Under the pieces are notes generated by a model. The model was not told the DNA's origin. It saw nothing but the letters and a program-made list of their open reading frames with translations, and ran no database searches. Of a stretch of DNA of 64,000 nucleotides, positions 1 to 64,000 are shown piece after piece (position 1 is the stretch's first letter; every line of letters starts with the position of its first letter). Origin of the DNA: Pelagibius sp. Alg239-R121 (GTDB taxonomy: Bacteria > Pseudomonadota > Alphaproteobacteria > Kiloniellales > Kiloniellaceae); the NCBI RefSeq assembly GCF_947331435.1, contig NZ_CAMZOF010000004.1, positions 372,001 through 436,000 of the forward strand. The letters are read 5' to 3'. The position numbers and the translations under genes are program-made.

Positions 1-2
1 AA

Positions 3-1061
3 GCGCTGAACGCGGATGACCTGCAGGAAGAACAGCGGGAAATGCTGGGGTCCGTCCAGGAATCCGCCAAAGGACTGCTCACGATCCTCAACGATATCCT
101 CGATCTATCGAAAATCGAGGCTGGAGAGATGCGCCTCGATCCGCATCCCATGAACCTGGCAAAACTGATCGGATCGACAACGGCATTCTGGCGGCCGGCC
201 ATCACCGCGAAGGGAATCGATTTCGACGTGGATCGCGGGAATCTGGAAGGTCTTCCGGATGTCGTCGGCGATGCGCTGCGTATTCGCCAGATCCTCTCAA
301 ACTTTCTGTCCAACGCCGCCAAGTTTACCGAGACGGGCAGCATTGCAATCCGCAGCAGCGCCGAAGTGCAGACCGCGGGTGAGATCGCCGTCCGCTTCGA
401 AATCCGGGACAGCGGGATCGGCATGTCGGAGGAGGTGCAAGACCGGCTCTTTTCCGCCTTCGTTCAAGCCGACGACAGCACGTCGCGAAAGTACGGCGGC
501 ACAGGGCTGGGCCTGAACATCTGCCGCCAGCTGGCGGAACTGATGGGCGGCAGCGTCGGTGTCGAGAGCAGGCCCGGCGAGGGATCCCGCTTCTTCCTCA
601 CGCTTGAGCTGAAGGCCGCAGCGGTGCAGCAGGCCGAGAGCCTGGAAGACGACGACCAGGCGCTCGAAGAGCTATTGAAACAACGTAAGAGCATCCGTGT
701 GCTGGTTGCCGACGACAACGCGATCAATCAAAAGATCATTCAGGCCTTTCTGTCGAGTCTGCCCTGCGACCTGACTTTTGTGTCGAACGGTGCCGAGGCC
801 TTACAGGCCGTCAAGTCGCTGGACTTCGATCTGGTCCTGATGGATTCGCAAATGCCGGAAATGGACGGCATGACCGCGACGCGCGAAATCCGTGCTTTAC
901 CGATGCCCAAACGTTCGGTGCCGATCATCGCCGTAACCGCAAACGCGTTGGAAGAAGATAAACAACGATACCTCGCGGCCGGCCTGGATGAGCACATCAC
1001 CAAGCCGATCGAGCGAAAGCTGCTCTATGCAGCGATCCAGCGCCAGACTGCCAAAGGCTGA
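3..1061 (+). CDS. Hybrid sensor histidine kinase/response regulator, 3' part
   Basis: The frame is open from the left edge (codons from base 3), so the gene starts outside the window; the first internal ATG at 42 is not its start. The visible part begins late in the HisKA dimerisation helix (NDILDLSKIEAGEM, about 90-130), so the phosphoacceptor His lies just upstream. An HATPase_c domain follows with the N box (ILSNFLSNAAKFT, about 290-330), DSGIGM and GGTGLGL. A receiver domain fills about 690-1050, with the acidic pair in VADDNA, the phosphorylatable Asp in LMDSQMP and the Lys in TKP. It is therefore a hybrid kinase that can pass phosphate to its own receiver. Input domains and partner are not visible. 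The gene ends at a hairpin facing a convergent gene. Confidence 0.93.
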   Translation, partial: ALNADDLQEEQREMLGSVQESAKGLLTILNDILDLSKIEAGEMRLDPHPMNLAKLIGSTTAFWRPAITAKGIDFDVDRGNLEGLPDVVGDALRIRQILSNFLSNAAKFTETGSIAIRSSAEVQTAGEIAVRFEIRDSGIGMSEEVQDRLFSAFVQADDSTSRKYGGTGLGLNICRQLAELMGGSVGVESRPGEGSRFFLTLELKAAAVQQAESLEDDDQALEELLKQRKSIRVLVADDNAINQKIIQAFLSSLPCDLTFVSNGAEALQAVKSLDFDLVLMDSQMPEMDGMTATREIRALPMPKRSVPIIAVTANALEEDKQRYLAAGLDEHITKPIERKLLYAAIQRQTAKG

Positions 1062-1090
1062 AGCCCCGAGACCGGAATATCCGGGGCTTC
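1060..1090. terminator. Hairpin between convergent genes
   Basis: GAAGCCCCG (1060-1068) pairs with CGGGGCTTC (1082-1090) around a 13-base loop. It overlaps the last bases of the kinase gene and lies 24 bases before the stop codon of the opposing porin-like gene. There is no clear T tract on either side, so it may work as a weak bidirectional terminator or as a 3' end stabiliser. Confidence 0.55.
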
Positions 1091-1114
1091 ATATCCCTCA
1101 CGACCGCCTTGCTC

Positions 1115-2062
1115 CTACATCGACAGCACCAGATCCACGTAGACGCGGTAGTCGAAGATCGTGTCGTCCTTGTCGGTGATGGGGGTTTCCGCGCCCAGGC
1201 CGAGCTGAATGTTGTCGTCGAAGCGGTAGCGGAAGCCGCCGCCGGCCGTGACAGTGGTGTCGCGGTCTTCGCTGCCGAAGTTCAGCACGTCCACGCCGTC
1301 CAGATCGGCCAGAGCGCCGGTCGTGCGCTTGCCGTTGTCGATCGCGGTGAAGCCGTTGAGCTCCACCAGCGGGAAGAAGCCCTCGAACAGCTCGTAGTCG
1401 CCGTGCAGGGAGTAGTGCAGGATCGAGGTATCCTCGTCGGCATCGAGAGCGACGTTAGCGCCGACGCTGGCCTGAAGCCCGAAGTCGCCGTAGACGGTGG
1501 AACCGGTCAGGAAGGGATTGAGAAAGCCGTCACCGTCGCCCTGCAACTCAATGCCGCCGGTCTCCAGGTCATTGATCGGAATCTCGTAGCGCAGGCCGGC
1601 GGTCAGAATGGTCTCGTCCTCGGGCCGCGAGATCAGTGCGTACTTGAAGCCCAGGGCGACGTTGGCGAAGCCGGATTCGTCGGGCAGGACCTCGTCGAAA
1701 TCGAAGTCGGCGTAGCCGTCCTTGGTGGCGATGAAGCCCAGGCGGTCGGTGATGGCGACGCGCAACTGGAGTGCCGCGAGATTGACATCGCCACCGCCGG
1801 TGACGAAATCGTTGGGCAGGGCGTGATAAAAGTAGAAGGCACGGGCTTCGGTGGTGATATGGGGTGTCTCGTTGAAGATTGGATTGGTCAGGGGGGCGAC
1901 GTAGCGGCTGTGTTTGCCTTCGCCCAAGGAACCTTCGAGGTCGAAGCCGAAGGGGTTGAAGGTATCGTCCGCCGCCAGAGTCTGTTCGGACGCGGCACCT
2001 GCCGCCAATAGGACCGAGAGCGCGGTGATACAGGCCGCGCCTCTGCAACGCCAATTATTCAT
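1115..2062 (-). CDS. Outer-membrane beta-barrel protein (putative)
   Basis: 315 aa. The start at 2062 is chosen because GGAGAA sits 5 bases upstream and a signal peptide follows directly (hydrophobic ITALSVLLAAGAAS, then a likely cleavage before ADDTF). A longer frame runs to 2308 but has no secretion signal. The mature chain shows alternating polar/hydrophobic strands, many Gly, Asp and aromatic residues, and ends in RVYVDLVLSM, a pattern typical of a final beta strand, although the last residue is Met rather than the usual Phe/Trp. No named porin family is recognised. A barrel for passive diffusion or an envelope structural role is inference. It is transcribed alone and convergent with the kinase gene. 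Confidence 0.75.
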   Translation of the reverse strand: MNNWRCRGAACITALSVLLAAGAASEQTLAADDTFNPFGFDLEGSLGEGKHSRYVAPLTNPIFNETPHITTEARAFYFYHALPNDFVTGGGDVNLAALQLRVAITDRLGFIATKDGYADFDFDEVLPDESGFANVALGFKYALISRPEDETILTAGLRYEIPINDLETGGIELQGDGDGFLNPFLTGSTVYGDFGLQASVGANVALDADEDTSILHYSLHGDYELFEGFFPLVELNGFTAIDNGKRTTGALADLDGVDVLNFGSEDRDTTVTAGGGFRYRFDDNIQLGLGAETPITDKDDTIFDYRVYVDLVLSM

Positions 2063-2696
2063 GTCTTCTCCGTTTCGCTCCGCCGTTCGTATCGGGGCGG
2101 AAGCTTGCAGTTTCATTGACCTGCCCTGTGGTCGGCCGGAATTCAGAAACGACCGGCCGCTTGCGGAACCCGAAGGCTCAACGAGAGAAGTCCGTCGTCC
2201 TCTACAGGCGCGACAGCGGTTTTGGATCCAAACTAAAAAGAGCGGCCATTTTGGGGGGAGGATCCCGCAGGGCAGCGAAAGAAGAAGGCATATCCAGAGT
2301 AGGCACATTGATGCAGGTCAATTCCCTGAAAGGTAGTGACGCGACAGCCTCGGATTCCTATTTCGCGGGTGACCCAGTCACCGGTCTTTCAGCGATGCAA
2401 CGAATGATTACACGGTTCGGGCATTGTGTGATCCGGATACGATTTGATGATGTCGGAAAGCTATTTCCTGTGTTGAAAAGTAATGCCAGGTGCTCCTCTT
2501 CCCAATGTTACTATGGAAGGTTGCCCTGATGTCTGATCGGCTCCAGAAAGCCTCTCCCTGAGGTCAGGTGGATCGCGACGCAGAGCCATAGCGATTTGTT
2601 ATCGAGCCTATCGCTCGATTATAATTTTTTAGCCCCTTATGCCCCCCACAAAATGAAGGTGGATAGTTTCAGTCTGTCCAAAAGCGACAGAACAAT
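2063..2696. other. Intergenic region without a supported gene
   Basis: About 630 bases between the porin-like gene and the operators of the TRAP cluster. Plus-strand frames at 1914-2336 and 2116-2529 are open but have no ribosome site, no recognisable family and unnatural composition. The right end becomes AT-rich (TTTAGCCCCTTATG around 2625-2640), as expected near a promoter. Confidence 0.5.
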
Positions 2697-2744
2697 TGAC
2701 TATATGTTCCAAATGGAACAATTTAGATTGTACCATTTGGAACA
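2696..2744 (+). promoter_or_regulatory. Tandem MarR-type operators and promoter of the TRAP operon
   Basis: Two 16-bp palindromes lie 24 bp centre to centre: TGTTCCAAATGGAACA at 2705-2720 (perfect 7-bp arms, 2-bp spacer) and TGTACCATTTGGAACA at 2729-2744 (one mismatch). A third, perfect copy is in front of the panB-like gene at 8552-8567, next to the MarR gene. A -35-like TTGACT is at 2696-2701, and ACAATT 16 bases downstream could be a weak -10. This would place operator 1 between the two elements, a usual position for a repressor. Binding by the local MarR protein is inferred from this arrangement. Confidence 0.75.
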
Positions 2745-2856
2745 ATAAATGTGCGGCGAAGCAAGAAAAGCCGCGGTCGCGGTCGGTGCTGACAGGGCCG
2801 GCCTGGCAAGGGCCAATCTGATATTGGCTAGCCTGAAATGGGGAGGAGATACCAAA

Positions 2857-3912
2857 ATGAAATCGACGCGAACCGGGATGGTGCTGTTTGCGGCGCTGGG
2901 CATGGCCTTCAGCGCCGGAACGAGCACTGCGGCCGAAAACTGGAGCATGGCGACGTCCTGGGGTGGCGGACCACCGCTCGAGACCGCCGCCAAAGGCTTT
3001 GCCGAGATGGCTGCCTTCCTGACCAATGATGAAATTAAGATCGAGGTCTTTCCGGGCGGCACGCTCGGCAGCCCACTAAAGGTTACTGAAACCGTCCGCA
3101 ACGGTGTCGCCGAAATCGGTCATCACTGGGTTGGCTACGATTGGGGCATCGACAAGACGACTGTGCTGTTCGGTGGCTGGACTGGTGGTTTGAATGCTGA
3201 AGAGATGATCCATTGGATCTATGAAGGTGGCGGCCTTTCCATGTGGCAGGAATACAAGCGCGACAAATTCGGCGTTGTTTCTTTCCCTTGCGGAATCTAT
3301 CCGCGCGAAGTGGGCCTGCATTCCACAAAAAAAGTTCAAACGATCGCTGACTTTAAAGGACTCAAGCAGCGCACGGCCGGAGCCTGGGCAGAAATTTCGG
3401 CCGAGCTGGGCGTTTCTACCGTGATCCTGCCGGGCGCTGAAGTCTATCCGGCGCTGGAGCGCGGCGTCATCGATGCCGTGGAGTGGTCGACTCCTTATCT
3501 CAATAAGTCGGCGGGTTTCTATAAAATCGCGAAGTACATCGTCTTGCCCGGCTATCACCATCCGACCTCAGTGCTGGAGTGCAATGTGAATGCTGAGGTC
3601 TGGGACCGGATTGGTGAAAGAAACCAACAGCTTCTTCTTCTGGCCGGAAAACTCACAACCCACAAGGTCTATGAGGAAACCGGGCATGAGGATGCTTCCG
3701 CTTACAAGTTCTATGAAGAAAGCGGCAATGAAATCGTCGTCGTCAACGACGAGGTGATTTCGAAAACGCAGGAACTGGCTCAGGCCTGGGCCGACAAAAC
3801 CTCAGGTGAGCTCGGCGGCTGGTTTACAAAGATCCTTGAGAACCAGCGAGCCTACAAAGCGCTCTGGGCCAATGCCCACAAGTATCGCGACACCAAAGCG
3901 CCAGCGAAGTAA
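2857..3912 (+). CDS. TRAP transporter substrate-binding protein (DctP family)
   Basis: 351 aa periplasmic binding protein. The start at 2857 is preceded by GGGAGGAGA with normal spacing and begins a Sec signal peptide (MKSTRTGMVLFAALGMAFSA, cleavage near TAA-EN). Family marks include FPGGTLG, the substrate-carboxylate Arg region LKQRTAGAWAE and the GVIDAVEWSTP segment. EWSTP resembles the EW motif of TakP-type proteins that bind 2-oxoacids, so a monocarboxylate or 2-oxoacid ligand is plausible but not shown. It is the first gene of a dctPQM operon and lies 113 bases behind the tandem operators. The TRAP genes face the oxygenase/aldolase genes that share the operator, so the imported compound is probably their substrate. 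Confidence 0.95.
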   Translation: MKSTRTGMVLFAALGMAFSAGTSTAAENWSMATSWGGGPPLETAAKGFAEMAAFLTNDEIKIEVFPGGTLGSPLKVTETVRNGVAEIGHHWVGYDWGIDKTTVLFGGWTGGLNAEEMIHWIYEGGGLSMWQEYKRDKFGVVSFPCGIYPREVGLHSTKKVQTIADFKGLKQRTAGAWAEISAELGVSTVILPGAEVYPALERGVIDAVEWSTPYLNKSAGFYKIAKYIVLPGYHHPTSVLECNVNAEVWDRIGERNQQLLLLAGKLTTHKVYEETGHEDASAYKFYEESGNEIVVVNDEVISKTQELAQAWADKTSGELGGWFTKILENQRAYKALWANAHKYRDTKAPAK

Positions 3913-3996
3913 AGGCGCCCAGTAAACCGGCGGAGGCCAGGGTCGTGGAGGCAAAGCTCCGCGGCCCCCTTGGCTACCGCCGCAGGGTTTTTTCCG

Positions 3997-4545
3997 ATGC
4001 TTGTAATCCTTCGCAGTTTGGTCCGTGGGATCGAAATGATCACGCGCTGGTCTGGCTGGCTCGCTGCCGCTACCGCTGCGCCGCTCATGCTTGCCATGGT
4101 GTGGGAGGTCGTTTCTCGCTACGCCTTCAACCAACCGACCTTTTGGGCCTATGAGCTTGGCTATATGCTGATGGGCGCAGGTTTGATGCTTGGCATTGCC
4201 TACGCCATGCAAACCCGCAGCCATGTCAGAGTCGACTTTCTCTATGGAGCCCTGCCGCGGCGTGGCCAGGCGCTGGTGGATTTGTTCGGCTTTGTTTTCC
4301 TTTTGCCCATGGTCCTATGGATGACCCTCGGCCTCTGGGATTATCTGGTCTACGCCTATGTGAACAACGAAGTCTCGGGTGAAAGCGCCTGGAATCCGGT
4401 CGTTTGGCCCTTCCGCGTGACCTTCGTCACCGGCTTTGCCTTCTTTGCTCTCCAAACTCTGGCCGAGATCATCAAGTCCGCGCACACGCTTTTCAGCGGA
4501 GTGCAACTCGACACCAGATCCGACAGCGACGGGGCTCGTCTGTAG
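3997..4545 (+). CDS. TRAP transporter small permease (DctQ family)
   Basis: 182 aa with four membrane segments (WLAAATAAPLMLAMVWEVV, YMLMGAGLMLGIAYAM, FGFVFLLPMVLWMTL, VTFVTGFAFFALQTL) and the SHVRVDFLY segment typical of DctQ. ATG 3997 is preferred, with AGGG about 9 bases upstream. A TTG at 3970 would add nine residues and ATG 4036 would remove thirteen. It forms the membrane complex with DctM and connects to DctP. The DctM start follows one base after the stop codon, so translation is probably coupled. Confidence 0.9.
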   Translation: MLVILRSLVRGIEMITRWSGWLAAATAAPLMLAMVWEVVSRYAFNQPTFWAYELGYMLMGAGLMLGIAYAMQTRSHVRVDFLYGALPRRGQALVDLFGFVFLLPMVLWMTLGLWDYLVYAYVNNEVSGESAWNPVVWPFRVTFVTGFAFFALQTLAEIIKSAHTLFSGVQLDTRSDSDGARL

Positions 4546-4546
4546 G

Positions 4547-5860
4547 ATGGATCTCGCTCTTCTTATGTTCCCGGTCCTGCTGATAGCGATTTTCGCGGGG
4601 ATACCGGTTGCTTATTCGCTGATGGGCGTTTCGCTCGTGTTCGGCATTCTGCGATTCGGCGACAAGGCTGTCTTCCAGTTTGTCACCAAAGTTCAGGATG
4701 TTTCGGGAAATTACGTTCTCGCCGCACTTCCGCTGTTTATCTTCATGGGCGCAATGCTCGAAAAATCGGGCATTGCCGAACGCCTGTTCGAGGTCGTGCA
4801 TCTTTGGACCCGGCGTCTTCCCGGCGGGCTCGCTGTCGGCACCATCCTGATGGGGGTAATCTTCGCAGCGGCCAGCGGTGTGGTGGGCGCGACCGAGACA
4901 GTCATCGGGTTACTCGCGATCCCGATCATGATGCGCCATAACTACGACAAGGCGCTCATCTCCGGTACGATCTGTTCTGGAGGCTCACTGGGCACCGTAA
5001 TCCCACCTTCGGTATTGGTTGTGATCCTGGCACCTGTTGCGGATGTTTCTGTCGGTGATCTGTTTGCAGGGATCCTGTTCCCGGGCCTTATCATGGCAGG
5101 CCTTTTCATCCTCTACATCCTTGGACGTTGTATTCTTGACCCTGCCGCCGCGCCCTATGTTGAGCCGGAGGGCCCGGAGCCGGCGCTGTTGGAAAAGATC
5201 GGCAAGACGGTGATTGCGATGGTGCCGCCTGTCATCCTGATCTTCATGGTGCTTGGGACGATTTTGCTCGGCTGGGCAACTGCAACCGAAGCGGCAGCCT
5301 GCGGTGCTGTCGGTTCCATTGTTTTGACCATGCTGTACAAGAATTTTTCCTTCGGCGTTCTCGTCACCGCTTTCCGTCAGACCCTGCTGATCACCGTGAT
5401 GGTCCTGACGATACTGCTGGCCGGCAACATTTTTGCTGGTGTGTTCATCGCCTCGGGTGGCCTTGGAGCCATGAAGAGTGTCCTTGCGGCCGCCAATCTG
5501 GGCGACTGGGGAACGCTGGCGCTGATACTTTTCCTGACATTTCTCGCTGGCTTTGTGTTGGATCTGGTTTCGGTGATCCTCATCATCATCCCGATCGCCA
5601 TTCCAATCATCAAGATCATGGGTTTCGACCCGATCTGGTTCTGCATCCTCTTTCTCGTCGTCCTGCAAACCAGCTATTTGACGCCGCCCATGGCGCCCTC
5701 AATCTTTTATCTGCGTGGCATCTCTCCGCCGGAAATCACGCTTGGCCATATGTACCGCGGCGTCGTGCCCTTCATCGCGCTGGAAATCATCACTCTGCTG
5801 CTGGTGGTTTTCTTCCCGAGCCTCGCTCTTTGGTTGCCATCGCAGTTGATAGGGTTTTGA
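4547..5860 (+). CDS. TRAP transporter large permease (DctM family)
   Basis: 437 aa, about 12 hydrophobic segments. Family marks include GIPVAYSLMG near the N terminus, AALPLFIFMGAMLEKSG, GVIFAAASGVVGATETVIG, GGSLGTVIPPSVLVVI and LTPPMAPSIFYLRG. This is the sodium-coupled transport subunit that works with DctQ. The start at 4547 is one base after the dctQ stop; longer readings of this frame overlap dctQ and lack homology. The gene ends 26 bases from the convergent stop of a PhyH gene, so the TRAP operon consists of three genes. Confidence 0.95.
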   Translation: MDLALLMFPVLLIAIFAGIPVAYSLMGVSLVFGILRFGDKAVFQFVTKVQDVSGNYVLAALPLFIFMGAMLEKSGIAERLFEVVHLWTRRLPGGLAVGTILMGVIFAAASGVVGATETVIGLLAIPIMMRHNYDKALISGTICSGGSLGTVIPPSVLVVILAPVADVSVGDLFAGILFPGLIMAGLFILYILGRCILDPAAAPYVEPEGPEPALLEKIGKTVIAMVPPVILIFMVLGTILLGWATATEAAACGAVGSIVLTMLYKNFSFGVLVTAFRQTLLITVMVLTILLAGNIFAGVFIASGGLGAMKSVLAAANLGDWGTLALILFLTFLAGFVLDLVSVILIIIPIAIPIIKIMGFDPIWFCILFLVVLQTSYLTPPMAPSIFYLRGISPPEITLGHMYRGVVPFIALEIITLLLVVFFPSLALWLPSQLIGF

Positions 5861-5886
5861 AGCAGGTCGATCGCCTGCGGCCAGCT

Positions 5887-6774
5887 CTACGCCGCATCTT
5901 CCCCTGACTGCGCTGCGTAGATCGAAGTGTAGCCGCCCGACCAGTCGGGGGGTATCTGGCAAGGCCGCGGATCATGGTGCGCCCATTTCACCGGCTGTCC
6001 GCGTATAACCCGATAGGCATGGGACGAGGGGTCGGGATGCGGCGTATAGGGCTTGGCATCGCTGGAGCTGTAACAGTTGAGAAGCAGCGGTCTTGGTTGT
6101 TTAGATTTGCTCGCCGGAGAGTAGTGGAGCGTGCGGCAGTTGTGGATCGTGATGGACCCGGCAGGTCCGGTCAGATAGTCGGCCTGACTCATATCCACTT
6201 TTGCCGCGTCCTCGTCGCTAAGCATTCCGGTCCAGTTTCCCTTTGCGTCATACTGATCATAGAGCGGTTTGTTGTGCGAACCGGGCAGCACGGCGAGTGG
6301 TCCGTTCGACATATCTGTATCCGCCAGATAGCAGCCGATCGTAAAGACGTTGTAGTTGGTGTGCGGGAAGAACTGGATATCCTGATGCCATTTCACCGTG
6401 TCACTTTTGTCGAACCATTTGAAGTTCAGTTTCGAGTGATGATAGGTCACGTTGGGGCCGGCGAGATCGGCGGCCACATCTGCCATTAGTCCCGAAGCGA
6501 AACCCCAGTAGGCTTCGTGTTGGTCGTCCGGGCGCTTCAGGCGCCGTAAAACGGGACTGTCCTTTGTATGTCCGGGACCAAGATCGAAGATCTTTCCCGA
6601 CTGCGTCTCAGTTCGGCTTGCGTCGACAAATTCTTCGGTAACCTTCACGAGGTCGGCAAGGAGGTCAGCCGGCACCAGGCTCTCGACACCAATGTAGCCT
6701 TTTTCGAAGTAACGCTCACGCTGCGCCTGCGTCAGCACCCGTGCAGGATAGGAAAGAATCTCTTCGGGAGTCAT
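5887..6774 (-). CDS. Phytanoyl-CoA dioxygenase (PhyH) family oxygenase 1
   Basis: 295 aa, Fe(II)/2-oxoglutarate-dependent oxygenase fold. ATG 6774 has AGAGGAGA upstream; a frame to 6816 would lack this. The iron triad is visible as H130-Q-D132 (VKWHQD) and H217 (TLHYSP), and R228 (PRPLLLNCY) would bind the 2-oxoglutarate carboxylate. GPLAVLPGSH (159-167) is the usual PhyH turn. The C-terminal part after residue 240 (DPSSHAYRVIRGQP) is not typical of EctD or PhnY, so the substrate is unknown. It is the last gene of the operon panB-like, PhyH 2, PhyH 1, 42 bases after its neighbour, and is probably repressed with it through the operator at 8552. Confidence 0.88.
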   Translation of the reverse strand: MTPEEILSYPARVLTQAQRERYFEKGYIGVESLVPADLLADLVKVTEEFVDASRTETQSGKIFDLGPGHTKDSPVLRRLKRPDDQHEAYWGFASGLMADVAADLAGPNVTYHHSKLNFKWFDKSDTVKWHQDIQFFPHTNYNVFTIGCYLADTDMSNGPLAVLPGSHNKPLYDQYDAKGNWTGMLSDEDAAKVDMSQADYLTGPAGSITIHNCRTLHYSPASKSKQPRPLLLNCYSSSDAKPYTPHPDPSSHAYRVIRGQPVKWAHHDPRPCQIPPDWSGGYTSIYAAQSGEDAA

Positions 6775-6816
6775 TCTGGATCTCCTCTTTTGGAGGTGGT
6801 AACCGGGTAGACGCAA

Positions 6817-7653
6817 TCAGGCGCGCAGCTCTGTTTTGCCAGTGCCCTCATAGACGGCGGCGATCAGGCGCTGCGTCGAATCCGCATGAGTCGCCAACGC
6901 CGCTTCATCAAGATCGGCCTCGGGCCCAGGCAACAGGTCGAAGTGACTATAGTTATCGACGCCTCGAACCAGAACCGCGGCGTCTCTCAGTTTTGTCTGG
7001 CGTGCTGATGTCGGTATGTAGCGAATGGCAAATCCGATACGGCGCCCGTCGGAATGGTTGGGGTGCGAACCATGGGCGAGAAGTACATGGTGCAAGGAGA
7101 ACTCCCCGGCGGACAGCGTTACGTCAGTGGCCCTATCCTCGTCCACTTCGACTTCGACCTCCTGTCCGCGGCTCAGCAGGTTGTTCTCGTGAAAGGTATC
7201 CTTATGAGGTTGCTGACCGCTTCGATGGCTTCCGGCAAGGAACTTCATCGCACCGTTTTCGACTGAGGCTTCAGAAAGGGCAAGCCATGCGGTGACGATC
7301 TTGTCGGTAGGCTCCAGCCCCCAATAGGTGGCGTCCTGATGCCAGGAGACGTAGTTGCCGTCTTTGGCCTCTTTGATAAAAAAGTTCGTCGCCCAGCAAA
7401 GGATGTCCGGCCCGATAACGGCTTCGACCGCGTCCAGGATCTTCGGGTTGTGCACCAGTTCGTAGGCCCAGGTGAAGAGGAAATGCGTTTGATGGCGCAT
7501 GTTCGACTGCAGCGGGCCGCCGTTCAGCGTCTCATGGGCTTCGAGCTGGGCCCGGTAGCCCGCTGCCTCTTTGGCTGTCATGGCCTGGATCGGAAACTGA
7601 TAACCTTCGCGCTCGAAGGCCTCACGGTTTGCCAATTTACTTTCTGGGGTCAT
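6817..7653 (-). CDS. Phytanoyl-CoA dioxygenase (PhyH) family oxygenase 2
   Basis: 278 aa. The PhyH fold shows the iron ligands H105-x-D107 (SWHQDATYWG) and H194 (LLAHGSHPN), with R204/R205 before GFAIRYIPTS as the 2-oxoglutarate-binding Arg. GAMKFLAGSH (135-143) is the conserved turn. The WGLEPTD segment after the HxD motif is frequent in oxygenases acting on small polar substrates. It has little evident identity with its neighbour PhyH 1 outside the motifs, so the two are probably successive enzymes rather than a recent duplication. It starts 5 bases after the stop of the panB-like gene, implying co-translation. Confidence 0.9.
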   Translation of the reverse strand: MTPESKLANREAFEREGYQFPIQAMTAKEAAGYRAQLEAHETLNGGPLQSNMRHQTHFLFTWAYELVHNPKILDAVEAVIGPDILCWATNFFIKEAKDGNYVSWHQDATYWGLEPTDKIVTAWLALSEASVENGAMKFLAGSHRSGQQPHKDTFHENNLLSRGQEVEVEVDEDRATDVTLSAGEFSLHHVLLAHGSHPNHSDGRRIGFAIRYIPTSARQTKLRDAAVLVRGVDNYSHFDLLPGPEADLDEAALATHADSTQRLIAAVYEGTGKTELRA

Positions 7654-7658
7654 GTTGC

Positions 7659-8519
7659 TTATCCTTTAACAACCAGCGCAGCCGAAAATTTCGCGGCTTC
7701 TTCCGCAGGCATCTTGTAAACATGTTCGCTGTCGGGAAAGGCGCCGGAGCGCACTTCCTCCGCATAATCGGCGAAAGCCTTTGTTGCCACTTCACCGACA
7801 TTACCATAGCGCTTGGCGAATTTTGGTTTGAAGCTGTCGAAGGATCCGATCAGATCGGCGCCCAGTAAAAGCTGGCCACAACCTGCACCGCCAGCACCGA
7901 TAGAGAAGGTGAAGATTTCGACTGCATCGTCCACGGCCTTGCCGACTTCGGGCGGTACTGCCTCGATCTCGAAACCAACCGCACCTGCTTCCTCGATCGC
8001 CCGGGCGTTGTCGATGATCCTAAAGGCATCCTCCGCCGTCCGGCCCTGCAGCTTGAAACCGCCATAGCTATTGACGAAGTGCGGACACATGCCGACGTGG
8101 CTCATGACCGGAACCCCGGCGTCGGCCACCGCTTTGATGATCTCGAACTTTTCGCGTCCGCCCTGCAGCTTCACTGCTTCGGCGCCCGCTTCTTTCATCA
8201 GACGCAGTGCGTTCTCAACGGCCAGTTGCGGCGTCGCGTAAGATCCGAAAGGCATGGCAACAATGCAGAGTGTGTTCGGCGCGCCCCGTCGCACGGCCTT
8301 GATATGCTCGATCATCTGATCGACCGTCATCGGTAATGTGTTTGGATGCCCGTAGGTTATCATGCCGAGTGAATCACCAACTGCGACGACATCCACGCCG
8401 CCGCGCTCGGCCCACTGGGCCATCAGATAGTCGGTGACCGAAGCAAGAACGACGCGCTCGCCTTTGCATTTCTTTTCGTGCAGATCGGGGATCGTAAGTT
8501 TCTTAACGGCATCCGACAT
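7659..8519 (-). CDS. PanB-like (ketopantoate hydroxymethyltransferase family) protein, altered metal site
   Basis: 286 aa, a TIM barrel of the PanB/PEP-mutase superfamily and clearly PanB-derived: VGDSLGMITYGHPNTLPMT (47-65), DAVEIFTFSIGAG, and FKPKFAKRYGNVGE near the C terminus. Compared with E. coli PanB, the metal ligand D45 (here D49), Lys112 (K117) and catalytic Glu181 (E186 in IEAVP) are kept. However, D84 of ADLPF is Ala (A88 in VAMPF) and E114 of KLEGG is Gln (Q119 in KLQGG). The DGQ of GIGAGxxxDGQ is CGQ. True pantothenate synthesis is therefore unlikely; an aldol or retro-aldol role in the island's catabolic pathway is inference. It is the first gene of the leftward operon and carries its own operator 33 bases upstream. 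Confidence 0.88.
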   Translation of the reverse strand: MSDAVKKLTIPDLHEKKCKGERVVLASVTDYLMAQWAERGGVDVVAVGDSLGMITYGHPNTLPMTVDQMIEHIKAVRRGAPNTLCIVAMPFGSYATPQLAVENALRLMKEAGAEAVKLQGGREKFEIIKAVADAGVPVMSHVGMCPHFVNSYGGFKLQGRTAEDAFRIIDNARAIEEAGAVGFEIEAVPPEVGKAVDDAVEIFTFSIGAGGAGCGQLLLGADLIGSFDSFKPKFAKRYGNVGEVATKAFADYAEEVRSGAFPDSEHVYKMPAEEAAKFSAALVVKG

Positions 8520-8531
8520 GCGACACTCCTT

Positions 8532-8567
8532 AATACCGAATCAAGGTATTTTGTTCCATTTGGAACA
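8532..8567 (-). promoter_or_regulatory. MarR-type operator before the panB-like operon
   Basis: TGTTCCATTTGGAACA at 8552-8567 is a perfect palindrome (7-bp arms, 2-bp spacer) matching the two sites at 2705-2744. Beside it, AATACC (8532-8537) and GGTATT (8545-8550) form a second small inverted repeat. The site lies 33 bases upstream of the panB-like start and 88 bases upstream of the divergent MarR start, so one protein could control both directions. Confidence 0.75.
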
Positions 8568-8654
8568 TTATATCAGCTATAAATTTAGCTCACAAGATTC
8601 GTTCCTGCTTCATGGGAGGGGCAAAGGAACCCTTGCATTTGTAACGGAGACCGC

Positions 8655-9149
8655 ATGACTGAACGCCCCGCAGATACGCTCCTGCCTGCATCCAATCCGC
8701 GCAATCTGGCGGCGATCTTTGATCGCAATGAGGTCAAGGATACCTATCGGATTTCCTATCTGGCCAACTCGCTTGTGCTGCCCGTCTATGACGATATCAA
8801 GCGGGATTTCGGTCTCAATCGCGGCGAATACCTTCTGCTGTTCTGTCTTGCGCACATGCCGGAGTTGACTGCTCAGGACGTCGCGAACATGACAGGTCGT
8901 CCGCGTAACTCCATTTCACGTGCGGTGCACCGCATGCTCTCTGAGGGTTATCTCAACCGCATTCCCGACGCCGTCGACGGCCGTCAGGCCTGGCTCACGA
9001 TTACACGGAAGGGTCGGAAGCTGCATGAGACCATCGTCAAGGGTTTCGAGGCGCGGGAGGAACAGATTCTAGGCGCGCTCGACAAAAAAGAGCGCCAGAC
9101 TCTGGACCGCATCCTGCAAAAGCTCGTTCTGCATACTGCAGGGCTGTAA
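8655..9149 (+). CDS. MarR-family transcriptional regulator
   Basis: 164 aa winged-helix regulator. ATG 8655 has GGAGA 6 bases upstream. The core shows the N-terminal dimer helix (YRISYLANSLVLPVYDDIKRDFG), the helix-turn-helix (LTAQDVANMTGRPRNSISRAVHRMLSEGYL) and the wing with DAVDGRQAWLTITRKG, where the family usually has DxRD/DRR. Divergent from the panB-like operon and followed 69 bases later by PhyH 3. The palindrome TGTTCCA-N2-TGGAACA in its promoter region, also present before the TRAP operon, fits a MarR dimer site in size and symmetry. It is the likely repressor of the island, released by the substrate or an intermediate. Confidence 0.92.
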   Translation: MTERPADTLLPASNPRNLAAIFDRNEVKDTYRISYLANSLVLPVYDDIKRDFGLNRGEYLLLFCLAHMPELTAQDVANMTGRPRNSISRAVHRMLSEGYLNRIPDAVDGRQAWLTITRKGRKLHETIVKGFEAREEQILGALDKKERQTLDRILQKLVLHTAGL

Positions 9150-9218
9150 AGTAAATGGCGTGAGGCTAATTTTTTCGCTTGAGTTGTCAGGCGCCACTTT
9201 GCGGAATAACAAAGAGCG

Positions 9219-10022
9219 ATGACCAGAAATTTTCTGTCCAAAGTTGAACTCCAGGCCTATCGGAATAAAGGCTGGATCGTACCGTCGTATCGACTTCCCG
9301 AGACACTGGTCGAAGAGATGCGCGTTGAGTATGCGGCCTTGCTGGCGCGCAATGCCCATCTCGAGAGCGACATCATGCTGGCGCCGCACCAGATCAACGG
9401 CGGATCCCAGGGTGTCATTGGCTCGGAAAAGTGGCTGGAATTCGCAACCCGGCCAGAGCTGCTGGAGATCGCCGCGCAGCTGATCGGCGAAGACATCATC
9501 CTCTGGGGCACGACGATCTTCGGCAAGCCCGCGCACAACGGCAAGGAGACGCCCTGGCACCAGGACGGGGAGTATTATCCGATCCGGCCGCTGGAAACCC
9601 TGACCATCTGGATCCCGCTGGACGATGTGACGCCGGAGAACGGTCCGATGCGGTTTATCCCGGGGTCACACCGGGCGCGCGAAGTCTTTTCTCATTCCTG
9701 GGTCGAAGGCGACAACAAAACCATCAACCTTGTTTGCGACGCCGAGCAGTTTGACGAGACCACGGCCGAGGATCTGATCCTGGAAGCCGGGCAAGTGTCA
9801 TTCCACGACGTCTATATGATCCACGGTTCCCGCGCCAACCGGACCGACAAGCGCCGTGCCGCTTTTATCGTGCGGCTCATGCCGGCGACTTCGCTTTACG
9901 ATCACGCCCTGGGCGCGGAGATCGGCAAACAGCATCCGGCGCAGGGCTACGGCGTTCGCCCGCTCTATCTGGTGCGCGGGCGGGACGTGAACGGGAACAA
10001 CAATTTCAGCATCGGGCATTGA
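9219..10022 (+). CDS. Phytanoyl-CoA dioxygenase (PhyH) family oxygenase 3
   Basis: 267 aa. The iron ligands are H114-Q-D116 (PWHQDGEYY) and H202 (MIHGSRANRT), and R213 (KRRAAFIVR) is placed for 2-oxoglutarate. The turn GPMRFIPGSH is complete, and length and motifs fit a typical functional PhyH. It follows the MarR gene by 69 bases on the same strand and is likely co-transcribed with it. No operator copy was seen in that gap. This is the third oxygenase of the island. The sequences around the HxD motif of the three differ, so separate substrates or successive oxidation steps are possible. Confidence 0.9.
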   Translation: MTRNFLSKVELQAYRNKGWIVPSYRLPETLVEEMRVEYAALLARNAHLESDIMLAPHQINGGSQGVIGSEKWLEFATRPELLEIAAQLIGEDIILWGTTIFGKPAHNGKETPWHQDGEYYPIRPLETLTIWIPLDDVTPENGPMRFIPGSHRAREVFSHSWVEGDNKTINLVCDAEQFDETTAEDLILEAGQVSFHDVYMIHGSRANRTDKRRAAFIVRLMPATSLYDHALGAEIGKQHPAQGYGVRPLYLVRGRDVNGNNNFSIGH

Positions 10023-10028
10023 AGCCCG

Positions 10029-10145
10029 ATAGAGCAAAATGCGTTTTATCGGACTCAAAATTCTCCGCCTGTCGATCAGCAATAGGCTGATCTCAGACGC
10101 GAGTTTTGAGACACTATGGTTCACAGAAACCGCATTGCGCTATAG
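10029..10145. repeat. Nested palindromic intergenic element
   Basis: The stretch after the PhyH 3 gene folds on itself in layers: GATCAGC/GCTGATC (10074-10080, 10086-10092), GACTCAAAA/TTTTGAGAC (10052-10060, 10104-10112), and an imperfect outer pair GATAGAGCAAAATGCG / CCGCATTGCGCTATAG. The build resembles RIME/REP-like palindromic elements of alphaproteobacteria. The elements at 37117 and 52536 are of similar kind but not clearly the same family. Confidence 0.5.
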
Positions 10146-10152
10146 ATAAGCA

Positions 10153-10184
10153 AAAAGGGCAACGCCTTTCGGGGTTGCCCTTTT
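10153..10184. terminator. Rho-independent terminator
   Basis: AAAAGGGCAAC (10153-10163) pairs with GTTGCCCTTTT (10174-10184): an 11-bp stem with a 10-base loop and A and T tracts on the two sides, so it can act in both directions. It closes the MarR-PhyH 3 unit on one side and the sox operon with its PEP-CTERM tail on the other. Confidence 0.85.
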
Positions 10185-10211
10185 GTCGAACCGCTTTGCG
10201 GTTTGAAAGCT

Positions 10212-10541
10212 TTAGCGCAACTTGCGGCGCGTCCAGCCGAGACCGGCAAGACCCAGGCCCAACAGTGCGAGCGTGCCGGGCTCCGCGACCGCGACCACCG
10301 GCGTGGCAACGTCGTAACTCGTCGCCTGGATCTGAATTCCGAAGAAACTGGCGCTCGAACACGCCATGCCGCCAACGCAGGTCACGGTGATGCTCGAGAA
10401 AGACAGCCCGCCGAACAATGCGGTCAGATCGTTGGTTTCGATTTGAGAGGTACTCTCAACATCAAATACTCTGACAACAGGCTCAATACTGCCATGGTGT
10501 TTCGATTGGAGAGAGCAGTTACTGCGTGACCGCAACCCCAT
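10212..10541 (-). pseudogene. PEP-CTERM protein remnant (C-terminal part only)
   Basis: The last 25 residues of this frame are a textbook PEP-CTERM sorting signal: VAEPGTLALLGLGLAGLGW followed by TRRKLR. Before it come about 80 residues of low-complexity, Ser/Thr-rich exported-type sequence. No signal peptide exists upstream: the frame runs straight into soxG, and the first usable ATG (10541) lies inside the soxG 3' end. PEP-CTERM proteins need a signal peptide, so this is best read as the 3' end of a gene joined to soxG by deletion. A 109-residue read-through product remains possible. Nothing else of an exosortase (EpsH/XrtA) system is in the window. Confidence 0.65.
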
Positions 10542-11151
10542 ATTCTTCCGCTGCGTTCTCGATCCAGCGCCAGAGATACTCCGCGAAGCTGCTTCGGACG
10601 TAGATCTCGAAGCTTGGCTTATCGGCCTCCAGGCGATGGAAAACCACCACCGCCTTGGCCATGTCGCTCTGGGCGCAACTGCCCGGGGCGAAGACGCTGT
10701 CGTGGAAATCCAGGGTGCAGCCCTTGGCCAGGGTGTCCGCCGCCGAGGCGCCGGAGGCCGCGATGCAGGTGTAGCCTTCGCCAACATCCGTGACCACGGC
10801 ATGCTGGCCGGCGAGGGCCTCACGCAGCTTGTCGGCGACGGGCGCCGTGTCCGCATCCGTGATGATCCACCACTCGTCCGGGCCGAGCCAGAGCAGGGTG
10901 ATGTCCTTGCCCGTGTTGACGCTGTTGGGCATCAACGGCGGATCTGCGCCCAGGACCGACTTGACGGCCTTTGTGAACTCTTCCGACTTGGGATTGCCGC
11001 GCAGATTGACGATGCGGCGGAACTGACGTTCTGCCATCGTTACACCAGTGTTGCCGTGTTCGGCCGCGATCCGGCTGGGCAGGGCGAGCTGCGACAGCGG
11101 GCTCTGTCTGAGATAGGCCTCAACCACGGGTCCGCTCTCCTTCCTTGTCAT
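10519..11151 (-). CDS. soxG: Sarcosine oxidase gamma subunit
   Basis: 210 aa, fourth gene of a soxBDAG operon. The gamma subunit is a GcvT-like small subunit without cofactor that helps assemble the heterotetramer. Family marks: LWLGPDEWWIIT in the middle, DVGEGYTCIAASGASAADTLAKGCTLDFH, and SFAEYLWRWIENAAEEYG at the C terminus. It starts 32 bases inside soxA, a usual overlap in these operons. Its 3' end is abutted by a foreign PEP-CTERM fragment, but the protein itself appears full length. Confidence 0.94.
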   Translation of the reverse strand: MTRKESGPVVEAYLRQSPLSQLALPSRIAAEHGNTGVTMAERQFRRIVNLRGNPKSEEFTKAVKSVLGADPPLMPNSVNTGKDITLLWLGPDEWWIITDADTAPVADKLREALAGQHAVVTDVGEGYTCIAASGASAADTLAKGCTLDFHDSVFAPGSCAQSDMAKAVVVFHRLEADKPSFEIYVRSSFAEYLWRWIENAAEEYGVAVTQ

Positions 11152-14137
11152 AGAAAACCACGCCGGTGACCGTGCAGGTCACGACCTTGCCGTCGGCCAG
11201 CGGGGCGTAAAGCTTACTGCCCATGCGCGCCCGGCCGCCCTTGATCAGGGCCATGGCGATTGAGCGGCCAACGTTCGGGCTGTGATAGCTGGAGGTCACG
11301 TGCCCAAGCATTTTCATGGGGGGCTTGTCTTCGACTTTCTCGACCAGCTGCGCGCCTTCCGGCAGCACCTGTTCGGGGACATCGGTGAGCAGGCCCACCA
11401 GCTGCTTGCGGTCATCTTTGGACATATCCGCACGGAACAGCGAGCGGCGACCGACGAAGTCCTTCTTCTTCGAGACAATCCAATCCATGCCCAGATCGAA
11501 GGGCGTAACCGAACCGTCGGTTTCCTGGCCGACGATGATAAAGCCCTTCTCGGCGCGCAGCACGTGCATGGCCTCGGTGCCGTAAGGTGTGATGCCATAC
11601 TTTTCGCCGGCGGTCATGACCGTCTGCCAAAGCGCCGCACCGTAGCTCGCGGGCACATTGATCTCGTAGGAGAGATCGCCGGTGAAGGAGATCCGGAAGA
11701 CCCGGGCAGGAATGCCTGCGGCCGTGCCTTCGCGCAGGGTCATAAAGGGGAAGGCCTCGGCGGAAAGGTCAATGTCCGTCAATTCGGCCAGAAGATTGCG
11801 GGCGTTGGGACCGGCGAGCGAGATGGTGGCGAACTGCTCGGTGACCGAAGTCAGATAGACCTCGAGTTCCGGCCATTCGGTCTGCAAGTACTCTTCCAGA
11901 TGACCCAGCACCGGCGCGGCGTTGCCGGTGGTGGTGGTCATAAGGAAGTGGTTCTCACCAAGCCGGCTGGTGACGCCGTCGTCCATCACCATGCCGTCCT
12001 CACCCAGCATCAGGCCGTAACGGCAGGCGCCGACTTTCAACTGGCTCCAGGCATTGGTGTAGATCCGGTTCAGGAATTCCGCTGCGTCTTTGCCCTGGAT
12101 GTCGATCTTGCCCAGGGTCGAAGCATCCATCACGCCAAGTGAGTCGCGGCAGGCTTTGACCTCGCGGTTGACCGCCTGATGCATATCCTCGCCGGCAATC
12201 GGGAAGTACCAGGGACGCTTCCACTGGCCGACGTCCTCGAAGGCCGCGCCGGCGTGCTCGTGCAGGGCGTGCATCGGCGTCTTGCGGACGGGGTCCAGCA
12301 GATCGCCGACGTCGCGTCCAGCGAAGACGCCGAAGGTGACCGGCGTATAGGGTGGTCGGAAAGTGGTGACTCCCACGTTGGGGATTGGACAGCCAAAGTG
12401 TCCGGCAACGATACCGATGGCATTGACATTGCTGGTCTTGCCCTGATCGGTGCCCATGCCCGTGGTGGTGTAGCGTTTGACGTGTTCGATCGAGCGGTAG
12501 CCTTCACGCAAAGCAAGATGCAGGTCGGCCGCCGTCACGTCGTTCTGAACGTCGACGAAATGCTTACCGCCATGTCCCAGGGGCTTGTCGCCAGGCACCA
12601 GCCACATCCATCGGGCAGGCAGGAAGTTCCTGTCCTCGGCTTTGGGTGGGGCCCTCTTGCGGCCCTTGGCCTTGAAACCGGTTTTCGCGGCGGTCGCGAT
12701 CCCCGCATCGTGTCCCTGAGTCAGGCAGGCGCCCAATCCGAAATTGCCCGAGCAGGCACCAGCCGTGACGGATTCCTGCGCCGGCGTGCCTGGAACAAAG
12801 CAGGCGTAGTCGTCGTCGAAGACAATCTTGCCGCGCGACTGGCTATGCAGATGGACAGTAGGGTTCCAGCCGCCGGAGACCGCGACCAGATCACAGTCGA
12901 TCTTTTCGCCGCCGCCGTAGACTTTTTCGCCGTCTTCGCTCAGCGGCGCGACAAGTACCGCTTTGACCCGCTTGTCACCTGCAGTTGCGATGACGGCGTG
13001 ATTGCCCAGGATGCGCAGACCGGCTTCGCGGGCCTGCTCGGTCATCGGCCCTTCCGGATCGCTACGCAGATCGACAATAGCCGCAACGTGGATACCGGCC
13101 TTATGCAGATCCAGCGCGGCGGCATAGGCACCGTCGTTGTTGGTAAAGATCACGGCCTTCTTGCCCGGCTTGACGCCGTAGCGGTTTACGTAGGTCCGGC
13201 AGGCGCTGGCCAGCATGATGCCCGGACGGTCGTTGTCAGAGAAGACCAGCGGGCGTTCGATCGCGCCGGTCGCCAGCAGGACCTGCTTGGCCCGCAGTTT
13301 CCAGAGGCGGTGGCGCGGCAGACTGGCGGGTTTGGCGTTTTGGGGCAGGTGATCGGTCAGGTTCTGCATCAGGCCGATGAAGTTGTGATCGAAGTAGCCG
13401 TAGCACTGAGTGCGGGTGAGAATACGCACGTTCTCCAGGCCTTCCAGTTCGGCACGAGCTCCCTCGACCCATTCAAGTGCCGGTTGACCCTGGATCTCGG
13501 CATCCGCTTCGCTAAGCAGATCGCCACCCAGGGCGTTGTCCTGCTCCGCCAGGATCACCCGCGCGCCAGCTCGACCGGCGGAGAGCGCAGCGGTGAGGCC
13601 GGAGGGCCCAGCGCCAACCACAAGCACATCACAATGGGCAAAAGTCTTGTCGTAGCTATCCGGATCCGGACCTTCGGGGGCCTTGCCCAATCCAGCGGCT
13701 TTTCGGATCGCGCTCTCATAGGTCATCCAGAAGGAGGCCGGCCACATGAAAGTCTTGTAGTAGAAGCCCGAGGGCAGAAGGCGTGAGGCGAAATTGTTCA
13801 CGATGCTGACGTCGAACTCAACGCTCGGCCAGCAGTTCTGGGAGGAGGCAACAAGGCCGTCGACCAGCTCGATCTGTGTGGCGCGCAGATTGGGATCGCT
13901 GCGTGCGCCTTCACCGACCTGAATCAGGGCGTTGGCTTCCTCGGCACCGGCGGACATGATGCCGCGCGGACGGTGGTACTTGAAGCTGCGTCCGACCAGA
14001 TGGACGCCATTGGCAATCAGGGCCGAGGCGAGGGTGTCACCCTCGAATCCCAGATAGACCTTACCGTTGAATTGGAAGGAAACGGGCTTGGAGCGGTCGA
14101 TCAGTCCGCCTTGGGTCAGACGAAAACGTGCGGGCAT
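11120..14137 (-). CDS. soxA: Sarcosine oxidase alpha subunit
   Basis: 1005 aa, the usual length. The N-terminal part (about 15-100) is the ferredoxin-like fold with GDTLASALIANG and RSFKYHRPRG. A dinucleotide-binding motif (VLVVGAGPSGLTAALSAGRAG, around 170-190) opens the NAD-binding oxidoreductase half. The C-terminal 400 residues are a GcvT-like aminomethyltransferase domain (CRYGLMLGEDGMVMDDGV, LAGPNARNLLAELT, GYEKGFIIVGQETDGS-type region) that hands the oxidised methyl group to tetrahydrofolate. With SoxB it oxidises sarcosine to glycine and yields methylene-THF and H2O2. It lies 15 bases after soxD. Confidence 0.97.
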   Translation of the reverse strand: MPARFRLTQGGLIDRSKPVSFQFNGKVYLGFEGDTLASALIANGVHLVGRSFKYHRPRGIMSAGAEEANALIQVGEGARSDPNLRATQIELVDGLVASSQNCWPSVEFDVSIVNNFASRLLPSGFYYKTFMWPASFWMTYESAIRKAAGLGKAPEGPDPDSYDKTFAHCDVLVVGAGPSGLTAALSAGRAGARVILAEQDNALGGDLLSEADAEIQGQPALEWVEGARAELEGLENVRILTRTQCYGYFDHNFIGLMQNLTDHLPQNAKPASLPRHRLWKLRAKQVLLATGAIERPLVFSDNDRPGIMLASACRTYVNRYGVKPGKKAVIFTNNDGAYAAALDLHKAGIHVAAIVDLRSDPEGPMTEQAREAGLRILGNHAVIATAGDKRVKAVLVAPLSEDGEKVYGGGEKIDCDLVAVSGGWNPTVHLHSQSRGKIVFDDDYACFVPGTPAQESVTAGACSGNFGLGACLTQGHDAGIATAAKTGFKAKGRKRAPPKAEDRNFLPARWMWLVPGDKPLGHGGKHFVDVQNDVTAADLHLALREGYRSIEHVKRYTTTGMGTDQGKTSNVNAIGIVAGHFGCPIPNVGVTTFRPPYTPVTFGVFAGRDVGDLLDPVRKTPMHALHEHAGAAFEDVGQWKRPWYFPIAGEDMHQAVNREVKACRDSLGVMDASTLGKIDIQGKDAAEFLNRIYTNAWSQLKVGACRYGLMLGEDGMVMDDGVTSRLGENHFLMTTTTGNAAPVLGHLEEYLQTEWPELEVYLTSVTEQFATISLAGPNARNLLAELTDIDLSAEAFPFMTLREGTAAGIPARVFRISFTGDLSYEINVPASYGAALWQTVMTAGEKYGITPYGTEAMHVLRAEKGFIIVGQETDGSVTPFDLGMDWIVSKKKDFVGRRSLFRADMSKDDRKQLVGLLTDVPEQVLPEGAQLVEKVEDKPPMKMLGHVTSSYHSPNVGRSIAMALIKGGRARMGSKLYAPLADGKVVTCTVTGVVFYDKEGERTRG

Positions 14138-14152
14138 GTCCGATGTCTCCGT

Positions 14153-14446
14153 TTAGACGTCATTACGCAGGTCGAGCTTGGGCGGTTTGGCGCCCGTCTC
14201 GTAGACCGCGAGGATCTGATAGGAGACTGTGTCGCGCGCGACATTGAACCAACGCCGGCAGCCGCTGGTATGAACCCAGCGCTCCAGGAACACGCCCTTG
14301 GTGTTGCTGTTCATGAAGACGTAATCACCCCACTGTTCATCCGTGAGGTTTTCGCTGTCCTTCGGACGTTCGATATGGGCTTCACCGCCGTAAGAGAACT
14401 CGGTCTCGAAACGCGGACCGCAATAGGGGCAATTGATTTCAAGCAT
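14153..14446 (-). CDS. soxD: Sarcosine oxidase delta subunit
   Basis: 97 aa. Zinc-binding subunit of heterotetrameric sarcosine oxidase; C6-x2-C9 (INCPYCG), with H59 and C63 in WVHTSGC, provides the metal ligands known for this family. The segment DEQWGDYVFMNSNTKG is diagnostic. It is 14 bases behind soxB and 15 bases before soxA in the same operon. Confidence 0.95.
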   Translation of the reverse strand: MLEINCPYCGPRFETEFSYGGEAHIERPKDSENLTDEQWGDYVFMNSNTKGVFLERWVHTSGCRRWFNVARDTVSYQILAVYETGAKPPKLDLRNDV

Positions 14447-14460
14447 GGTCTTTGTTCCCC

Positions 14461-15714
14461 CTAATGAGCAACTGCGGCGGCGCCGTGTTCGTCAACCAGA
14501 TAGCCGCTGTTAAAGCGCTCCAGTGAGAAAGCTTCATTGAGCGGGTGAGGACGGTCATTGGCGATGGTATCGGCAAAGACCCAGCCCGAACCCGGTGTGG
14601 CCTTGAAGCCGCCGGTGCCCCAGCCACAATTGATGAAAAAGCCCTCGACCGGGGTTTTGGAGATGATCGGGCTGGCGTCGGGGCAGGTGTCCACTATGCC
14701 ACCCCACTGGCGCATCATGCGCATGCGTTTCAGGCTGGGGAAGAGTTCGCAGACTGCCGCCAGGGTCTCCTCGGTGACCGGCAGGCTGCCGCGCTGCCCG
14801 TAGCCGACATATTTGTCAACGCCGGCGCCGATTACCAGTTCACCCTTGTCCGATTGACTGATGTAGGCATGGATTGCGTTGGACATGACCACTGTATCGA
14901 TCACCGGCTTGACCGGCTCGGAGACCAAAGCCTGCAGCGGATGGGAGACCAGGGGCAGACGGATCCCGGCCATCTCCGCCATGACCGAGGAATGCCCCGC
15001 CACAACGACGCCGACCTTTTTGGCTTTGATCAGACCTTTCGCGGTCTGGACCCCTACAACTTTACCATTTTCGATTTCGAAACCATGGACTGGGCACTCC
15101 TGAATGATATCGACACCCTGTTCGTCGGCCCGGCGGGCATAACCCCAGGCGACGGCGTCATGGCGGGCCGTGCCGCCGCGCCGCTGCATTGATGCCCCTA
15201 GCACCGGATAGCGGCCATTTCCGCGCAGGTCGATGATCGGAACCAGATCTTTTATCTGCTGTGGAGTCAGGAACTCGGAATCAACACCATTCAGGCGGTT
15301 GGCATTGATCCGCCGTGACAGTTCGCGCAAGTCGTGTTGATTGTGCGCCAGATTCATGACACCGCGCTGGCTGAACATCACGTTGTAGTTCAGCTCCTGG
15401 CTCATCCCTTCCCAGAGTTTGAGCGCATGTTCGTAGAGCGCTGCACTTTCATCCCAAAGGTAGTTCGAGCGCACAATGGTGGTATTCCGGCCCGTGTTTC
15501 CGCCCCCAAGCCAGCCGCGCTCAATTACCGCGACATTGTGAATTCCGTGAAGTTTTGCAAGATAATAGGCTGTTGCCAGACCATGGCCGCCACCGCCCAC
15601 AATGATCACATCGTACGAGGGTTTCGGTTCCGGGCTACGCCAGGCTTCGGGCCATTTCTCATGATAGCTCAAGGCATTGCGCATCAAGCTGAAGATCGAA
15701 TAGCGCGACTTCAT
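14461..15714 (-). CDS. soxB: Sarcosine oxidase beta subunit
   Basis: 417 aa flavoprotein, the subunit in which sarcosine is oxidised. The FAD-binding Rossmann motif [19 protein letters not shown] is at 34-52, followed by [20 protein letters not shown], which includes the conserved turn over the flavin. Near the C terminus, [18 protein letters not shown] is typical of the DAO fold closing the site. First gene of soxBDAG. The GGAG-like box upstream (AGGGG) is 13 bases from the ATG, a long spacing. The AraC-type regulator upstream and divergent is the probable activator. Confidence 0.96.
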
Positions 15715-16151
15715 GACTGGTTTTGTCCCCTCTAGGCGGGCATCGGCCTGTTCCGCTTATAAAAACCGCGCAAAACCTGGCTGTAGGCCCATGCACACGC
15801 TCGCTTTTGTTCGCGGGTCCGCGCCGTTTTCCAATGACCGAAGAGCGTTACAGATCTTGCAGAGCTCAATGACAGATCACGTAAAGCCCGGACACATCTC
15901 TTTGAAGATCCCGCCATTTTAGTTTTCTGTTCGCGACAATAGATGATTTGTGCCAGAGTTGCCCAGTCTTCGGAAGCCGAAATTTGAATAATCGAATTTG
16001 AGCTTCGAAAGGACAGTAACTATAAGAATCCAATGCGAAGCTTTCAAAGCCAGTCACGCGGACTGGCGTTGACATTGAAGGCATAGCACTGGTCCCTGCC
16101 AAGCTTGTTGGCGTGGGTAGTCCCGGAACAGATTTTACTTTTGAGCGCCTT
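15715..16151. promoter_or_regulatory. Divergent control region of soxBDAG and the GbdR-like gene
   Basis: About 437 bases with no credible reading frame. It must hold the promoter of the sox operon (leftward) and of the regulator gene (rightward). No exact palindrome longer than about 7 bp was found, so I cannot point to the regulator's site. The AT-rich part is about 15940-16030. Confidence 0.45.
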
Positions 16152-17150
16152 ATGTTCGGCAACGCACCTCGCGAATTCCCTCTGACGACAGCTATCGTCC
16201 TGATCCCCAATTTCTCGATGATTGCTTTGACGTCCGTCGTTGAACCTATGCGCATGGCCAACCGTGTGAGCGGACATCCTCTCTACGATTGGCGGCTGAT
16301 CACGGTGGATGGTGAGCCGGTGACAGCGTCCTGCGGGATCGAGTTCCGGCCAACCGCAACATTCGACGAAGCCAGCAACCTGAATACCGTGATGGTTTGC
16401 AGCGGGATCGAGGTTTATAATTTTGCCAATAAGACCCTGGATTCCTGGCTTCGGCGTATGGACCGTAAAGGTGCGGATATCGGGGCGCTTTGCACCGGGA
16501 CACAAATTCTGGCGCGCGCGGGGCTGCTGAATGATCACCGCTGCACGATCCACTGGGAGAATCTAGCGGCTTTTTTAGAGGAATTTCCGGAAATCGAGGT
16601 CAGTACCGAGTTGTTCGAGATCGACCGCAACCGCTTTACCTGTTCCGGCGGAACGGCGGCGCTGGATATGATGCTGAACGTGATTACCCGTCAGCACGGC
16701 TACGAATTGGCCGTTCAGGTCGCCGATGTCTTCACCCACGAGCGTATCCGCGATCATCATGATCATCAGCGCATGTCGTTGCCCGCCCGCTTGGGCGTGA
16801 GGCATCCTAAGCTGTTGTCTGTAATCGCGCTGATGGAACAAAATCTGGAAGAGCCGCTGAGCAGGACTGGATTGGCACGTGAGGCAGGCCTCTCGACCCG
16901 CCAGCTGGAGCGCCTGTTTCGAAAATATCTTAATCGATCACCGGCCCGCCATTATCTTGAGCTTCGGCTGAACAAATCCCGCCTGCTCCTGCTGCAGACC
17001 AATATGTCCGTGATTGATGTGGCTCTGGCCTGTGGTTTCGTTTCCGCCTCCCACTTTTCCAAGTGTTACCGGGATTTCTTCGGCCGGACACCCCGCAAAG
17101 AGCGCGGCTTGCCGCCGCTGGCGGAGATTGAGGACACCAAGAAGGTTTGA
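16152..17150 (+). CDS. GlxA/GbdR-family AraC-type regulator
   Basis: 332 aa. The N-terminal DJ-1/PfpI-like domain (about 10-185) shows VLIPNFSMIALTSVVEPMRMANR and GALCTGTQILARAGLLN; the nucleophile-elbow Cys is present in ALCTGT, as in many regulators of this group without enzymatic function. The C-terminal AraC domain has two helix-turn-helices (LSRTGLAREAGLSTRQLERLF; VIDVALACGFVSASHFSKCYRDFFG). Start: ATG 16152 gives the normal short leader before the first strand; a GTG at 16113 adds 13 unrelated residues. Proteins like this (GbdR in Pseudomonas) respond to glycine betaine or dimethylglycine, which fits the divergent sarcosine oxidase operon. Confidence 0.88.
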   Translation: MFGNAPREFPLTTAIVLIPNFSMIALTSVVEPMRMANRVSGHPLYDWRLITVDGEPVTASCGIEFRPTATFDEASNLNTVMVCSGIEVYNFANKTLDSWLRRMDRKGADIGALCTGTQILARAGLLNDHRCTIHWENLAAFLEEFPEIEVSTELFEIDRNRFTCSGGTAALDMMLNVITRQHGYELAVQVADVFTHERIRDHHDHQRMSLPARLGVRHPKLLSVIALMEQNLEEPLSRTGLAREAGLSTRQLERLFRKYLNRSPARHYLELRLNKSRLLLLQTNMSVIDVALACGFVSASHFSKCYRDFFGRTPRKERGLPPLAEIEDTKKV

Positions 17151-17341
17151 CGGATCGACCCGCGACCACGCGGTTCACCGTCTTGGTAATGAGTGATATT
17201 TATTTACCAATTATTTTCCGGTTTCATCGGATAGTCTTACCCAGTTGAATTTTCAATCCCTGAAACACCACCTCAACTCGTGCCGCTTTCACTATTCCAG
17301 CTGCTCTATCAAATTGAATTTTAAGAGTTTTTTCGCCTACC

Positions 17342-18985
17342 ATGGAACAGGTATCAAACACGACGGACGCCGGAAGCGAACAGTCTGCGTCTAACTCCCG
17401 TCTCCTCGAAGCGGGGTGGTACGTTATCGGCTTTTTAGCATTCCTCGCGCTTGGGATCGCCAATCTCTTCTATCCATTCGGCGACGATCAGGCAGTACTG
17501 TTCTTCGCTGCCAAGGAATTGGATCAGGGTGCAAGGCTCTATGTGGAATATTGGGGCAACAAACAGCCCGGCCTGTATGCCTTCTATCTTCTGGCGTGTC
17601 AGCTATTCGGATTCACTGAATTTGGCGTCCACCTTCTGGAACTGATTTGGTTCGCGGTCTTTGCCGTTATCTTGATGGTTACGCTGCGCCCCTACTTTCA
17701 AGCGCGATGGCTGTCGGCGGTGGTTCCTCTGGCGACGATCGGTGTCTACTACGCGACGGCACTTGAAGACGAACTGACTCAGTTGGAAATACTGGTAGCT
17801 TTTCCGCTCTACCTAACGGCATGGAGTGCGCTCCAAGCTTTGGAACCATCGAAGCGGGAAGGGACTTCGGAAAATGAGATTTCCGGCAAGCGCATGGTGT
17901 TGCTGTTCTTTTTCAGTGGTCTTACAGCAGCGGTCGCAACGCTTTTCAAGCTGTTGTTAGCCCCCATCGCCGTTGCTTTCTGGCTCATCGCGTCATTCTA
18001 TCTTTTACGCGAACACAAGGTTTCACTGATTGGCTTGCTTTTGCGGGTTTGGACACCGGTTGCGGTTGGCGTGGTCCTGCCGTTTTGTGCCGTGGTTTTC
18101 TGGTTCTGGCAGCATTCGGCTTTGCAGGAGCTATTCTGGACATCATTCATCTACCCGCCCGAGGCCTTGTTCACCTCACCTCCTGCATCGAAAACGCGTT
18201 TGGTGACTGCTGCGGCCTTTATGCTGACCAATCTGGCGCCCTGGCTGCTTTTTGTCGTCGTTGCTATTGTCGCTTGTTTCCGAAAGCAGGCGCCGCGGAT
18301 GGTCACTTTGCTGCTGGCTTGGATTCTGCTTGCGGGCGGTTTGTTTCTCATACAGCGCTTTTCCTGGTGGCCCTATCATACGCTTCTGCTGTTTACCCCT
18401 TTGGGAATTTTGGCCGTCTTCGGAATTGATAAGGTTGCTGCCTATGTCGGCCGGTTTGTCGATTTCGGCCTGTCCCAGCGGTCAGGGTGGCTTGGTCGCA
18501 CCGCAATTCCGGCGATGGTCTGCACCGCCCTATTCGCAATTCCGCCCACCGCATCGCTGACCGGCCCCTTTCTTGCCAAAGCACGTGTCTTGATATCCGA
18601 GACCATGATGGCGGGCGGGGGCCTGATGGCCTATCACTGGAAGGTCAATCCGAACTACAAGCGCATTTTCGAAAGCGGCAGGTTCCTGACGGAGCCGGGC
18701 GCACGGCCAGGGCCTATTTATTCTTTCGGCAGTGCTATGATCTACCCATTCACCGGTAGAGATTCGGCGCACAAGACTGCGGGCTTTTCCTGGGAGTTTT
18801 ATGTTCCATCACAGATCCGGGATATTCTCGCTTCGCTTGAAGAAAAGCAGGTACCTTATGTTTTTGTGGAGCGTGCCAGTTTTAGGCTGTTTCGCAGGCG
18901 CCCGGAAGCTGCAGCCTATCTGACCGCCAACTACAAGCGCATCAAGAAAGATGATGGCGGCGTCTGGTACGAGCGGCTGCCGTAA
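17342..18985 (+). CDS. GT39-like integral membrane glycosyltransferase
   Basis: 547 aa with about 10-12 hydrophobic helices. The first loop contains FGDDQAVLFFAAKELDQGARLYVEYW-type sequence with an acidic pair (D at about 50-52) that is characteristic of GT-C transferases of the ArnT/PMT group. NKQPGLYAFYLL follows as in undecaprenyl-phosphate-sugar-using enzymes. The last 100 residues form a soluble tail (KQVPYVFVERASFRLF). Acceptor and sugar unknown. A single gene; its stop is four bases from the convergent nuclease gene. Confidence 0.8.
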   Translation: MEQVSNTTDAGSEQSASNSRLLEAGWYVIGFLAFLALGIANLFYPFGDDQAVLFFAAKELDQGARLYVEYWGNKQPGLYAFYLLACQLFGFTEFGVHLLELIWFAVFAVILMVTLRPYFQARWLSAVVPLATIGVYYATALEDELTQLEILVAFPLYLTAWSALQALEPSKREGTSENEISGKRMVLLFFFSGLTAAVATLFKLLLAPIAVAFWLIASFYLLREHKVSLIGLLLRVWTPVAVGVVLPFCAVVFWFWQHSALQELFWTSFIYPPEALFTSPPASKTRLVTAAAFMLTNLAPWLLFVVVAIVACFRKQAPRMVTLLLAWILLAGGLFLIQRFSWWPYHTLLLFTPLGILAVFGIDKVAAYVGRFVDFGLSQRSGWLGRTAIPAMVCTALFAIPPTASLTGPFLAKARVLISETMMAGGGLMAYHWKVNPNYKRIFESGRFLTEPGARPGPIYSFGSAMIYPFTGRDSAHKTAGFSWEFYVPSQIRDILASLEEKQVPYVFVERASFRLFRRRPEAAAYLTANYKRIKKDDGGVWYERLP

Positions 18986-18989
18986 GTTT

Positions 18990-21296
18990 TCACGCTTCTA
19001 CGCATTCAATAGCGCTTGATGCTTCCAGGCGACGCGCATTCACGAGAAGCAGCAGTTCCGCGGCAGCCTCGGCGTCGCAGAGCGCCCTGTGATGGCTGTC
19101 CAATGCAATGTTAAAGGCGCGGCAGAGATTGCCCAGGCTATAGGATTTGTAGCCTTGATAGAGTTTGCGCATGCTTGCGCAGGTGCAGAGCTGCGGATGC
19201 CGGAAGCGCCGGTCCAGGCGCCGGAACTCCTCTGAGATAAAGCTGTAGTCGAACCGCACATTGTGCGCCACGAATATGGCGTCACCCATGAACTCCTCGA
19301 ATTCGTCCGCAATTTCCGCAAAGGTCGGCGCACCGGCAACCATGGCATTGGTGATGCCGGTCAGCCGGGTGATGTTGGCGGGGACGGCTTGCTGCGGGTT
19401 GATCAGGCTCTGCCACTTATCGAAGATTTGGCCATTTTGTAGCTTCACAGCACCGATTTCTGTGATCCGGTTGCGCGTCGCGCGCCCGCCTGTGGTCTCG
19501 ACATCTACCACGACATAGATCTGATTAGGATCGACAATCCACTCGATGCGGTTTACCTCCACCTTGAAACCTGCCCGCCCCAGCAGCTCGAGCTGCATGA
19601 GCTGATTGCGGCGGATCTGGTCACCCGCAGTCTTGATCTCAATGAAACGCAGATCGTCCTCTTTCCAGAGCATCAGGTCCGGAAATCCGTCTTTGCGCGA
19701 AACGTAGTCTTTGCACATCTCTCGCAGTACGCTGATTGCGGCCTCAGGTGGGGCTTTCTGTAAAAAAGGGCTTAGCCAGTCAGTGATCGTCGGCCGCCAG
19801 CGGAAAATGCCGTTGGGCGTTCCATAGTGCTTGGAAAGCTGCCCGAGTAAAAACGGCAGCGACTTCGCGGGATCTTTCAACAGCGCCAGCTTGTCTTCGA
19901 TGCGTTCCTGAAAAGCAGAATAAAACCGCCCTGATTTGAGAGTTTCCGGCAGGTGCTCGAAGGCATTGTGAATCGAAGCCGCTTTTTCGCAATAGATCTC
20001 TTCCCAAAACAGCATGCCGAAAAGGGCGCGCCAGAGAGCGTTCTCGCTTTGAAACGCTTCGTAACCCTGCCGCCTGAAATACTCGGCCGCGCCCCGCTCA
20101 GGGGCATTGCGGTAGGATTCGTCCACACCGATGACCGAGGCCGCCCGCAGACGGTCGGTGAGCGCGCTCGTGCGCTTGCCTTTGAATTTGCGCAGATAGA
20201 AATCCTGCGCGAAGAGAGCCTCCAGATCGCTTGCGGGCGTTGCCATCATAGCTTCGAGCTTGTCTCGCACGATATCCCGCTCGCCGCGCGCATAGTGCAG
20301 GCGGATCAGCCGTTCGTTACAGAGCGCGGAATTGCCCAATGCGTAAACCGATAACGCAGATTCAACATCCTCAGTTTTCTCCAGGCGACTTCCGAGTTCG
20401 TAGAGAAGCTTGTCCCGCAGATCCTCAGCTTTATCACTTAAAACCGCCGGCCATTGCGGGGCAACCACCGCCCAATACCGGCAGGTTGCATCTTCTACGG
20501 TTCTTAGTTTCTCCCGCTGCTGCGCATAGAAAAAACAGGCCTGCGCCTCCTCTCGGGTCTCAAAGCGCGCTTCGTAATCGATCTTGAAATGGTGGGTGCG
20601 GACCAGCCCGAGATCGCGGAGTGCGAAGCGGGTCACGCCTTGCTCGATTCTCCCGAAATAGAGGTAAAGCAAAAAGCCAAGTTCACTGCGGCGTCCCTGG
20701 ACGATAAAAGAGGAAGCGGCTCCAGACGTAGCGTAGCTTGCGAAGGGTAAGGTCGCGCGAGCATGCGCAAGCACCTTTGCTTTGGGCCAGCTTCTTTTAA
20801 CGCCAACGGTTTCAAGATGTGGTGCCAGCAGCTTGATCAGCATGTCCTTGGAAAGACTCTCGAGCAGGGCCGTAAAGTCATCTTGGGTCACGTTGTCCGC
20901 AAGCCCGACGTTGCGTAGCCGTTCCAGGGCGCCGGGCAGATCAACGATTTCCGCATATCGCAGTTTCTCGGCTTCAAAAACATGACCCTTGCGGTTCACC
21001 AAGCGCACAAAGAGGCATTGCGCGTCGAGGTCCAGGTCATCGAAATCCTTCAGGAAACGCAGATGCTCATCAGAGAAAACATGGACATATTTCTCGCGGA
21101 CGAAATCCAACATCTCCCGAAAGTGGGTCAGGTAGTAGCGCTGCGGCAATTCGCGTTGCGGTCTTCGATTGGGCGGTCGCTCAGGGATTTCTTGATCGAA
21201 CGCGAAATCCGGCTGCGCAGCGCTGCTTGACCGAGAAAGATTGCTCGTGTGACTGCTTTGCTTTTTATCGGCCCGCCGTCTCAAGGGCATCGCCAT
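18990..21296 (-). CDS. FAN1-type nuclease fused to a DnaQ-like 3'-5' exonuclease
   Basis: 768 aa in two parts. Residues about 50-585 follow bacterial FAN1: YYLTHFREMLDFV, FVRLVNRKGHVFEAEKLRYAEI, a helical middle, and the VRR-NUC domain with GFPDLMLW and FIEIKTAGDQIRRNQ (about 535-560), i.e. PD-(D/E)xK residues. Residues about 590-760 are a DEDDh exonuclease with VVDVETTG, HNVRFDYSF and HHRALCDAE all intact. FAN1 cleaves branched DNA and unhooks interstrand crosslinks; DnaQ-like domains trim 3' ends. The two nucleases on one chain suggest a crosslink or flap repair enzyme working from both polarities. Fully in frame across the junction (DPNQIYVVVDVET). Confidence 0.88.
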   Translation of the reverse strand: MAMPLRRRADKKQSSHTSNLSRSSSAAQPDFAFDQEIPERPPNRRPQRELPQRYYLTHFREMLDFVREKYVHVFSDEHLRFLKDFDDLDLDAQCLFVRLVNRKGHVFEAEKLRYAEIVDLPGALERLRNVGLADNVTQDDFTALLESLSKDMLIKLLAPHLETVGVKRSWPKAKVLAHARATLPFASYATSGAASSFIVQGRRSELGFLLYLYFGRIEQGVTRFALRDLGLVRTHHFKIDYEARFETREEAQACFFYAQQREKLRTVEDATCRYWAVVAPQWPAVLSDKAEDLRDKLLYELGSRLEKTEDVESALSVYALGNSALCNERLIRLHYARGERDIVRDKLEAMMATPASDLEALFAQDFYLRKFKGKRTSALTDRLRAASVIGVDESYRNAPERGAAEYFRRQGYEAFQSENALWRALFGMLFWEEIYCEKAASIHNAFEHLPETLKSGRFYSAFQERIEDKLALLKDPAKSLPFLLGQLSKHYGTPNGIFRWRPTITDWLSPFLQKAPPEAAISVLREMCKDYVSRKDGFPDLMLWKEDDLRFIEIKTAGDQIRRNQLMQLELLGRAGFKVEVNRIEWIVDPNQIYVVVDVETTGGRATRNRITEIGAVKLQNGQIFDKWQSLINPQQAVPANITRLTGITNAMVAGAPTFAEIADEFEEFMGDAIFVAHNVRFDYSFISEEFRRLDRRFRHPQLCTCASMRKLYQGYKSYSLGNLCRAFNIALDSHHRALCDAEAAAELLLLVNARRLEASSAIECVEA

Positions 21297-21376
21297 CCCG
21301 GTTCCCTGCTCTTACTAGTTGTGAGAACAAACTATGAACTTTGGGTGAGGAGCTGGCAAGCGTTACAGGGAGATTC

Positions 21377-21964
21377 TCAGGCGATCTTTTCAAGCCGCGC
21401 CTTTTGGCAAAGCGGATAGACGTCCATAAAGGGGCGGATACGGGAGACCATCGTGTCGTATGAGGGGCCGTAAAGATAGAGAGCGGTTTCTTTCGGACCC
21501 TCCCAGTAGCTCTGGATTCCGCCATGGCCCGCAAGCAGCTTTTCGAATTCGGTCCAAACGACGTTCACGTCGGACTGTTCGTAGACGCTTGCGGGGAGAT
21601 CGGTGCCGTTCAAGTAGACCGCCAAACCTTCGTTGACACCAAAGGGGGTTTTCGTGCCGTCGTCCAGAATAAGAAAAGAGCCTTTCGGCGCGCCAAGAGA
21701 TTCGAGATAGCGGCTGATTTCACCTAATATCTGTTCCGTCACATCAGGCAGGTTGATGTCGATGTCGGAGCGCTGGACCTCTCCATTGGCCGCTTGGAGG
21801 GTGCCACCACCTGTCACCCCGCCAATCCCGCGTGCGGCAAGAAATTCTTCGAGCGGATCCTCATAGATCTCTCCCCGGTCCAGAGGCCGGAGACGCGCGT
21901 TCAATTCGGCGACAATCAGTTTCGCCGATGAAATCTGTTCTTCTTCGAGTATATCGTTTGTCAT
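21377..21964 (-). CDS. Hypothetical protein
   Basis: 195 aa from ATG 21964 (MTNDILEEEQ). Alternatively ATG 22075, which overlaps the stop of the preceding gene (TGATG), would add 37 residues of low-quality sequence. No signal peptide or membrane helix. An acidic, well-structured alpha/beta protein with DIDINLPDVTEQILGEISRYLES and GSFLILDDGTKTPFGVNEGLAVYL. The phrase YLESLGAPKGSFL looks like a conserved core of an uncharacterised family, but I do not recognise it. It is probably co-transcribed with the upstream LAS-type peptidase. Confidence 0.7.
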   Translation of the reverse strand: MTNDILEEEQISSAKLIVAELNARLRPLDRGEIYEDPLEEFLAARGIGGVTGGGTLQAANGEVQRSDIDINLPDVTEQILGEISRYLESLGAPKGSFLILDDGTKTPFGVNEGLAVYLNGTDLPASVYEQSDVNVVWTEFEKLLAGHGGIQSYWEGPKETALYLYGPSYDTMVSRIRPFMDVYPLCQKARLEKIA

Positions 21965-22074
21965 GGTAAGTGCCCCAACTCTTTCCTGGATGCCGGTGCC
22001 ACAATGCGGCGCAAAGTTGCATTGTTCAATGCTGCCTTTGGTTCTGAAGCTTGGCGACCTTAGACTGTGATCCA

Positions 22075-22956
22075 TCAATACACTTGAAAATGCAGATGGT
22101 CGTCATGCCGTGCGGCGTTCCAGCCGGCGAAGCGGATTTTGGAATTTTGTACATTCAGGTGCTTCGCCAGATAGGGCTCGAGGAAGATCTTTTGGACGCG
22201 GTCTGATATCGGCCCTTGGCTTAGAATCCGGATCAGGTCGCCTGTTCGCATTTGATCCAATTCACTATCGGCAAAACTCCATTGGAGCCAATCGAAGCGC
22301 CAGCGAAGGAATCCGTCATTTGGTGAAACCGGCTCGCTGCGCAGAAGATTCCAGGCAGGTGCGAAGGCCCAGTAACCGATAAACCATGCCCCGCCTTTAC
22401 TGATCGAAACTCCAGTTGGGCGGCTTTTGTAAAAGAATGCCAGATCAAGTTTTCGGCCGTCTTTGTGGCTGAGATGAGGGAGGAGCGGAATGCCGAGATC
22501 AAATGGAAAGCCGGCATCAAGATAGCTCACCAAAGTGCCTGGGTGCGTGCGCGCCATCTGGTTTGAGACCTGCTCCAGAACCTGTTTCGTTACCGGAGCC
22601 ACGTAGTGGCGGTTCAAGGCACAGTACGCAAAGGAGTTGGCCTCATAGGGGTGTTGGCCGTCCGCGAAACAGTTGAGAGCAACCCGACCGAACAGTGGTG
22701 CAGCCGTGGGAACGATAATGACGGTCGAAAATCCATAGAGGATTGTAAAGATGGCGAGCATCGATAATTTACGGGCGTTATAGCGGCGCCGACTGATGAT
22801 TGCATCGATGCCCAAGGTAAACCACAAGACGAGGCCGCCGACTTGTGTGAGGAGGGTCAGTGCGACAATGGCGACAACCGCGCCTGCCATTTCGATTGGC
22901 GTGAAATGAGCGTTAAATGGGCCGAGGATCAGTCGAAGCACTATTCGATCCATCAA
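22075..22956 (-). CDS. Membrane-anchored LAS-type metallopeptidase
   Basis: 293 aa. Two N-terminal membrane segments (about 24-50 and 66-92) are followed by an extracytoplasmic domain. The domain carries the zinc motifs of LAS (lysostaphin/D-Ala-D-Ala/sonic hedgehog) peptidases: H-x6-D in SHKDGRKLDLAF (about 172-180) and the C-terminal H-x-H in HDDHLHFQVY. The placement right at the C terminus resembles MepA-like murein endopeptidases, so peptidoglycan is a likely substrate, but the family is not one I can name. Divergent from an SDR gene; the next gene downstream may be coupled. Confidence 0.7.
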   Translation of the reverse strand: MMDRIVLRLILGPFNAHFTPIEMAGAVVAIVALTLLTQVGGLVLWFTLGIDAIISRRRYNARKLSMLAIFTILYGFSTVIIVPTAAPLFGRVALNCFADGQHPYEANSFAYCALNRHYVAPVTKQVLEQVSNQMARTHPGTLVSYLDAGFPFDLGIPLLPHLSHKDGRKLDLAFFYKSRPTGVSISKGGAWFIGYWAFAPAWNLLRSEPVSPNDGFLRWRFDWLQWSFADSELDQMRTGDLIRILSQGPISDRVQKIFLEPYLAKHLNVQNSKIRFAGWNAARHDDHLHFQVY

Positions 22957-23140
22957 AAACTGTGGGACAAGAGTTGCGAAAAGCTGACATCCGCGTTCGG
23001 CATAACGCCTCAGATTTACTCCTGGAGCAGGAATTTGACCAAAAGGTGTTGTTCAGATGGTCGTTTGTTGAAGGTGGCGCGTTCTGCCCCCAAACCCCAT
23101 ATTGGCGCGTAAAGATCCTGAAAAAAGAAGGAATTTAGCA

Positions 23141-23800
23141 ATGACCCAAACGGCTCTTGTCACAGGTGGCAATCGCGGTATTGGCTATGCGATCGCCGCT
23201 GGTCTGACCAAGTTGAATTATAGGGTCGTGATTGGTTCCCGAAGCGCCAGTGCCGGAGCGGATGCCGCCGAGTCCCTCGGCGCTGAAGCGGTTCAGCTCG
23301 ACGTTGCCGATCCTGCGACAATTGTGGGCGCTATCGAGCAACTGGGTGACGTCGACGTGCTGGTCAACAATGCCGGTGTTCTCTTCGATCGTCCGCTTTT
23401 AGAAAGTCCGCAGGAGTATCGTGCCTCCTTGGCAGTCATGCTTGACGGGCCTTATCACCTCATCCGTGCCGTGACGCCGGCGATGATCCACCAAGGTTAT
23501 GGCAGGATCGTCAATATGTCTTCAGACTGGGGCGCTTTCTCCCAGGGCTTGGGCGGACCCGGCGCTTACGGTGTTGCAAAGGCCGGTCTAAACGCGCTGA
23601 CCCTCGCGCTGTCCCGTGAGTTGCCGGAAAACGTAAAAATCAACGCGATGTGTCCCGGTTGGGTTAAAACCAGAATGGGCGGGGCGGGCGCAAATCGCTC
23701 GCCGGAGGAGGGAGCGGATACAGCGCTTTGGCTCGCGACTTTGCCTGATGATGGGCCGAGCGGCGGGTTCTTCCGCGATCGGGCGCCAATGGCCTGGTAG
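23141..23800 (+). CDS. Short-chain dehydrogenase/reductase (SDR), 219 aa
   Basis: Classical SDR. The cofactor motif TGGNRGIG is at 8-15, the structural NNAG ([10 protein letters not shown]) near 83, catalytic Ser in NMSSDWGAF and Y-x3-K in YGVAKAG. The basic residue GSRSAS after strand 2 suggests NADP(H). ATG 23141 has AAGGA upstream; an upstream extension to 23102 is unlikely. At 219 residues it is short and ends in [10 protein letters not shown], without the usual VDGG tail, a form seen in carbonyl-reductase-like SDRs. Substrate unknown. Confidence 0.9.
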
Positions 23801-23901
23801 GGCAAACGCATAGCAGCCATACCGCTGTGACCATTGATGTCAGCCCTTTGCTCGGTTAGTGAGGAGACTGCCCATTTTTAACTGGGACTCCGGCCAAACG
23901 A

Positions 23902-25140
23902 ATGACAACGCCTGCCAACGACCTTTTGCAGATCATACCCGACAGCGCAGCTTCCTGGCGTCGCCTTGCCGTTGCACTGGCGTTGAGTACGGTTGGTGGT
24001 GTCGGGCTCTGGTCAAGCGTGGTGGTTTTGCCTGCAATCCAGGCGGAATTCGGGATCGATCGGGGCGGTGCCTCGTTGCCCTACACTGCAACGCTGATTG
24101 GTTTTGCCATCGGCGGCATCATGATGGGGCGTGTGGCAGATCGTTTCGGCATCTTTCCGCCCCTGATCGTTGGCACGCTGATGCTGGCTCTGGGTTATTT
24201 CGCCACGGCGGCTGCCTCTGACTACTGGGTTTTCATTGTCGCGCAGGCTCTGTTGATCGGGATGCTGGGCAGTTCAGCAACATTTGCGCCGCTGGTCGCG
24301 GACGTTTCTCACTGGTTCTACAAACGCCGCGGAATTGCCGTCGCTATCGTAGCCAGCGGCAATTACCTCTCCGGCACGATCTGGCCACCGATTTTACAGT
24401 ACGGTATCGAAACCGTCGGCTGGCGTCAGACTCATCTGGGTGTCGGTGCGATCTGTCTGGTGACCATGCTGCCGCTGGCCTTCATGCTCCGTCGCCGCCC
24501 GGACCTGGAGGCGGCTGAAAGCCAGGCTGCGGCAAGGGGTATCCTCCAACATAAAATGCCGCTCTCGCCCGCCAAGCTGCAAGCCGTTCTGGTGCTGGCC
24601 GGTGTTGCCTGCTGCGTTGCCATGGCGATGCCCCAGGTTCATATGGTGGCCTATTGTGCTGATCTAGGGTACGGCCCGGCGCGTGGAGCGGAAATGCTCT
24701 CGATTATGCTTGGTTTGGGCGTGGTCAGCCGTTTGGCCTCGGGCCTGATCGCGGATCGGATCGGCGGGGTCGGCACGCTGATCCTGGGTTCGACCCTGCA
24801 GTGCATTGCCCTGATCTTTTATCTGCCTTTCGACGGCCTTGCGTCGCTCTACGTAATCTCAGCATTGTTCGGACTGTCGCAAGGAGGCATCGTGCCAAGC
24901 TATGCCCTGGTCGTGCGTGACTATTTCCCGGCCCGAGAGGCAGGTTCTCGCGTCAGTCTGGTGTTGATGGCGACGGTCGCGGGGATGGCGCTTGGCGGCT
25001 GGCTGTCTGGCGAGATATACGATCTGACCGGATCCTACGAAGCCGCCTTTCTGAACGGTATTGCCTGGAATATGTTGAATATGGGTATCGCCTTTTGGCT
25101 ACTGGCCAGCCGCTTCAGGCTGCGACCTCAGCCTGCTTAA
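23902..25140 (+). CDS. MFS transporter
   Basis: 412 aa, about 12 membrane helices. Major facilitator marks are present in loop 2-3 (GRVADRFGIFPPLIVGTLM) and the equivalent loop 8-9 (SGLIADRIGGVGTLILGS). FYKRRGIAVAIVASGNYLSGTIWPPI resembles the monocarboxylate/oxalate-formate antiporter-like group. Cargo unknown. It follows the SDR by about 100 bases on the same strand, but no coupling is seen. Confidence 0.9.
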   Translation: MTTPANDLLQIIPDSAASWRRLAVALALSTVGGVGLWSSVVVLPAIQAEFGIDRGGASLPYTATLIGFAIGGIMMGRVADRFGIFPPLIVGTLMLALGYFATAAASDYWVFIVAQALLIGMLGSSATFAPLVADVSHWFYKRRGIAVAIVASGNYLSGTIWPPILQYGIETVGWRQTHLGVGAICLVTMLPLAFMLRRRPDLEAAESQAAARGILQHKMPLSPAKLQAVLVLAGVACCVAMAMPQVHMVAYCADLGYGPARGAEMLSIMLGLGVVSRLASGLIADRIGGVGTLILGSTLQCIALIFYLPFDGLASLYVISALFGLSQGGIVPSYALVVRDYFPAREAGSRVSLVLMATVAGMALGGWLSGEIYDLTGSYEAAFLNGIAWNMLNMGIAFWLLASRFRLRPQPA

Positions 25141-25302
25141 AGCAGTTTGCGCTTAAGGCTGATTTAAAAAGTTCGCTGCCTCGAAACAAGCACGCTGCTG
25201 ATTGCGAACGCAATTTTTGAGGTCTTGCGGTTCCAGAAAAATGCAAAACGCTGTAGGTCTCGATTTCATGTAGTTCGAACCGGGTGTTGCTCGGCTCCAA
25301 TG

Positions 25303-25920
25303 TCACTTGAGCAGGGCGCCGGCAATTGTGCTGCGGATGGTTTTACCGGCACTCGCTTCACTCCAGCCTCGATCCCGCACAAGGAGATCCCAGGCCTGGA
25401 CCGAGGAGCTGGCCCAGAGATAGTCCGTCGCACGTGGGATGCTCCAATGGGCGGCGAGAGCGTCTTCCTTTTTTAGGCCGCTAACCAATCCGCGGTAAAA
25501 TTTCAGCAGTTCGGACATGCGGTCGCTCCAGGCGCCTGCCGCGTCTTCGTCGGTGGCACGCAGGCGGATGAGATCGGTGGCGACCGGGTGAATCTTGGGA
25601 ACGAAATCCAACCAGACTGCAAGAACGGCGTCGAGACGCTCGGCAGGGTCGGCTTCCTCCATTGCTGATGCGAAACCCTCCCAGATGAAAAAGCGCTCGT
25701 CGGCGCGGCGGACCAAAGCCATTAAGAGGCCGCCACGCGAGCCGAAATGCACGTAAACCGACTGCCGTGTCATGCCAACGGCTGCTGCGATTTCCGACAT
25801 GGAAACGGCGGCCCCGCGCTGGGCGATCAAATCCCACGCGGCATCGAGAATTTCAAGTCGGGTGCGTTCCGAGCGTTTTAGATTTGACACGTGTAAAAAT
25901 TCCAGTTTAATTTTACGCAT
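25303..25920 (-). CDS. TetR-family transcriptional regulator
   Basis: 205 aa from ATG 25920, or 195 aa from GTG 25890. The frame continues to 26094 but that part overlaps the divergent gene and is not TetR-like. HTH: RTRLEILDAAWDLIAQRG, VSMSEIAAAVGMTRQSVYVHFGSRGGLLMALV. The C-terminal ligand domain is rich in Trp and Ala. Its ATG overlaps the ATG of the divergent DUF1330 gene by two bases (CATG), and two palindromes cover both starts, so it most likely represses itself and that neighbour. Confidence 0.88.
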   Translation of the reverse strand: MRKIKLEFLHVSNLKRSERTRLEILDAAWDLIAQRGAAVSMSEIAAAVGMTRQSVYVHFGSRGGLLMALVRRADERFFIWEGFASAMEEADPAERLDAVLAVWLDFVPKIHPVATDLIRLRATDEDAAGAWSDRMSELLKFYRGLVSGLKKEDALAAHWSIPRATDYLWASSSVQAWDLLVRDRGWSEASAGKTIRSTIAGALLK

Positions 25921-25926
25921 GTCAAA
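25883..25926. promoter_or_regulatory. Twin TetR operators over a divergent promoter
   Basis: Two related 16-bp palindromes lie 28 bp apart centre to centre: TTTGACACGTGTAAAA at 25883-25898 and TTTTACGCATGTCAAA at 25911-25926. On the plus strand TTGACA (25884-25889), a 16-base spacer and TTTAAT (25906-25911) form a good sigma70 promoter. The predicted start falls at about 25917-25920, on the ATG at 25919, so a leaderless mRNA is likely. On the minus strand TTGACA is at 25920-25925. Each operator covers the -35 of one direction. Confidence 0.75.
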
Positions 25927-26407
25927 TTTAACGGAGTTCGATGTGAACGCAAACAGGAATTTCGAAGACCGCTTGGGTCGTCTGGTGGCCTGGTATGGCG
26001 ATGGCGCGGATGGCAGCAGTCCGACCCAGAAACAGTGGCGGCATATCATGAGCCGGCCGGCCGACGGTCCGGTAACGCTGGTGAATTTTTTCAAATTGCG
26101 TGAGCAGGCGCTTTACAGGGACGAGGCAATCGCACCGAATGTTCCTGGGAGCGGCAAAGATGCGTTTGATCGTTATGCCGCCGTTAGTATTCCTACGATG
26201 GAGAAGGTCGGTGGCAGGTTTCTGCTGGTGTCGCCCTTCGAGGCAAACTTTGTGGGAGAAGTCGAGGATTGGGACCTCGTTGTAGTGGGAGCCTTTCCCA
26301 GTACCGATGTGTTGCTCTCTCTATGGGAAGACGCAGATTATCATGCCGTCTACCCTCATCGTACTGCCGCCTGTGACCGGCAGAAGGTCGTGGTCTGCGG
26401 CGGTTAA
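25919..26407 (+). CDS. DUF1330-like dimeric alpha/beta-barrel protein
   Basis: 162 aa. After a 35-residue leader it shows the ferredoxin-like DUF1330 pattern: GPVTLVNFFKLRE, FDRYAAVSIPTMEKVGGRFLL, WDLVVVGAFPSTDVLLSLWEDADYHAVYPHRTAACDR-type ending. Such small dimers bind or protect reactive compounds, but no enzyme activity is established for the family. The start ATG 25919 sits at the predicted transcription start, with no ribosome site. Controlled by the divergent TetR gene. Converges with an SDR gene, 57 bases apart. Confidence 0.8.
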   Translation: MSNLTEFDVNANRNFEDRLGRLVAWYGDGADGSSPTQKQWRHIMSRPADGPVTLVNFFKLREQALYRDEAIAPNVPGSGKDAFDRYAAVSIPTMEKVGGRFLLVSPFEANFVGEVEDWDLVVVGAFPSTDVLLSLWEDADYHAVYPHRTAACDRQKVVVCGG

Positions 26408-26464
26408 GGTGGCGAGGCATCGCCATTGCCAGCGGCCATGCCCCCCATTCTCTGCGTAATGAAG

Positions 26465-27229
26465 TCAGGTTCGGTTGATCGACACTCCACCATCCACAAG
26501 AATCGCCTGCCCTGTGGTAAAGCTGGAAGCGTCCGACGCCAAGTAGAGAGCCGTTTGGGCGATTTCCTCGGGCCTAGCGATCCGTTTCAAGGCGTGAAGG
26601 CCGCACACGAATTCCCTTGCCTCGGGGGTATTGGAGTGAGCCCGCGCCATCTCCGTATTGGTACCACCGGGCAAAAGGGCGTTTGCACGGATGCCTCGCG
26701 GCCCGTATTCCGCCGCCAGGACCTTGGTAAGGCCAACCATGCCCGACTTGCTGGCGGCGTACGCAGCCATGCCCGGCATACCCACCGTATAGCCGACAAA
26801 GGAAGAGGTGAAAATCAGTGAGCCGCTGCCACGCTCGAGCATGGCAGGCAGTTGGTATTTTGCACCAAGGAAGGCGCTGGTCAGGTTTGTCTCCAGTGTT
26901 TCCTGCCAACTGGCCAATGTGATCCCGGGTGCCTCACCCAAGTCACCAAGCTGGCCGGCGTTGTTGAAGCCAACATCCAGGCCACCGAATTCTGTATGCG
27001 CCAGTCCGACCAGGGCTTTTGCATAGGCTTCCTCCCGTACGTCACCGGCGAGCGCGATAGCCTGTCCGCCGGACGCGCGGATCTCGCCGACCAGCGTGTC
27101 AAGTTCGACTTGCCGCCGCGCACCGACAACCAGCTTGGCGCCTTCCTCTGCGAAAAGCTTTGCCGCCGCATGACCGATGCCGCTGCTGGCGCCGGTGATG
27201 ATGACAATCTTGTTCTCAAGTTGCGTCAT
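26465..27229 (-). CDS. Short-chain dehydrogenase/reductase (SDR), 254 aa
   Basis: Full-length classical SDR: TGASSGIG at 13-20, GARR after strand 2 (NADP preference), NNAG at about 90, Ser in FTSSFVG, Y-x3-K in YAASKSG, and the C-terminal ILVDGGVSINRT. Resembles FabG-type oxidoreductases outside fatty acid synthesis. Monocistronic. A small palindrome ACTACCAGTGGTAGT lies 129-143 bases upstream. Substrate not inferable. Confidence 0.92.
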   Translation of the reverse strand: MTQLENKIVIITGASSGIGHAAAKLFAEEGAKLVVGARRQVELDTLVGEIRASGGQAIALAGDVREEAYAKALVGLAHTEFGGLDVGFNNAGQLGDLGEAPGITLASWQETLETNLTSAFLGAKYQLPAMLERGSGSLIFTSSFVGYTVGMPGMAAYAASKSGMVGLTKVLAAEYGPRGIRANALLPGGTNTEMARAHSNTPEAREFVCGLHALKRIARPEEIAQTALYLASDASSFTTGQAILVDGGVSINRT

Positions 27230-27546
27230 GTTTTCCTCATCAGATTAAGAACTTCTGAGAGGGTGATGCACTTGCTCGAACCTGTTCGCCATCCGGTTCT
27301 TGCGTCCGAATTCACATCAGCGAAGCGGAAACTTGTTTACAGCGGGTTAATGCACTTACTACCAGTGGTAGTTTCACGAAGTTATATAATTGTAAATTCA
27401 ATAGAAAAATTACCGAGGGTGGCAAATGATTCGGAATAGTTGTGAGTAAAAATGGATATTCTTGTAAATAGATAGTGGTTTTAACCATTCGAAAGCGAAG
27501 TTTTCTTAAGGTGTAAACTTATCTTGTTTCTCTCGGGAAAATAGTT
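27230..27546. promoter_or_regulatory. Divergent region with a short palindrome
   Basis: 317 bases between the SDR and the chemoreceptor gene. ACTACC-AGT-GGTAGT at 27358-27372 is a perfect 6-bp inverted repeat, a possible operator. The right part (27380-27530) is strongly AT-rich and probably carries the chemoreceptor promoter. No gene. Confidence 0.45.
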
Positions 27547-30500
27547 ATGAAGTCCGCACGCCTTTTTACCATCCGCAACAGCTTGATCGCGATCTGTTCA
27601 ATTTTGATTGTTGCAGTAGCATCCTTTGCCACTACGGCGATGTTTTCCGCGATCAGCGACCGGCATCTTGCAGAACAGATTTCGGACAGCAACGCACTAG
27701 CTGATTTGCTTGTCACCTCAGCCGGTAACTGGGCCGTGGAGCGAGGTGTTACCAACGCGGCACTAGCTAACGCAAAGCCTGCCTCCGATGAAGTCAAAAA
27801 CAAGATCAGCGCGCGACGCCAGTCAGCCGATACGGCTTTTTTGGAGGCCCTGGATAAGATCCAAACCGGCGACCTCTATGCGGACCAGCAGGTGCTGGGT
27901 CAAGAGGTGGAAGCAGCCTACAAATCCGTGGTCGCTTTCCGAGAAAATGTCGATGTGGCTCTGAGTCGGGAAAAAGTGAACCGCAGTACTGATGTTCTGA
28001 GTGGCTGGGTCCCGAACATGACCGGTCTGATTATGCAAAGCAAGGATTTGCGGGTTGCGATTTCCAGAGTTCAGACGGGTGGTGATCAGATCGGTCAACT
28101 CGCCATGCTGAAACACTTCTCCTGGGTCATGTCCGAGTATGCCGGCCGGGAGCGCGCGATCATTGGTGGATTGGTTGCTGGTGAAAAACGCATGACGGCC
28201 GCGCAGCTTCGCAAACTCAGTGGTTTTCGCGGACAGGTTGAGGCGGCATGGGATAGCGTGCGCAGTGTTTCGGATGCGCCGGGAACGCCGGCAGCCATCG
28301 CCGAAGCTATTCGGGAGGCCGAAGCCAATTTCTTCGGCTCTTATCAGGCGACGCGCGATGCCGTCTACAAAGCCGGCACCTATAGCGCTGCTTACGATAT
28401 GACGGCGCTTGAATGGATTGATGCCGCAACGGCGGCCATTGATACACTGTTAGTGCTGGATTCTGTGGTTTCCAACACCTGGCGTACGCATGGAGTCGGC
28501 CTCGAGGGACAAGAATTAACCGATAATCTGATGAAGGCTGCCGGAAACTGGGCGGTTGAGCGTGGGGTTACTAACGGTGCTCTTCAATCCGCGGCACCGG
28601 CAAGTGACGGAGCTCTGAAGAAAATTGAGTCCCGACGGCAGGCTGCTGATCAAGCCTTTGAGGCGGCCATCACGCAGCTGTCGAACTGGCGGAACTTTGA
28701 CGGCAAAGACAAATTGATTGCCGAGGTGAAGGAAGCCTATACCCAGATAGCCGCTCTACGCAGTCAGGTGGATGATGCTCTTGCACAAAATAAGTCTCAA
28801 CGACCCAAGGATCTCCCTTTGGCTTGGGTGCCTGCAGCGTCCCGTTTGATCGTTCAGAGTCAGAACCTGATGCTGGGTGCGGTCGAGCATTTTGCCGAAG
28901 TAGATCCGCTGCTTGGCGTCTTCGTATCGCTGCGCCACGACGTTTGGGCAATGGCCGAATATGCCGGGCGCGAACGCGCCATCATGGGCGGTATCATCGG
29001 CGCTCGCGTTCCAATTACCGATGCGCAACTACAGGTCCTGTCCAGATATCGCGGCCGCGTTGAGAGCGCCTGGGACGCAGCTCAACTCGATGCCCGCAAC
29101 CCATCGCTGCCTGCTCAGATCAAGCTGCGGATGTCGCAGGTGCGAACGAGCTTTTTCGAAATCTACCAAAGTATCCGCGAGGAACGTTACGCCGAGGCGA
29201 CGTCGACGTCGGCCTATCCCATGAACGGTCCAGAGTGGGTCGCCACTGCAACAGCTGCAATCGACAGCCTATTGAAGATTCAGTCGACAGTGAGTGTCGC
29301 AACAGGTTCGCTTGCAGAAACGTCGAAGAGCGATGCCACCAACACGCTCATATTCGAGGCTGTTCTTCTCGCTGTTATCTTGGCGGTCGGTGCTGTGTCA
29401 GCTTGGGTTGTGATCTTCAGAGTGACGGTTCCTATCAACGGCATGACAACCGCCATGAAGAAACTTGCGGGCGGTGACCTTGAGACGGAGGTGCCCTCCG
29501 TCGGCCGTCAGGATGAAATCGGCGACATGGCGGAGGCCGTCGAGGTTTTCAAGGCCAATGCCAAGGAAGTCGACCGCATGAAGGATGAGGAGGAAGAGCG
29601 GAAACGGGCCAGCGATGAAAAGTTGAAGACGGAGCTTCTGACCATCTCCGAACGACTCGACAAGGAAGTGAAGGCCGCAGTTTCGAGCACGACTACGCAA
29701 GCTGAAGGAATGAAAGAAACCTCAACCGAGATGACCGAGATCGTTGGCCGCCTGAACCAGCGAGCATCCACTGTCTCTGATGGCGCCAGCCAGGCGAACG
29801 AGAGCATCCAGACCGTGGCCTCTGCCGCCGAGGAATTGAGTGCGTCCATCAGTGAGATCACGCGTCAGGTGGGTCAGTCCTCGACTATTGTTCAAAAAGC
29901 AGCTGATGAGGCGAACCGAACCGACGAAACTGTTGGAGGATTGGCAGATGCGGCCCAAAAGATCGGTGACGTGATCAATTTGATTCAGGATATCGCGGAA
30001 CAGACAAACCTGTTGGCGTTGAACGCTACTATTGAAGCCGCGCGGGCCGGCGATGCGGGCAAGGGCTTTGCCGTGGTTGCTTCTGAGGTCAAAAACCTCG
30101 CCAATCAGACCGCCAAGGCTACAGAAGAAATCGGCAGTCAAATCGGCGCCATTCGCACTGAAACCGAGGGGGCCGTGCAAGCGATCCGCCTGATCACAGA
30201 AACGATCAAAGAGGTCAATACGATTTCCGACACCATCTCCGAAGCGGTGGAGCAGCAGAGTCAGGCAACACAAGAGATCAGTGAATCCGTTCAATCCACT
30301 GTTCGCCATATGACCGAAGTGACCGGGCAGATATCCGATGTTGCTGAGGACACTAAGGCAGTGAGTGATCATTCGACGAACGTGATGACCGGTGCGAAAG
30401 GAACCCTGACCAACATCGATCATTTGGATAAGCAGATGGGTGACGTTCTTAAGGAGCTTCGCGAGTCTGCCGTCGGCAACCGGCGCAAGGATGCGCGGCA

Positions 30501-30774
30501 GGCCGGCAGTTGGCCGATTACACTCGACGCCGACGGTATCAGTCGTCGGGGACAGGCAAACGACCTTTCTCTCGGCGGAGCGTTGATCAACTGCGAGGGT
30601 GAACTCTCGACCGGACAGAGCATAAACGTGGAAATTGGCAATCTATCGAAGAAGATCCTGGCAACGGTTGTGGAATGTTCGTCTAGGGGCGTGCACATCA
30701 GTTTTGAGGGCGACGAGGAAACCCGCGCCCTTATTGGCAGTCTCCTGTCACAACAGGAGCAGAATGCCGCCTGA
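27547..30774 (+). CDS. Chemoreceptor with duplicated NIT-like sensor, HAMP, MCP signalling and PilZ domains
   Basis: 1075 aa. TM1 is at about 10-34. The periplasmic part consists of two similar units about 275 residues apart: NWAVERGVTN at 61 and again near 333, EYAGRERAI at 197 and again at 472, each like a nitrate/nitrite-sensing (NIT) helical domain. TM2 at about 600-626, HAMP at 627-685 (PINGMTTAMKKLAGGDLETEVP), then the cytoplasmic MCP coiled coil with the hairpin tip EQTNLLALNATIEAARAG near 818. The C terminus (about 978-1070) is a PilZ domain with the c-di-GMP motifs RKDAR and DLSLGG intact. It probably couples sensing of a small ligand to CheA and reads c-di-GMP. Monocistronic. Confidence 0.92.
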   Translation: MKSARLFTIRNSLIAICSILIVAVASFATTAMFSAISDRHLAEQISDSNALADLLVTSAGNWAVERGVTNAALANAKPASDEVKNKISARRQSADTAFLEALDKIQTGDLYADQQVLGQEVEAAYKSVVAFRENVDVALSREKVNRSTDVLSGWVPNMTGLIMQSKDLRVAISRVQTGGDQIGQLAMLKHFSWVMSEYAGRERAIIGGLVAGEKRMTAAQLRKLSGFRGQVEAAWDSVRSVSDAPGTPAAIAEAIREAEANFFGSYQATRDAVYKAGTYSAAYDMTALEWIDAATAAIDTLLVLDSVVSNTWRTHGVGLEGQELTDNLMKAAGNWAVERGVTNGALQSAAPASDGALKKIESRRQAADQAFEAAITQLSNWRNFDGKDKLIAEVKEAYTQIAALRSQVDDALAQNKSQRPKDLPLAWVPAASRLIVQSQNLMLGAVEHFAEVDPLLGVFVSLRHDVWAMAEYAGRERAIMGGIIGARVPITDAQLQVLSRYRGRVESAWDAAQLDARNPSLPAQIKLRMSQVRTSFFEIYQSIREERYAEATSTSAYPMNGPEWVATATAAIDSLLKIQSTVSVATGSLAETSKSDATNTLIFEAVLLAVILAVGAVSAWVVIFRVTVPINGMTTAMKKLAGGDLETEVPSVGRQDEIGDMAEAVEVFKANAKEVDRMKDEEEERKRASDEKLKTELLTISERLDKEVKAAVSSTTTQAEGMKETSTEMTEIVGRLNQRASTVSDGASQANESIQTVASAAEELSASISEITRQVGQSSTIVQKAADEANRTDETVGGLADAAQKIGDVINLIQDIAEQTNLLALNATIEAARAGDAGKGFAVVASEVKNLANQTAKATEEIGSQIGAIRTETEGAVQAIRLITETIKEVNTISDTISEAVEQQSQATQEISESVQSTVRHMTEVTGQISDVAEDTKAVSDHSTNVMTGAKGTLTNIDHLDKQMGDVLKELRESAVGNRRKDARQAGSWPITLDADGISRRGQANDLSLGGALINCEGELSTGQSINVEIGNLSKKILATVVECSSRGVHISFEGDEETRALIGSLLSQQEQNAA

Positions 30775-30992
30775 CGATCGGGGTCACAAAAGATACCGGA
30801 TGAAGGTCGGCATGGCTGAAATTCACCGAGTGTCTCAAAACCCCGATTCTACGGCAAAAAACGAAAGACGTGTTTATTGAGAGGCTTTAACCCTCGTTCT
30901 AGAGAGCCGAGCGGAAACATCGCTGGAGCCCTGGAAAGCGGCGCTCCACAAAACTGATACGCATGTTATTGGCATGGATAGAGACAGCATTG

Positions 30993-31385
30993 ATGAATAG
31001 ACAGCAAACTCACCCACGTATACTGGGTAGAAGAGAGCGTGTTCAGCAAAGTCGCGTATTCAGACTTGAGGTAAAAAAGGCGTCGCTGATCGGCGGACTT
31101 GAAGAGGCGATTGCTTCCTTCAAGATTTTATCCAGGAAGTTCGATGTGGAATACGCCGACCACTTTGTCGTCCAATACGAACAGATTCTGCTGCTTGTCC
31201 AGGATATCGATCCGCAGGCAGTTCCTTCGTCGATCGTTTTTGAACTACTGATCCAACGACTTAAACTCATAAAGGCCGAATTTACTATTCGCAAAATTCT
31301 AAGACAGTATCGGACGAATTTTGGCTTTAGTTCTTGTTCCAGACGTCGCGCAGAAACACCGGCAAATCGTTGGCTGGTTGTCTGA
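30993..31385 (+). CDS. Small helical hypothetical protein (uncertain)
   Basis: 130 aa if started at ATG 30993 (MNRQQTHPRIL); ATG 30963 gives ten more. No good ribosome site. Residues 15-115 have regular helical composition (SLIGGLEEAIASFKILSRKF, VFELLIQRLKLIKAEFTIRKIL), unlike shadow frames, so a real protein is plausible. The last 19 codons overlap the convergent DinB gene and look non-native, so the natural 3' end may have been lost. No family recognised. Confidence 0.4.
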   Translation: MNRQQTHPRILGRRERVQQSRVFRLEVKKASLIGGLEEAIASFKILSRKFDVEYADHFVVQYEQILLLVQDIDPQAVPSSIVFELLIQRLKLIKAEFTIRKILRQYRTNFGFSSCSRRRAETPANRWLVV

Positions 31386-31860
31386 CGGGGACCTGATAAA
31401 GCATGTCACTGACAAAACCATGATGATACGTCGCGTGATTAACGATGTGATAGAGGATCTCCATCCGAGCCATCGCACCGGCGCCACCACCAACAAACTC
31501 GAATTCGATGATCTCGGACAGTTCGTCTTCCGTCAACGAGTCAGCAAGATCGATGTACCACCGCCCCATGTTCCTGCTTGCCTCACGAAGCGCCGGCAGT
31601 GTTGGTGAGGTCTCGGTGTTGCGCGCTGCGTAGCCATGCTGCCGGCCTTCCAGATGCGCCCGAAAGATGTCTTCCACAACGTAGATATGATTGAGGGTGT
31701 GAAGAATCGTCTTAAAGGTGGTTTGCCGTTCCTTGATGAGCTCTTCTTCGGGAAGACCAGCGACGGTGTCAAACGCGATCCCACTGGCCCAGACCTTGTA
31801 TCGGATTAACATTTGCAGTGGGTTCGTGGTTTTTTCCGGTCTTAAGATCTGTGGCTCCAT
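31327..31860 (-). CDS. DinB-family protein
   Basis: 177 aa from ATG 31860, with AGGAGAGG about 10 bases upstream. The frame extends to 32004 but overlaps the DM13 gene end and has no homology there. DinB four-helix bundle: LIRYKVWASGIAFDTVAGLPEEEL, TILHTLNHIYVVEDIFRAHLEG and EILYHIVNHATYHHGFVSDML. The three metal-binding His positions of this superfamily are present (LNH; HATYHHG). DinB-like proteins include thiol transferases such as those using bacillithiol or mycothiol. The actual role here is unknown. Confidence 0.9.
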   Translation of the reverse strand: MEPQILRPEKTTNPLQMLIRYKVWASGIAFDTVAGLPEEELIKERQTTFKTILHTLNHIYVVEDIFRAHLEGRQHGYAARNTETSPTLPALREASRNMGRWYIDLADSLTEDELSEIIEFEFVGGGAGAMARMEILYHIVNHATYHHGFVSDMLYQVPVRQPANDLPVFLRDVWNKN

Positions 31861-31955
31861 GCCGATGCTACCTCTCCTGATCCGACGTGACCTGGAGATA
31901 AGACGCTCTTGGGGCCGGCTTGCCAAGACTCGATTTTCTGATTGCAGAATTTGGA

Positions 31956-32438
31956 TCACTTGCCTAAAGCAGCGGCTGAGAACAGCACCCCGAACTGTTC
32001 GCACCAGATCACGACCGATTGGTACCTGGAGAGATCAGCATCGGCGGGAATGCTGTAGTTTTGATCACCAATATTGCCCCTGAGCGGACCTAGTGACAGG
32101 GTTTGGCTGCCGGTAACATCCCCCGCAGAAGCAACATCCGCCTTAGCGACCAGCCAGACTTTCAAATCGGGACCGTTGGTCACTTCGAAACCGGTGAACC
32201 GGAGTGTTCTGCTGCCGTCGCTTGTCTGATAAAGGGTGGCTTCGCCCGTGCCCCGGTGAGCGCCGTCAGCGTCCTTGAAGTTGCCGCTGCCCAGGATTTG
32301 CGATGATCCCGCGCCGGCAAAATCTTCGCTGACGACCTCATCAATCCAAAGCGGGCTGGCCAGATACCAGAAGGCGTTTCCGGCCACAAAGCCGATTGTG
32401 CCGGCCACAAAGGCGACGGCAGCATACTTTTTAAACAA
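31956..32438 (-). CDS. DM13-domain protein, membrane-anchored
   Basis: 160 aa with an N-terminal membrane anchor or signal (YAAVAFVAGTIGFVAGNAFWYLA). The DM13 domain follows: GSGNFKDADGAHRGTGEATLYQ, FTGFEVTNGPDLKVWLVA, and SVVIWCEQFGVLFSAAAL with the near-invariant Cys of the family. DM13 has been proposed to work in extracytoplasmic redox chemistry. It is 42 bases after the acetolactate-synthase-like gene and may be read from the same transcript. Confidence 0.88.
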   Translation of the reverse strand: MFKKYAAVAFVAGTIGFVAGNAFWYLASPLWIDEVVSEDFAGAGSSQILGSGNFKDADGAHRGTGEATLYQTSDGSRTLRFTGFEVTNGPDLKVWLVAKADVASAGDVTGSQTLSLGPLRGNIGDQNYSIPADADLSRYQSVVIWCEQFGVLFSAAALGK

Positions 32439-32480
32439 TAATCATCTCCGGTGATTAGGAGTTATAGATGTTCGACGCGC

Positions 32481-34139
32481 TCAGATCGGCAACTCGATCT
32501 CGCCCAGACGTTTGGTGAGCTTCTGGTTTTCTTCGTAATCGACATCAACCGTAATCAGGCTTGGTCCATCGTGAGCGAGGGCTTCAGTCAGCACCGGCAT
32601 GAAGTCATCGGCGGTTTTGACGTGTCGGCCCCACATCCCGAACGAGCCGGCGAGCATCTCAAAATTCGGGTTCGAGAAAGCAAGCGGTGAGTGTTTTCCA
32701 TCGAAGTGATTCTGCTGTTTCCACTTGATCAGCCCATATTCGCCGTCGAGCCAGACAATGCAGACAAGCTTGCGTTTTTCGCGGACCGCGGTTTCCAGAT
32801 CCTGCACGTTCATGAGGAAACCGGCGTCGCCACAGACGGCCACCACGTTGACATCGGGATGCGCGTAGGTCGCGCCGATTGCCCCCGGCAAGGCGAAGCC
32901 CATGGAACAGAAGCCGTTGGAGATGAGGCAGGTGTTTTCTTCGTAGCACTGGTAGTAGCGGCTGATCCACATCTTATGCGCGCCGACGTCGGATAAGAGG
33001 ATATCACTGGCTCCCAGGGCCTTACGAATGTCCGAGATCATGCGTTGCGGCTTCATGGGGTAGGCGGCGTCGTTTTCCTGCGCCATCAGATCCTCGTAGA
33101 TCGTTGTGCGCAGGCCGCTCCAACTGCCGATTTCATGGAGAGGCAAACGTCCCTCGAAGCGGGCGTTGAGCGCTTCGTTGATCTGCCAAACCGCATCCGC
33201 CACATCGGCCACGATATCCACATTTACCGGATAGGCCTCGTCGATCTCTGCCGGATCGTAATCGATGTGGATAATTTTTTTGTCGCGGCTCTTGTTCCAA
33301 AACTCAGGGGCGTATTCGACAAGGTCGTAACCGATCGAGATGATCAGGTCGGCTTCGCCGAAGGCTTTCAGGACATGATCTTTGCCCTGCAGCCCAATGG
33401 TGAAGAGACAGTGGGGATCGTCCAGGGGTACGGCGCCCTTGCCCATGAAGGTGTTTACCACAGGGATTCCGGCTTTGCTTGCAAGCCGTCTGACCTGCTT
33501 GGCCGAGCGTTTACGTACAGCGCCATTGCCAGCCAGGATCAGGGGCGTTTTTGCCTCGCCGATCAAATCCACAGCTGCGGCGACCGCTTTCCAGTCGGCG
33601 GCCGGGCGGCGCGTCTTGACCATAGGCATGGGTTGCAGTTCCACGTCACGCTTGGCGACGTCCTCGGGCAGCTCAATGACCGTCGCGCCAGGTTTTTCGG
33701 TCTGTGCGATTTTGAAGGCTTTGCGGGTGATCTCGGGGATCGTCTGCTCGTTGTTGATTGTCGAAGCCCACTTGGTGATCGGTTCGAACATGGCAATGGC
33801 GTCCATGTTCTGATGGCTTTCCTTGTGCAGGCGCGCCGTGGATCCCTGGCCGATGATTGCGACCAGTGGTGCACGGTCCATATTCGCGTCTGCAACGCCG
33901 GTGACTAGATTGGTAGCCCCAGGACCCAGGGTCGCCAGACAGACGCCCGCCTTACCGGTAAGCCGGCCGTAGGCATCGGCCATGAAGGCGGCGGCCTGTT
34001 CGTGCCGGCAAAGCACGAATTCGATCTTTGATTCCAAGAGCGAAATCATAAAATCGGCATTCTCTTCTCCAGGTACGCCGAAAATGCGTTCCACGCCCTC
34101 GGCTTCCAGGCATTTTACGAAGAGGTCTGAAGCTTTCAT
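32481..34139 (-). CDS. Acetolactate synthase-like ThDP-dependent enzyme
   Basis: 552 aa. ThDP-enzyme architecture: Pyr domain with the cofactor-activating Glu in RHEQAAAFMADAYGRLTG, central domain, and PP domain with GDAGFLMNVQDLE. The second half of the metal motif reads WLDGEYG, where AlsS-type enzymes have WND; the ligand position Asp is kept and only the preceding Asn is Leu. GLIKWKQ is typical of catabolic AlsS-like proteins. No regulatory subunit gene is nearby, so it is not the biosynthetic IlvBN. It is last in an operon with an aldehyde dehydrogenase and a GltB-like enzyme, so another 2-oxoacid carboligation is equally possible. Confidence 0.88.
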   Translation of the reverse strand: MKASDLFVKCLEAEGVERIFGVPGEENADFMISLLESKIEFVLCRHEQAAAFMADAYGRLTGKAGVCLATLGPGATNLVTGVADANMDRAPLVAIIGQGSTARLHKESHQNMDAIAMFEPITKWASTINNEQTIPEITRKAFKIAQTEKPGATVIELPEDVAKRDVELQPMPMVKTRRPAADWKAVAAAVDLIGEAKTPLILAGNGAVRKRSAKQVRRLASKAGIPVVNTFMGKGAVPLDDPHCLFTIGLQGKDHVLKAFGEADLIISIGYDLVEYAPEFWNKSRDKKIIHIDYDPAEIDEAYPVNVDIVADVADAVWQINEALNARFEGRLPLHEIGSWSGLRTTIYEDLMAQENDAAYPMKPQRMISDIRKALGASDILLSDVGAHKMWISRYYQCYEENTCLISNGFCSMGFALPGAIGATYAHPDVNVVAVCGDAGFLMNVQDLETAVREKRKLVCIVWLDGEYGLIKWKQQNHFDGKHSPLAFSNPNFEMLAGSFGMWGRHVKTADDFMPVLTEALAHDGPSLITVDVDYEENQKLTKRLGEIELPI

Positions 34140-34167
34140 TATTCTGTCTCCCTTGTGGCCGCCGTGC

Positions 34168-35580
34168 TCAAAGTTCGGGCGAGCGGATTACCAGCATCTT
34201 TTCGATTTGCATGTCGCGTAGTGTGTGCGGGACCCCGCCGACACCAAGGCCCGACTGCTTCAGTCCGGCGAAGGGCATCCAGTCCACGCGAAACGCCGTA
34301 TGGTCGTTCACCATCACGGCAGAGGCATCCAGCCTTGCATAGGCCCGCATGATTGTGTCGAGGTTGCGCGCGAAGACCGCAGCTTGAAAGGAGTAGTCCA
34401 GCGAGTTGGCCCGCGTAAAGGCGTCTTCGATATCGTCGTAGGGATAGATGGCCACCACCGGACCGAAAATTTCCGCCGATGAGATTCGCACATCCGCGGG
34501 CGGGTCGAAGAGGACTGTCGGTGTGTAGCAGCTGTCGCTAAGTTTTTCGCCGCCGGCCAGTAATTCTGCTCCGGCATTGACCGCCTCACGGACCCAGTCC
34601 TGGACGCGGTCCACTTCGCCAGGGCGAATGAGCGGGCCGACATCACTCTCGGCATTGGTCGGATCGCCGACGGTCAGTTTCGATGCTTCCGCTCCAAGGC
34701 GCATGGCAAAGCCCCGCGCGATGTGGCGGTCGACGAAGACACGCTGCACCGATACGCAGACCTGACCGGCATGATAAAACCCGCCCTTTAAGATCGATTG
34801 CAGGGCTGTGTCCACATCGGCGTCCTGCGCCAGAATGACGGGCGCCGCGCCGCCGTGCTCCAAAGCGCAGCGTGTACCCGGGGCCAGTTTCGAGCGCAGA
34901 TGCCAGCCGACCCGGGCGCTGCCGATGAAGCTGAAGAAACCGACGCGTGGATCCGTAACCAACGCTTCGGCCACGGCAACATCGTTAATTACCAAGGCAC
35001 GGCACCAGTCCTGCGGCAACCCTGCTTCGTGAAGAATCTCTACGAACCGCAGGCAGGAGAGGGGGGTGTCCTCAGATGGTTTGACGATCACCGGACAGCC
35101 TGCCGCCACAGCCGGCGCCACCTGGTGTGCAATCAGGTTGAGCGGGTGATTGAAGGCACTGACGGCGACCACAACGCCAATCGGCTCATGCCGCGTCATC
35201 GCGATCCGGCCGCTTGACGCGGCGTTGACGTTCATCGGGATTACGTGCCCGGCATCACTGCGCAGAGTCTCGATACAAACATGCAGGCTGTCGATTGCGC
35301 GTGCCACCTCGACTCTGGAATCTACCAGCGGCTTACCGCCTTCCTGCGCCGCCTTAAGCGCGAGCGCTTCGGCTTCCCCGCTCATGATGTCGGCAGCACG
35401 GCGCAGGACCTCAATCCGATCGGACAACGCCAGCCATTGATCGCGGTCGCGGTACATAGCAGCTGCTCTGCTTAAAGCAACTTCGATTTCTGCCGGACCG
35501 GCCACTGCCAGACGGGCGATCTCGGACCCGTCGAAGGGCGCCGTCACGCTCAGTTCAGGCACGTTAGTTTCACGCGTCAT
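34168..35580 (-). CDS. Aldehyde dehydrogenase family protein
   Basis: 470 aa NAD(P)-dependent dehydrogenase. Seen: FNHPLNLIAHQVAPAVAAGCPVIVKPSEDTP, active-site Glu in LEHGGAAP (family usually LELGG) and catalytic Cys in AGQVCVSVQRVFV, then EIFGPVVAIYPYDD and PFAGLKQSGLGVGG. Its ATG overlaps the stop of the upstream GltB-like gene (35577-35580), a coupled ATGA. It lies between a GltB-like and an AlsS-like enzyme, so the operon probably processes an aldehyde derived from an amino acid or ketoacid. The substrate is not evident. Confidence 0.93.
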   Translation of the reverse strand: MTRETNVPELSVTAPFDGSEIARLAVAGPAEIEVALSRAAAMYRDRDQWLALSDRIEVLRRAADIMSGEAEALALKAAQEGGKPLVDSRVEVARAIDSLHVCIETLRSDAGHVIPMNVNAASSGRIAMTRHEPIGVVVAVSAFNHPLNLIAHQVAPAVAAGCPVIVKPSEDTPLSCLRFVEILHEAGLPQDWCRALVINDVAVAEALVTDPRVGFFSFIGSARVGWHLRSKLAPGTRCALEHGGAAPVILAQDADVDTALQSILKGGFYHAGQVCVSVQRVFVDRHIARGFAMRLGAEASKLTVGDPTNAESDVGPLIRPGEVDRVQDWVREAVNAGAELLAGGEKLSDSCYTPTVLFDPPADVRISSAEIFGPVVAIYPYDDIEDAFTRANSLDYSFQAAVFARNLDTIMRAYARLDASAVMVNDHTAFRVDWMPFAGLKQSGLGVGGVPHTLRDMQIEKMLVIRSPEL

Positions 35581-37103
35581 TGTACAGCCGGCGATTCAAG
35601 CGCCGCTCCGGGTTCGTTATCCGGATAGATTTCGTTGATCGGTAGAGACCGCCCGTTGGCGCCGACCATGCGCGCGTGGAAACGGCGCAGACGGCGTGGT
35701 TCCGGCACACCGCAGGAATGAGCAATCACCTCGACTTCATGCACCATGTTTTTAATGTAGTGCTGGACCCTGACTGCCTTGTCCGCTGGGTCTAGACCCT
35801 TTTGGAGACGTGGATCGTGTGTCGTTATCCCCGTCGGGCAGGTGTTCTTGTTGCATTGGAGCGCCTGGATGCAGCCTAGCGCGAACATGAATCCCCGGGC
35901 GGAGGTGATGAAATCTGCACCAACACAGAGCGCCCACGCGACGTCGGCTGGCGTAATAAGCTTGCCCGAAACTATGACCTTAACCCGGTCACGCAGATTA
36001 TGCGCCACCAACCGGTCGACCACCATGGGCAGGCTTTCGGAGATCGGCAGACCCACATAGTCCATCAGGCTGGATGGGGCTGCGCCGGTGCCACCGTCTG
36101 CGCTGTCGATGGTGATAAAGTCAGGCGCGGACTCCACGCCGCGTCGCTGAATTTCGGCACAGAGTGAATCCAGCCAGCCGTAGGCGCCGATCACTGCTTT
36201 GAAGCCGACTGGTTTTCCGGTCACCGAACGCACCTGCGCAATAAGATCGAGCAGTTGCCCCGGATTGTCGACTTCCGGATGGCGGTTTGGACTGATGGAA
36301 TCCTGGCCGGCCGGAATGCCTCGGATCTTAGCGATTTCCGGGGTAACCTTGCCGCCGGGCAGGATGCCGCCTTTGCCCGGCTTTGCGCCCTGGCTCATCT
36401 TGATTTCGAACATCTTGACCTGGGAATGAGCGGCGACGTCACGCAATTTTTCGTCGCTGAGGCCTCCCTGTTCGTCACGCACGCCGTACTTGGCAGTGCC
36501 GATCTGGAATACGATATCGCAGCCTCCCTCCAGGTGATAGGGCGAGAGACCGCCTTCGCCGGTGTTCATCCAGGCACCGGCCTTGGCCGCGCCGTGTGAC
36601 AGGGCTTTAACGGCGACTTGAGAAATCGCGCCGAAGCTCATGCCTGAAACATTGAAGAGGCTGCTGGTTGAATAGGGTTGCTTGCAGAAGGGGCCGATCG
36701 TCACCTCCGACGTTTCGCCGGCATCGCGCTCCAGAGTGGGAAAGGGGCAGTTGACGAACATGATCGTCCCGGTCGGTTTGAGGTCGCGGGTCGAACCAAA
36801 AGCAATCGTCGTATCGACGTTTTTGGCGGCGCGGTATACGTAGCTGCGCTGCTCCCGGTTGAAGGGCATCTCCTCCCGGTCCATGGCAAAAAAGTACTGC
36901 CGGAAGAAAGTTCCCACATGTTCGAAGAAATAACGGAACCGGCCGATGATTGGATAGTTTCGCCGGATCGCCTGCTTGGTCTGGCTCACATCCAGAACAT
37001 AAAGCACGATAAGCGTTAGCACGCCGGCACCAACAGCGAAAATGAAGATCGCGGCAAGCGCCGTGAGTGCCTGAATCACAAATTCAGGAATCATCCCAGA
37101 CAT
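35577..37103 (-). CDS. FMN-binding glutamate-synthase-family protein
   Basis: 508 aa. An N-terminal transmembrane helix (LTALAAIFIFAVGAGVLTLIVLYVL) precedes a stand-alone GltB-like synthase barrel: FGAISQVAVKALSHGA, PGKGGILPGGKVTPEIAKIRGI, DGGTGAAPSSLMDYVGLP, and the FeS motif C-x5-C-x4-C in CIQALQCNKNTCPTG. It lacks the glutaminase domain, so it is not a normal glutamate synthase; this type is common but not well characterised. First gene of the operon with ALDH and the AlsS-like enzyme. Confidence 0.92.
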   Translation of the reverse strand: MSGMIPEFVIQALTALAAIFIFAVGAGVLTLIVLYVLDVSQTKQAIRRNYPIIGRFRYFFEHVGTFFRQYFFAMDREEMPFNREQRSYVYRAAKNVDTTIAFGSTRDLKPTGTIMFVNCPFPTLERDAGETSEVTIGPFCKQPYSTSSLFNVSGMSFGAISQVAVKALSHGAAKAGAWMNTGEGGLSPYHLEGGCDIVFQIGTAKYGVRDEQGGLSDEKLRDVAAHSQVKMFEIKMSQGAKPGKGGILPGGKVTPEIAKIRGIPAGQDSISPNRHPEVDNPGQLLDLIAQVRSVTGKPVGFKAVIGAYGWLDSLCAEIQRRGVESAPDFITIDSADGGTGAAPSSLMDYVGLPISESLPMVVDRLVAHNLRDRVKVIVSGKLITPADVAWALCVGADFITSARGFMFALGCIQALQCNKNTCPTGITTHDPRLQKGLDPADKAVRVQHYIKNMVHEVEVIAHSCGVPEPRRLRRFHARMVGANGRSLPINEIYPDNEPGAALESPAVQ

Positions 37104-37116
37104 ATAGCACTCCTCA

Positions 37117-37273
37117 AGAGCCTGATCGTTTTTGCCCGCATGAGCGAAAAACGTTACTCAGACTCACTCCCAAACAATAAGCGTGCGATTCACGCGCCTG
37201 ACCCGTTCTGCCAAAAGCGATCGCACTCCAGAACCTGATTGATTTGCTTTGACTCTAGCTAAAGCGATCAGGT
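37117..37273. repeat. Palindromic intergenic element, copy A
   Basis: AGAGCCTGATCGTTTTT at 37117-37133 faces AAAGCGATCAGGTT at 37261-37274, an inverted pair (CCTGATCG-T/C-TTT) with further internal pairs such as CGTTTTT/GAAAAACG at 37127-37158. The left end is nearly identical to the element at 52536-52648. It lies directly upstream of the GltB-like operon. The rest of the 751-base gap up to 37854 has hairpins but no gene. Confidence 0.6.
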
Positions 37274-37720
37274 TACAGTTCCTCTTCCAACAAAATAGAG
37301 TGATTGTCTTTCACGATTTCGACAATCGGGAAAGATAACACTCCAGTCCCCGTTTTTGACCTCATGGAACCTTTATCTATGAGCTGCCCATCAGGCCGTG
37401 ACAAAGATGGGGACGAATGGACGAAAACCGAAATTCCAATTTTTCATCGCTTTGATGCCCGTTACCTATTGTACGGCTGATACCGCGCGTAGCCTCACTT
37501 TTCGTGAAAGGCACTCGCGGTGAATTCGCGAAAAATTGAGAGATGCTTGGTGTTTTGTGAGGGTGATGTGGCTGCCGCGCCCGGTCTGTCGTTACAGGCC
37601 GTGGTTTGATTCCGTGATAATCTCGGCTCTCGCACCCCTTCAACGTGTTGCCGGATTGCTGCGTGGAACGAAACAAATTTTTTTAATTGAGTCCGCGTTT
37701 CGAGAGCGTCCACAAAATAA

Positions 37721-37744
37721 GAGGGAAGCAAATCTGCTTCCCTC
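37721..37744 (-). terminator. Rho-independent terminator of the cytochrome P460 gene
   Basis: GAGGGAAGCA (37721-37730) and TGCTTCCCTC (37735-37744) form a perfect 10-bp stem with the loop AATC. On the minus strand it is followed by TTATTTTG. It lies 110 bases past the P460 stop codon. A second perfect hairpin without T tract (TGTCAGCG/CGCTGACA, 37799-37820) is closer to the gene. Confidence 0.75.
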
Positions 37745-37854
37745 CAACTTCTTATCTTCCGCGTTCGAACGAAATCTTGAACGATAACGGTGTTGCAATG
37801 TCAGCGACCTACCGCTGACACGTTCGAAAAGTCCGAACCTGTCAACAATAGGGC

Positions 37855-38451
37855 CTATTGCAAACGCGTGTAGAACTTAGTGAAGACCATGTCTTTTGTC
37901 GCACTTGCGATGTGACAGGCCGCACAAGCCTCGGCGGGAAGTGCCTTCGCTGTTTTGGCGAGCGGGGGCGCATGATGTCCGAAGTTGAAGTAACCCCAAC
38001 CGTTGGTATCGGGGAAGCGTGCGCTGTCCTTTACCGCGACGTCGGCACCGTTAAACGCACCAGGGAAATAACCGCGGCCGGAAGCTTCGTTTGCCGATCC
38101 GTCTTCGTGATCGGACCGAAGAACCAGTTGAAGCTCCTTGTAAAAGATTGTGCCTTCGGGAAAGACACCGGTCTTCTTATAGATCTTGTAGGCGCTTGGC
38201 TGGATATAGACGTTGTGAAACTCGGGGAAGCCTGCCTCTCCGCCGTTCAAGGCATTCGGGGTCAGCGGGCTGCCAACATAAATCCACTCGTAATAGTTTT
38301 CTGGGCGCACAAGTTGGCCGTCAGCGGTGAATTGGGGTTTCTCGACCACCGTATCTCCGGCATCGGCATCGGCCGTGTTGATTACTTCGCAGGCCGCCAG
38401 CGCCAATGCGCCTAGGAGTGACGCGCCGATAAGCGAGAACTTTGCTTTCAT
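37855..38451 (-). CDS. Cytochrome P460-family lipoprotein
   Basis: 198 aa. A lipobox (LALAAC, Cys21) follows a short signal peptide, so the protein is membrane-tethered outside the cytoplasm. P460 marks: YYEWIYVGSPLTPNALN and GFPEFHNVYIQPSAY, with c-type haem attachment near the C terminus (CAACH). Family members oxidise hydroxylamine or detoxify NO; whether the Lys crosslink of true P460 exists cannot be judged. ATG 38451 has AAGG 8-9 bases upstream; a start at 38466 would place that box inside the gene. Shares a roughly 70-bp upstream sequence with the next minus-strand gene. Confidence 0.88.
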   Translation of the reverse strand: MKAKFSLIGASLLGALALAACEVINTADADAGDTVVEKPQFTADGQLVRPENYYEWIYVGSPLTPNALNGGEAGFPEFHNVYIQPSAYKIYKKTGVFPEGTIFYKELQLVLRSDHEDGSANEASGRGYFPGAFNGADVAVKDSARFPDTNGWGYFNFGHHAPPLAKTAKALPAEACAACHIASATKDMVFTKFYTRLQ

Positions 38452-38520
38452 CGTAAACACCTTCATTTCCTGAACTTATTTCGCCTGTTCTCGGACCCGA
38501 CTCGGTCGAACGGACGATAT

Positions 38521-38592
38521 TTCAAAGATAGTGGCTGCGGCATTTGGCCATAGAACCAGGCGTACAGATTTCTTGATCAGGCGTTCAGAAAT
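38521..38592. promoter_or_regulatory. Shared upstream repeat, copy 1 (before P460 gene)
   Basis: This stretch aligns with 39431-39501 at about 70-75 % identity with one gap. The core is identical: CGTACAGATTTCTTGAT (38561-38577) and CGTTCAGAA (38582-38590), four bases apart. The copy lies 70-140 bases upstream of the P460 start, the other 100-170 bases upstream of the secreted-protein start, so it looks like a duplicated control region. Confidence 0.6.
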
Positions 38593-38648
38593 GATTGAAC
38601 CGGGTGTCTTCGTTCGTTTTCCGCGTCAATTACTAGCATGTGCATTCG

Positions 38649-39332
38649 CTATTTGCGGCGGGATGCGGTGCAAGTGTTCCGTAGTTTTGCGTAAACGCTT
38701 CGCTGTTGGCGATCGCCGGATTCCTGCACGCTTGATCCCGGAAACCAGTCCGTCAGGCGGTATGTGGCAAAGAGTTCATTTCCGCTACCGTGCGTATCGT
38801 GATGGATTCTGTAGGTCATGTTGTAGTTTTTCGACTCTGACCATTCGAATCCGACAAGCAGCCTTGCGGCATCCAGTTTCGCGGGAATCAGCAAACGGCT
38901 GTGGGTACCGAAGCGCAGGTCTAATTGATTGCGGAGGGCTTCAAAACCCTCTGCATCAAAATCAATGGGGTTTCGATATTCAATGCTGTTCAGCCGCAAG
39001 CTGTTTCCCACGCGGTGAAACTTCACGGACAGCCATTCGTGTCCACTGTTCCAACCGGCCTGACCGCGTTCCACGAAATCGCTGGAAAGCGGTCGTCCGT
39101 GACAATGGATCTGAGGCGTCTCGAGCGACCATTCCGCGTCCGGATAGATCTCCAGGAACTGCAGGCGTGTCATGCCCAATCGCAAACCGGCAATTTGAGG
39201 GCCCGAAGTGGAGTGATTGGTCTCGACCGGCGACGTCGCCCAGGAGGCATCCGGCATTGTCGCCGCCAACGCTACAGCGAGGCATGCCAGTGCCGAAAAG
39301 CCAGCGGAGAAGAGTATGCTGAGGCGCTTCAT
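38649..39332 (-). CDS. Secreted hypothetical protein
   Basis: 227 aa from ATG 39332 (MKRLSILFSAG), which opens a clear Sec signal peptide (FSALACLAVALAATMPDASWA). The mature protein has the phrase IAGLRLGMTRLQFLEIYP, found at the start of small periplasmic proteins that form repeated alpha/beta units, and conserved-looking Cys/His (QIHCHGRPL). No named family. Shares its upstream repeat with the cytochrome P460 gene, so the two are probably induced together. Confidence 0.7.
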   Translation of the reverse strand: MKRLSILFSAGFSALACLAVALAATMPDASWATSPVETNHSTSGPQIAGLRLGMTRLQFLEIYPDAEWSLETPQIHCHGRPLSSDFVERGQAGWNSGHEWLSVKFHRVGNSLRLNSIEYRNPIDFDAEGFEALRNQLDLRFGTHSRLLIPAKLDAARLLVGFEWSESKNYNMTYRIHHDTHGSGNELFATYRLTDWFPGSSVQESGDRQQRSVYAKLRNTCTASRRK

Positions 39333-39430
39333 TCTTTGAGTAACTACCGAAATTGCAAAATCCTTTGCGCGATAAAGGGCGTCTGAGAACAAGCCTATTG
39401 CATTGCTTCAACAGAACCCATGAGCCCTCA

Positions 39431-39501
39431 TTAAAGATAATGTGGTCGGCTCTCGTCGATAGCACCGGTCGTACAGATTTCTTGATTGCCCGTTCAGAAG
39501 T
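39431..39501. promoter_or_regulatory. Shared upstream repeat, copy 2
   Basis: Second copy of the sequence at 38521-38592; identical blocks are CGTACAGATTTCTTGAT (39470-39486) and CGTTCAGAA (39491-39499). It is upstream of the secreted-protein gene on the minus strand, in the same orientation and similar distance as copy 1 before the P460 gene. Confidence 0.6.
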
Positions 39502-39543
39502 GGCGAAAGGGGTGTAACCGCCATATTTGTCCAGGGGCGTGGC

Positions 39544-40143
39544 TTAACCCGCGGAGATTCTCTGCAAGGCTTTCAGGGATCTCTCGGAGCGCTTTTTGAT
39601 CTCGGCATCGCTCAGCGCGGGTATTGCACCGATAACGCGCCTGATCTGCAGATCACCGATTAGAAGGTTGATATACAACTCAACAGCATCCTTGACCGTG
39701 ATCCCAGGGAACAGGTTCGACTTCTTTGCCCTCTGAAACACCTGTGCGATGAGGGGCACAATCGAGCTTCGTCCCGCCTCGGTCAGGGCTGCGCCGAGTT
39801 CGCCGCTTGGATCGGCCGCTGCCGCGCGGTTCAATGCGACCGCGCGCGACCCGACTACCAGGCTCAGTAGCTTGGGTCCAAGCACGCGCAACGTTTTTAG
39901 CGGTGCGCGCTCAATTCGCAATTCTTCCTCAAGCAAGGCATTAACATCCTGTGCGTTGCGTGCGACCATTGCCTTGAAGAGCCCCTGCTTGTCGCCATAC
40001 CAGCGGTAAAGGGTTTCGTTCGATGCTTTCGCCAGTGTTGCGATACTCAGCATCGAGGTGCCTGCGTAGCCCTTTGTTTCAAGCAATTCGTAAGCTGCCT
40101 TTTCGATCTTTTCCTGACGGTCCGCCCGTGCAGAGCTGCGCAT
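39544..40143 (-). CDS. TetR-family transcriptional regulator
   Basis: 199 aa. ATG 40143 has GGAGA 5 bases upstream; a TTG at 40155 would lie over that box. HTH: RQEKIEKAAYELLETKGYAGTSMLSIATLAKASNETLYRWYG-type, with the usual KQGLFKAMV helix 4. The C-terminal half corresponds to an AefR-like ligand domain (AVELYINLLIGDLQIRR). Divergent from a DUF1772 membrane protein; two tandem operators are between the genes, so it likely represses both. Confidence 0.92.
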   Translation of the reverse strand: MRSSARADRQEKIEKAAYELLETKGYAGTSMLSIATLAKASNETLYRWYGDKQGLFKAMVARNAQDVNALLEEELRIERAPLKTLRVLGPKLLSLVVGSRAVALNRAAAADPSGELGAALTEAGRSSIVPLIAQVFQRAKKSNLFPGITVKDAVELYINLLIGDLQIRRVIGAIPALSDAEIKKRSERSLKALQRISAG

Positions 40144-40173
40144 TCTCTTCTCCAAGTTTTGCTTGACTCTAAC

Positions 40174-40222
40174 CGTACATGTAATTACGGATATGTCTAG
40201 ACGTACATATGATTACGGATAT
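40174..40222. promoter_or_regulatory. Tandem TetR operators
   Basis: CGTACATGTAATTACGGATAT (40174-40194) and its near copy CGTACATATGATTACGGATAT (40202-40222) repeat with a 28-bp period. Each contains CGTA-N8-TACG, an inverted repeat of TetR type (the first extends to CCGTA/TACGG). They sit 31 and 75 bases from the two divergent start codons. Confidence 0.7.
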
Positions 40223-40296
40223 AGCTTCCAGCTAAAAACGGAACTTGAGTCGCGCGCCGGACATTTTTTGGCAATCGCACAAACTTGGAGTTGGAT

Positions 40297-40800
40297 ATGT
40301 CCACTGCTCTCCGTCTTTCCGCCTTCACAGGTTTGATTTTGAGCGGCGCGATCTTCGGATTTTTCTATGCCTGGGTCTGCTCGACCATGTGGGGATTGGA
40401 TGCCATAGACCCCAAAGTCGCCATTGCCGCGATGCAGGCGATGAATGCTTCTGTTCGCAATGCGGTCTTTGCACCTGCCTTCTTCGGCACGCCTGTTGTG
40501 CTGATTCTGACGGCTGTCCTGGCTTTTTGCGCTAAATGCCGTGATGTCTGTTGGCTTTTCGCGGCGGCGGGAGTGATCTATTTCGTCGGCGGCATGCTCT
40601 TGACCATGCTTGTCAACGTCCCGATGAACGAAGCTTTGGCTCTGCTCGAAATTCCCATCGACCCGGGTGCTGCAACCCGGATCTGGGAGAACTATTCACC
40701 AAGGTGGCAGATCTGGAACCAGGTCCGCACGTTCGCTTCGGGTCTCTCGCTTTGTTTTGCGGGTTATGGGGTCATGCGGTTGGGACGGGCAATTGGCTGA
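40297..40800 (+). CDS. DUF1772-family membrane protein
   Basis: 167 aa with four membrane helices. The family signature NVPMNEALALLEIP-type loop followed by W-x2-Y-x4-W-x2-WNQVRTFAS is clear. DUF1772 includes anthrone-oxygenase-like proteins, but most bacterial members are uncharacterised. ATG 40297 is preferred, with TTGGAG upstream; a TTG at 40285 would overlap that box. Likely target of the divergent TetR regulator. Confidence 0.88.
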   Translation: MSTALRLSAFTGLILSGAIFGFFYAWVCSTMWGLDAIDPKVAIAAMQAMNASVRNAVFAPAFFGTPVVLILTAVLAFCAKCRDVCWLFAAAGVIYFVGGMLLTMLVNVPMNEALALLEIPIDPGAATRIWENYSPRWQIWNQVRTFASGLSLCFAGYGVMRLGRAIG

Positions 40801-40809
40801 TTCATTTCT

Positions 40810-42309
40810 CTAAAGTTTTGCCGTTGAATCCGGTTCGCTGGTGTTGGGTTTCCTATTCCCCCAAACGCCAGCGCTTTGTTCTGTATTGCCTTGGGCCGGG
40901 CTCTGAGGCACCAGGCGTTCGCCAAGCGCGTACCAGTCAAAGTTCCGGGTCGTGTACATGGCGGTTGCCAGCAGGATGAGGAGAAGAAGGCTTCCCATGA
41001 GCATTGCCTGGTCTTCCGCCTGCAGCGTGAAGAAGAGATAGCCGTATACGCCGGAAAGCAGTCCGCCGAGCAGAAGTCCGCGCATGCGGCTGGCGTTGAT
41101 CTTGGCGGCGTAGAGTGTGACCAGAGCAACACAGGCCAAGGCCGCAAGGCCGAATGCGCTGGCGAAACCAATCACTTCCGCCAGGGAGACCTGCAGCAGA
41201 AAGAAGAGGGTGACGGCCGCGCCAACCATCAGATACTGCACCGCGTGCAGACGGCGTTTGCCCATGGCTTCGAAGACAAACAGCGTGCCGAAGGTGACGA
41301 TAATGAAGAGCAGGCCGTACTTCGCCGAGCGTTCGCTCATCCGGTAAAAGTCTACCGGGTTCAGCAATCTGGTTGATACGGCGTTCCTGTGAATCTGCTG
41401 CACCAGGATCTTGGCGCCGTCGTTGTCGTCACGCAGGACCTGCGGCAGACCGCGTGCAAGATGAGAGATCTGCCATTGTGCTGAGAATCCATCATCGCGC
41501 ACCTCGTTGGAGACGGGCAGTTGCGCACCGGAAAAGCTCGGGTGCGGCCAGTCGCCGGTTAATGCAAAGTTGCTTTCCCGTCCCAGGGGAATAAAGCCCA
41601 GTGCGCTGCTGCCCTTCAGTTTGACGTCGAAGGCGAAGTCGATCGGCGCGGATTGCGGCGCGAGTTTGGGCAGGGGGGCTTGAATCCAGTTCAGATCGCC
41701 GGGAAGACTCTGGTGCAATTTGTCACTGCGCACGTCGAACAGAAGCTCTTCATTGCCCCAAAGAAGCGTTGGTGCATTGGCGCTGCCGCGAAGATCGGAG
41801 AGATGAACAAGCAGCTTGGCTTGCGCCCAGTGCACGCGCGCTCCCTCTTCGATGGGGAGCGTTTCGGCTGCCGGGATCCGGAAGCTGCCCCGAGCCTTGG
41901 CATCCGCCGTGTAGAGCAGCGCTTCGTATATCCCGCGTTTGCGGGTCTGACTGGTGAGATCCGCCGTGATCTTTTGAGCGTCTGGCAGAATGTAAAGATT
42001 ACGCCGGTGCCATCGGGTTTCATCGAGATATAGAGGTTTTTCCTCGGTGTAGTCCGGGCTTTTAACTTTGACCACATAAGATTCTTCGATAGGCAGCAGC
42101 AGGATCGGCCCGGCGAGGGTTTGCGCCCGACCCCAGCTTTCCCCCAGTTCGTGCGTGACCGACTTACTCAGGAAAGCACGCTCTGTAATCACCGAGCGCA
42201 CATATTCGAGTGGGATCAGCATAATCACGACCATCAAACCCAGGAGCGCGATTTTAATCACCGCTGCGTGGTGCGAGAGGAAAGCTGTCGTTTTTTGCCC
42301 GTTATTCAT
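40810..42309 (-). CDS. creD: Inner membrane protein CreD
   Basis: 499 aa. N-terminal helix (IALLGLMVVIMLIPLEYVRSVI), then a periplasmic domain with HELGESWGRAQTLAGPILLLP, YILPDAQKITADLTSQTRKRGIYEA, LGFIPLGRES and FSAQWQISHLARGLPQ, then five C-terminal helices (SAKYGLLFIIVTFGTLFVFE, SGVYGYLFFTLQAEDQAMLMGSLLLL-type). All are CreD hallmarks. CreD supports envelope integrity and in gamma-proteobacteria is under CreBC control; no creBC genes are here. Converges with the DUF1772 gene, 9 bases apart. Confidence 0.95.
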   Translation of the reverse strand: MNNGQKTTAFLSHHAAVIKIALLGLMVVIMLIPLEYVRSVITERAFLSKSVTHELGESWGRAQTLAGPILLLPIEESYVVKVKSPDYTEEKPLYLDETRWHRRNLYILPDAQKITADLTSQTRKRGIYEALLYTADAKARGSFRIPAAETLPIEEGARVHWAQAKLLVHLSDLRGSANAPTLLWGNEELLFDVRSDKLHQSLPGDLNWIQAPLPKLAPQSAPIDFAFDVKLKGSSALGFIPLGRESNFALTGDWPHPSFSGAQLPVSNEVRDDGFSAQWQISHLARGLPQVLRDDNDGAKILVQQIHRNAVSTRLLNPVDFYRMSERSAKYGLLFIIVTFGTLFVFEAMGKRRLHAVQYLMVGAAVTLFFLLQVSLAEVIGFASAFGLAALACVALVTLYAAKINASRMRGLLLGGLLSGVYGYLFFTLQAEDQAMLMGSLLLLILLATAMYTTRNFDWYALGERLVPQSPAQGNTEQSAGVWGNRKPNTSEPDSTAKL

Positions 42310-42629
42310 AGCGGTGCCCCCTTAACGAAAATTGCGGCCATGCAGGCATTAATGCTTGGCCAAGGTCGATGGAGGTTGTTTTTGCGCCGGTTTGTGTCAC
42401 GGACTGGGCGAGAGAGTGTCTGACGTGGGGTGCTTCTGTGGCCGTTATGATGGATCACGGACCGCTATCGAATGAAAGTAGCGGCGTCTATTGGGTTCGA
42501 GGCATTGGGCGAGTCTGAGTTCGAAACGCCCGGTAGTTGGATTGCATTACCGAAGAGGAAGCTCAAACTTCTGTCGCGAACTCCGTGAAGAATTCGCTTC
42601 GGGGCTGTGAGATCATCTGGTGTTTCAGA
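42310..42629. other. Intergenic region, nothing recognised
   Basis: 320 bases between the start of creD and the end of the next minus-strand gene. Open plus-strand frames here are short and are shadows. No convincing hairpin with T tract. It must contain the creD promoter. Confidence 0.4.
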
Positions 42630-43043
42630 CTACTTGTTTCGCCATGGCGCGTCGCTTGCGGGCGGTGGTGCGTCTATGGCAGACACCTCCTTCGTGCGAG
42701 CAAAGAGGAGAACCAGCAGGCAAACGATACCGATCAGCGGGATCATTGCGGCGAACGCAATGCCCTTGCCAAAGCCTGCGTCGACCGCGCGTCCGGCGAC
42801 GCGTTGATAATAGAAGAAACTATAAAGGTAAAAAGCGATCGCCCCAACAGGCCCCGCCACGATACTCCTCGCCACCGTTGAGCCGGCCGCAAGCAGGCCG
42901 ACCGCAGCCAAAAGACCGAGCGTCCAAAAGAGGAATTCGCGCTGCATCACGAGCCGGTTGCTCTTATAGACGGCGACAGCCAAAGCGATCAGAGCGAGGG
43001 GAGATAATACGATCATCCAGTGCCATAAGGCGAAACTACCCAA
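42630..43043 (-). CDS. Small membrane protein, four helices
   Basis: 137 aa, TTG start at 43043 supported by AGAGGA 4-5 bases upstream. Hydrophobic segments: WHWMIVLSPLALIALAVAVY, FLFWTLGLLAAVGLLAAG, VAGPVGAIAFYLYSFFYY and GIAFAAMIPLIGIVCLLVLLF, then a short Pro/Ala-rich tail. The N terminus with SxALWHW and VYKSNRLVMQREFLFW resembles small uncharacterised alphaproteobacterial membrane proteins. Function unknown. Confidence 0.75.
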   Translation of the reverse strand: MGSFALWHWMIVLSPLALIALAVAVYKSNRLVMQREFLFWTLGLLAAVGLLAAGSTVARSIVAGPVGAIAFYLYSFFYYQRVAGRAVDAGFGKGIAFAAMIPLIGIVCLLVLLFARTKEVSAIDAPPPASDAPWRNK

Positions 43044-43100
43044 GCTGTCCTCTCACGGTTTTGACTTTCTCCAATGTCGGCGGCCCAGTTCGCCAACGCG

Positions 43101-43661
43101 CTATAATGAAGAATGCATCGGCGTCGTCAATCTCTTCGCTTGACGAGCGGTGAGTCCAGTAAGGACATAACGACCCAGCAGGTTCAGGAAGGCGCTGCGT
43201 TCGCGGGGATTGGCGCGCATGGTTCCGACTGCCTCTCTCAGCGTTTCCCTCTCCGTCGGCGGGCCGACCACCACGAGCATGACCATGCCGTATTGGCCGT
43301 GTCGGCGGCAGTGGAAGCCATAGAGTCCTTCACGTTCAAACGACAGGTTGGACTCGGGCTTGTGCGCGACCGCGACCGGCGGTACATCCTCCGGCCAGAG
43401 CTCGGGCACCGTGTGTACGGTATGGTCGCTGCGGCTGTTAAGAAACACCGGTTTATCGCCGGGAGATAGCCGCACGAGGTCTGGCTCGAAACGGAACATG
43501 CCGTGTGCGGCACTGGCATTGACGTTCGTGACCTGATCGCCCCTCGTTGTGCTCGTAGCTCTCGCGGCCGACATCGGACAACAGAGGATGGCCACGGCTA
43601 CCTTCAGGGTATGACGCCGGGTCGTCGCTTTCGAGGTCGTGGAACTTTCCCGTCGCGTCAT
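43101..43661 (-). CDS. Pseudoazurin-like blue copper protein
   Basis: 186 aa from ATG 43661, which overlaps the upstream stop (ATGA); a TTG at 43679 is the alternative. The leader has a twin-arginine pattern (TTRRHTLKVAVAIL). The cupredoxin domain shows the type 1 copper ligands: His in SDHTVHTVP and C-x2-H-x4-M in GFHCRRHGQYGM, the pseudoazurin/plastocyanin spacing. A C-terminal extension of about 50 residues (RERSAFLNLLGRYVLTGLT) resembles the pseudoazurin helical tail. It should carry electrons in the periplasm, perhaps for the nearby cytochromes P460 or RoxA-like. Confidence 0.86.
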   Translation of the reverse strand: MTRRESSTTSKATTRRHTLKVAVAILCCPMSAARATSTTRGDQVTNVNASAAHGMFRFEPDLVRLSPGDKPVFLNSRSDHTVHTVPELWPEDVPPVAVAHKPESNLSFEREGLYGFHCRRHGQYGMVMLVVVGPPTERETLREAVGTMRANPRERSAFLNLLGRYVLTGLTARQAKRLTTPMHSSL

Positions 43662-44068
43662 CTCCGATAGTCTTCGCAATCGTAACCAAGACAGTTAAGA
43701 CCTTCCGAGAGATAGTCGGCCAGCAGCGGCGTGCCCAGAAGGTATTCGGCACTGTGCTCGTTGCGGGCACGCGCCGCCTCGGCGCGGACCTGCCGCCAAT
43801 CGTCGGCGGAGACGCCGTCGCGGCCGAGCCACATCAGCGCCACCACGTCGATCTGCGCGTCCTCGTTCATGTCTTCGATGAAACTTTTCATCTCTTCGTA
43901 GATTGGGTCCGCGACGACGGCATCTCCCGCGCGCGCGTCCAGATCCTCCAGCACCTCGTCGTCAATCGGATGAGCACTGTCGCCAAGAACCGCCGGTTCC
44001 GCCTTCACGTCGTACTGATGGGCTTTGAGGATCAGGAAACAGACCGTCTCCGGATTGATTTCCAGCAT
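43658..44068 (-). CDS. DUF3775-domain protein
   Basis: 136 aa, acidic, soluble. The core INPETVCFLILKAHQYDVK and the late segment VALMWLGRDGVSADDWRQVRAEA...YLLGTPLLADYLSEGL match the DUF3775 family, of unknown function and common in alphaproteobacteria. Its stop codon overlaps the ATG of the pseudoazurin-like gene. Confidence 0.9.
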   Translation of the reverse strand: MLEINPETVCFLILKAHQYDVKAEPAVLGDSAHPIDDEVLEDLDARAGDAVVADPIYEEMKSFIEDMNEDAQIDVVALMWLGRDGVSADDWRQVRAEAARARNEHSAEYLLGTPLLADYLSEGLNCLGYDCEDYRR

Positions 44069-44363
44069 CGCGCTTCCCTTTCTTTGCCGGCTGTGATGTG
44101 CTCGGGCTCAATGGTTACTGACCGAGAGAGGCAAAAGCGCACTACGCTCCCGAACTCCCGAGCTGGTGGAGATCTTGGAGGGGGCGGGGCAGGGGAACCA
44201 TGACCTGCATCAAGTCGGCACGTCTTAGGGCAGGTTGAGGCGCGGGGGAATCAAGCAAAAACTGGAAAGGAATGGGACGTAGTTTGATCGATATCTGCGA
44301 TAGATGGTTCGATGGTCGTGCGCTGTATCGGCGCTTGTTTCTACTTCAAGCCCGGGAGTTGCC

Positions 44364-44405
44364 GAGCGCCCGGGGCTTCGACCTGTAAGCACCGGGCGCT
44401 CTTTT
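44364..44405. terminator. GC-rich hairpin with T tract
   Basis: GAGCGCCCGG (44364-44373) pairs with CCGGGCGCTC (44392-44401), followed on the plus strand by TTTT. It is 7 bases from the end of the RoxA-like gene, which is on the minus strand, where the hairpin has only an A-poor flank. It may still serve as that gene's 3' end. The remaining gap 44069-44363 shows no gene. Confidence 0.55.
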
Positions 44406-44411
44406 CCAAAA

Positions 44412-46250
44412 CTACAGCGTCTTCAGGTATTCAAGAAGCGCATTGAGCAACTCAGGATCATTCAGAAGTTCTTCGCTACCGTACTCGGGGCCTTCGTGGC
44501 CATCCTTCTTGTTGCCGTCCAGGCTCGTGTCCAGCTCGAAGCCGCCGGCGTCCTTGAAGCCCATGTTCTCGGCGTCGTATTCGCGGCTACCGACCATAAA
44601 TTTTTCCGCGCGCATTCTGGCAGGCAGCAGCAACTCGCGCATGGTGCGGACGGAGCCATTGTGCAGGTACGGCGCGGTGGCCCAGATACCGTTCAGAGAC
44701 CGGCCTTTGTAACAGGCTTCCTTCGTCGGATCGCATCCAGGACCGCTGTCCGGCTTGTCGAGATAGGCCGCGATGGCTTCTCTCGTCGGCACGCCTCTGA
44801 TACTTCGTTTGGTCAGTTGCTGTTCTTTCCGGTTATCGGATGCCAGGCGTTCTTCGATTCTGCCGGCCTTAATGGCCTTCAATGTCGCGGGCAGGTCGAA
44901 GATCAACTCGTGGACGATCGTTCCGCCCACGGCGTAACTCAGCAGGTTGATGCCGTTGTCCTTCGGGTCCTTAAGTTTCTTCCCGTCGCTTAAGAGCCTG
45001 AGGTACTGAGCCGGTTTGCCTTCGAGCTTGCCTGTTTCGTTCATCCTGGTCGCAAAGTTCACAGCCATCCGCGGGTCGGTTCCGGTCTTGGCGACCGTCA
45101 TCATCTTCGCCTTGAAGGGGATGCTGGCGCCGGCCGTATTGGTGGGTTTGTGGCAATCACGGCAGTACTGATCGAATGCCATGCGCCCCTTGTCCTGAAT
45201 TTCCGGCCGCCTGTCGATTTCCCCCAGAATCGCTTCGGGCCACTGCGGCGATTTCAGCGTGGCGATCAGCCCCTCGAGTTCACCGAGCTTTCTGATATCG
45301 ACCGATGTGCGGTTGCCGAAGGGCCTGGCGTACTGGAGAGCGCCGAACACGCCCAGTACTTCGCCGATGTTGCGCGCCAGGGCGCCGGTGCCTTCGTTCT
45401 CGACACTGCCGTTCCATTGAACCCGGTCGTAGTGCGGCGTATCCCACAGGAAGGGGTAGCTGACCGGAGCGTCCGCGGGATGGTGGTTGTTGGGTAGATC
45501 GAGCGGTACTGCGGCCACCTCGTTAAAGATGGCACCGATGGCGTCCAAACGTCCGAAACCGTAGGGATGCTGTCCCTTGTTGCGGGCATTCCAGGCTCGC
45601 CTGATTTCCGTGACCTGTTCGAGCCGGCCTTTCAGGCTTCGCTTTCGGAAGCTGCTGGCCCGCACGTCCTGCTTTGCCAGAACGGCCGCCGCAAAGCGGT
45701 CGAACTTCGCGCTGTCGGCGGCGGTCGCATCCAAGGCATCGACCAGTGAGTCCGCAAAGCCCTCGAAGTCTCCCAGCGTCGGTCCGCCGTCGATCAGTAT
45801 CCGTTGCGTCTCTCCGCCAGCGGTCACTTCGATCTGATTTGTGTGGCAGGCGGCGCAGGTAATTCCCAGCCATGACTTCGATATCGCGTAGTAGGGTTTT
45901 CTTCTCCGCGTCACGTCTTTGGTAAAGCCGATCGGCAGGCCGTCCGGATTTAGGTCCGTCGGCTTCTGCGGAAGGTACCGCAATCCATCCATATGCCCGC
46001 CGTCCCGGAACAGGGTGGTGCTGTCCGCCTGCTCCAGGAACAGAAACCAGTCGTAGGGAATGATCAGGGAACCCTGCGCCGTGAACCAGAACCTCTGTTG
46101 CTCCTCTGCGTCCCAGTTTTGGCAGAGCGTTACTTCACCGTTCCAGGCCCCGTCGAAGCTCTGCGGCGTGCAGCTCTGTGCCTTGGCATGGGAAGACGCG
46201 ACGACGGTCAGTGTTGCTGCCGCCAATGCCGCAAGTAGAAATCTAGCCAT
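44412..46250 (-). CDS. RoxA-like dihaem c-type cytochrome
   Basis: 612 aa with a Sec signal (LLAALAAATLTVVASSHAKA). Two c-haem sites: CAACH at 132-136 and CRDCH near residue 360. The segment SLNGIWATAPYLHNGSVRTMRELLLP is the conserved core shared by dihaem cytochrome c peroxidases, MauG and the rubber oxygenases RoxA/LcpK. Length and the two-haem spacing fit the RoxA-like branch better than short peroxidases. Substrate unknown: peroxidase, dioxygenase or electron carrier are all open. Monocistronic. Confidence 0.88.
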   Translation of the reverse strand: MARFLLAALAAATLTVVASSHAKAQSCTPQSFDGAWNGEVTLCQNWDAEEQQRFWFTAQGSLIIPYDWFLFLEQADSTTLFRDGGHMDGLRYLPQKPTDLNPDGLPIGFTKDVTRRRKPYYAISKSWLGITCAACHTNQIEVTAGGETQRILIDGGPTLGDFEGFADSLVDALDATAADSAKFDRFAAAVLAKQDVRASSFRKRSLKGRLEQVTEIRRAWNARNKGQHPYGFGRLDAIGAIFNEVAAVPLDLPNNHHPADAPVSYPFLWDTPHYDRVQWNGSVENEGTGALARNIGEVLGVFGALQYARPFGNRTSVDIRKLGELEGLIATLKSPQWPEAILGEIDRRPEIQDKGRMAFDQYCRDCHKPTNTAGASIPFKAKMMTVAKTGTDPRMAVNFATRMNETGKLEGKPAQYLRLLSDGKKLKDPKDNGINLLSYAVGGTIVHELIFDLPATLKAIKAGRIEERLASDNRKEQQLTKRSIRGVPTREAIAAYLDKPDSGPGCDPTKEACYKGRSLNGIWATAPYLHNGSVRTMRELLLPARMRAEKFMVGSREYDAENMGFKDAGGFELDTSLDGNKKDGHEGPEYGSEELLNDPELLNALLEYLKTL

Positions 46251-46674
46251 TTCAGTGTTCCCCTATATGTATTTTCGAGAAACGAGTTTGGTGTGAAGAA
46301 AAAGAGAAAAGGTGGACGTTAATGCGATTTCGGCGCGGGTGGGTAAGACTGGAATATGCATCTCCAACATCTGTTACGAACCAACAGCCATCGGTAAGTT
46401 TGCACAAGCGTTGAAAGCGCGCGCTTCGTGAGGAAATGCGCCTATAGCTAGTATAAGTCAATCTGATTTGTAAGTCATCAAATGAAATTGTGAGGCCGAC
46501 GCCAACGCTCCCTGGGAGCCCAATGGTGTAGAGCGGCTCTTTGTGCGTAAACCCTCCGAATAGGGCAGTGCAGACTTTCGACGAATGCGAGGAGGAGGTT
46601 CGAGTGAAGCTTCGCATGCTTGTGCACTGGGTTGGTGAATTCCATGTTGATTTCGCGCGCAAAACGGGACCTGA
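46251..46674. other. Intergenic region, probable deletion scar
   Basis: 424 bases. Left part must hold the promoter of the dihaem gene. No frame in any direction resembles a protein. The coding sequence of the next gene begins abruptly at 46675, directly after a stop codon (46672-46674), without a start codon. Confidence 0.45.
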
Positions 46675-47385
46675 CCTCGTTTCTACATACTGACGCCGCT
46701 GGTCTTCCTGACGCTGCTCTCAAGCTTCGAACTGCTCTCCGGTGTTGCGCTGCTGGCGGGTGTCTTCGTGCGGGCTCTGAGCTTCACCTATGCCTTCCTG
46801 CTCTGGACCTTCGTGATCGCATTGCCGGTGGTCACGGTGTCCGGACTGGAGACAGAAGTCAGCTCCCACTTCTCACCGGCGCTGCTGGTGCAGATCCGCG
46901 ACATCGGCCTGTCGGGGATGTGCTTCATCCTCTTCGCCCTGGGCTCGGGCTCCTATTCCGTTGACCAGCGCTTCCTGAACCGGGGCATGGCACCGGAGCA
47001 GGCGAACTGGAACAACTTCGGTCTGCTGTTGCGGCTGTCGGTGGCGGCTGTGTTCATCGTCGGCGGTTTCTTCGCGGGCTATGGCCACATCAAGAGCTTC
47101 GTCGACATCCCGATCCTTCTGGTGCTGATCGGCTTCGTCCTCGCCAGCGGCCACGCCACCCGTCTCGCCGCCATCGCCGCCTTCGCGGTGATCGCCTGGT
47201 ACAGCGTGGGTAAGCTCAGCTTCGACGCGACCTTGTGGAACAACCTGAACGCCATCAAACGCGAGTTCGCCTTCCTGGCGGCCTGCTGGCTGATTTATGC
47301 CTATCAGGGCGGAAAGGCCTTTAGGCTGGATGGGCTGTTGAAGTCGCCAATGAACGCGATCTTAGGGAAGTCGCAGCAGGCGTAA
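46675..47385 (+). pseudogene. 5'-truncated DoxX-like membrane protein gene
   Basis: From 46675 the frame is coding at once: YILTPLVFLTLLSSFELLSG, GVALLAGVFVRALSFTYAF, then four or five further membrane helices to the stop at 47385. This has the look of a DoxX-type multi-helix protein. No ATG, GTG or TTG exists before the first GTG at 46768, which is inside helix 2 and lacks a ribosome site. The 5' end with helix 1 is therefore missing. The body has no frameshift, so the loss may be recent. Confidence 0.6.
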
Positions 47386-47402
47386 CGGCAAGAGAGATGC
47401 GG

Positions 47403-47442
47403 GCGGGCTTCGATGTGGGGGTCGGGGCCCGCTTGTTTTTTG
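47403..47442 (+). terminator. Rho-independent terminator
   Basis: GCGGGC (47403-47408) pairs with GCCCGC (47427-47432), followed by TTGTTTTTTG. It lies 18 bases behind the truncated membrane gene on the same strand. Confidence 0.7.
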
Positions 47443-47489
47443 CGAAAAGCAGTGCACACACGACGGGGCGTCGTCTTGTCTGACGACGA

Positions 47490-47750
47490 TTACCTTGATC
47501 GCCTTTTCAGCCATTTTCTTCGATAGAGACACAAGCCAACCGCGCCAAGGAGCGATAAGACCGCCCACCAGATGTAGGGCTCGCGGATAACGAAGCCCGT
47601 CTCAACCCCTGGCCGCCAATCGACGGCGATGGACCATGTAGACGCTGTCACGATGAGCGAAACAAAACACGCGATATTTATAAGTGTCAGAGTAATGGCA
47701 ATGTCCCAACTTTTAGAATGTAAATTGGCGTAATTAGAATAGGGCAGCAA
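47490..47750 (-). CDS. Small two-helix membrane protein
   Basis: 86 aa, TTG start at 47750 with no ATG available. Two hydrophobic segments (DIAITLTLINIACFVSLIVTA; IWWAVLSLLGAVGLCLY) and a basic tail (RRKWLKRRSR). No family recognised. It ends in a position-consistent way, but with no close neighbour to support it. Confidence 0.5.
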   Translation of the reverse strand: MLPYSNYANLHSKSWDIAITLTLINIACFVSLIVTASTWSIAVDWRPGVETGFVIREPYIWWAVLSLLGAVGLCLYRRKWLKRRSR

Positions 47751-47784
47751 TCCAGATTCGGGCCATTGATCGTTACCCTAAATG

Positions 47785-49101
47785 TCAGCCGCCGCAGGTC
47801 GTCGCGCGGACACGGTCGAAGTGGCGGTTGGCGAGGTCGTCTTTATTGATCCAGAACTCAGCCTCGCCCATATCGCAGAACATGAAGTTGACGCCCGGGT
47901 CGCTGATGAGCTGGAGAAGAAGAACCTCTTCGCGATCAACTGGATTGGCCTGTTGTGCAGAGTGTGCATTGCCCAACATCTGGTGCGATACGCGGTTTGG
48001 GTACCCCGGAGATCGTTGGTACCGGTTTGGCAAAAATTCTTTTGCGTAGGCCTGCAGATAAAATTTCGGGATGTATGCGGTTAAGTCGGGGCGTTGCGCT
48101 ATGTATTGAATGGCGCTGATCAGTCCCTTTGCATAAAGAGATCCGACGTTTGTACCGATTTGACGATGGTCATGATGGCGGAGCGCACGCATCCAGTCAG
48201 TGAAGCGGCGCTGTTGCCCGGCGTCAGGTTGTGTGAGCAGGCCGGCGGCCTTGGCAACCGCGGCCCATCTGACCGCGTCTTGGCGAAGCGTATTGTATGC
48301 GGCGATGAGCGCATCATCCGCGTCGCGGACCCGGCGCGCGGACTCTGCCGACCAAGTGGCGACGATTCGAGCCACGCGATCGATCATCAGCCATAGCTGT
48401 GGGAAGGGGGGATCGAAGGCGGCGGCGGGCAGCGTATCCGAGTCCTTATCTTTGGGGCCGACGTCCATCAACTGGCTGGAATCCACGTAGGATACCTTTT
48501 CGGGTAGAGGTGGTAGGCCGGTGGCTCTGTCTGCTTCGGCGCTGCGGGCCTGGTCAATGGCGGTCTGGTATTCCCGAAATGGGTTGTCCAAATAGTGATG
48601 ACCCGGGAACGCGGAGGCATCGGGCCAGGAGTCGATACTAAAGAAACCGACAGGCCATTTGGGATAGCTGCAATAAACGGGATCGCTGGGGAGTACGAAG
48701 TTCTTTTCGAACGCTGACCAGCCACCTTGTATTTTCGGCAGGTCGGAAGGGGCGGGAGTCGACGTCTCGGCTGCGTCCGGAACAAAGAGCACTCGGCAGG
48801 CGTCATGAAGCGGTTCGTTGTCCCAATCCATGTCTTCATCGATTTTTGCAAAAAAGAATAGCAAGCCGCTGTCCGGGAGTAGCCCTTGGCTGGAGGGCAA
48901 TTCGGCGCAGTAGATCTGCGCTAGGAAATGAAGTGGAACCCCTGAAGATGTGCGGGGCCATTCAAGCGACTGCGGAAGCTTCGGAGTACCACCCAGGTAG
49001 CTGTGCCCTTTATGCGCGCTGGTGAGCGGGTAGGGCCGGTGGAGCATGATTGCGGGTTCGCAATTCCGCGCCATCACAGTGTATATCTCATTCTTATCCA
49101 T
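47785..49101 (-). CDS. DUF1963 (YwqG-like) protein
   Basis: 438 aa. The DUF1963 pattern is visible in two parts: SYLGGTPKLPQSLEWPRTSSGVPLHFLAQIYCAELP with GLLFFFAKID, and the C-terminal LLLQLISDPGVNFMFCDMGEAEFWINKDDLANRHFD. An insertion of about 150 residues (250-400) separates the halves. Function of the family is unknown. No operon partner. Confidence 0.9.
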   Translation of the reverse strand: MDKNEIYTVMARNCEPAIMLHRPYPLTSAHKGHSYLGGTPKLPQSLEWPRTSSGVPLHFLAQIYCAELPSSQGLLPDSGLLFFFAKIDEDMDWDNEPLHDACRVLFVPDAAETSTPAPSDLPKIQGGWSAFEKNFVLPSDPVYCSYPKWPVGFFSIDSWPDASAFPGHHYLDNPFREYQTAIDQARSAEADRATGLPPLPEKVSYVDSSQLMDVGPKDKDSDTLPAAAFDPPFPQLWLMIDRVARIVATWSAESARRVRDADDALIAAYNTLRQDAVRWAAVAKAAGLLTQPDAGQQRRFTDWMRALRHHDHRQIGTNVGSLYAKGLISAIQYIAQRPDLTAYIPKFYLQAYAKEFLPNRYQRSPGYPNRVSHQMLGNAHSAQQANPVDREEVLLLQLISDPGVNFMFCDMGEAEFWINKDDLANRHFDRVRATTCGG

Positions 49102-49228
49102 GGCTTAGAGGATAGAACGACGATTATGAAGAACTCGTAACCCGCGAGATGATTTGGTCGGAACGCGCCAATACCGAGCAAATCCGTCGAAACTATGCAG
49201 AGTATGCTGCTTCGATAGTGCGCTTTCC

Positions 49229-51352
49229 CTAACCCCGTCTTCTCCGCCGCCGTCTTCCCCCATCATCATCGCCCTCCGGCGCAGCCTTCACACTCGGCGC
49301 GGGCAGTTCCACCGCCGCCGCCAGATGCGGGAACACTGCCGTCGTATGCGGGATACCCATGGCTTGCACGAAATGGTCTTGGAACTTGGCTTCGACGGCG
49401 GTTTCGATCTTCTCGACTTTTTTGACCACTGTTTCGATGTCGTCGCGGCTTTTCTGGTTCAGCAGGGCGATGCGCGCGCCGGTGCCCGCCGCGTTGCCGG
49501 CGGAGTGGACCTTGTCCAGGGGGCAGTCGGGGATCATGCCCAGGATCATGGCGTATTTGACGTCGATATGGCTGCCGAAGGCGCCCGCCAGCATGATGCG
49601 CTCGACCTGTTCGATGTCAAGGCGGTCCATCAGCAGGCGGATACCGGCGTAGAGGGCGGCTTTGCCAAGCTGGATGGCGCGCACGTCGTTCTGGGTGATG
49701 CGCAGTTCAGGCTCGCCGTCGCCGTTCCCGTCGCCTTCGTGCAGCAGGTAGGAGAAGGTGCGGCCGTCGGGTTGGATGCGGGGAGTCTTGGCGGCCATCG
49801 CGCCGTTGATGGTGCCGTCGGTCAGCAGGATGCCGGCCAGGAACATCTCGGCCAGTACTTCGATGATGCCGGAGCCGCAGACGCCGGTGACGCCGGTCTT
49901 TTTGGTCTCGAGAGCGAAACCGGGTTCGTCGGACCAGAGGTCGCTGCCGATCACCCTGAATCTTGGCTCGAGCGTTTCAGGGTCGATGCGCACGCGCTCA
50001 ATGGCGCCGGGCGCGGCACGCTGGCCGCAGGAGATCTGCGCGCCTTCGAAGGCCGGTCCGGTGGGGGAGGAGCAGGCCAGCAGGCGCTCTTTATTCCCCA
50101 GTACGATCTCGGCGTTGGTGCCGACATCGACCACCAGGGTGATTTCCTCGGCCAGATGCGGGTGCTCGGAGAGGATGACGCCCGCCGTGTCGGCGCCCAC
50201 ATGTCCCGCAATGCAAGGGAGCACGTAGACCCGGCCATCCTGGTTGATGTTCAGTTCCAGCTCGGTGGCCCACAAGGTCATGCCGGAGTTGGCAGCAAGC
50301 GCGAAGGGCGCGCCGCCCAACTCCGTCGGGTCCATGCCGAGCAGCAGGTGATGCATGATCGGATTGCCGACGAAGGTGGCATTCAGAATGTGGGTACGGT
50401 CAATCTGTGCTTCTTCGGCGACTGCTTCGGTCAGCGCATTGAGCGCGTCGCGCACGGCGGCCGTCATTGCCTTGTCGCCGCCCGGATTCATCATGACATA
50501 GGAAACCCGGCTCATCAGGTCTTCGCCGAAGCGGATCTGCGGGTTCATGATGCCGGAAGACGCCAGGACTTCACCGGTCTGGAGGTCACAGAGGTGCGCG
50601 GCGATGGTGGTGGAACCCACATCGACGGCCATCCCGTAGGCGTTGCCCTGAAATCCAGGCCAGATGGCGGTGATGACCTGGCTGCGGTGCACGGCGACCG
50701 TGACCTTCCAGTTGCCCTTGCGCAAGGCCTGCTGCAAGCCTTGCAGAGTGCGCAGATCGCATTCCAGATCGGTCAGGCCCCACTGGCCTTTCAAGGCAGC
50801 GATCAGACGTTCCAGATCGCCGGTGGGGTTATGCATGTCGGGCTCTTCGACCTCGACATAGTGCAGCCGCATGGCCGGGTCGAGTTCGATGTCGCGGACT
50901 TCGGCGCGCTTGCGCACGACCTGTTTGTGAACCTGGCTGTCGGCGGGGACGTCGACCACCAGATCGCCCTGGATCAGGCTCTGGCAGGAGAGGCGCCGGT
51001 CGGCCTTCATGCCGCGCTTCTTGCTGTAGCGCGCCTCGACCTCGTTGCTTTCCGAGACGTTCTCGGCCCGGCTCTGGATGCCGTGTTTGGCGAAATCGCC
51101 GATTTCCGGCTGAACCTGACAGCGCCCGCAGATGCCGCGGCCGCCGCAGACCGAATCGATATCGACGCCCAAACTGCGCGCGGCCTTGAGGACCGGTGTG
51201 CCGACGGCAAAGTGTCCGCGGCGTCCGGAAGGGGTGAATACGACCAGTGCCTCTTGTGCCACCTTGTCCGCCGTCCCCGTTACGTCTGTTTCTGCGGCGG
51301 CTGGCTGGTGTTCCAGAGTAGCGCCGCTAGCCTCTTCAAGTGCTTCTGACAT
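49229..51352 (-). CDS. Corrinoid-activating ferredoxin/ASKHA protein (RACo-like, DUF4445)
   Basis: 707 aa. The N-terminal 2Fe-2S ferredoxin domain has C69, C75, C78 (VCGGRGICGRCQV) and C123 (LSCQS). A linker and the ASKHA-like ATPase follow: AVDVGSTTIAAHLCDL, VVDVGTNAEIVLGN, GVCGSGIIEVLAEM, LAGAFGSHIDVKYAMILG. Such proteins reduce Co(II) corrinoid back to Co(I) using ATP. The C terminus carries an Asp-Gly-rich stretch and a run of seven Arg, a tail shared with the methyltransferase next door. Last gene of the corrinoid operon, 185 bases after that methyltransferase. Confidence 0.93.
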   Translation of the reverse strand: MSEALEEASGATLEHQPAAAETDVTGTADKVAQEALVVFTPSGRRGHFAVGTPVLKAARSLGVDIDSVCGGRGICGRCQVQPEIGDFAKHGIQSRAENVSESNEVEARYSKKRGMKADRRLSCQSLIQGDLVVDVPADSQVHKQVVRKRAEVRDIELDPAMRLHYVEVEEPDMHNPTGDLERLIAALKGQWGLTDLECDLRTLQGLQQALRKGNWKVTVAVHRSQVITAIWPGFQGNAYGMAVDVGSTTIAAHLCDLQTGEVLASSGIMNPQIRFGEDLMSRVSYVMMNPGGDKAMTAAVRDALNALTEAVAEEAQIDRTHILNATFVGNPIMHHLLLGMDPTELGGAPFALAANSGMTLWATELELNINQDGRVYVLPCIAGHVGADTAGVILSEHPHLAEEITLVVDVGTNAEIVLGNKERLLACSSPTGPAFEGAQISCGQRAAPGAIERVRIDPETLEPRFRVIGSDLWSDEPGFALETKKTGVTGVCGSGIIEVLAEMFLAGILLTDGTINGAMAAKTPRIQPDGRTFSYLLHEGDGNGDGEPELRITQNDVRAIQLGKAALYAGIRLLMDRLDIEQVERIMLAGAFGSHIDVKYAMILGMIPDCPLDKVHSAGNAAGTGARIALLNQKSRDDIETVVKKVEKIETAVEAKFQDHFVQAMGIPHTTAVFPHLAAAVELPAPSVKAAPEGDDDGGRRRRRRRG

Positions 51353-51434
51353 ACCTGCCCGGGTTCAAGAGGATTTGCAATCTCAGAATAGCCTAATGGT
51401 TGATTCGGCGCCTTGACTTGTCTCCTGACGGCAT

Positions 51435-51535
51435 GGACTGCGCTTTTTGACACCAGCGCAGTCCCTATCCAACAGCTTTTCGAGCTCCAACCCTTGCCGG
51501 GGACTTAGCCCCATCGACGCCGGCGCTGGCGCCGG
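51435..51535. other. Two hairpins between methyltransferase and activator genes
   Basis: CCGGCGC-TG-GCGCCGG at 51520-51535 lies 2 bases past the methyltransferase stop. GGACTGCGCT (51435-51444) pairs with AGCGCAGTCC (51455-51464) in a 10-bp stem. Neither has a T tract in the direction of transcription, so partial termination or mRNA processing between the two genes is more likely than full termination. Confidence 0.5.
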
Positions 51536-51537
51536 GA

Positions 51538-52443
51538 TCAGCCTCTCCGACGACGGCGCTCACGCCGTCCAGCGCCTTCGGCCTCGGCCCCTTCCGCGGC
51601 GGGTGCCCGGAATTTCTTGATCCAGGCACGGCAATCCTTGTCGTGGCCCAACAGCACGTCGGCCGCCATGATGCCCGTCAGCTCTTCCTCATGCAGCGGG
51701 TTCATGATCGCGGAGGTCATACCGGCGCCGGAGGCCATGGCCAGGAAGAAGGCGTTCATGGCGTGGCGGTTCGGCAGGCCGAAGCTCACGTTGGAGGCGC
51801 CGCAGGTGGTGTTGACGCCCAGCTCCTCGCGCAGTTTGCGGACGATGGCGAAGGCCTGCTGGCCCGCGGTGCCCAAGGCGCCGATCGGCATGACCAGCGG
51901 ATCGACAACCACGTCTTCCTTGGGAATGCCGTGGTCGGCGGCACGCTCGACGATCTTTTTGGCGACGGCGAAACGGACATCCGGATCCATTGAGATGCCA
52001 GTTTCGTCGTTAGAGATCGCGACAACGGCGGCGCCGTACTTCTTGACCAGCGGCAGAACGCGTTCCATCTGCTCGTCTTCGCCCGTCACCGAGTTCACCA
52101 GAGCTTTGCCCTGATAGACACTCAGACCGCTTTCCAGCGCTTCGACGATGGAGGAGTCGATCGAGAGAGGCAGGTCGGTCAGGGACTGCACCAGCTTGAC
52201 AGTCTCCGCCAGAATTGCAGGCTCGTCGGCCAGCGGAATTCCTGCGTTTACATCCAGCATGTGCGCACCTGCGGCGACCTGCGCCAAACAGTCGGTTTCG
52301 ACGCGGCTGAAGTCACCGGCGGCCATTTCCGCGGCAAGTGCCTTGCGGCCCGTTGGATTGATGCGCTCGCCGATGATGCAGAAGGGCTGATCAAAGCCGA
52401 TCACAAGTTCCTTCGAATGCGAGCTGACAACGGTGCGTGACAT
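51538..52443 (-). CDS. Methyltetrahydrofolate:corrinoid methyltransferase
   Basis: 301 aa, pterin-binding TIM barrel of the MtgA/AcsE/MetH type: IGERINPTGRKAL (24-36), HMLDVNAGIPLADEP, LSIDSSIVEALESGL, VAISNDETG, VVVDPLVMPIG and ASNVSFGLPNRHAMN. It transfers the methyl group between the corrinoid protein and tetrahydrofolate. The C terminus ends in a Glu/Ala stretch and an Arg cluster (RRERRRRRG), not part of the barrel and similar to the tail of the neighbouring activator. Confidence 0.94.
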   Translation of the reverse strand: MSRTVVSSHSKELVIGFDQPFCIIGERINPTGRKALAAEMAAGDFSRVETDCLAQVAAGAHMLDVNAGIPLADEPAILAETVKLVQSLTDLPLSIDSSIVEALESGLSVYQGKALVNSVTGEDEQMERVLPLVKKYGAAVVAISNDETGISMDPDVRFAVAKKIVERAADHGIPKEDVVVDPLVMPIGALGTAGQQAFAIVRKLREELGVNTTCGASNVSFGLPNRHAMNAFFLAMASGAGMTSAIMNPLHEEELTGIMAADVLLGHDKDCRAWIKKFRAPAAEGAEAEGAGRRERRRRRG

Positions 52444-52535
52444 GGTGTTTTAACTCCTGGCAAAGGGCCGCGGTGTCCGCTGTTGTCCGCGCCTGCTGTC
52501 TGTGGTTTGTGTTTCCGTATTGGTTCCGGAAGCCT

Positions 52536-52648
52536 AGAGCCTGATCGTTTTTCATTTGAAAAGTGAAAAACGTGAATCAGCCTCTAACCTGTTAAAGTAG
52601 AGAGTGATTCACGTTCCTGACTGATTCCCTCAAGAACGATCATGCTCT
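52536..52648. repeat. Palindromic intergenic element, copy B
   Basis: 113 bases bounded by AGAGCCTGATCGTTTTT and AAGAACGATCATGCTCT, an inverted pair of about 15/17. The inner pair ACGTGAATCAGCCTCT / AGAGAGTGATTCACGT and CGTTTTTC / GAAAAACG make it nested. The left end matches the element at 37117. It fills the middle of the 362-base gap between the MetF-like and methyltransferase genes; the flanks hold no gene. Confidence 0.65.
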
Positions 52649-52805
52649 CGCGATTAGCTGTGATCATAGCAGATGCGGCTGTCACACCCGCGACACCGGA
52701 TGGCTTAAAAGCGCACTGTCGTGATTTTGACCGCCAAATTAGGGTGCTAAGACGGGAAAAGTGCGGCTCAGGATAGTATGTGCCTATGCCTGAGCCGCTT
52801 CCGGC

Positions 52806-53765
52806 TTAAGAGATATCCCGTGTGACCTTGAAGCCTTTGCCTTTGGGATCCATGACGAATTCGCCGTCCGCCACTGCATAGGTCCAGGCCGCCGACTTAC
52901 GCAGGCCGCCGAGCGGATACATATGCACCCGGGCAATGCCGCAGTTGGGGTCTTCGGCGTGATACTGGGCCAGGTCCATGACCAGTTTGTCAGGCGCGTT
53001 GACGGTCATCAGCTTGGCAATATTCTTCGCCTGACGGGTCAGAACCCGCATGGAAGGGCCGACGCCGCAGGCCTTGGCGTGGTTCAGGAGCGTCTTGATG
53101 GTCGCCAGACCGGGCACGCCAATGTGTACCGGCAGCTTGTTGCCCTCGGACTGAATCGCACGGTCCCAGGCGATGATCGGCGCGGCTTCGAAGCAGAACT
53201 GGGTGGCAATATAGAGCTTCGCGCCCGTGCGCTCCGCAAAGGCGTTCTTCCAGGTGATGGCTTCTTTTAAGCCATGTTCGGAGATGTCGGGACTGCCTTC
53301 CGGGTGGCCCGCGACGCCGATTTCGCGAATGCCGTACTTGTCGAACAGACCGGTTTCCAGCAGGTCCATCGATGACTCGAACGCACCGAGGGGCGTATCC
53401 ACAGCACCGCCGAGGGCGACCACTTCTTCAACGCCGACCTCATCCTGGAGTTTTTTGAGGTTCTCTTCCATCACCGCAGCGCTGACGATCGAGCGGGCCG
53501 CGAAATGTGGCAAGGGTTGAAAACCTTCTTCCTTCAGCCGCTTCGAGGTCGCGATGGTGTCGGCGAAGTCCGAGCCGGGCAAAAAGGTTACCGCGACCTT
53601 GGCACCCGGCCGGAGGTGATCGCGGTAGTCGGGAATCTTGAGCGCCGAGCCCGGCGTGGTCTCGATCGTGAACCCGGTCACGAAATCGATGATCTGTTGC
53701 TTCATGGTGTCGGCCCCGTTCAGACTGGTGACTTTAGCAGCGGGCGCGGCGCTGAAAGCGTTCAT
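52806..53765 (-). CDS. Methylenetetrahydrofolate reductase-like protein
   Basis: 319 aa, MetF-type FAD barrel: VAVTFLPGSDFADTIATSKRLKEEGFQPLPHFAARSI near the start, VEEVVALGGAVDTPLG, GVAGHPEGSPDI (MetF-like AGYPEGHP), AKLYIATQFCFEA and VHIGVPG. ATG 53765 with AAGGAT 8 bases upstream. In this operon it would oxidise methyl-THF to methylene-THF, the reverse of its use for methionine, so that methyl groups enter C1 oxidation. It lies 15 bases behind the virulence-factor-family gene. Confidence 0.9.
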   Translation of the reverse strand: MNAFSAAPAAKVTSLNGADTMKQQIIDFVTGFTIETTPGSALKIPDYRDHLRPGAKVAVTFLPGSDFADTIATSKRLKEEGFQPLPHFAARSIVSAAVMEENLKKLQDEVGVEEVVALGGAVDTPLGAFESSMDLLETGLFDKYGIREIGVAGHPEGSPDISEHGLKEAITWKNAFAERTGAKLYIATQFCFEAAPIIAWDRAIQSEGNKLPVHIGVPGLATIKTLLNHAKACGVGPSMRVLTRQAKNIAKLMTVNAPDKLVMDLAQYHAEDPNCGIARVHMYPLGGLRKSAAWTYAVADGEFVMDPKGKGFKVTRDIS

Positions 53766-53780
53766 GGCGATATCCTTAGC

Positions 53781-54095
53781 TCAAGAATCTGCTGATGTTG
53801 GTTCGAGGCCACCGCTGGTGACCAGTTCTTTCAGGCGGTCTTCGGTGTAGGCGCTTTCAAGGGCGTCGGCCGCTCGCGTGGCTTCTACCTCAAGATCATC
53901 GCTCACCTCACTCGGCTCGGCTCGGCGCCAATGTTCCAGATAGGAATCGCTGTCGCGCAGCTTCGCGCGCATGGCCGCCCGGTCTATCGCTTTCTCGAAG
54001 CGTTCGTCGAGTTGCCGTTTTGCGTTCTTGCGCCCAGCCTTCACGATGACCTGGGCTGGAATGTCGCGCCAGTAAACGACTGTTAACTTTGCCAT
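53781..54095 (-). CDS. Virulence-factor-family small protein
   Basis: 104 aa. LTVVYWRDIPAQVIVKAGRKNAKRQLDERFEKAIDRAAMRAKL and SYLEHWRR match the short family named Virulence_fact (PF13769), whose molecular role is unknown. It regularly accompanies corrinoid demethylation genes in alphaproteobacteria, which fits this place between DUF1638 and MetF genes. Confidence 0.85.
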   Translation of the reverse strand: MAKLTVVYWRDIPAQVIVKAGRKNAKRQLDERFEKAIDRAAMRAKLRDSDSYLEHWRRAEPSEVSDDLEVEATRAADALESAYTEDRLKELVTSGGLEPTSADS

Positions 54096-54134
54096 TCTCT
54101 GTTCTTTCTTCGTGGGCTCACGACGAGCGCCAAC

Positions 54135-54755
54135 CTAATGAGTCTGCCGGATGAAACTGTCCAGTTCGCCGTAACCGGTAAAGCGGTATTCGTAGCCCAG
54201 ATTGATCTTCTGTGCCGCGACCTCGGCTTCGGCCTGCAGATCGGCGTCCACCGTTTGTGCCAGATAGACCAGTTTGGTGTAGTTGCCGAAATACATCGGC
54301 AGGAGTTCAGGATGCCGGTCGATACCCATGCCCTCGATGATCAGGCGGTCGAAATGCCGGACCAGGTAATCGGTCAGATAGAAACAGGTTGGATCGGCGT
54401 CGGCCTGTTCATTGAACCCGGTGACACCACTGTAGAAGGCATAGCAGTGCGGGCCGTCGATCCGCTCTGCCCCTTCCTCTTCCAAAACCCGGTCCAGGTC
54501 GCCGCCGGTTCCACAGTCGCCGTACAGCACCAGGATCTTCTCGTAGCTGTCCCGATTGTCGCGGATTTTCTTACGAACGCCCTCGGGAATCTTCTGCGGC
54601 GTGTTGTGCCAGATCGCGGGCAGGCAAGTCACGCTCAGGTGGGTCCAATGGTTCAGCCGGATCAGATCGACGACTTCGCGTGCCAGAGCGCCACAGGCGA
54701 TCAGCAATGTGCGTTGGGTCGTCTCCTCCGTCGTTCCGTTCTGCATTAGATCCAT
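54135..54755 (-). CDS. DUF1638 protein of the corrinoid operon
   Basis: 206 aa. TLLIACGALAREVVDLIR, CLPAIWHNTPQKIPEGV, ILVLYGDCGTGGDLDRVLEEEGAERIDGPHCYAFYSG and GNYTKLVYLAQTVDADL match DUF1638. Several Cys (LLIACG, CLPA, YGDCGTGG, GPHCYAF) could bind a metal; a role in corrinoid handling is only implied by the neighbourhood. ATG 54755 or 54746 are both possible starts. Confidence 0.88.
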   Translation of the reverse strand: MDLMQNGTTEETTQRTLLIACGALAREVVDLIRLNHWTHLSVTCLPAIWHNTPQKIPEGVRKKIRDNRDSYEKILVLYGDCGTGGDLDRVLEEEGAERIDGPHCYAFYSGVTGFNEQADADPTCFYLTDYLVRHFDRLIIEGMGIDRHPELLPMYFGNYTKLVYLAQTVDADLQAEAEVAAQKINLGYEYRFTGYGELDSFIRQTH

Positions 54756-54874
54756 CCGGGGTTACATCAGGCTGCAGCAGTGCTGTTCCTGATTTTGAGC
54801 CCGGCAGTCTTTTTGCCGGACCTGTTATCCCTTTGTCTTCGCCAGCTTCCCGAGTCCGTCCGTTCGCCTCAGGC

Positions 54875-55573
54875 CTATTTGCTGAGCTGGTTGTGTTTAC
54901 GGGCCATGAACTCCTTGGCTGTTTCCACCGCGACAGCCGCATCACGGCAGTAAGCGTCCGCACCAATGGCTTCCCCGAAGGCTTCATTCAGCGGTGCACC
55001 ACCAACCAGGACCACATAATCGTCCCGCATGCCCTTTTCCTTCAGGGTGTCGATGACGACCTTCATGTAGGGCATGGTGGTGGTCAGCAGAGCAGACATA
55101 CCAAGGATATCCGGCTCGTGCTCTTCGATCGCGGCCAGATAATTCTCGACCGGATTGTTGATGCCGATGTCGATGACGTCGAAGCCCGCACCTTCCATCA
55201 TCATGGAGACCAGATTCTTGCCGATGTCGTGAATGTCGCCCTTGACCGTTCCGATGACCATTTTGCCCAGCTTGGGCGCCCCGGTTTCGGCCAGCAGCGG
55301 GCGCAGAATGAACATTCCGCCCTTCATGGCGTTGGCCGCCAGCAGAACCTCAGGGACAAAGAGGATGCCATCGCGGAAGTCGATGCCGACGATCCGCATG
55401 CCTTCGACGAGCGCCTGAGTCAGGACGTCGTAAGGGGTCCAGTTCCGCTCGAGCAGGATGTTGACGCCTTCTTCGATCTCTTCCTTCAAGCCATCGTAGA
55501 GATCGTCGTGCATCTGTTTGACGAGTTCATCGTCATCAAGGGTCCGAAGGTCGAGATCGTCATCGTCCGACAT
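54875..55573 (-). CDS. Corrinoid protein (MtbC/MtaC type)
   Basis: 232 aa. The N-terminal helical cap (residues 20-100: LLERNWTPYDVLTQALVEGMRIVG, PEVLLAANAMKGG) precedes the B12-binding Rossmann domain with the lower cobalt ligand H115 in GDIHDIGKN, SALLTTTM and GGAPLNEAFG. It shuttles the methyl group from a substrate-specific methyltransferase to tetrahydrofolate via the MtgA-like enzyme. First gene of the leftward operon. A small hairpin (CCGGCA/TGCCGG, 54801-54819) lies in the 119-base gap to the next gene. Confidence 0.94.
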   Translation of the reverse strand: MSDDDDLDLRTLDDDELVKQMHDDLYDGLKEEIEEGVNILLERNWTPYDVLTQALVEGMRIVGIDFRDGILFVPEVLLAANAMKGGMFILRPLLAETGAPKLGKMVIGTVKGDIHDIGKNLVSMMMEGAGFDVIDIGINNPVENYLAAIEEHEPDILGMSALLTTTMPYMKVVIDTLKEKGMRDDYVVLVGGAPLNEAFGEAIGADAYCRDAAVAVETAKEFMARKHNQLSK

Positions 55574-56025
55574 GTCTTTAATCCTTAATCGCGTCTGCTA
55601 TCGCACCCGTACACGCGCCGCCGCTTACCGCGCCGCCGACTCTTGAAATACAGGGCGAACCTCAAGGGCCTCATTAAGGCCAGTCCCAATGCACATTTCC
55701 ATGGAATGAGGGGCCTTGAGCTTCGTCTCTCGCGACAACTGCTGTCTGAATTGCGACAAAGCATGAAACATTGTTCTGGTGAGCCCTTTGAAGCGGGCTG
55801 CGGGAAGCTTTGAGGAGGCTGGTTTCAGGCGGATGGGCCGGTGAGGTCCAGACGGCCAAAAGCGGGTGCAAAGCCTTGTCGAAAGGACCTCTGATCCTGC
55901 TTAAAGCTTCGTAAATATTAACTCTTTTTTCACGCATCTATGGTCTGTTCGTTAACCTTAATGGAAGTCTAACGGCTGATATCGGGCGCTGATTTTAGGG
56001 ATACAGCCGGTTAGGGGGGACTGGA
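55574..56025. promoter_or_regulatory. Divergent region with a long leader hairpin
   Basis: 452 bases between the corrinoid operon and a sensor kinase gene. CTCAAGGGCCTCAT (55661-55674) and ATGAGGGGCCTTGAG (55706-55720) are inverted, with one extra base and a 31-base loop, 88-147 bases before the corrinoid ATG. This could be an mRNA leader structure or an operator pair. I looked for a cobalamin riboswitch B12 box and saw none. The right part (55900-55980) is AT-rich. No gene. Confidence 0.5.
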
Positions 56026-59000
56026 TTGGTCACAAGACCGTGGATGACAAGAATTATGTTTGGGCAACTGGGTACAGGATTTCGCCGGATGTGGTTAAGC
56101 CGAGAGAGCTTTAGCCGGACAGCGGATCCACGATGGAAAACAAAGCTTCGCTGGCCGTTTTTATGGACGCCCAAGTGGGCGGCGCTAAGTGCAGCTAAAC
56201 ACAGTGATCGGAACTTGCGGCGCAGTTTCGACCTGTTCTCTCTTGTTTTGTTCCTGCTGTCCTGTGTCGTGCTCGGCGGCTGGGCCTTTACGACTTATCA
56301 CGAAGTCCGGCGTGAGGTTCGGCATCAACTCAAAGCGGCGCTGGATGATGCTGCCATCCCGGTCGGTTTGTTTTTTGCCGATCACGAGGCCGTTCTGCGG
56401 GAGATCGAATGGGGCAGCCTCGTCAATGAGCAATCCTCCAAACCGCTGCCCAGCGAGTCTCTGACGCAGATTCTCGGCCATTGGCGTCAGGCTGCCATCC
56501 TCGAGTCGGACGGGCGGGTCGGCGAACAATGGGCGGCGATTCCCTTGCCTGGCCACAGTGAGCTGATGTCGGTGCTCGCTCAGGCCACAGAGGAACGCCG
56601 CACGGTCCTAAGCACTCCCTACAACATCGACGGCACCTGGTTCGCGACCATCGCCCGTCAGACGCGTTATGGCGAATCCGCGAAGTTCGTCGCCGCGAGT
56701 TTTCCGATTCGTTCTCTGCTGGAATGGTGGTCCGGCCTGGTTCTGCCGACGGGCGCCAAGCTGACGCTGGTGACTGAAGAAGGCCGACTGTGGGTTCAGA
56801 GGCCGCAACCGGATGGCAGCGACGATACTTCTCTGGACATCGAAATGCTGTTCGATGTGGTTTCCGATGCGGAAAGAGCTTCGGGCAGCAAGGTTTTTGC
56901 GGATGACGATGGCGGTCTTAAGCCTGAAGTCGTGACCTGGAAGGCGCTGGACCACTTCAGCCAGATCCTGGTTGCGACCCTATCTGCCGATGATATCTCG
57001 CTGATCTGGCGTAAGCGCTTCCTGACATCCTGGATTTTTGCCGCCGCGGCCTGTCTGGCCCTGCAGCTTGCAACCTTTCTGATCGGACGGTCAGTGGTTC
57101 GAGAGGCGCGAAATCGCGAAGCCATGCTGCAAGCGGTGAGCGACAGCGAGGAACGCCTGCGCGACATCGCCAACGCCGCTTCCGACTGGTTCTGGGAAAT
57201 GGGCGCAGACCTCAGTTTCACCTATGTTTCCGACCGGGTGCGCGATGCCACAGGCATGGACCCCTCAAGTTTCATCGGCCACAAGGTGTTCGAGGTGCTC
57301 GATCCGGCAATCGATCCCGCGGCCGCCCAGACCCACATGGAAGACCTGGCCCGCTACGCCGGGTTCAGGGAGTTTACCTATCGGATCGACCTGTCGGACG
57401 GTCATCTGCGATGGATTAAGCTGAGTGGCAAACCACGCTTCGACGCAGACGGGCTTTTCCTGGGATATCGGGGTACCGGTACGGATATTACCGTGGAGCG
57501 TATGGTTGCCGAGCATGCCGCAGCCGCACAAGCGCGCCTGACGCGGGCGATCGAGAGCAGTTCGGACGGCGTTACACTGTTCGATTCCAATGAACGCCTG
57601 ATCCTCTGCAACAGGCGCTTCCGCGAGCTCTTCTTCCCTGGGATGGAGAAACTGGTGCAGCCCGGCGCCAGCTTCACGGACATCGCCATGCTCCATGCCA
57701 AGGCTGGCCGAAACCTGGAAGCATCAAAACACCCCAGATCCTGGGTGGCAAAGCAGGCACGGCTGCGCGCGAAAAACGAGAGTCATGAAATCCGTTTGGA
57801 CGGCGACCGCTGGATCCGGGCCGAACATTTCCGTACGCCCGAGGGTGATACCATCAGCCTCTACAGCGACATCACGCCTTTCAAACGGCGTGAAAAAGAA
57901 CTGATGTTGCTGGCTGCGGAGAATACGCGCTTGGCCGCCGCCGTCACTGCGACGGAAGCCGGCGTCATCATTTCGGATCCACAGCGCCCCGGCGATCCGA
58001 CCATCTTTGTCAATCCCGCCTTCACCCGTTTGACCGGTTATGAGCCGGGCGATGTGCTGGGCAAAAACTGCTGGTTTCTCCAGGGGCCGGAAACCGATCC
58101 TGCGACTCTGGAGACCCTGCAGCGCGGGCTCAAGACGCATAATCCGGTGCGCGTAGATATTATGAACTACCGCAAGGATTCGTCGAAGTTCTGGAGCCGC
58201 CTGGTCGTCAACCCGGTGTTCGACGACGACGGTGCCGTGCTGTATCACGTCGGCGTACACACGGATATCTCAGAACAGAAGCGCGTCGAAAGCGAACTGG
58301 TGGAGACCAAGGAGCATGCCGAGGTCGCAAACCGTGCAAAGTCTGATTTCCTGGCTGTGATGAGCCATGAACTCCGGACACCACTGAATGCAGTGATCGG
58401 ATTTTCCGAATTCCTGTCGATGGAAATGCTCGGTCCATTGGGCAACAAACGATACAAAAGTTACGCCGACGATATCAAATCATCCGGGCTTCATCTGCTC
58501 GATCTGATCAACGACATTCTCGATCTTTCCAAAGCCGAGGCCGACAAGATCGAATTGCATGACGAACCTCTGGATCTGGCTGCCACGGCGGAGCACTGCC
58601 TTGCCATGGTCCGCAGCCGTGCCGAGTTGGCCAATGTGACCTTGATCAACGAGCTGCCGGCCGGATTGCCGCCCCTGATGGCGGATGAGCGCCGGATCAA
58701 GCAGATCCTGATCAATTTACTGAGCAACGCCGTAAAGTTCACGCCAGCCGATGGGACGATCCGTGTCTTTGCGCAAAACTATCGCGGACGGATCAAGCTG
58801 GTGGTCGAGGACACGGGAATCGGTATCGCAGCCTCGGACATTCCGAAGGTCCTGAAGCCGTTCGGCCAGGTCGATAGCACGGTCAGCCGTGAACATGAAG
58901 GCACCGGTCTGGGCCTGCCGCTGTGCAAGCGTCTTGCCGAGCTTCACGGTGCGGTGTTCAAGATCGATAGCGAGCCCGGCAAAGGAACGTCGATATCGGT

Positions 59001-59043
59001 CGTCTTTCCGGCCCAGCGGATTCTCCAGCGCGAGGCTGCCTGA
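56026..59043 (+). CDS. PAS/LOV-type membrane sensor histidine kinase
   Basis: 1005 aa, TTG start at 56026 preceded by AGGGGGGA at good distance. TM1 (about 67-90) and TM2 (about 333-357) enclose a periplasmic sensor domain. PAS 1 covers about 375-490, PAS 2 about 505-625. The third (about 642-755) is LOV-like: GKNCWFLQGPETDP with photoactive-type C682, NYRKDSSKFWSRLVVNPV and GVHTDIS. It departs from the consensus in two places: Arg after Cys is Trp683, and the signalling Gln of GVQ is H745. HisKA with H781 (MSHELRTPLNAV) and HATPase_c (LINLLSNAVKFT, DTGIGI, GTGLGLPL) complete it. No receiver domain or adjacent regulator gene. Confidence 0.9.
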   Translation: MVTRPWMTRIMFGQLGTGFRRMWLSRESFSRTADPRWKTKLRWPFLWTPKWAALSAAKHSDRNLRRSFDLFSLVLFLLSCVVLGGWAFTTYHEVRREVRHQLKAALDDAAIPVGLFFADHEAVLREIEWGSLVNEQSSKPLPSESLTQILGHWRQAAILESDGRVGEQWAAIPLPGHSELMSVLAQATEERRTVLSTPYNIDGTWFATIARQTRYGESAKFVAASFPIRSLLEWWSGLVLPTGAKLTLVTEEGRLWVQRPQPDGSDDTSLDIEMLFDVVSDAERASGSKVFADDDGGLKPEVVTWKALDHFSQILVATLSADDISLIWRKRFLTSWIFAAAACLALQLATFLIGRSVVREARNREAMLQAVSDSEERLRDIANAASDWFWEMGADLSFTYVSDRVRDATGMDPSSFIGHKVFEVLDPAIDPAAAQTHMEDLARYAGFREFTYRIDLSDGHLRWIKLSGKPRFDADGLFLGYRGTGTDITVERMVAEHAAAAQARLTRAIESSSDGVTLFDSNERLILCNRRFRELFFPGMEKLVQPGASFTDIAMLHAKAGRNLEASKHPRSWVAKQARLRAKNESHEIRLDGDRWIRAEHFRTPEGDTISLYSDITPFKRREKELMLLAAENTRLAAAVTATEAGVIISDPQRPGDPTIFVNPAFTRLTGYEPGDVLGKNCWFLQGPETDPATLETLQRGLKTHNPVRVDIMNYRKDSSKFWSRLVVNPVFDDDGAVLYHVGVHTDISEQKRVESELVETKEHAEVANRAKSDFLAVMSHELRTPLNAVIGFSEFLSMEMLGPLGNKRYKSYADDIKSSGLHLLDLINDILDLSKAEADKIELHDEPLDLAATAEHCLAMVRSRAELANVTLINELPAGLPPLMADERRIKQILINLLSNAVKFTPADGTIRVFAQNYRGRIKLVVEDTGIGIAASDIPKVLKPFGQVDSTVSREHEGTGLGLPLCKRLAELHGAVFKIDSEPGKGTSISVVFPAQRILQREAA

Positions 59044-59127
59044 AGCGGGGTCAGCTTCTAGCGATTGCACTGTCACCCTATAAAGTAGAGGCTGCCCTCT
59101 GGTGGATCGATATCGTCGGGTAGACTC

Positions 59128-59559
59128 TCAGCGGGAAAACTTGGTCGAGAGAATGATCGACGAGGTGGTTTTGCGGATGCCGGGCAGGGCGCCGATTTCG
59201 TCGAGCAGCGCGTCGATTCGCTCGGTTGTTTCGCTCGAAAGAACGGCGATGAGATCGTAGGGACCACTGACCGCGTAGAGAGCGGTCAATTCCGTTACAG
59301 CCTGCAAGCTGTGCGCGACCCGGCTGGAGAGTTTGGGCGCGACTGAAATCATGACATGAGCCTTGATCCGGCTGCGTTCGTATTCATCACTCATCCGCAG
59401 TGTGTAGCCATTGATTATGCCGCTGCGCTCGAGCCGCTCAATCCGGCTTTGTATTGTCGAGCGGGAAACGCCAAGCTTTCTGGCAATGGAAGACGTTGGC
59501 TCCCGTGCATTGTTTTTCAACAACTCCAAGAGCTTAAGGTCTTTTTCATCTATTGGCAT
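59128..59559 (-). CDS. Lrp/AsnC-family transcriptional regulator
   Basis: 143 aa. N-terminal HTH (DEKDLKLLELLKNNAREPTSSIARKLGVSRSTIQSRIERLERSGII), then the RAM ligand domain (VMISVAPKLSSRVAHSLQAV, ALYAVSGPYDLIAVLSSE, LPGIRKTTSSIILSTKFSR). Divergent from a saccharopine-dehydrogenase-family gene 127 bases away, which it probably controls in response to an amino acid, lysine being the natural guess. Confidence 0.93.
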   Translation of the reverse strand: MPIDEKDLKLLELLKNNAREPTSSIARKLGVSRSTIQSRIERLERSGIINGYTLRMSDEYERSRIKAHVMISVAPKLSSRVAHSLQAVTELTALYAVSGPYDLIAVLSSETTERIDALLDEIGALPGIRKTTSSIILSTKFSR

Positions 59560-59686
59560 ATTTATGGTTACCGTCGTTAAATTGCCTTGATTTTATCGTC
59601 ATTTTGACAGATTGCCTACTTCATTTCGACAGAATACTGGGCTCTGATAAGGCATGATTTCCGCTCTCGCTTCCAGAGGTGTCAAA

Positions 59687-60796
59687 ATGACCGGCTCTTC
59701 AATGTCTAACGACCAGACCACCCGCTCGCTCATTGTCGGCGGTGGCAAGATTGGTGAGGCTATAACCGCGCTGCTCTGCGGAACCAACGATTACGCCGTA
59801 ACCATTGCTGATCGGGATGGGCAGGCACTCGATCGCCTCAAGGGCACCTGGAACGGCAAGATCTCGACCCGTTGCCTTGACGTTACAGATGGCCGCGCCA
59901 TGCGCGAAGCCATTACCGGCCACGATGTCGTTCTAAATGCCGGACCCTTCAGTCTGACTCCGGTGGTCGCGGAAGCCGCCAAGGATTGTGGCGCCGGCTA
60001 TTTCGATCTGACCGAGGACGTGGCCAGCACACGTTGTGTCAAAGGGCTTTCCGAGGGCGCCGGTTCGGTCTTTGTGCCACAGTGTGGGTTGGCACCGGGC
60101 TATATCTCGATCGTCGCCAATGATCTCGCTAAACGCTTCGATGAGATCCACGAAATCCGCATGCGTGTCGGGGCTCTGCCGCAGTATCCTTCCAACGCGT
60201 TGAAGTACAACATGACCTGGAGCACCGAAGGTCTGATTAACGAGTACTGCAATCCCTGTGAGGCCATCCACGAGGGCGAGATGCGCGAAGTGTTGCCGCT
60301 CGAAGGTCTAGAGGAATTTGCCCTGGACGGTGTGACCTACGAGGCCTTCAATACCTCGGGGGGCTTGGGGACGCTCTGCGAGAGCTATGCCGGTAAGGTG
60401 CGGGACCTGAACTACAAGACCGTCCGCTATCCCGGTCATAACGCAATCATCAAGCTTCTGCTGAACGATTTGGGGCTCTCATCGCACCGTGATCTGCTGA
60501 AGAGTGTTCTGGAAACCTCGGTTCCCGCAACGCCACAGGATGTGATCGTGATCTTCGTCACCGTCAGCGGCATGCAGAACGGCCGCCTGACCCAGGAGTC
60601 CTACGCCAAGAACGTCTATGGCAATGAAATGGGAGGACAGCGCTGGAGCGCCATCCAACTGACCACTGCCGCTGGGATCTGTGCCATGGTGGACCTGGTG
60701 CGCGACGGTAGTCTGCCAGGGCAGGGATTGGTGAAACAGGAGCAGGCCGATTTGGACCTGTTTCTCGGCAATCGCTTTGGCCGGCATTACGCGTAA
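59687..60796 (+). CDS. Saccharopine dehydrogenase-family protein
   Basis: 369 aa from ATG 59687, which has GAGGTG 6-7 bases upstream; frames to 59654 extend over that box. N-terminal Rossmann motif LIVGGGKIGEAITALL, DVTDGRAMREAITGHDVVLNAGPF and CGLAPGYISIVANDLAKRF are typical of Sdh_NADP proteins (saccharopine or carboxynorspermidine dehydrogenases). The C-terminal domain with TVRYPGHNAIIKLLLNDLGL agrees. With the divergent Lrp regulator it may work in lysine or 2-aminoadipate catabolism. Substrate not fixed by the sequence. Confidence 0.88.
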   Translation: MTGSSMSNDQTTRSLIVGGGKIGEAITALLCGTNDYAVTIADRDGQALDRLKGTWNGKISTRCLDVTDGRAMREAITGHDVVLNAGPFSLTPVVAEAAKDCGAGYFDLTEDVASTRCVKGLSEGAGSVFVPQCGLAPGYISIVANDLAKRFDEIHEIRMRVGALPQYPSNALKYNMTWSTEGLINEYCNPCEAIHEGEMREVLPLEGLEEFALDGVTYEAFNTSGGLGTLCESYAGKVRDLNYKTVRYPGHNAIIKLLLNDLGLSSHRDLLKSVLETSVPATPQDVIVIFVTVSGMQNGRLTQESYAKNVYGNEMGGQRWSAIQLTTAAGICAMVDLVRDGSLPGQGLVKQEQADLDLFLGNRFGRHYA

Positions 60797-60856
60797 TCCG
60801 TCATCCTGAAGCTGGCGTCGTCAGGGCCTCACATCGCGCCCCCGACGGACAGGCAC

Positions 60857-61576
60857 CTATGCCGGACCCTCGGCACGTAGAAACGCAGTGGAGAGTACCC
60901 AGGCAATCATCACAGTGCCCAGGGCCTGAATCACATACGCGACGATGAGAATCAGGAATAACGGGATGTTTGGGATATAGGACGCGTTCAGCAGGTCGAT
61001 GTGCGGATCCATGGCATAGAGCCCACCGATAGAAATCGCGTAGGACACGGCAAAGAGGAGAACCGGACCGGCGAGAAAATGGCCGCTGGTCCAGAGGAAC
61101 TGCGAAATGCCTCTCGAAAATGCCACGCTGAAACCACGTCCCCTGTCGGCGACGAAGGCGGGGAGAAGTGTTCCGAGCAGGCCGAAGACGATCAGGAAGC
61201 AGACGGCCAGCAGGATTCCAATTTCGACGAACGCAGTGATCTCACTGCCAGCTGTAGCTGTGGCGGTAAAGACCTGTGAAAACACAGCAATTACGCCTAT
61301 GACGACTGGAATCATCATCAAGAAGCCCAGTCCGAAAGTCCTTAGCGCGAAGCCGAATACGCGTTTGTTGTCCTCTGCCTTATCTCGGTTGTCCGGCAAC
61401 AGAAGAGAGGCGTGCGCATAAAAAGCGAGGTAGGCCCAGATAAGTACTGAGACGAAGGTTAAGCCACTTCCGCTCGACATTTTTTCCTTGGCGATCTGAA
61501 TGGCGAGTTCGCCCACAATAGCCAGAGCGACGAACGGCAGGAGTTGTGTAAAAAGTCTAACCGACGCGGGGTACAT
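60857..61576 (-). CDS. Hypothetical membrane protein, about six helices
   Basis: 239 aa. Segments LLPFVALAIVGELAIQIA, LTFVSVLIWAYLAFYAHASLLL, FGLGFLMMIPVVIGVIAVF, IGILLAVCFLIVFGLLGTLLPAFVA, FLAGPVLLFAVSYAISIGGLY and IPLFLILIVAYVIQALGTVMIAWVL. The pattern resembles DUF-type glycerophosphoryl/YciC-like membrane families, but I do not recognise it. No operon partner. Confidence 0.8.
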   Translation of the reverse strand: MYPASVRLFTQLLPFVALAIVGELAIQIAKEKMSSGSGLTFVSVLIWAYLAFYAHASLLLPDNRDKAEDNKRVFGFALRTFGLGFLMMIPVVIGVIAVFSQVFTATATAGSEITAFVEIGILLAVCFLIVFGLLGTLLPAFVADRGRGFSVAFSRGISQFLWTSGHFLAGPVLLFAVSYAISIGGLYAMDPHIDLLNASYIPNIPLFLILIVAYVIQALGTVMIAWVLSTAFLRAEGPA

Positions 61577-61758
61577 GAGCAGACAGCCTTCGAAAAATTA
61601 ATTTAGGTTTGAATGAGTGGCTGAGTAGATACTATTTGACTGCCGCGGTTAAGGCTTTCCGAACAGCTGCTGCCTGAAATCGGGCGGAATAGCCCACAGA
61701 AGCGGGGCCGGACAAATGCGCAGGATCTTGATTTTGGCGATGGACGGGAATCCCGCGC

Positions 61759-62667
61759 TTACGCTTTCGCCAGAAAGTCCAGGCAGGCGATTGCGGCGCG
61801 ACGGTTTCGGCCTCTTGGCGTCAGGACAGCATAGAGCGCCCGGTCAAAGGAAACATAACAGTCCGAAACAGGGACCAGCGTGCCTGAGGAAAGATGCCGT
61901 TCAATCAAGCCACGCCATCCGAGCGCGAGACCGCGCCCGCTTGCCGCTGCCTCCAACAAATAGACGTAGTTGTCAAAGCGGATGAATTCGGGCGCAAGGC
62001 CTGCCGTGTCAGTGCTGGCAAGCCAATCTTCCCAGGTCGCCCAACCCTGGTTGCGTTTCGTGAGCTGCAGAAACGGCAGACCGCTCCAACTTGAAACCGG
62101 CTGGCACAGTACTGCATGATGCTCCTTGGCGAAGGTTGGCGCGCAGACCGGTTGGACCGCTTCCTGGAAGACCTGCACGTAATCCGATGGCGCCTTGTCC
62201 AGGAACTCATAAGCAAATGTCACATCGATGCGGGACTCCAGGTGAAGGCCCAGCGTGTCGTACTCGTGGGTCATGATCCGGATCTGGACTTCCCGGCCCA
62301 GCGCTGCCTCCAGGGCTTCGTAGCGGGGCATGAGAAAGAGGTGTGAAATCTCGTGCGTGCAGGCGATGGTAATTTCGTCGCCTTCTGTCCAGTTCGAGAT
62401 GACCGCCGCCGCGGCTTGAATCCTGTCCAAGCCCGAAATGACCGCCTGCTGGAAATAAGAGCCCTGGGCGTTAAGAATCACACCTTTCTTATGCCGATCG
62501 AAGAGCCTTGCGCCCAGCCGGCCCTCCAGATCCGCGATATGCCGGCTGACGGCCGACTGCGAGGTATTGAGTTCTTGTGCGGCGCGGCTGAAGTTGCCGT
62601 GTCGAGCGGCACTTTCGAAGGCGACCAGCGCGCTGGTCGAGGGGACGGAGAAGCGCCGCTTATTCAT
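61759..62667 (-). CDS. LysR-family regulator (GcvA-like)
   Basis: 302 aa. HTH at 12-70: TSALVAFESAARHGNFSRAAQELNTSQSAVSRHIADLEGRLGARLFDR, followed by the linker and periplasmic-binding-like effector domain with RIMTHEYDTLGLHLESRIDVTFAYEF and SGRGLALGWRGLIERHL, as in GcvA-type proteins. Divergent from the arylmalonate-decarboxylase-like gene, its likely target. A palindrome overlaps its start codon. Confidence 0.93.
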   Translation of the reverse strand: MNKRRFSVPSTSALVAFESAARHGNFSRAAQELNTSQSAVSRHIADLEGRLGARLFDRHKKGVILNAQGSYFQQAVISGLDRIQAAAAVISNWTEGDEITIACTHEISHLFLMPRYEALEAALGREVQIRIMTHEYDTLGLHLESRIDVTFAYEFLDKAPSDYVQVFQEAVQPVCAPTFAKEHHAVLCQPVSSWSGLPFLQLTKRNQGWATWEDWLASTDTAGLAPEFIRFDNYVYLLEAAASGRGLALGWRGLIERHLSSGTLVPVSDCYVSFDRALYAVLTPRGRNRRAAIACLDFLAKA

Positions 62668-62681
62668 ATCAGAAATGATAT
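62666..62681. promoter_or_regulatory. Palindrome at the LysR start (possible autoregulatory site)
   Basis: ATATCA-GAAA-TGATAT is a perfect 6-bp inverted repeat with 4-base spacer, sharing two bases with the LysR ATG and lying about 100 bases upstream of the divergent gene. Symmetry and AT content fit a LysR box, but position over its own start codon is unusual. Confidence 0.5.
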
Positions 62682-62779
62682 CTCATTTATGCTTCGATAG
62701 CATTATACAAGATGGTTGGGCGAGTGCAGTCTATACCTAAAACGATCTGTATGACGGTAACTGGAAACAGGGGTTGAAG

Positions 62780-63625
62780 GTGTCAACTTACGCTAAACCG
62801 GAACGCTGGAAGAACCCGGGCAAAAAGCTTTTCCCTCATCAGGTGGGGTTTACCTCACCGCCACACGACTTCGATGCTGCGCCGACCGATTTTTTGCGCA
62901 TTGCGCCGGAGACGGTTGGCGCACATGGACGTATGCTGCACGTTCCCGGTTACGCACACGAACTGAGCCAGCGGAAGCATAACTTCCACCTGCTGGAGGA
63001 GTTTGTGGAATGCATGGCAAACAACGGTGCCGACGTCTGCGGCCAGGTCGGCACGAATTGGGTACATGCCTCCGGCACCACGCCCGACGAAATTCGCGGA
63101 TTCTGCGATCGGATCGGTGACACCTACGAGACTCCATTTCACATGGCTGGTCTGTGTCTGGTCGATGGCCTTCGGGAGCTGGGCGCGGAGAAGATTGCGC
63201 TCAATTCGGTTTATTATTGGCCGGATTGGCGCGACGGCATCGCCCGGTTCCTCAGACAGGCTGGATTCAACCTTGTCTATTTCGGCAATTTCGTCGACCT
63301 CGGGCTCTATGAAACGCAGCAGGAGGTCAATGACCTGTCCTGGATCTTCCCAGGCGAGGCGGCCGCGCGCTCGATGCAGCGGCTGGCCGAGCAGGCGCCT
63401 GATGTAGATGCCTACGTGGTCAACGGCATGCCGAACTTCCGGCGTGCTGACGGCCTGCCAGAGCGCATGGTCGCGCGCGAAGTTGAGCTTGAGGCGCTGG
63501 TCGGCAGGCCAATCGTCTCATCCGACAGCGCACTCTACTGGCGTATTTTCAAGACACTCGGTTTGGCGCCTAGGCGTGCACAGGGCCGGCTGCTGTCGAC
63601 GCTTCTCAAAGGGGCGTGCAACTAG
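62780..63625 (+). CDS. Arylmalonate decarboxylase/Asp-Glu racemase superfamily protein without catalytic Cys
   Basis: 281 aa. GTG 62780 is chosen because AGGGG lies 6 bases before it; the TTG at 62774 directly abuts that box. Fold marks follow AMDase: LVDGLRELGAEKIALNSVYY (like LNGLRALGVRRVALATAY), DWRDGIARFLRQAGF, RPIVSSDSALYWRIFKTLG. At the first active-site position it has VGTN like MGTS of the decarboxylase (racemases and maleate isomerases have Cys). At the second, where all active members have Cys (LLSCGG), it has VVNGMP. No cysteine catalysis is thus possible in the known manner. Next to a sulfotransferase gene, 12 bases apart. Confidence 0.78.
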   Translation: MSTYAKPERWKNPGKKLFPHQVGFTSPPHDFDAAPTDFLRIAPETVGAHGRMLHVPGYAHELSQRKHNFHLLEEFVECMANNGADVCGQVGTNWVHASGTTPDEIRGFCDRIGDTYETPFHMAGLCLVDGLRELGAEKIALNSVYYWPDWRDGIARFLRQAGFNLVYFGNFVDLGLYETQQEVNDLSWIFPGEAAARSMQRLAEQAPDVDAYVVNGMPNFRRADGLPERMVAREVELEALVGRPIVSSDSALYWRIFKTLGLAPRRAQGRLLSTLLKGACN

Positions 63626-63637
63626 GGGAACCTCGAG

Positions 63638-64000
63638 ATGAATAAAATCTTCGTACTCTGGGCCGTGCCTCGTTCCACTTCGACCGCCTTTGAATGGATG
63701 ATGCGCCAGCGAGGTGATATGGAATGCCTTCATGAACCTTTCGGCGAGGCCTGGTATCAGGGTGAAGAGCCACTTTGGCCGCGCGTAACTGACGACAGTC
63801 TTCGTACGCCGGGCCTCACACTGGACTCCGTGCTGCACAATATAAAAGCGTTGGCCGAGGAGGGGCCGGTCTTCTCCAAGGACTTCCCGCATTACGTCGA
63901 CCATCTCTGGAGTGATGAGTTGCTCCTGCTCTTCGACCATTCCTTTCTGATCCGCGATCCGGCTAAGACAATCTCCTCCATGTATAGCAAGTGGCCGGAC
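63638..64000 (+). CDS. Sulfotransferase-family protein, 5' part
   Basis: 121 codons, open to the right edge. Begins MNKIFVLWAVPRSTSTAFEW, where PRSTSTAF is the 5'-phosphosulfate-binding loop of PAPS-dependent sulfotransferases. SFLIRDPAKTISSMYSKWP at the right edge is the 3'-phosphate motif (IRDP-x2-TISSMYS). It could also be a kinase-like member of this family acting on other phosphoryl donors. AGGGGAA upstream gives a reasonable start at 63638. Probably co-transcribed with the preceding gene. Confidence 0.85.
   Translation, partial: MNKIFVLWAVPRSTSTAFEWMMRQRGDMECLHEPFGEAWYQGEEPLWPRVTDDSLRTPGLTLDSVLHNIKALAEEGPVFSKDFPHYVDHLWSDELLLLFDHSFLIRDPAKTISSMYSKWPD

Follow-up and report, generated by a model that had tools for sequence, protein, structure and literature searches.

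Gene content and borders of the island

The window, by which we mean the whole stretch of 64,000 nucleotides that was analysed, contains an island of eight genes, which were identified in profile searches as coding for DctP, DctQ and DctM of a TRAP transporter, three PhyH-family proteins, a PanB-family protein and a MarR regulator. The features of the island are as follows:

1979..10223 (outer limits), the island; no DNA match at the equivalent place in three congeners
2705..2720, predicted operator 1, TGTTCCAAATGGAACA, perfect, 5' of the TRAP operon; motif scan
2729..2744, predicted operator 2, TGTACCATTTGGAACA, one mismatch, 5' of the TRAP operon; motif scan
2857..3912, + strand, TRAP solute-binding protein, TakP-like (DctP, PF03480); profile search, structure relatives
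3997..4545, + strand, TRAP small membrane subunit (DctQ, PF04290); profile search
4547..5860, + strand, TRAP large membrane subunit (DctM, PF06808); profile search
5887..6774, - strand, PhyH-A, Fe/2OG hydroxylase family (PF05721); profile search, WHQD motif
6817..7653, - strand, PhyH-B, Fe/2OG hydroxylase family (PF05721); profile search, WHQD motif
7659..8519, - strand, PanB variant (PF02548) without Asp84 and Glu114; profile search, alignment
8552..8567, predicted operator 3, TGTTCCATTTGGAACA, perfect, in the gap between the PanB variant and marR; same place in L093 and L183
8567..8595, - strand, promoter-like sequence directed towards the panB operon, TTGTGA-17-TATAAT, the second hexamer being preceded by TG; consensus match only
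8655..9149, + strand, MarR-family regulator; MarR_2 47 bits over 27, winged-helix domain
9219..10022, + strand, PhyH-C, Fe/2OG hydroxylase family (PF05721); in the island, pathway membership doubtful

The island was missing from the syntenic place in all three congeners, in which the flanking genes match, and the description of the locus as self-contained in an earlier note made from the sequence is thereby borne out. One of the three congeners carries a different TRAP cargo at this position. The GC content of the island (0.55-0.575) is lower than that of the near flanks and is equalled at 15-19 kb of the window. The sarcosine-oxidase-type genes to the right of the island were considered as members of the system and rejected, because soxG and the covered stretch of soxA are syntenic in all three island-free congeners; these adjoining genes are core genes of the genus.

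Palindromic sites and the MarR regulator

The three copies of TGTTCCA-N2-TGGAACA that had been noted before were recovered at the same positions, including the single mismatch at 2729-2744. Two of them precede the gene for the solute-binding protein, which starts at 2857, and the third is located in the gap that separates the panB-like gene from the divergent marR. Within the window alone, the enrichment is weak: when up to 3 mismatches are allowed, 5 matches are obtained as compared to a shuffle mean of 1.89, and 5 of 100 shuffles reached 5. In the genome of 8.02 Mb, perfect copies of TGTTCCANNTGGAACA occur only twice, both in the island, as compared to an expectation of about 0.012 at an assumed GC content of 62%; the motif is thus not scattered at random over the genome, which was a concern raised in the earlier note. 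Allowing for one mismatch, 5 copies were identified, of which 3 are in the island, while one of the others (L013) is within an ORF and the second (L012) precedes an OmpA-like ORF by about 160 bp. We gave no weight to sites with two mismatches, since at this level the pattern (34 copies) was hardly more common than its reversed control (29 copies, forward). Operator 1 was also called terminator-like in the terminator scan, as any palindrome of this type may be.

The promoter-like site of the panB operon (1 found as compared to a shuffle mean of 0.3) abuts operator 3 at its end. All three PanB loci with MarR (the window, L093 and L183) contain the operator, which in both of the other sampled loci is again located between panB and marR, and the palindrome core is missing from 16/16 PanB loci without MarR. 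Furthermore, of 25 related MarR genes, 19 are preceded by a similar palindrome, as predicted from the half-site of the window; in this set, several loci look like near-copies, L137 duplicates the L093 locus and L161 belongs to the same genome as the window. For the remaining 6/25, no upstream palindrome was detected by the shuffle-based operator test (200 single-base shuffles per locus). The motif is thus conserved in relatives, both at the promoter of the L093 and L183 clusters and more widely among the MarR relatives. Chance palindromes were rejected as an explanation by the rarity of the sites in the genome and their recurrence with MarR.

Taken together, it is well supported by the sequence comparisons that the three palindromes constitute a predicted MarR operator, and we infer that the TRAP and panB-variant operons may form one MarR regulon. 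The rarity of the sites, their placing, their recurrence with MarR and the promoter-like site that touches operator 3 all speak for the shared operator and regulon proposed earlier, as a prediction. Cross-talk would be possible, because the operator type is common to many MarR relatives and the second related MarR of the genome (L161, 29% identity to the MarR of the window) has AGTTCCATTTAGAACT upstream of its gene. That the sites are bound by another regulator, such as this one, rather than by the MarR encoded at 8655 is nevertheless very improbable: the MarR gene and the sites are part of one island and occur together again in L093 and L183, and the outer pair is T/A in all three sites of the window, an outer-left T being present only in L138 and L147 among the 19 relatives that passed the test. 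The operator type could also be used to trace the members of regulons throughout a wide subfamily of MarR proteins.

Transporter and hydroxylases

The closest groups to the solute-binding protein are binders of the pyruvate/lactate/ketoacid type, and TakP (2hzk) is among its nearest solved relatives (2e-33), in line with the TakP-like transporter of the earlier note. Acidic residues are present at two of the TakP cation positions, the ligands of which we take to be Gln156, Glu214, the carbonyl of Trp215 and Glu240. Solute-binding proteins of the clade-2 type (see below) have Gln at the position of Glu240, in a numbering placed by us.

The WHQD motif, which contains the HxD of the iron site, is located at residues 129, 104 and 113 of PhyH-A, PhyH-B and PhyH-C, respectively; the distal His and Arg were read by eye. 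A halogenase function was rejected, with the chlorinating-enzyme model far under its cut-off and the Asp of WHxD, the presence of which speaks against a halogenase, in place. The inclusion of PhyH-C as a third oxygenase in the functional set needs to be changed, because PanB, MarR, PhyH-A or PhyH-B were found nearby in 0/37 loci with PhyH-C relatives (E <= 1e-10; 6 loci under 8 kb and 26 of 15 kb or more), and PhyH-C was dropped as a cluster marker. A PhyH-C-like gene (39%) was observed near PhyH-A in L129, which counts against dropping it.

The PanB variant and its gene company

The PanB-like protein passed both curated panB models, PRK00311 and TIGR00222 (262 bits over 207.6), and matched PF02548 with 298 bits over 28.7. 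Asp45, Asp84 and Glu114 are presumably the metal ligands of canonical PanB, the ketopantoate hydroxymethyltransferase (KPHMT); no recognizable paper on these ligands was found among the literature matches listed. Both Asp84 and Glu114 are lost in 19/19 cluster proteins (the window protein and 18 relatives) and kept in 9/9 canonical PanBs. In the cluster proteins, Asp84 is replaced by Ala, Ser or Cys (Ala in the window), Glu114 by Gln, Gln142 by His and Val179 by Glu, while Asp45, Ser46, Lys112, His136 and Glu181 are retained. The plain aldol step of the PanB type that was suggested in the earlier note has to be modified because of the loss of these two residues in the window protein and all 18 relatives. 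Judging from the alignment, the PanB-like protein is not an ordinary ketopantoate hydroxymethyltransferase.

It is extremely unlikely that the protein acts as an additional KPHMT in the synthesis of pantothenate and CoA, as the two curated models would have it: a canonical panB adjoins panC elsewhere in the genome (contig C2), no panC was identified among the genes of the island, the neighbours are TRAP and PhyH genes, and Asp84 and Glu114 are missing. The protein labelled panB by curated models belongs to a subfamily that travels with a transporter and oxygenases rather than with panC. Its annotation assigns it to vitamin B5 synthesis; our findings suggest a catabolic route that is as yet uncharacterised.

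PhyH-A, the TRAP transporter and the PanB variant form a recurring cluster. The PanB loci were divided into two clades, first set by search score and later borne out by the tree. PhyH-A, a full TakP-like TRAP transporter and the PanB variant occur together in 7/9 clade-2 loci, without MarR. The 10 loci of clade 1, to which the window belongs, are weakly linked to MarR (3), PhyH-A (2), PhyH-B (2) and TRAP (2, one of them distant). Genes in all fetched loci were called by a simple script, which missed some of them and gave none in L189, so that this locus (29% GC) was covered by tblastn alone. Genomes of the class with the PanB variant contain PhyH-A in 12 of 14 cases as compared to 70/385 overall (Fisher 4e-8, relatedness ignored). 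PhyH-A is often located elsewhere, with PanB nearby in 6/40 of its loci. MarR together with an island-type TRAP was found in the window only, among the loci examined; in the other loci read, the core of PhyH-A, TRAP and PanB variant is more often accompanied by a GntR-type regulator, identified by a Pfam test in L108 alone and by clustering for the other members.

Proposed function

We suggest, with a probability of roughly 0.6, that the island was acquired by horizontal transfer, is repressed by MarR and serves the catabolism of a small acid of the 2-oxo or 2-hydroxy type. The MarR repressor would bind to the two palindromes before the TRAP operon and to the one in the divergent panB-variant/marR gap, and release the DNA in the presence of the substrate or of a product formed early on. 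A small 2-oxo- or 2-hydroxy-carboxylate would be imported by the TakP-like TRAP transporter, assisted by a cation, and the imported acid may be hydroxylated by PhyH-A and PhyH-B. The PanB-derived enzyme would then cleave or rearrange the hydroxylated product beside the keto group, probably without relying on the canonical metal site. The repression and induction, the class of ligand, the order of the steps and the reaction of the PanB variant are inferences. The earlier note knew of no described pathway with this gene set, and none was found in the literature searched, among the matches listed.

Tentatively, the PanB variant may represent a new branch of the KPHMT fold, namely a carbon-carbon lyase that works in the absence of the canonical Mg2+ site. 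Paired with the Fe/2OG hydroxylases and a TRAP importer, it would take part in a pathway of Alphaproteobacteria not described so far, in which small branched 2-oxo acids are first hydroxylated and then cleaved. Lys112 could then act as a Schiff base or acid, or a site could have been rebuilt around Asp45, His142 and Glu179. If so, this route is hidden in the databases under the label panB. A less likely solution is ketopantoate-type chemistry in reverse, in which PhyH converts a beta-methyl group of a branched 2-oxo acid to CH2OH, as for example from trimethylpyruvate to ketopantoate, and the PanB variant passes this carbon to tetrahydrofolate, with oxidative demethylation as the overall result. 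This would unite a solute-binding protein of the 2-oxo-acid type, the hydroxylases and a PanB-family enzyme, and would agree with the five retained residues. However, Asp84 and Glu114 are lost in every cluster protein, none of the island genes was identified as a folate gene, and the adjoining sarcosine oxidase genes belong to the genus core.

We consider it improbable that the compound degraded is not a 2-oxo acid but a phosphonate or an osmolyte of the methylated or cyclic kind. The ectoine hydroxylase EctD is the best solved relative of PhyH-A, the best match of the GntR in related clusters is a phosphonate regulator model, and an Azospirillum cluster contains a PEP-mutase-family protein. 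However, these model matches are all weak or far under the cut-off, the Azospirillum protein, by our reading, lacks the PEP-mutase signature, and the group of the solute-binding protein indicates small carboxylates. The phosphonate route was rejected, with weak matches only.

Comparison with known systems

The regulator resembles local repressors of the MarR family in its divergent or nearby target, pseudo-palindromic site and small winged-helix protein. It differs in the operator, the GTTCCANNTGGAAC type of which was not found in the literature searched; among the matches listed, no paper was recognizable by title as dealing with a MarR operator. All three hydroxylases share the family (PF05721) and the WHxD motif with PhyH-family Fe(II)/2OG hydroxylases, but none of the named NCBIfam models was matched above its cut-off. 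The transporter shares the DctP/DctQ/DctM set with TRAP systems of the TakPQM type, and its solute-binding protein retains Glu214 and Trp215, but has Glu for Gln156 and His for Glu240, in the numbering placed by us. Finally, the PanB variant shares the family, the fold (by sequence) and the five listed residues with ketopantoate hydroxymethyltransferase (PF02548, TIGR00222), but differs from it in that it has neither Asp84 nor Glu114, is not accompanied by panC and is located in an island.

Gene layout and genomic context

The gene block at 2857-10022 of the window comprises three transcription groups. These groups, the palindromes and the flanking genes are arranged as follows.

1118-2059, outer-membrane-type gene, left flank
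2705-2720, TGTTCCANNTGGAACA palindrome, 0 mismatches (operator 1)
2729-2744, TGTTCCANNTGGAACA palindrome, 1 mismatch (operator 2)
+ strand, TRAP operon: solute-binding protein (SBP), DctQ, DctM
minus strand, operon of panB-like, phyH-B and phyH-A, convergent with the TRAP operon
8552-8567, TGTTCCANNTGGAACA palindrome, 0 mismatches (operator 3)
ending at 8567, - strand, promoter-like TTGTGA-17-TATAAT, consensus match 10/12
+ strand, marR then phyH-C, with marR divergent from the panB-like operon
10522-11151, soxG-like gene, right flank

All three palindrome copies reported in the earlier note, two perfect and one with a single mismatch, were recovered, and they are not randomly placed: the only two perfect copies in the 8.02-Mb genome (48 contigs) lie in this region, at 2705-2720 and 8552-8567, as do three of the five copies with at most one mismatch. 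At up to two mismatches, the palindrome was barely more frequent than a reversed control (34 versus 29), and therefore only sites with zero or one mismatch were given weight. Elsewhere in this genome, an operator-like TGTACCACTTGGAACA with one mismatch is located some 160 bp upstream of an OmpA-like ORF (L012:1501-1516; C1:1579441).

The description of the block as a self-contained island agrees with the organization of three congeners (G036, G037 and G038), in which the two flanking genes are present, 1.8, 2.9 and 6.5 kb apart. At the equivalent spot, all eight island genes are missing, except for TRAP matches of 28-36% in G038. DNA similarity to the window ends at 1978 and restarts near 10224, and the island MarR was not found elsewhere in the congeners in an order-level search (E <= 1e-20). 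G038 carries other cargo here, including a different TRAP system, and the position looks like an insertion hot spot. In the corresponding stretch (G038:C7:1-9500, approximately 1563-6306 of L204), the TRAP genes are accompanied by a gluconokinase-like gene and a LacI-type regulator, the latter two named by ORF reading. The GC content of the island is 0.55-0.575, as compared to 0.61-0.63 in the near flanks, but equally low values at 15-19 kb of the window mean that GC by itself is no proof of an island. To the right, sarcosine-oxidase-type genes (10519-15714) are syntenic in the three congeners over the part compared.

Conservation of the proposed operator

The idea of a shared MarR operator gained support from related loci. 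The nearest MarR-PanB locus (L093 in genome G124; identity 73% for PanB, 61% for MarR and 71% for PhyH-A) contains AGTTCCACTTGGAACT in the gap between panB and marR, and the second (L183 in G367; PanB 70%, MarR 48%) contains TGTTCCACTTGGAACG with matching placement. Where marR is missing from a PanB locus, the core TTCCANNTGGAA was absent in all 16 cases (L179-L182, L184-L189, L097, L107, L108, L112, L117 and L135, of which L184 and L188 are short).

We also asked whether the window half-site predicts palindromes upstream of other MarR relatives, using 200 shuffles per locus and 25 loci (L137-L161, MarR identity 29-61%), one of which is L093 again. The scan yielded an upstream match, reached by at most 1.5% of the shuffles, in 19 of the 25, and failed in six (L139-L143, L145); several of these loci are near-copies, and the independent cases are therefore fewer. 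By eye, two palindrome variants were read in each of two MarR relatives (L021, L022).

The promoter-like TTGTGA-17-TATAAT would drive the panB operon, and since its end coincides with the edge of operator 3, its placement fits repression. No promoter of this kind came up at the TRAP-side operators.

A second related MarR gene in this genome (L161, C3:586591-586992; 29% identity) has AGTTCCATTTAGAACT upstream and, as judged by ORF reading, forms a divergent pair with the gene of a peptide-type ABC binding protein. Based on ORF starts, the divergent partners of the relatives L146-L161 include such binding proteins, creatininase-like proteins and a TRAP small subunit.

A variant PanB subfamily

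Curated models assign the island PanB-family protein to panB. We aligned 19 cluster proteins (10 from clade 1, which includes the window protein, and 9 from clade 2) with 9 canonical PanBs (ketopantoate hydroxymethyltransferases, KPHMT), namely three with solved structures, five from plasmids, where panC follows panB in every case, and the panB beside panC in the same genome as the window. Asp45, Ser46, Lys112, His136 and Glu181 are common to all 28. In contrast, the canonical enzymes differ from the cluster variant at four positions: Asp84, kept in 9/9, is replaced by Ala, Ser or Cys in 19/19, Glu114, likewise kept in 9/9, by Gln in 19/19, and the changes Gln142 to His and Val179 to Glu occur in 19/19 cluster proteins and 0/9 canonical ones. 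In the tree, a well supported branch sets off each of the three groups (canonical proteins, clade 1, clade 2), with some canonical rows long-branched. A third PanB homolog in this genome (L132, C7:198958-199536), very distant at 30% identity and also without Lys112, was excluded from the residue counts.

From the family annotation, Asp84 and Glu114 are presumably metal-binding residues. If so, the variant is unlikely to act as a plain KPHMT, and the loss of both residues speaks against the plain PanB aldol step suggested earlier.

Genes that travel together

The variant was found in 14 of 385 genomes of the class (E <= 1e-75), in 5 of 11 genomes of the order of G124, three of them also among the 14, and in 2 of 398 genomes of a phylum-wide draw, both from the order of the window. 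PhyH-A occurs in 70 of the 385 (E <= 1e-40) and in 12 of the 14 with the variant (Fisher p = 4e-8, rising to 2e-7 when the window genome is left out, with relatedness ignored); 6 of 40 PhyH-A loci read have a nearby PanB.

In clade 2 (9 loci, 47-51% identity to the window protein), PhyH-A and a full window-type TRAP system are near PanB in 7/9, the exceptions being L188, on a 5.9-kb contig, and L135, on a Methylobacterium nodulans plasmid. Clustering placed a GntR-type gene in 6/9 (with a domain test for GntR and FCD in L108) and a small protein in 5/9; of four copies of the latter tested, those of L097, L117 and L187 passed the FA_hydroxylase cut-off and that of L108 did not. Clade 1 (10 loci including the window, 67-73%) has MarR in 3/10 and PhyH-A, PhyH-B and TRAP in 2/10 each, the TRAP of L185 being distant. 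The window thus joins the PanB and MarR of clade 1 to the TRAP and PhyH-A used by clade 2. PhyH-C, a possible third oxygenase of the scheme proposed earlier, is a doubtful member of the set: none of 37 fetched relatives (52-84% identity) had PanB, MarR, PhyH-A or PhyH-B nearby, and two had a distant DctM.

Two further stretches lack PanB. On an Azospirillum brasilense plasmid (L133, 4616-14756), TRAP and PhyH-A accompany a clustered GntR and FA_hydroxylase, together with a PEP-mutase-family protein, an APH-type kinase and an iron alcohol dehydrogenase; in L134 (Indioceanicola), they are found with GntR as well as a dihydroxy-acid dehydratase and an FAD oxidoreductase. The annotated panB of L135 (pMNOD02, 11945-14852) is of the variant type without Asp84 and Glu114. 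A sterol desaturase family gene is close by, and the locus has no PhyH or TRAP match. In L188 (G123:C199), the variant PanB and GntR were read beside C45-peptidase-like and ATP-grasp-like genes, the latter with no Pfam match.

Proposed pathway and comparison with known systems

Repression of both operons by MarR via the palindromes is the best-supported step of the mechanism that we propose from sequence. Import of a 2-oxo or 2-hydroxy acid by the TRAP system is a fair inference. The family and the WHQD motif suggest that PhyH-A and PhyH-B would hydroxylate the substrate. In the last step, the PanB variant could run the KPHMT reaction in reverse despite the lost residues, or perform new lyase chemistry; we give more weight to the latter, because the residue changes are fixed in both clades.

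The SBP was described as TakP-like, and TakP (2hzk) is indeed among its nearest solved relatives, with 5cm6, 4pet, 2zzv, 4yzz, 4yic and 7ug8, the last titled a ketoacid-binding protein. In TakP, the cation ligands are Gln156, Glu214, the Trp215 carbonyl and Glu240, plus pyruvate (PMC1839085). Like TakP, the window SBP keeps Glu-Trp (Glu214, Trp215), but it has Glu for Gln156 and His for Glu240, with positions placed by hand; at the same two positions, Glu and Gln are present in the ten clade-2-type SBPs, and the L185 SBP deviates. These residues support a small carboxylate bound with cation help, and do not name the ligand.

In agreement with the earlier note, which knew of no such pathway, no description of the gene set, the operator or the PanB branch was evident from titles and abstracts of the open-licence PMC papers listed by the searches. 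The finding is real. The component families are known and the regulatory part is conventional, while for the PanB subfamily and the cluster there appears to be no earlier description, and the enzyme part is the interesting one.
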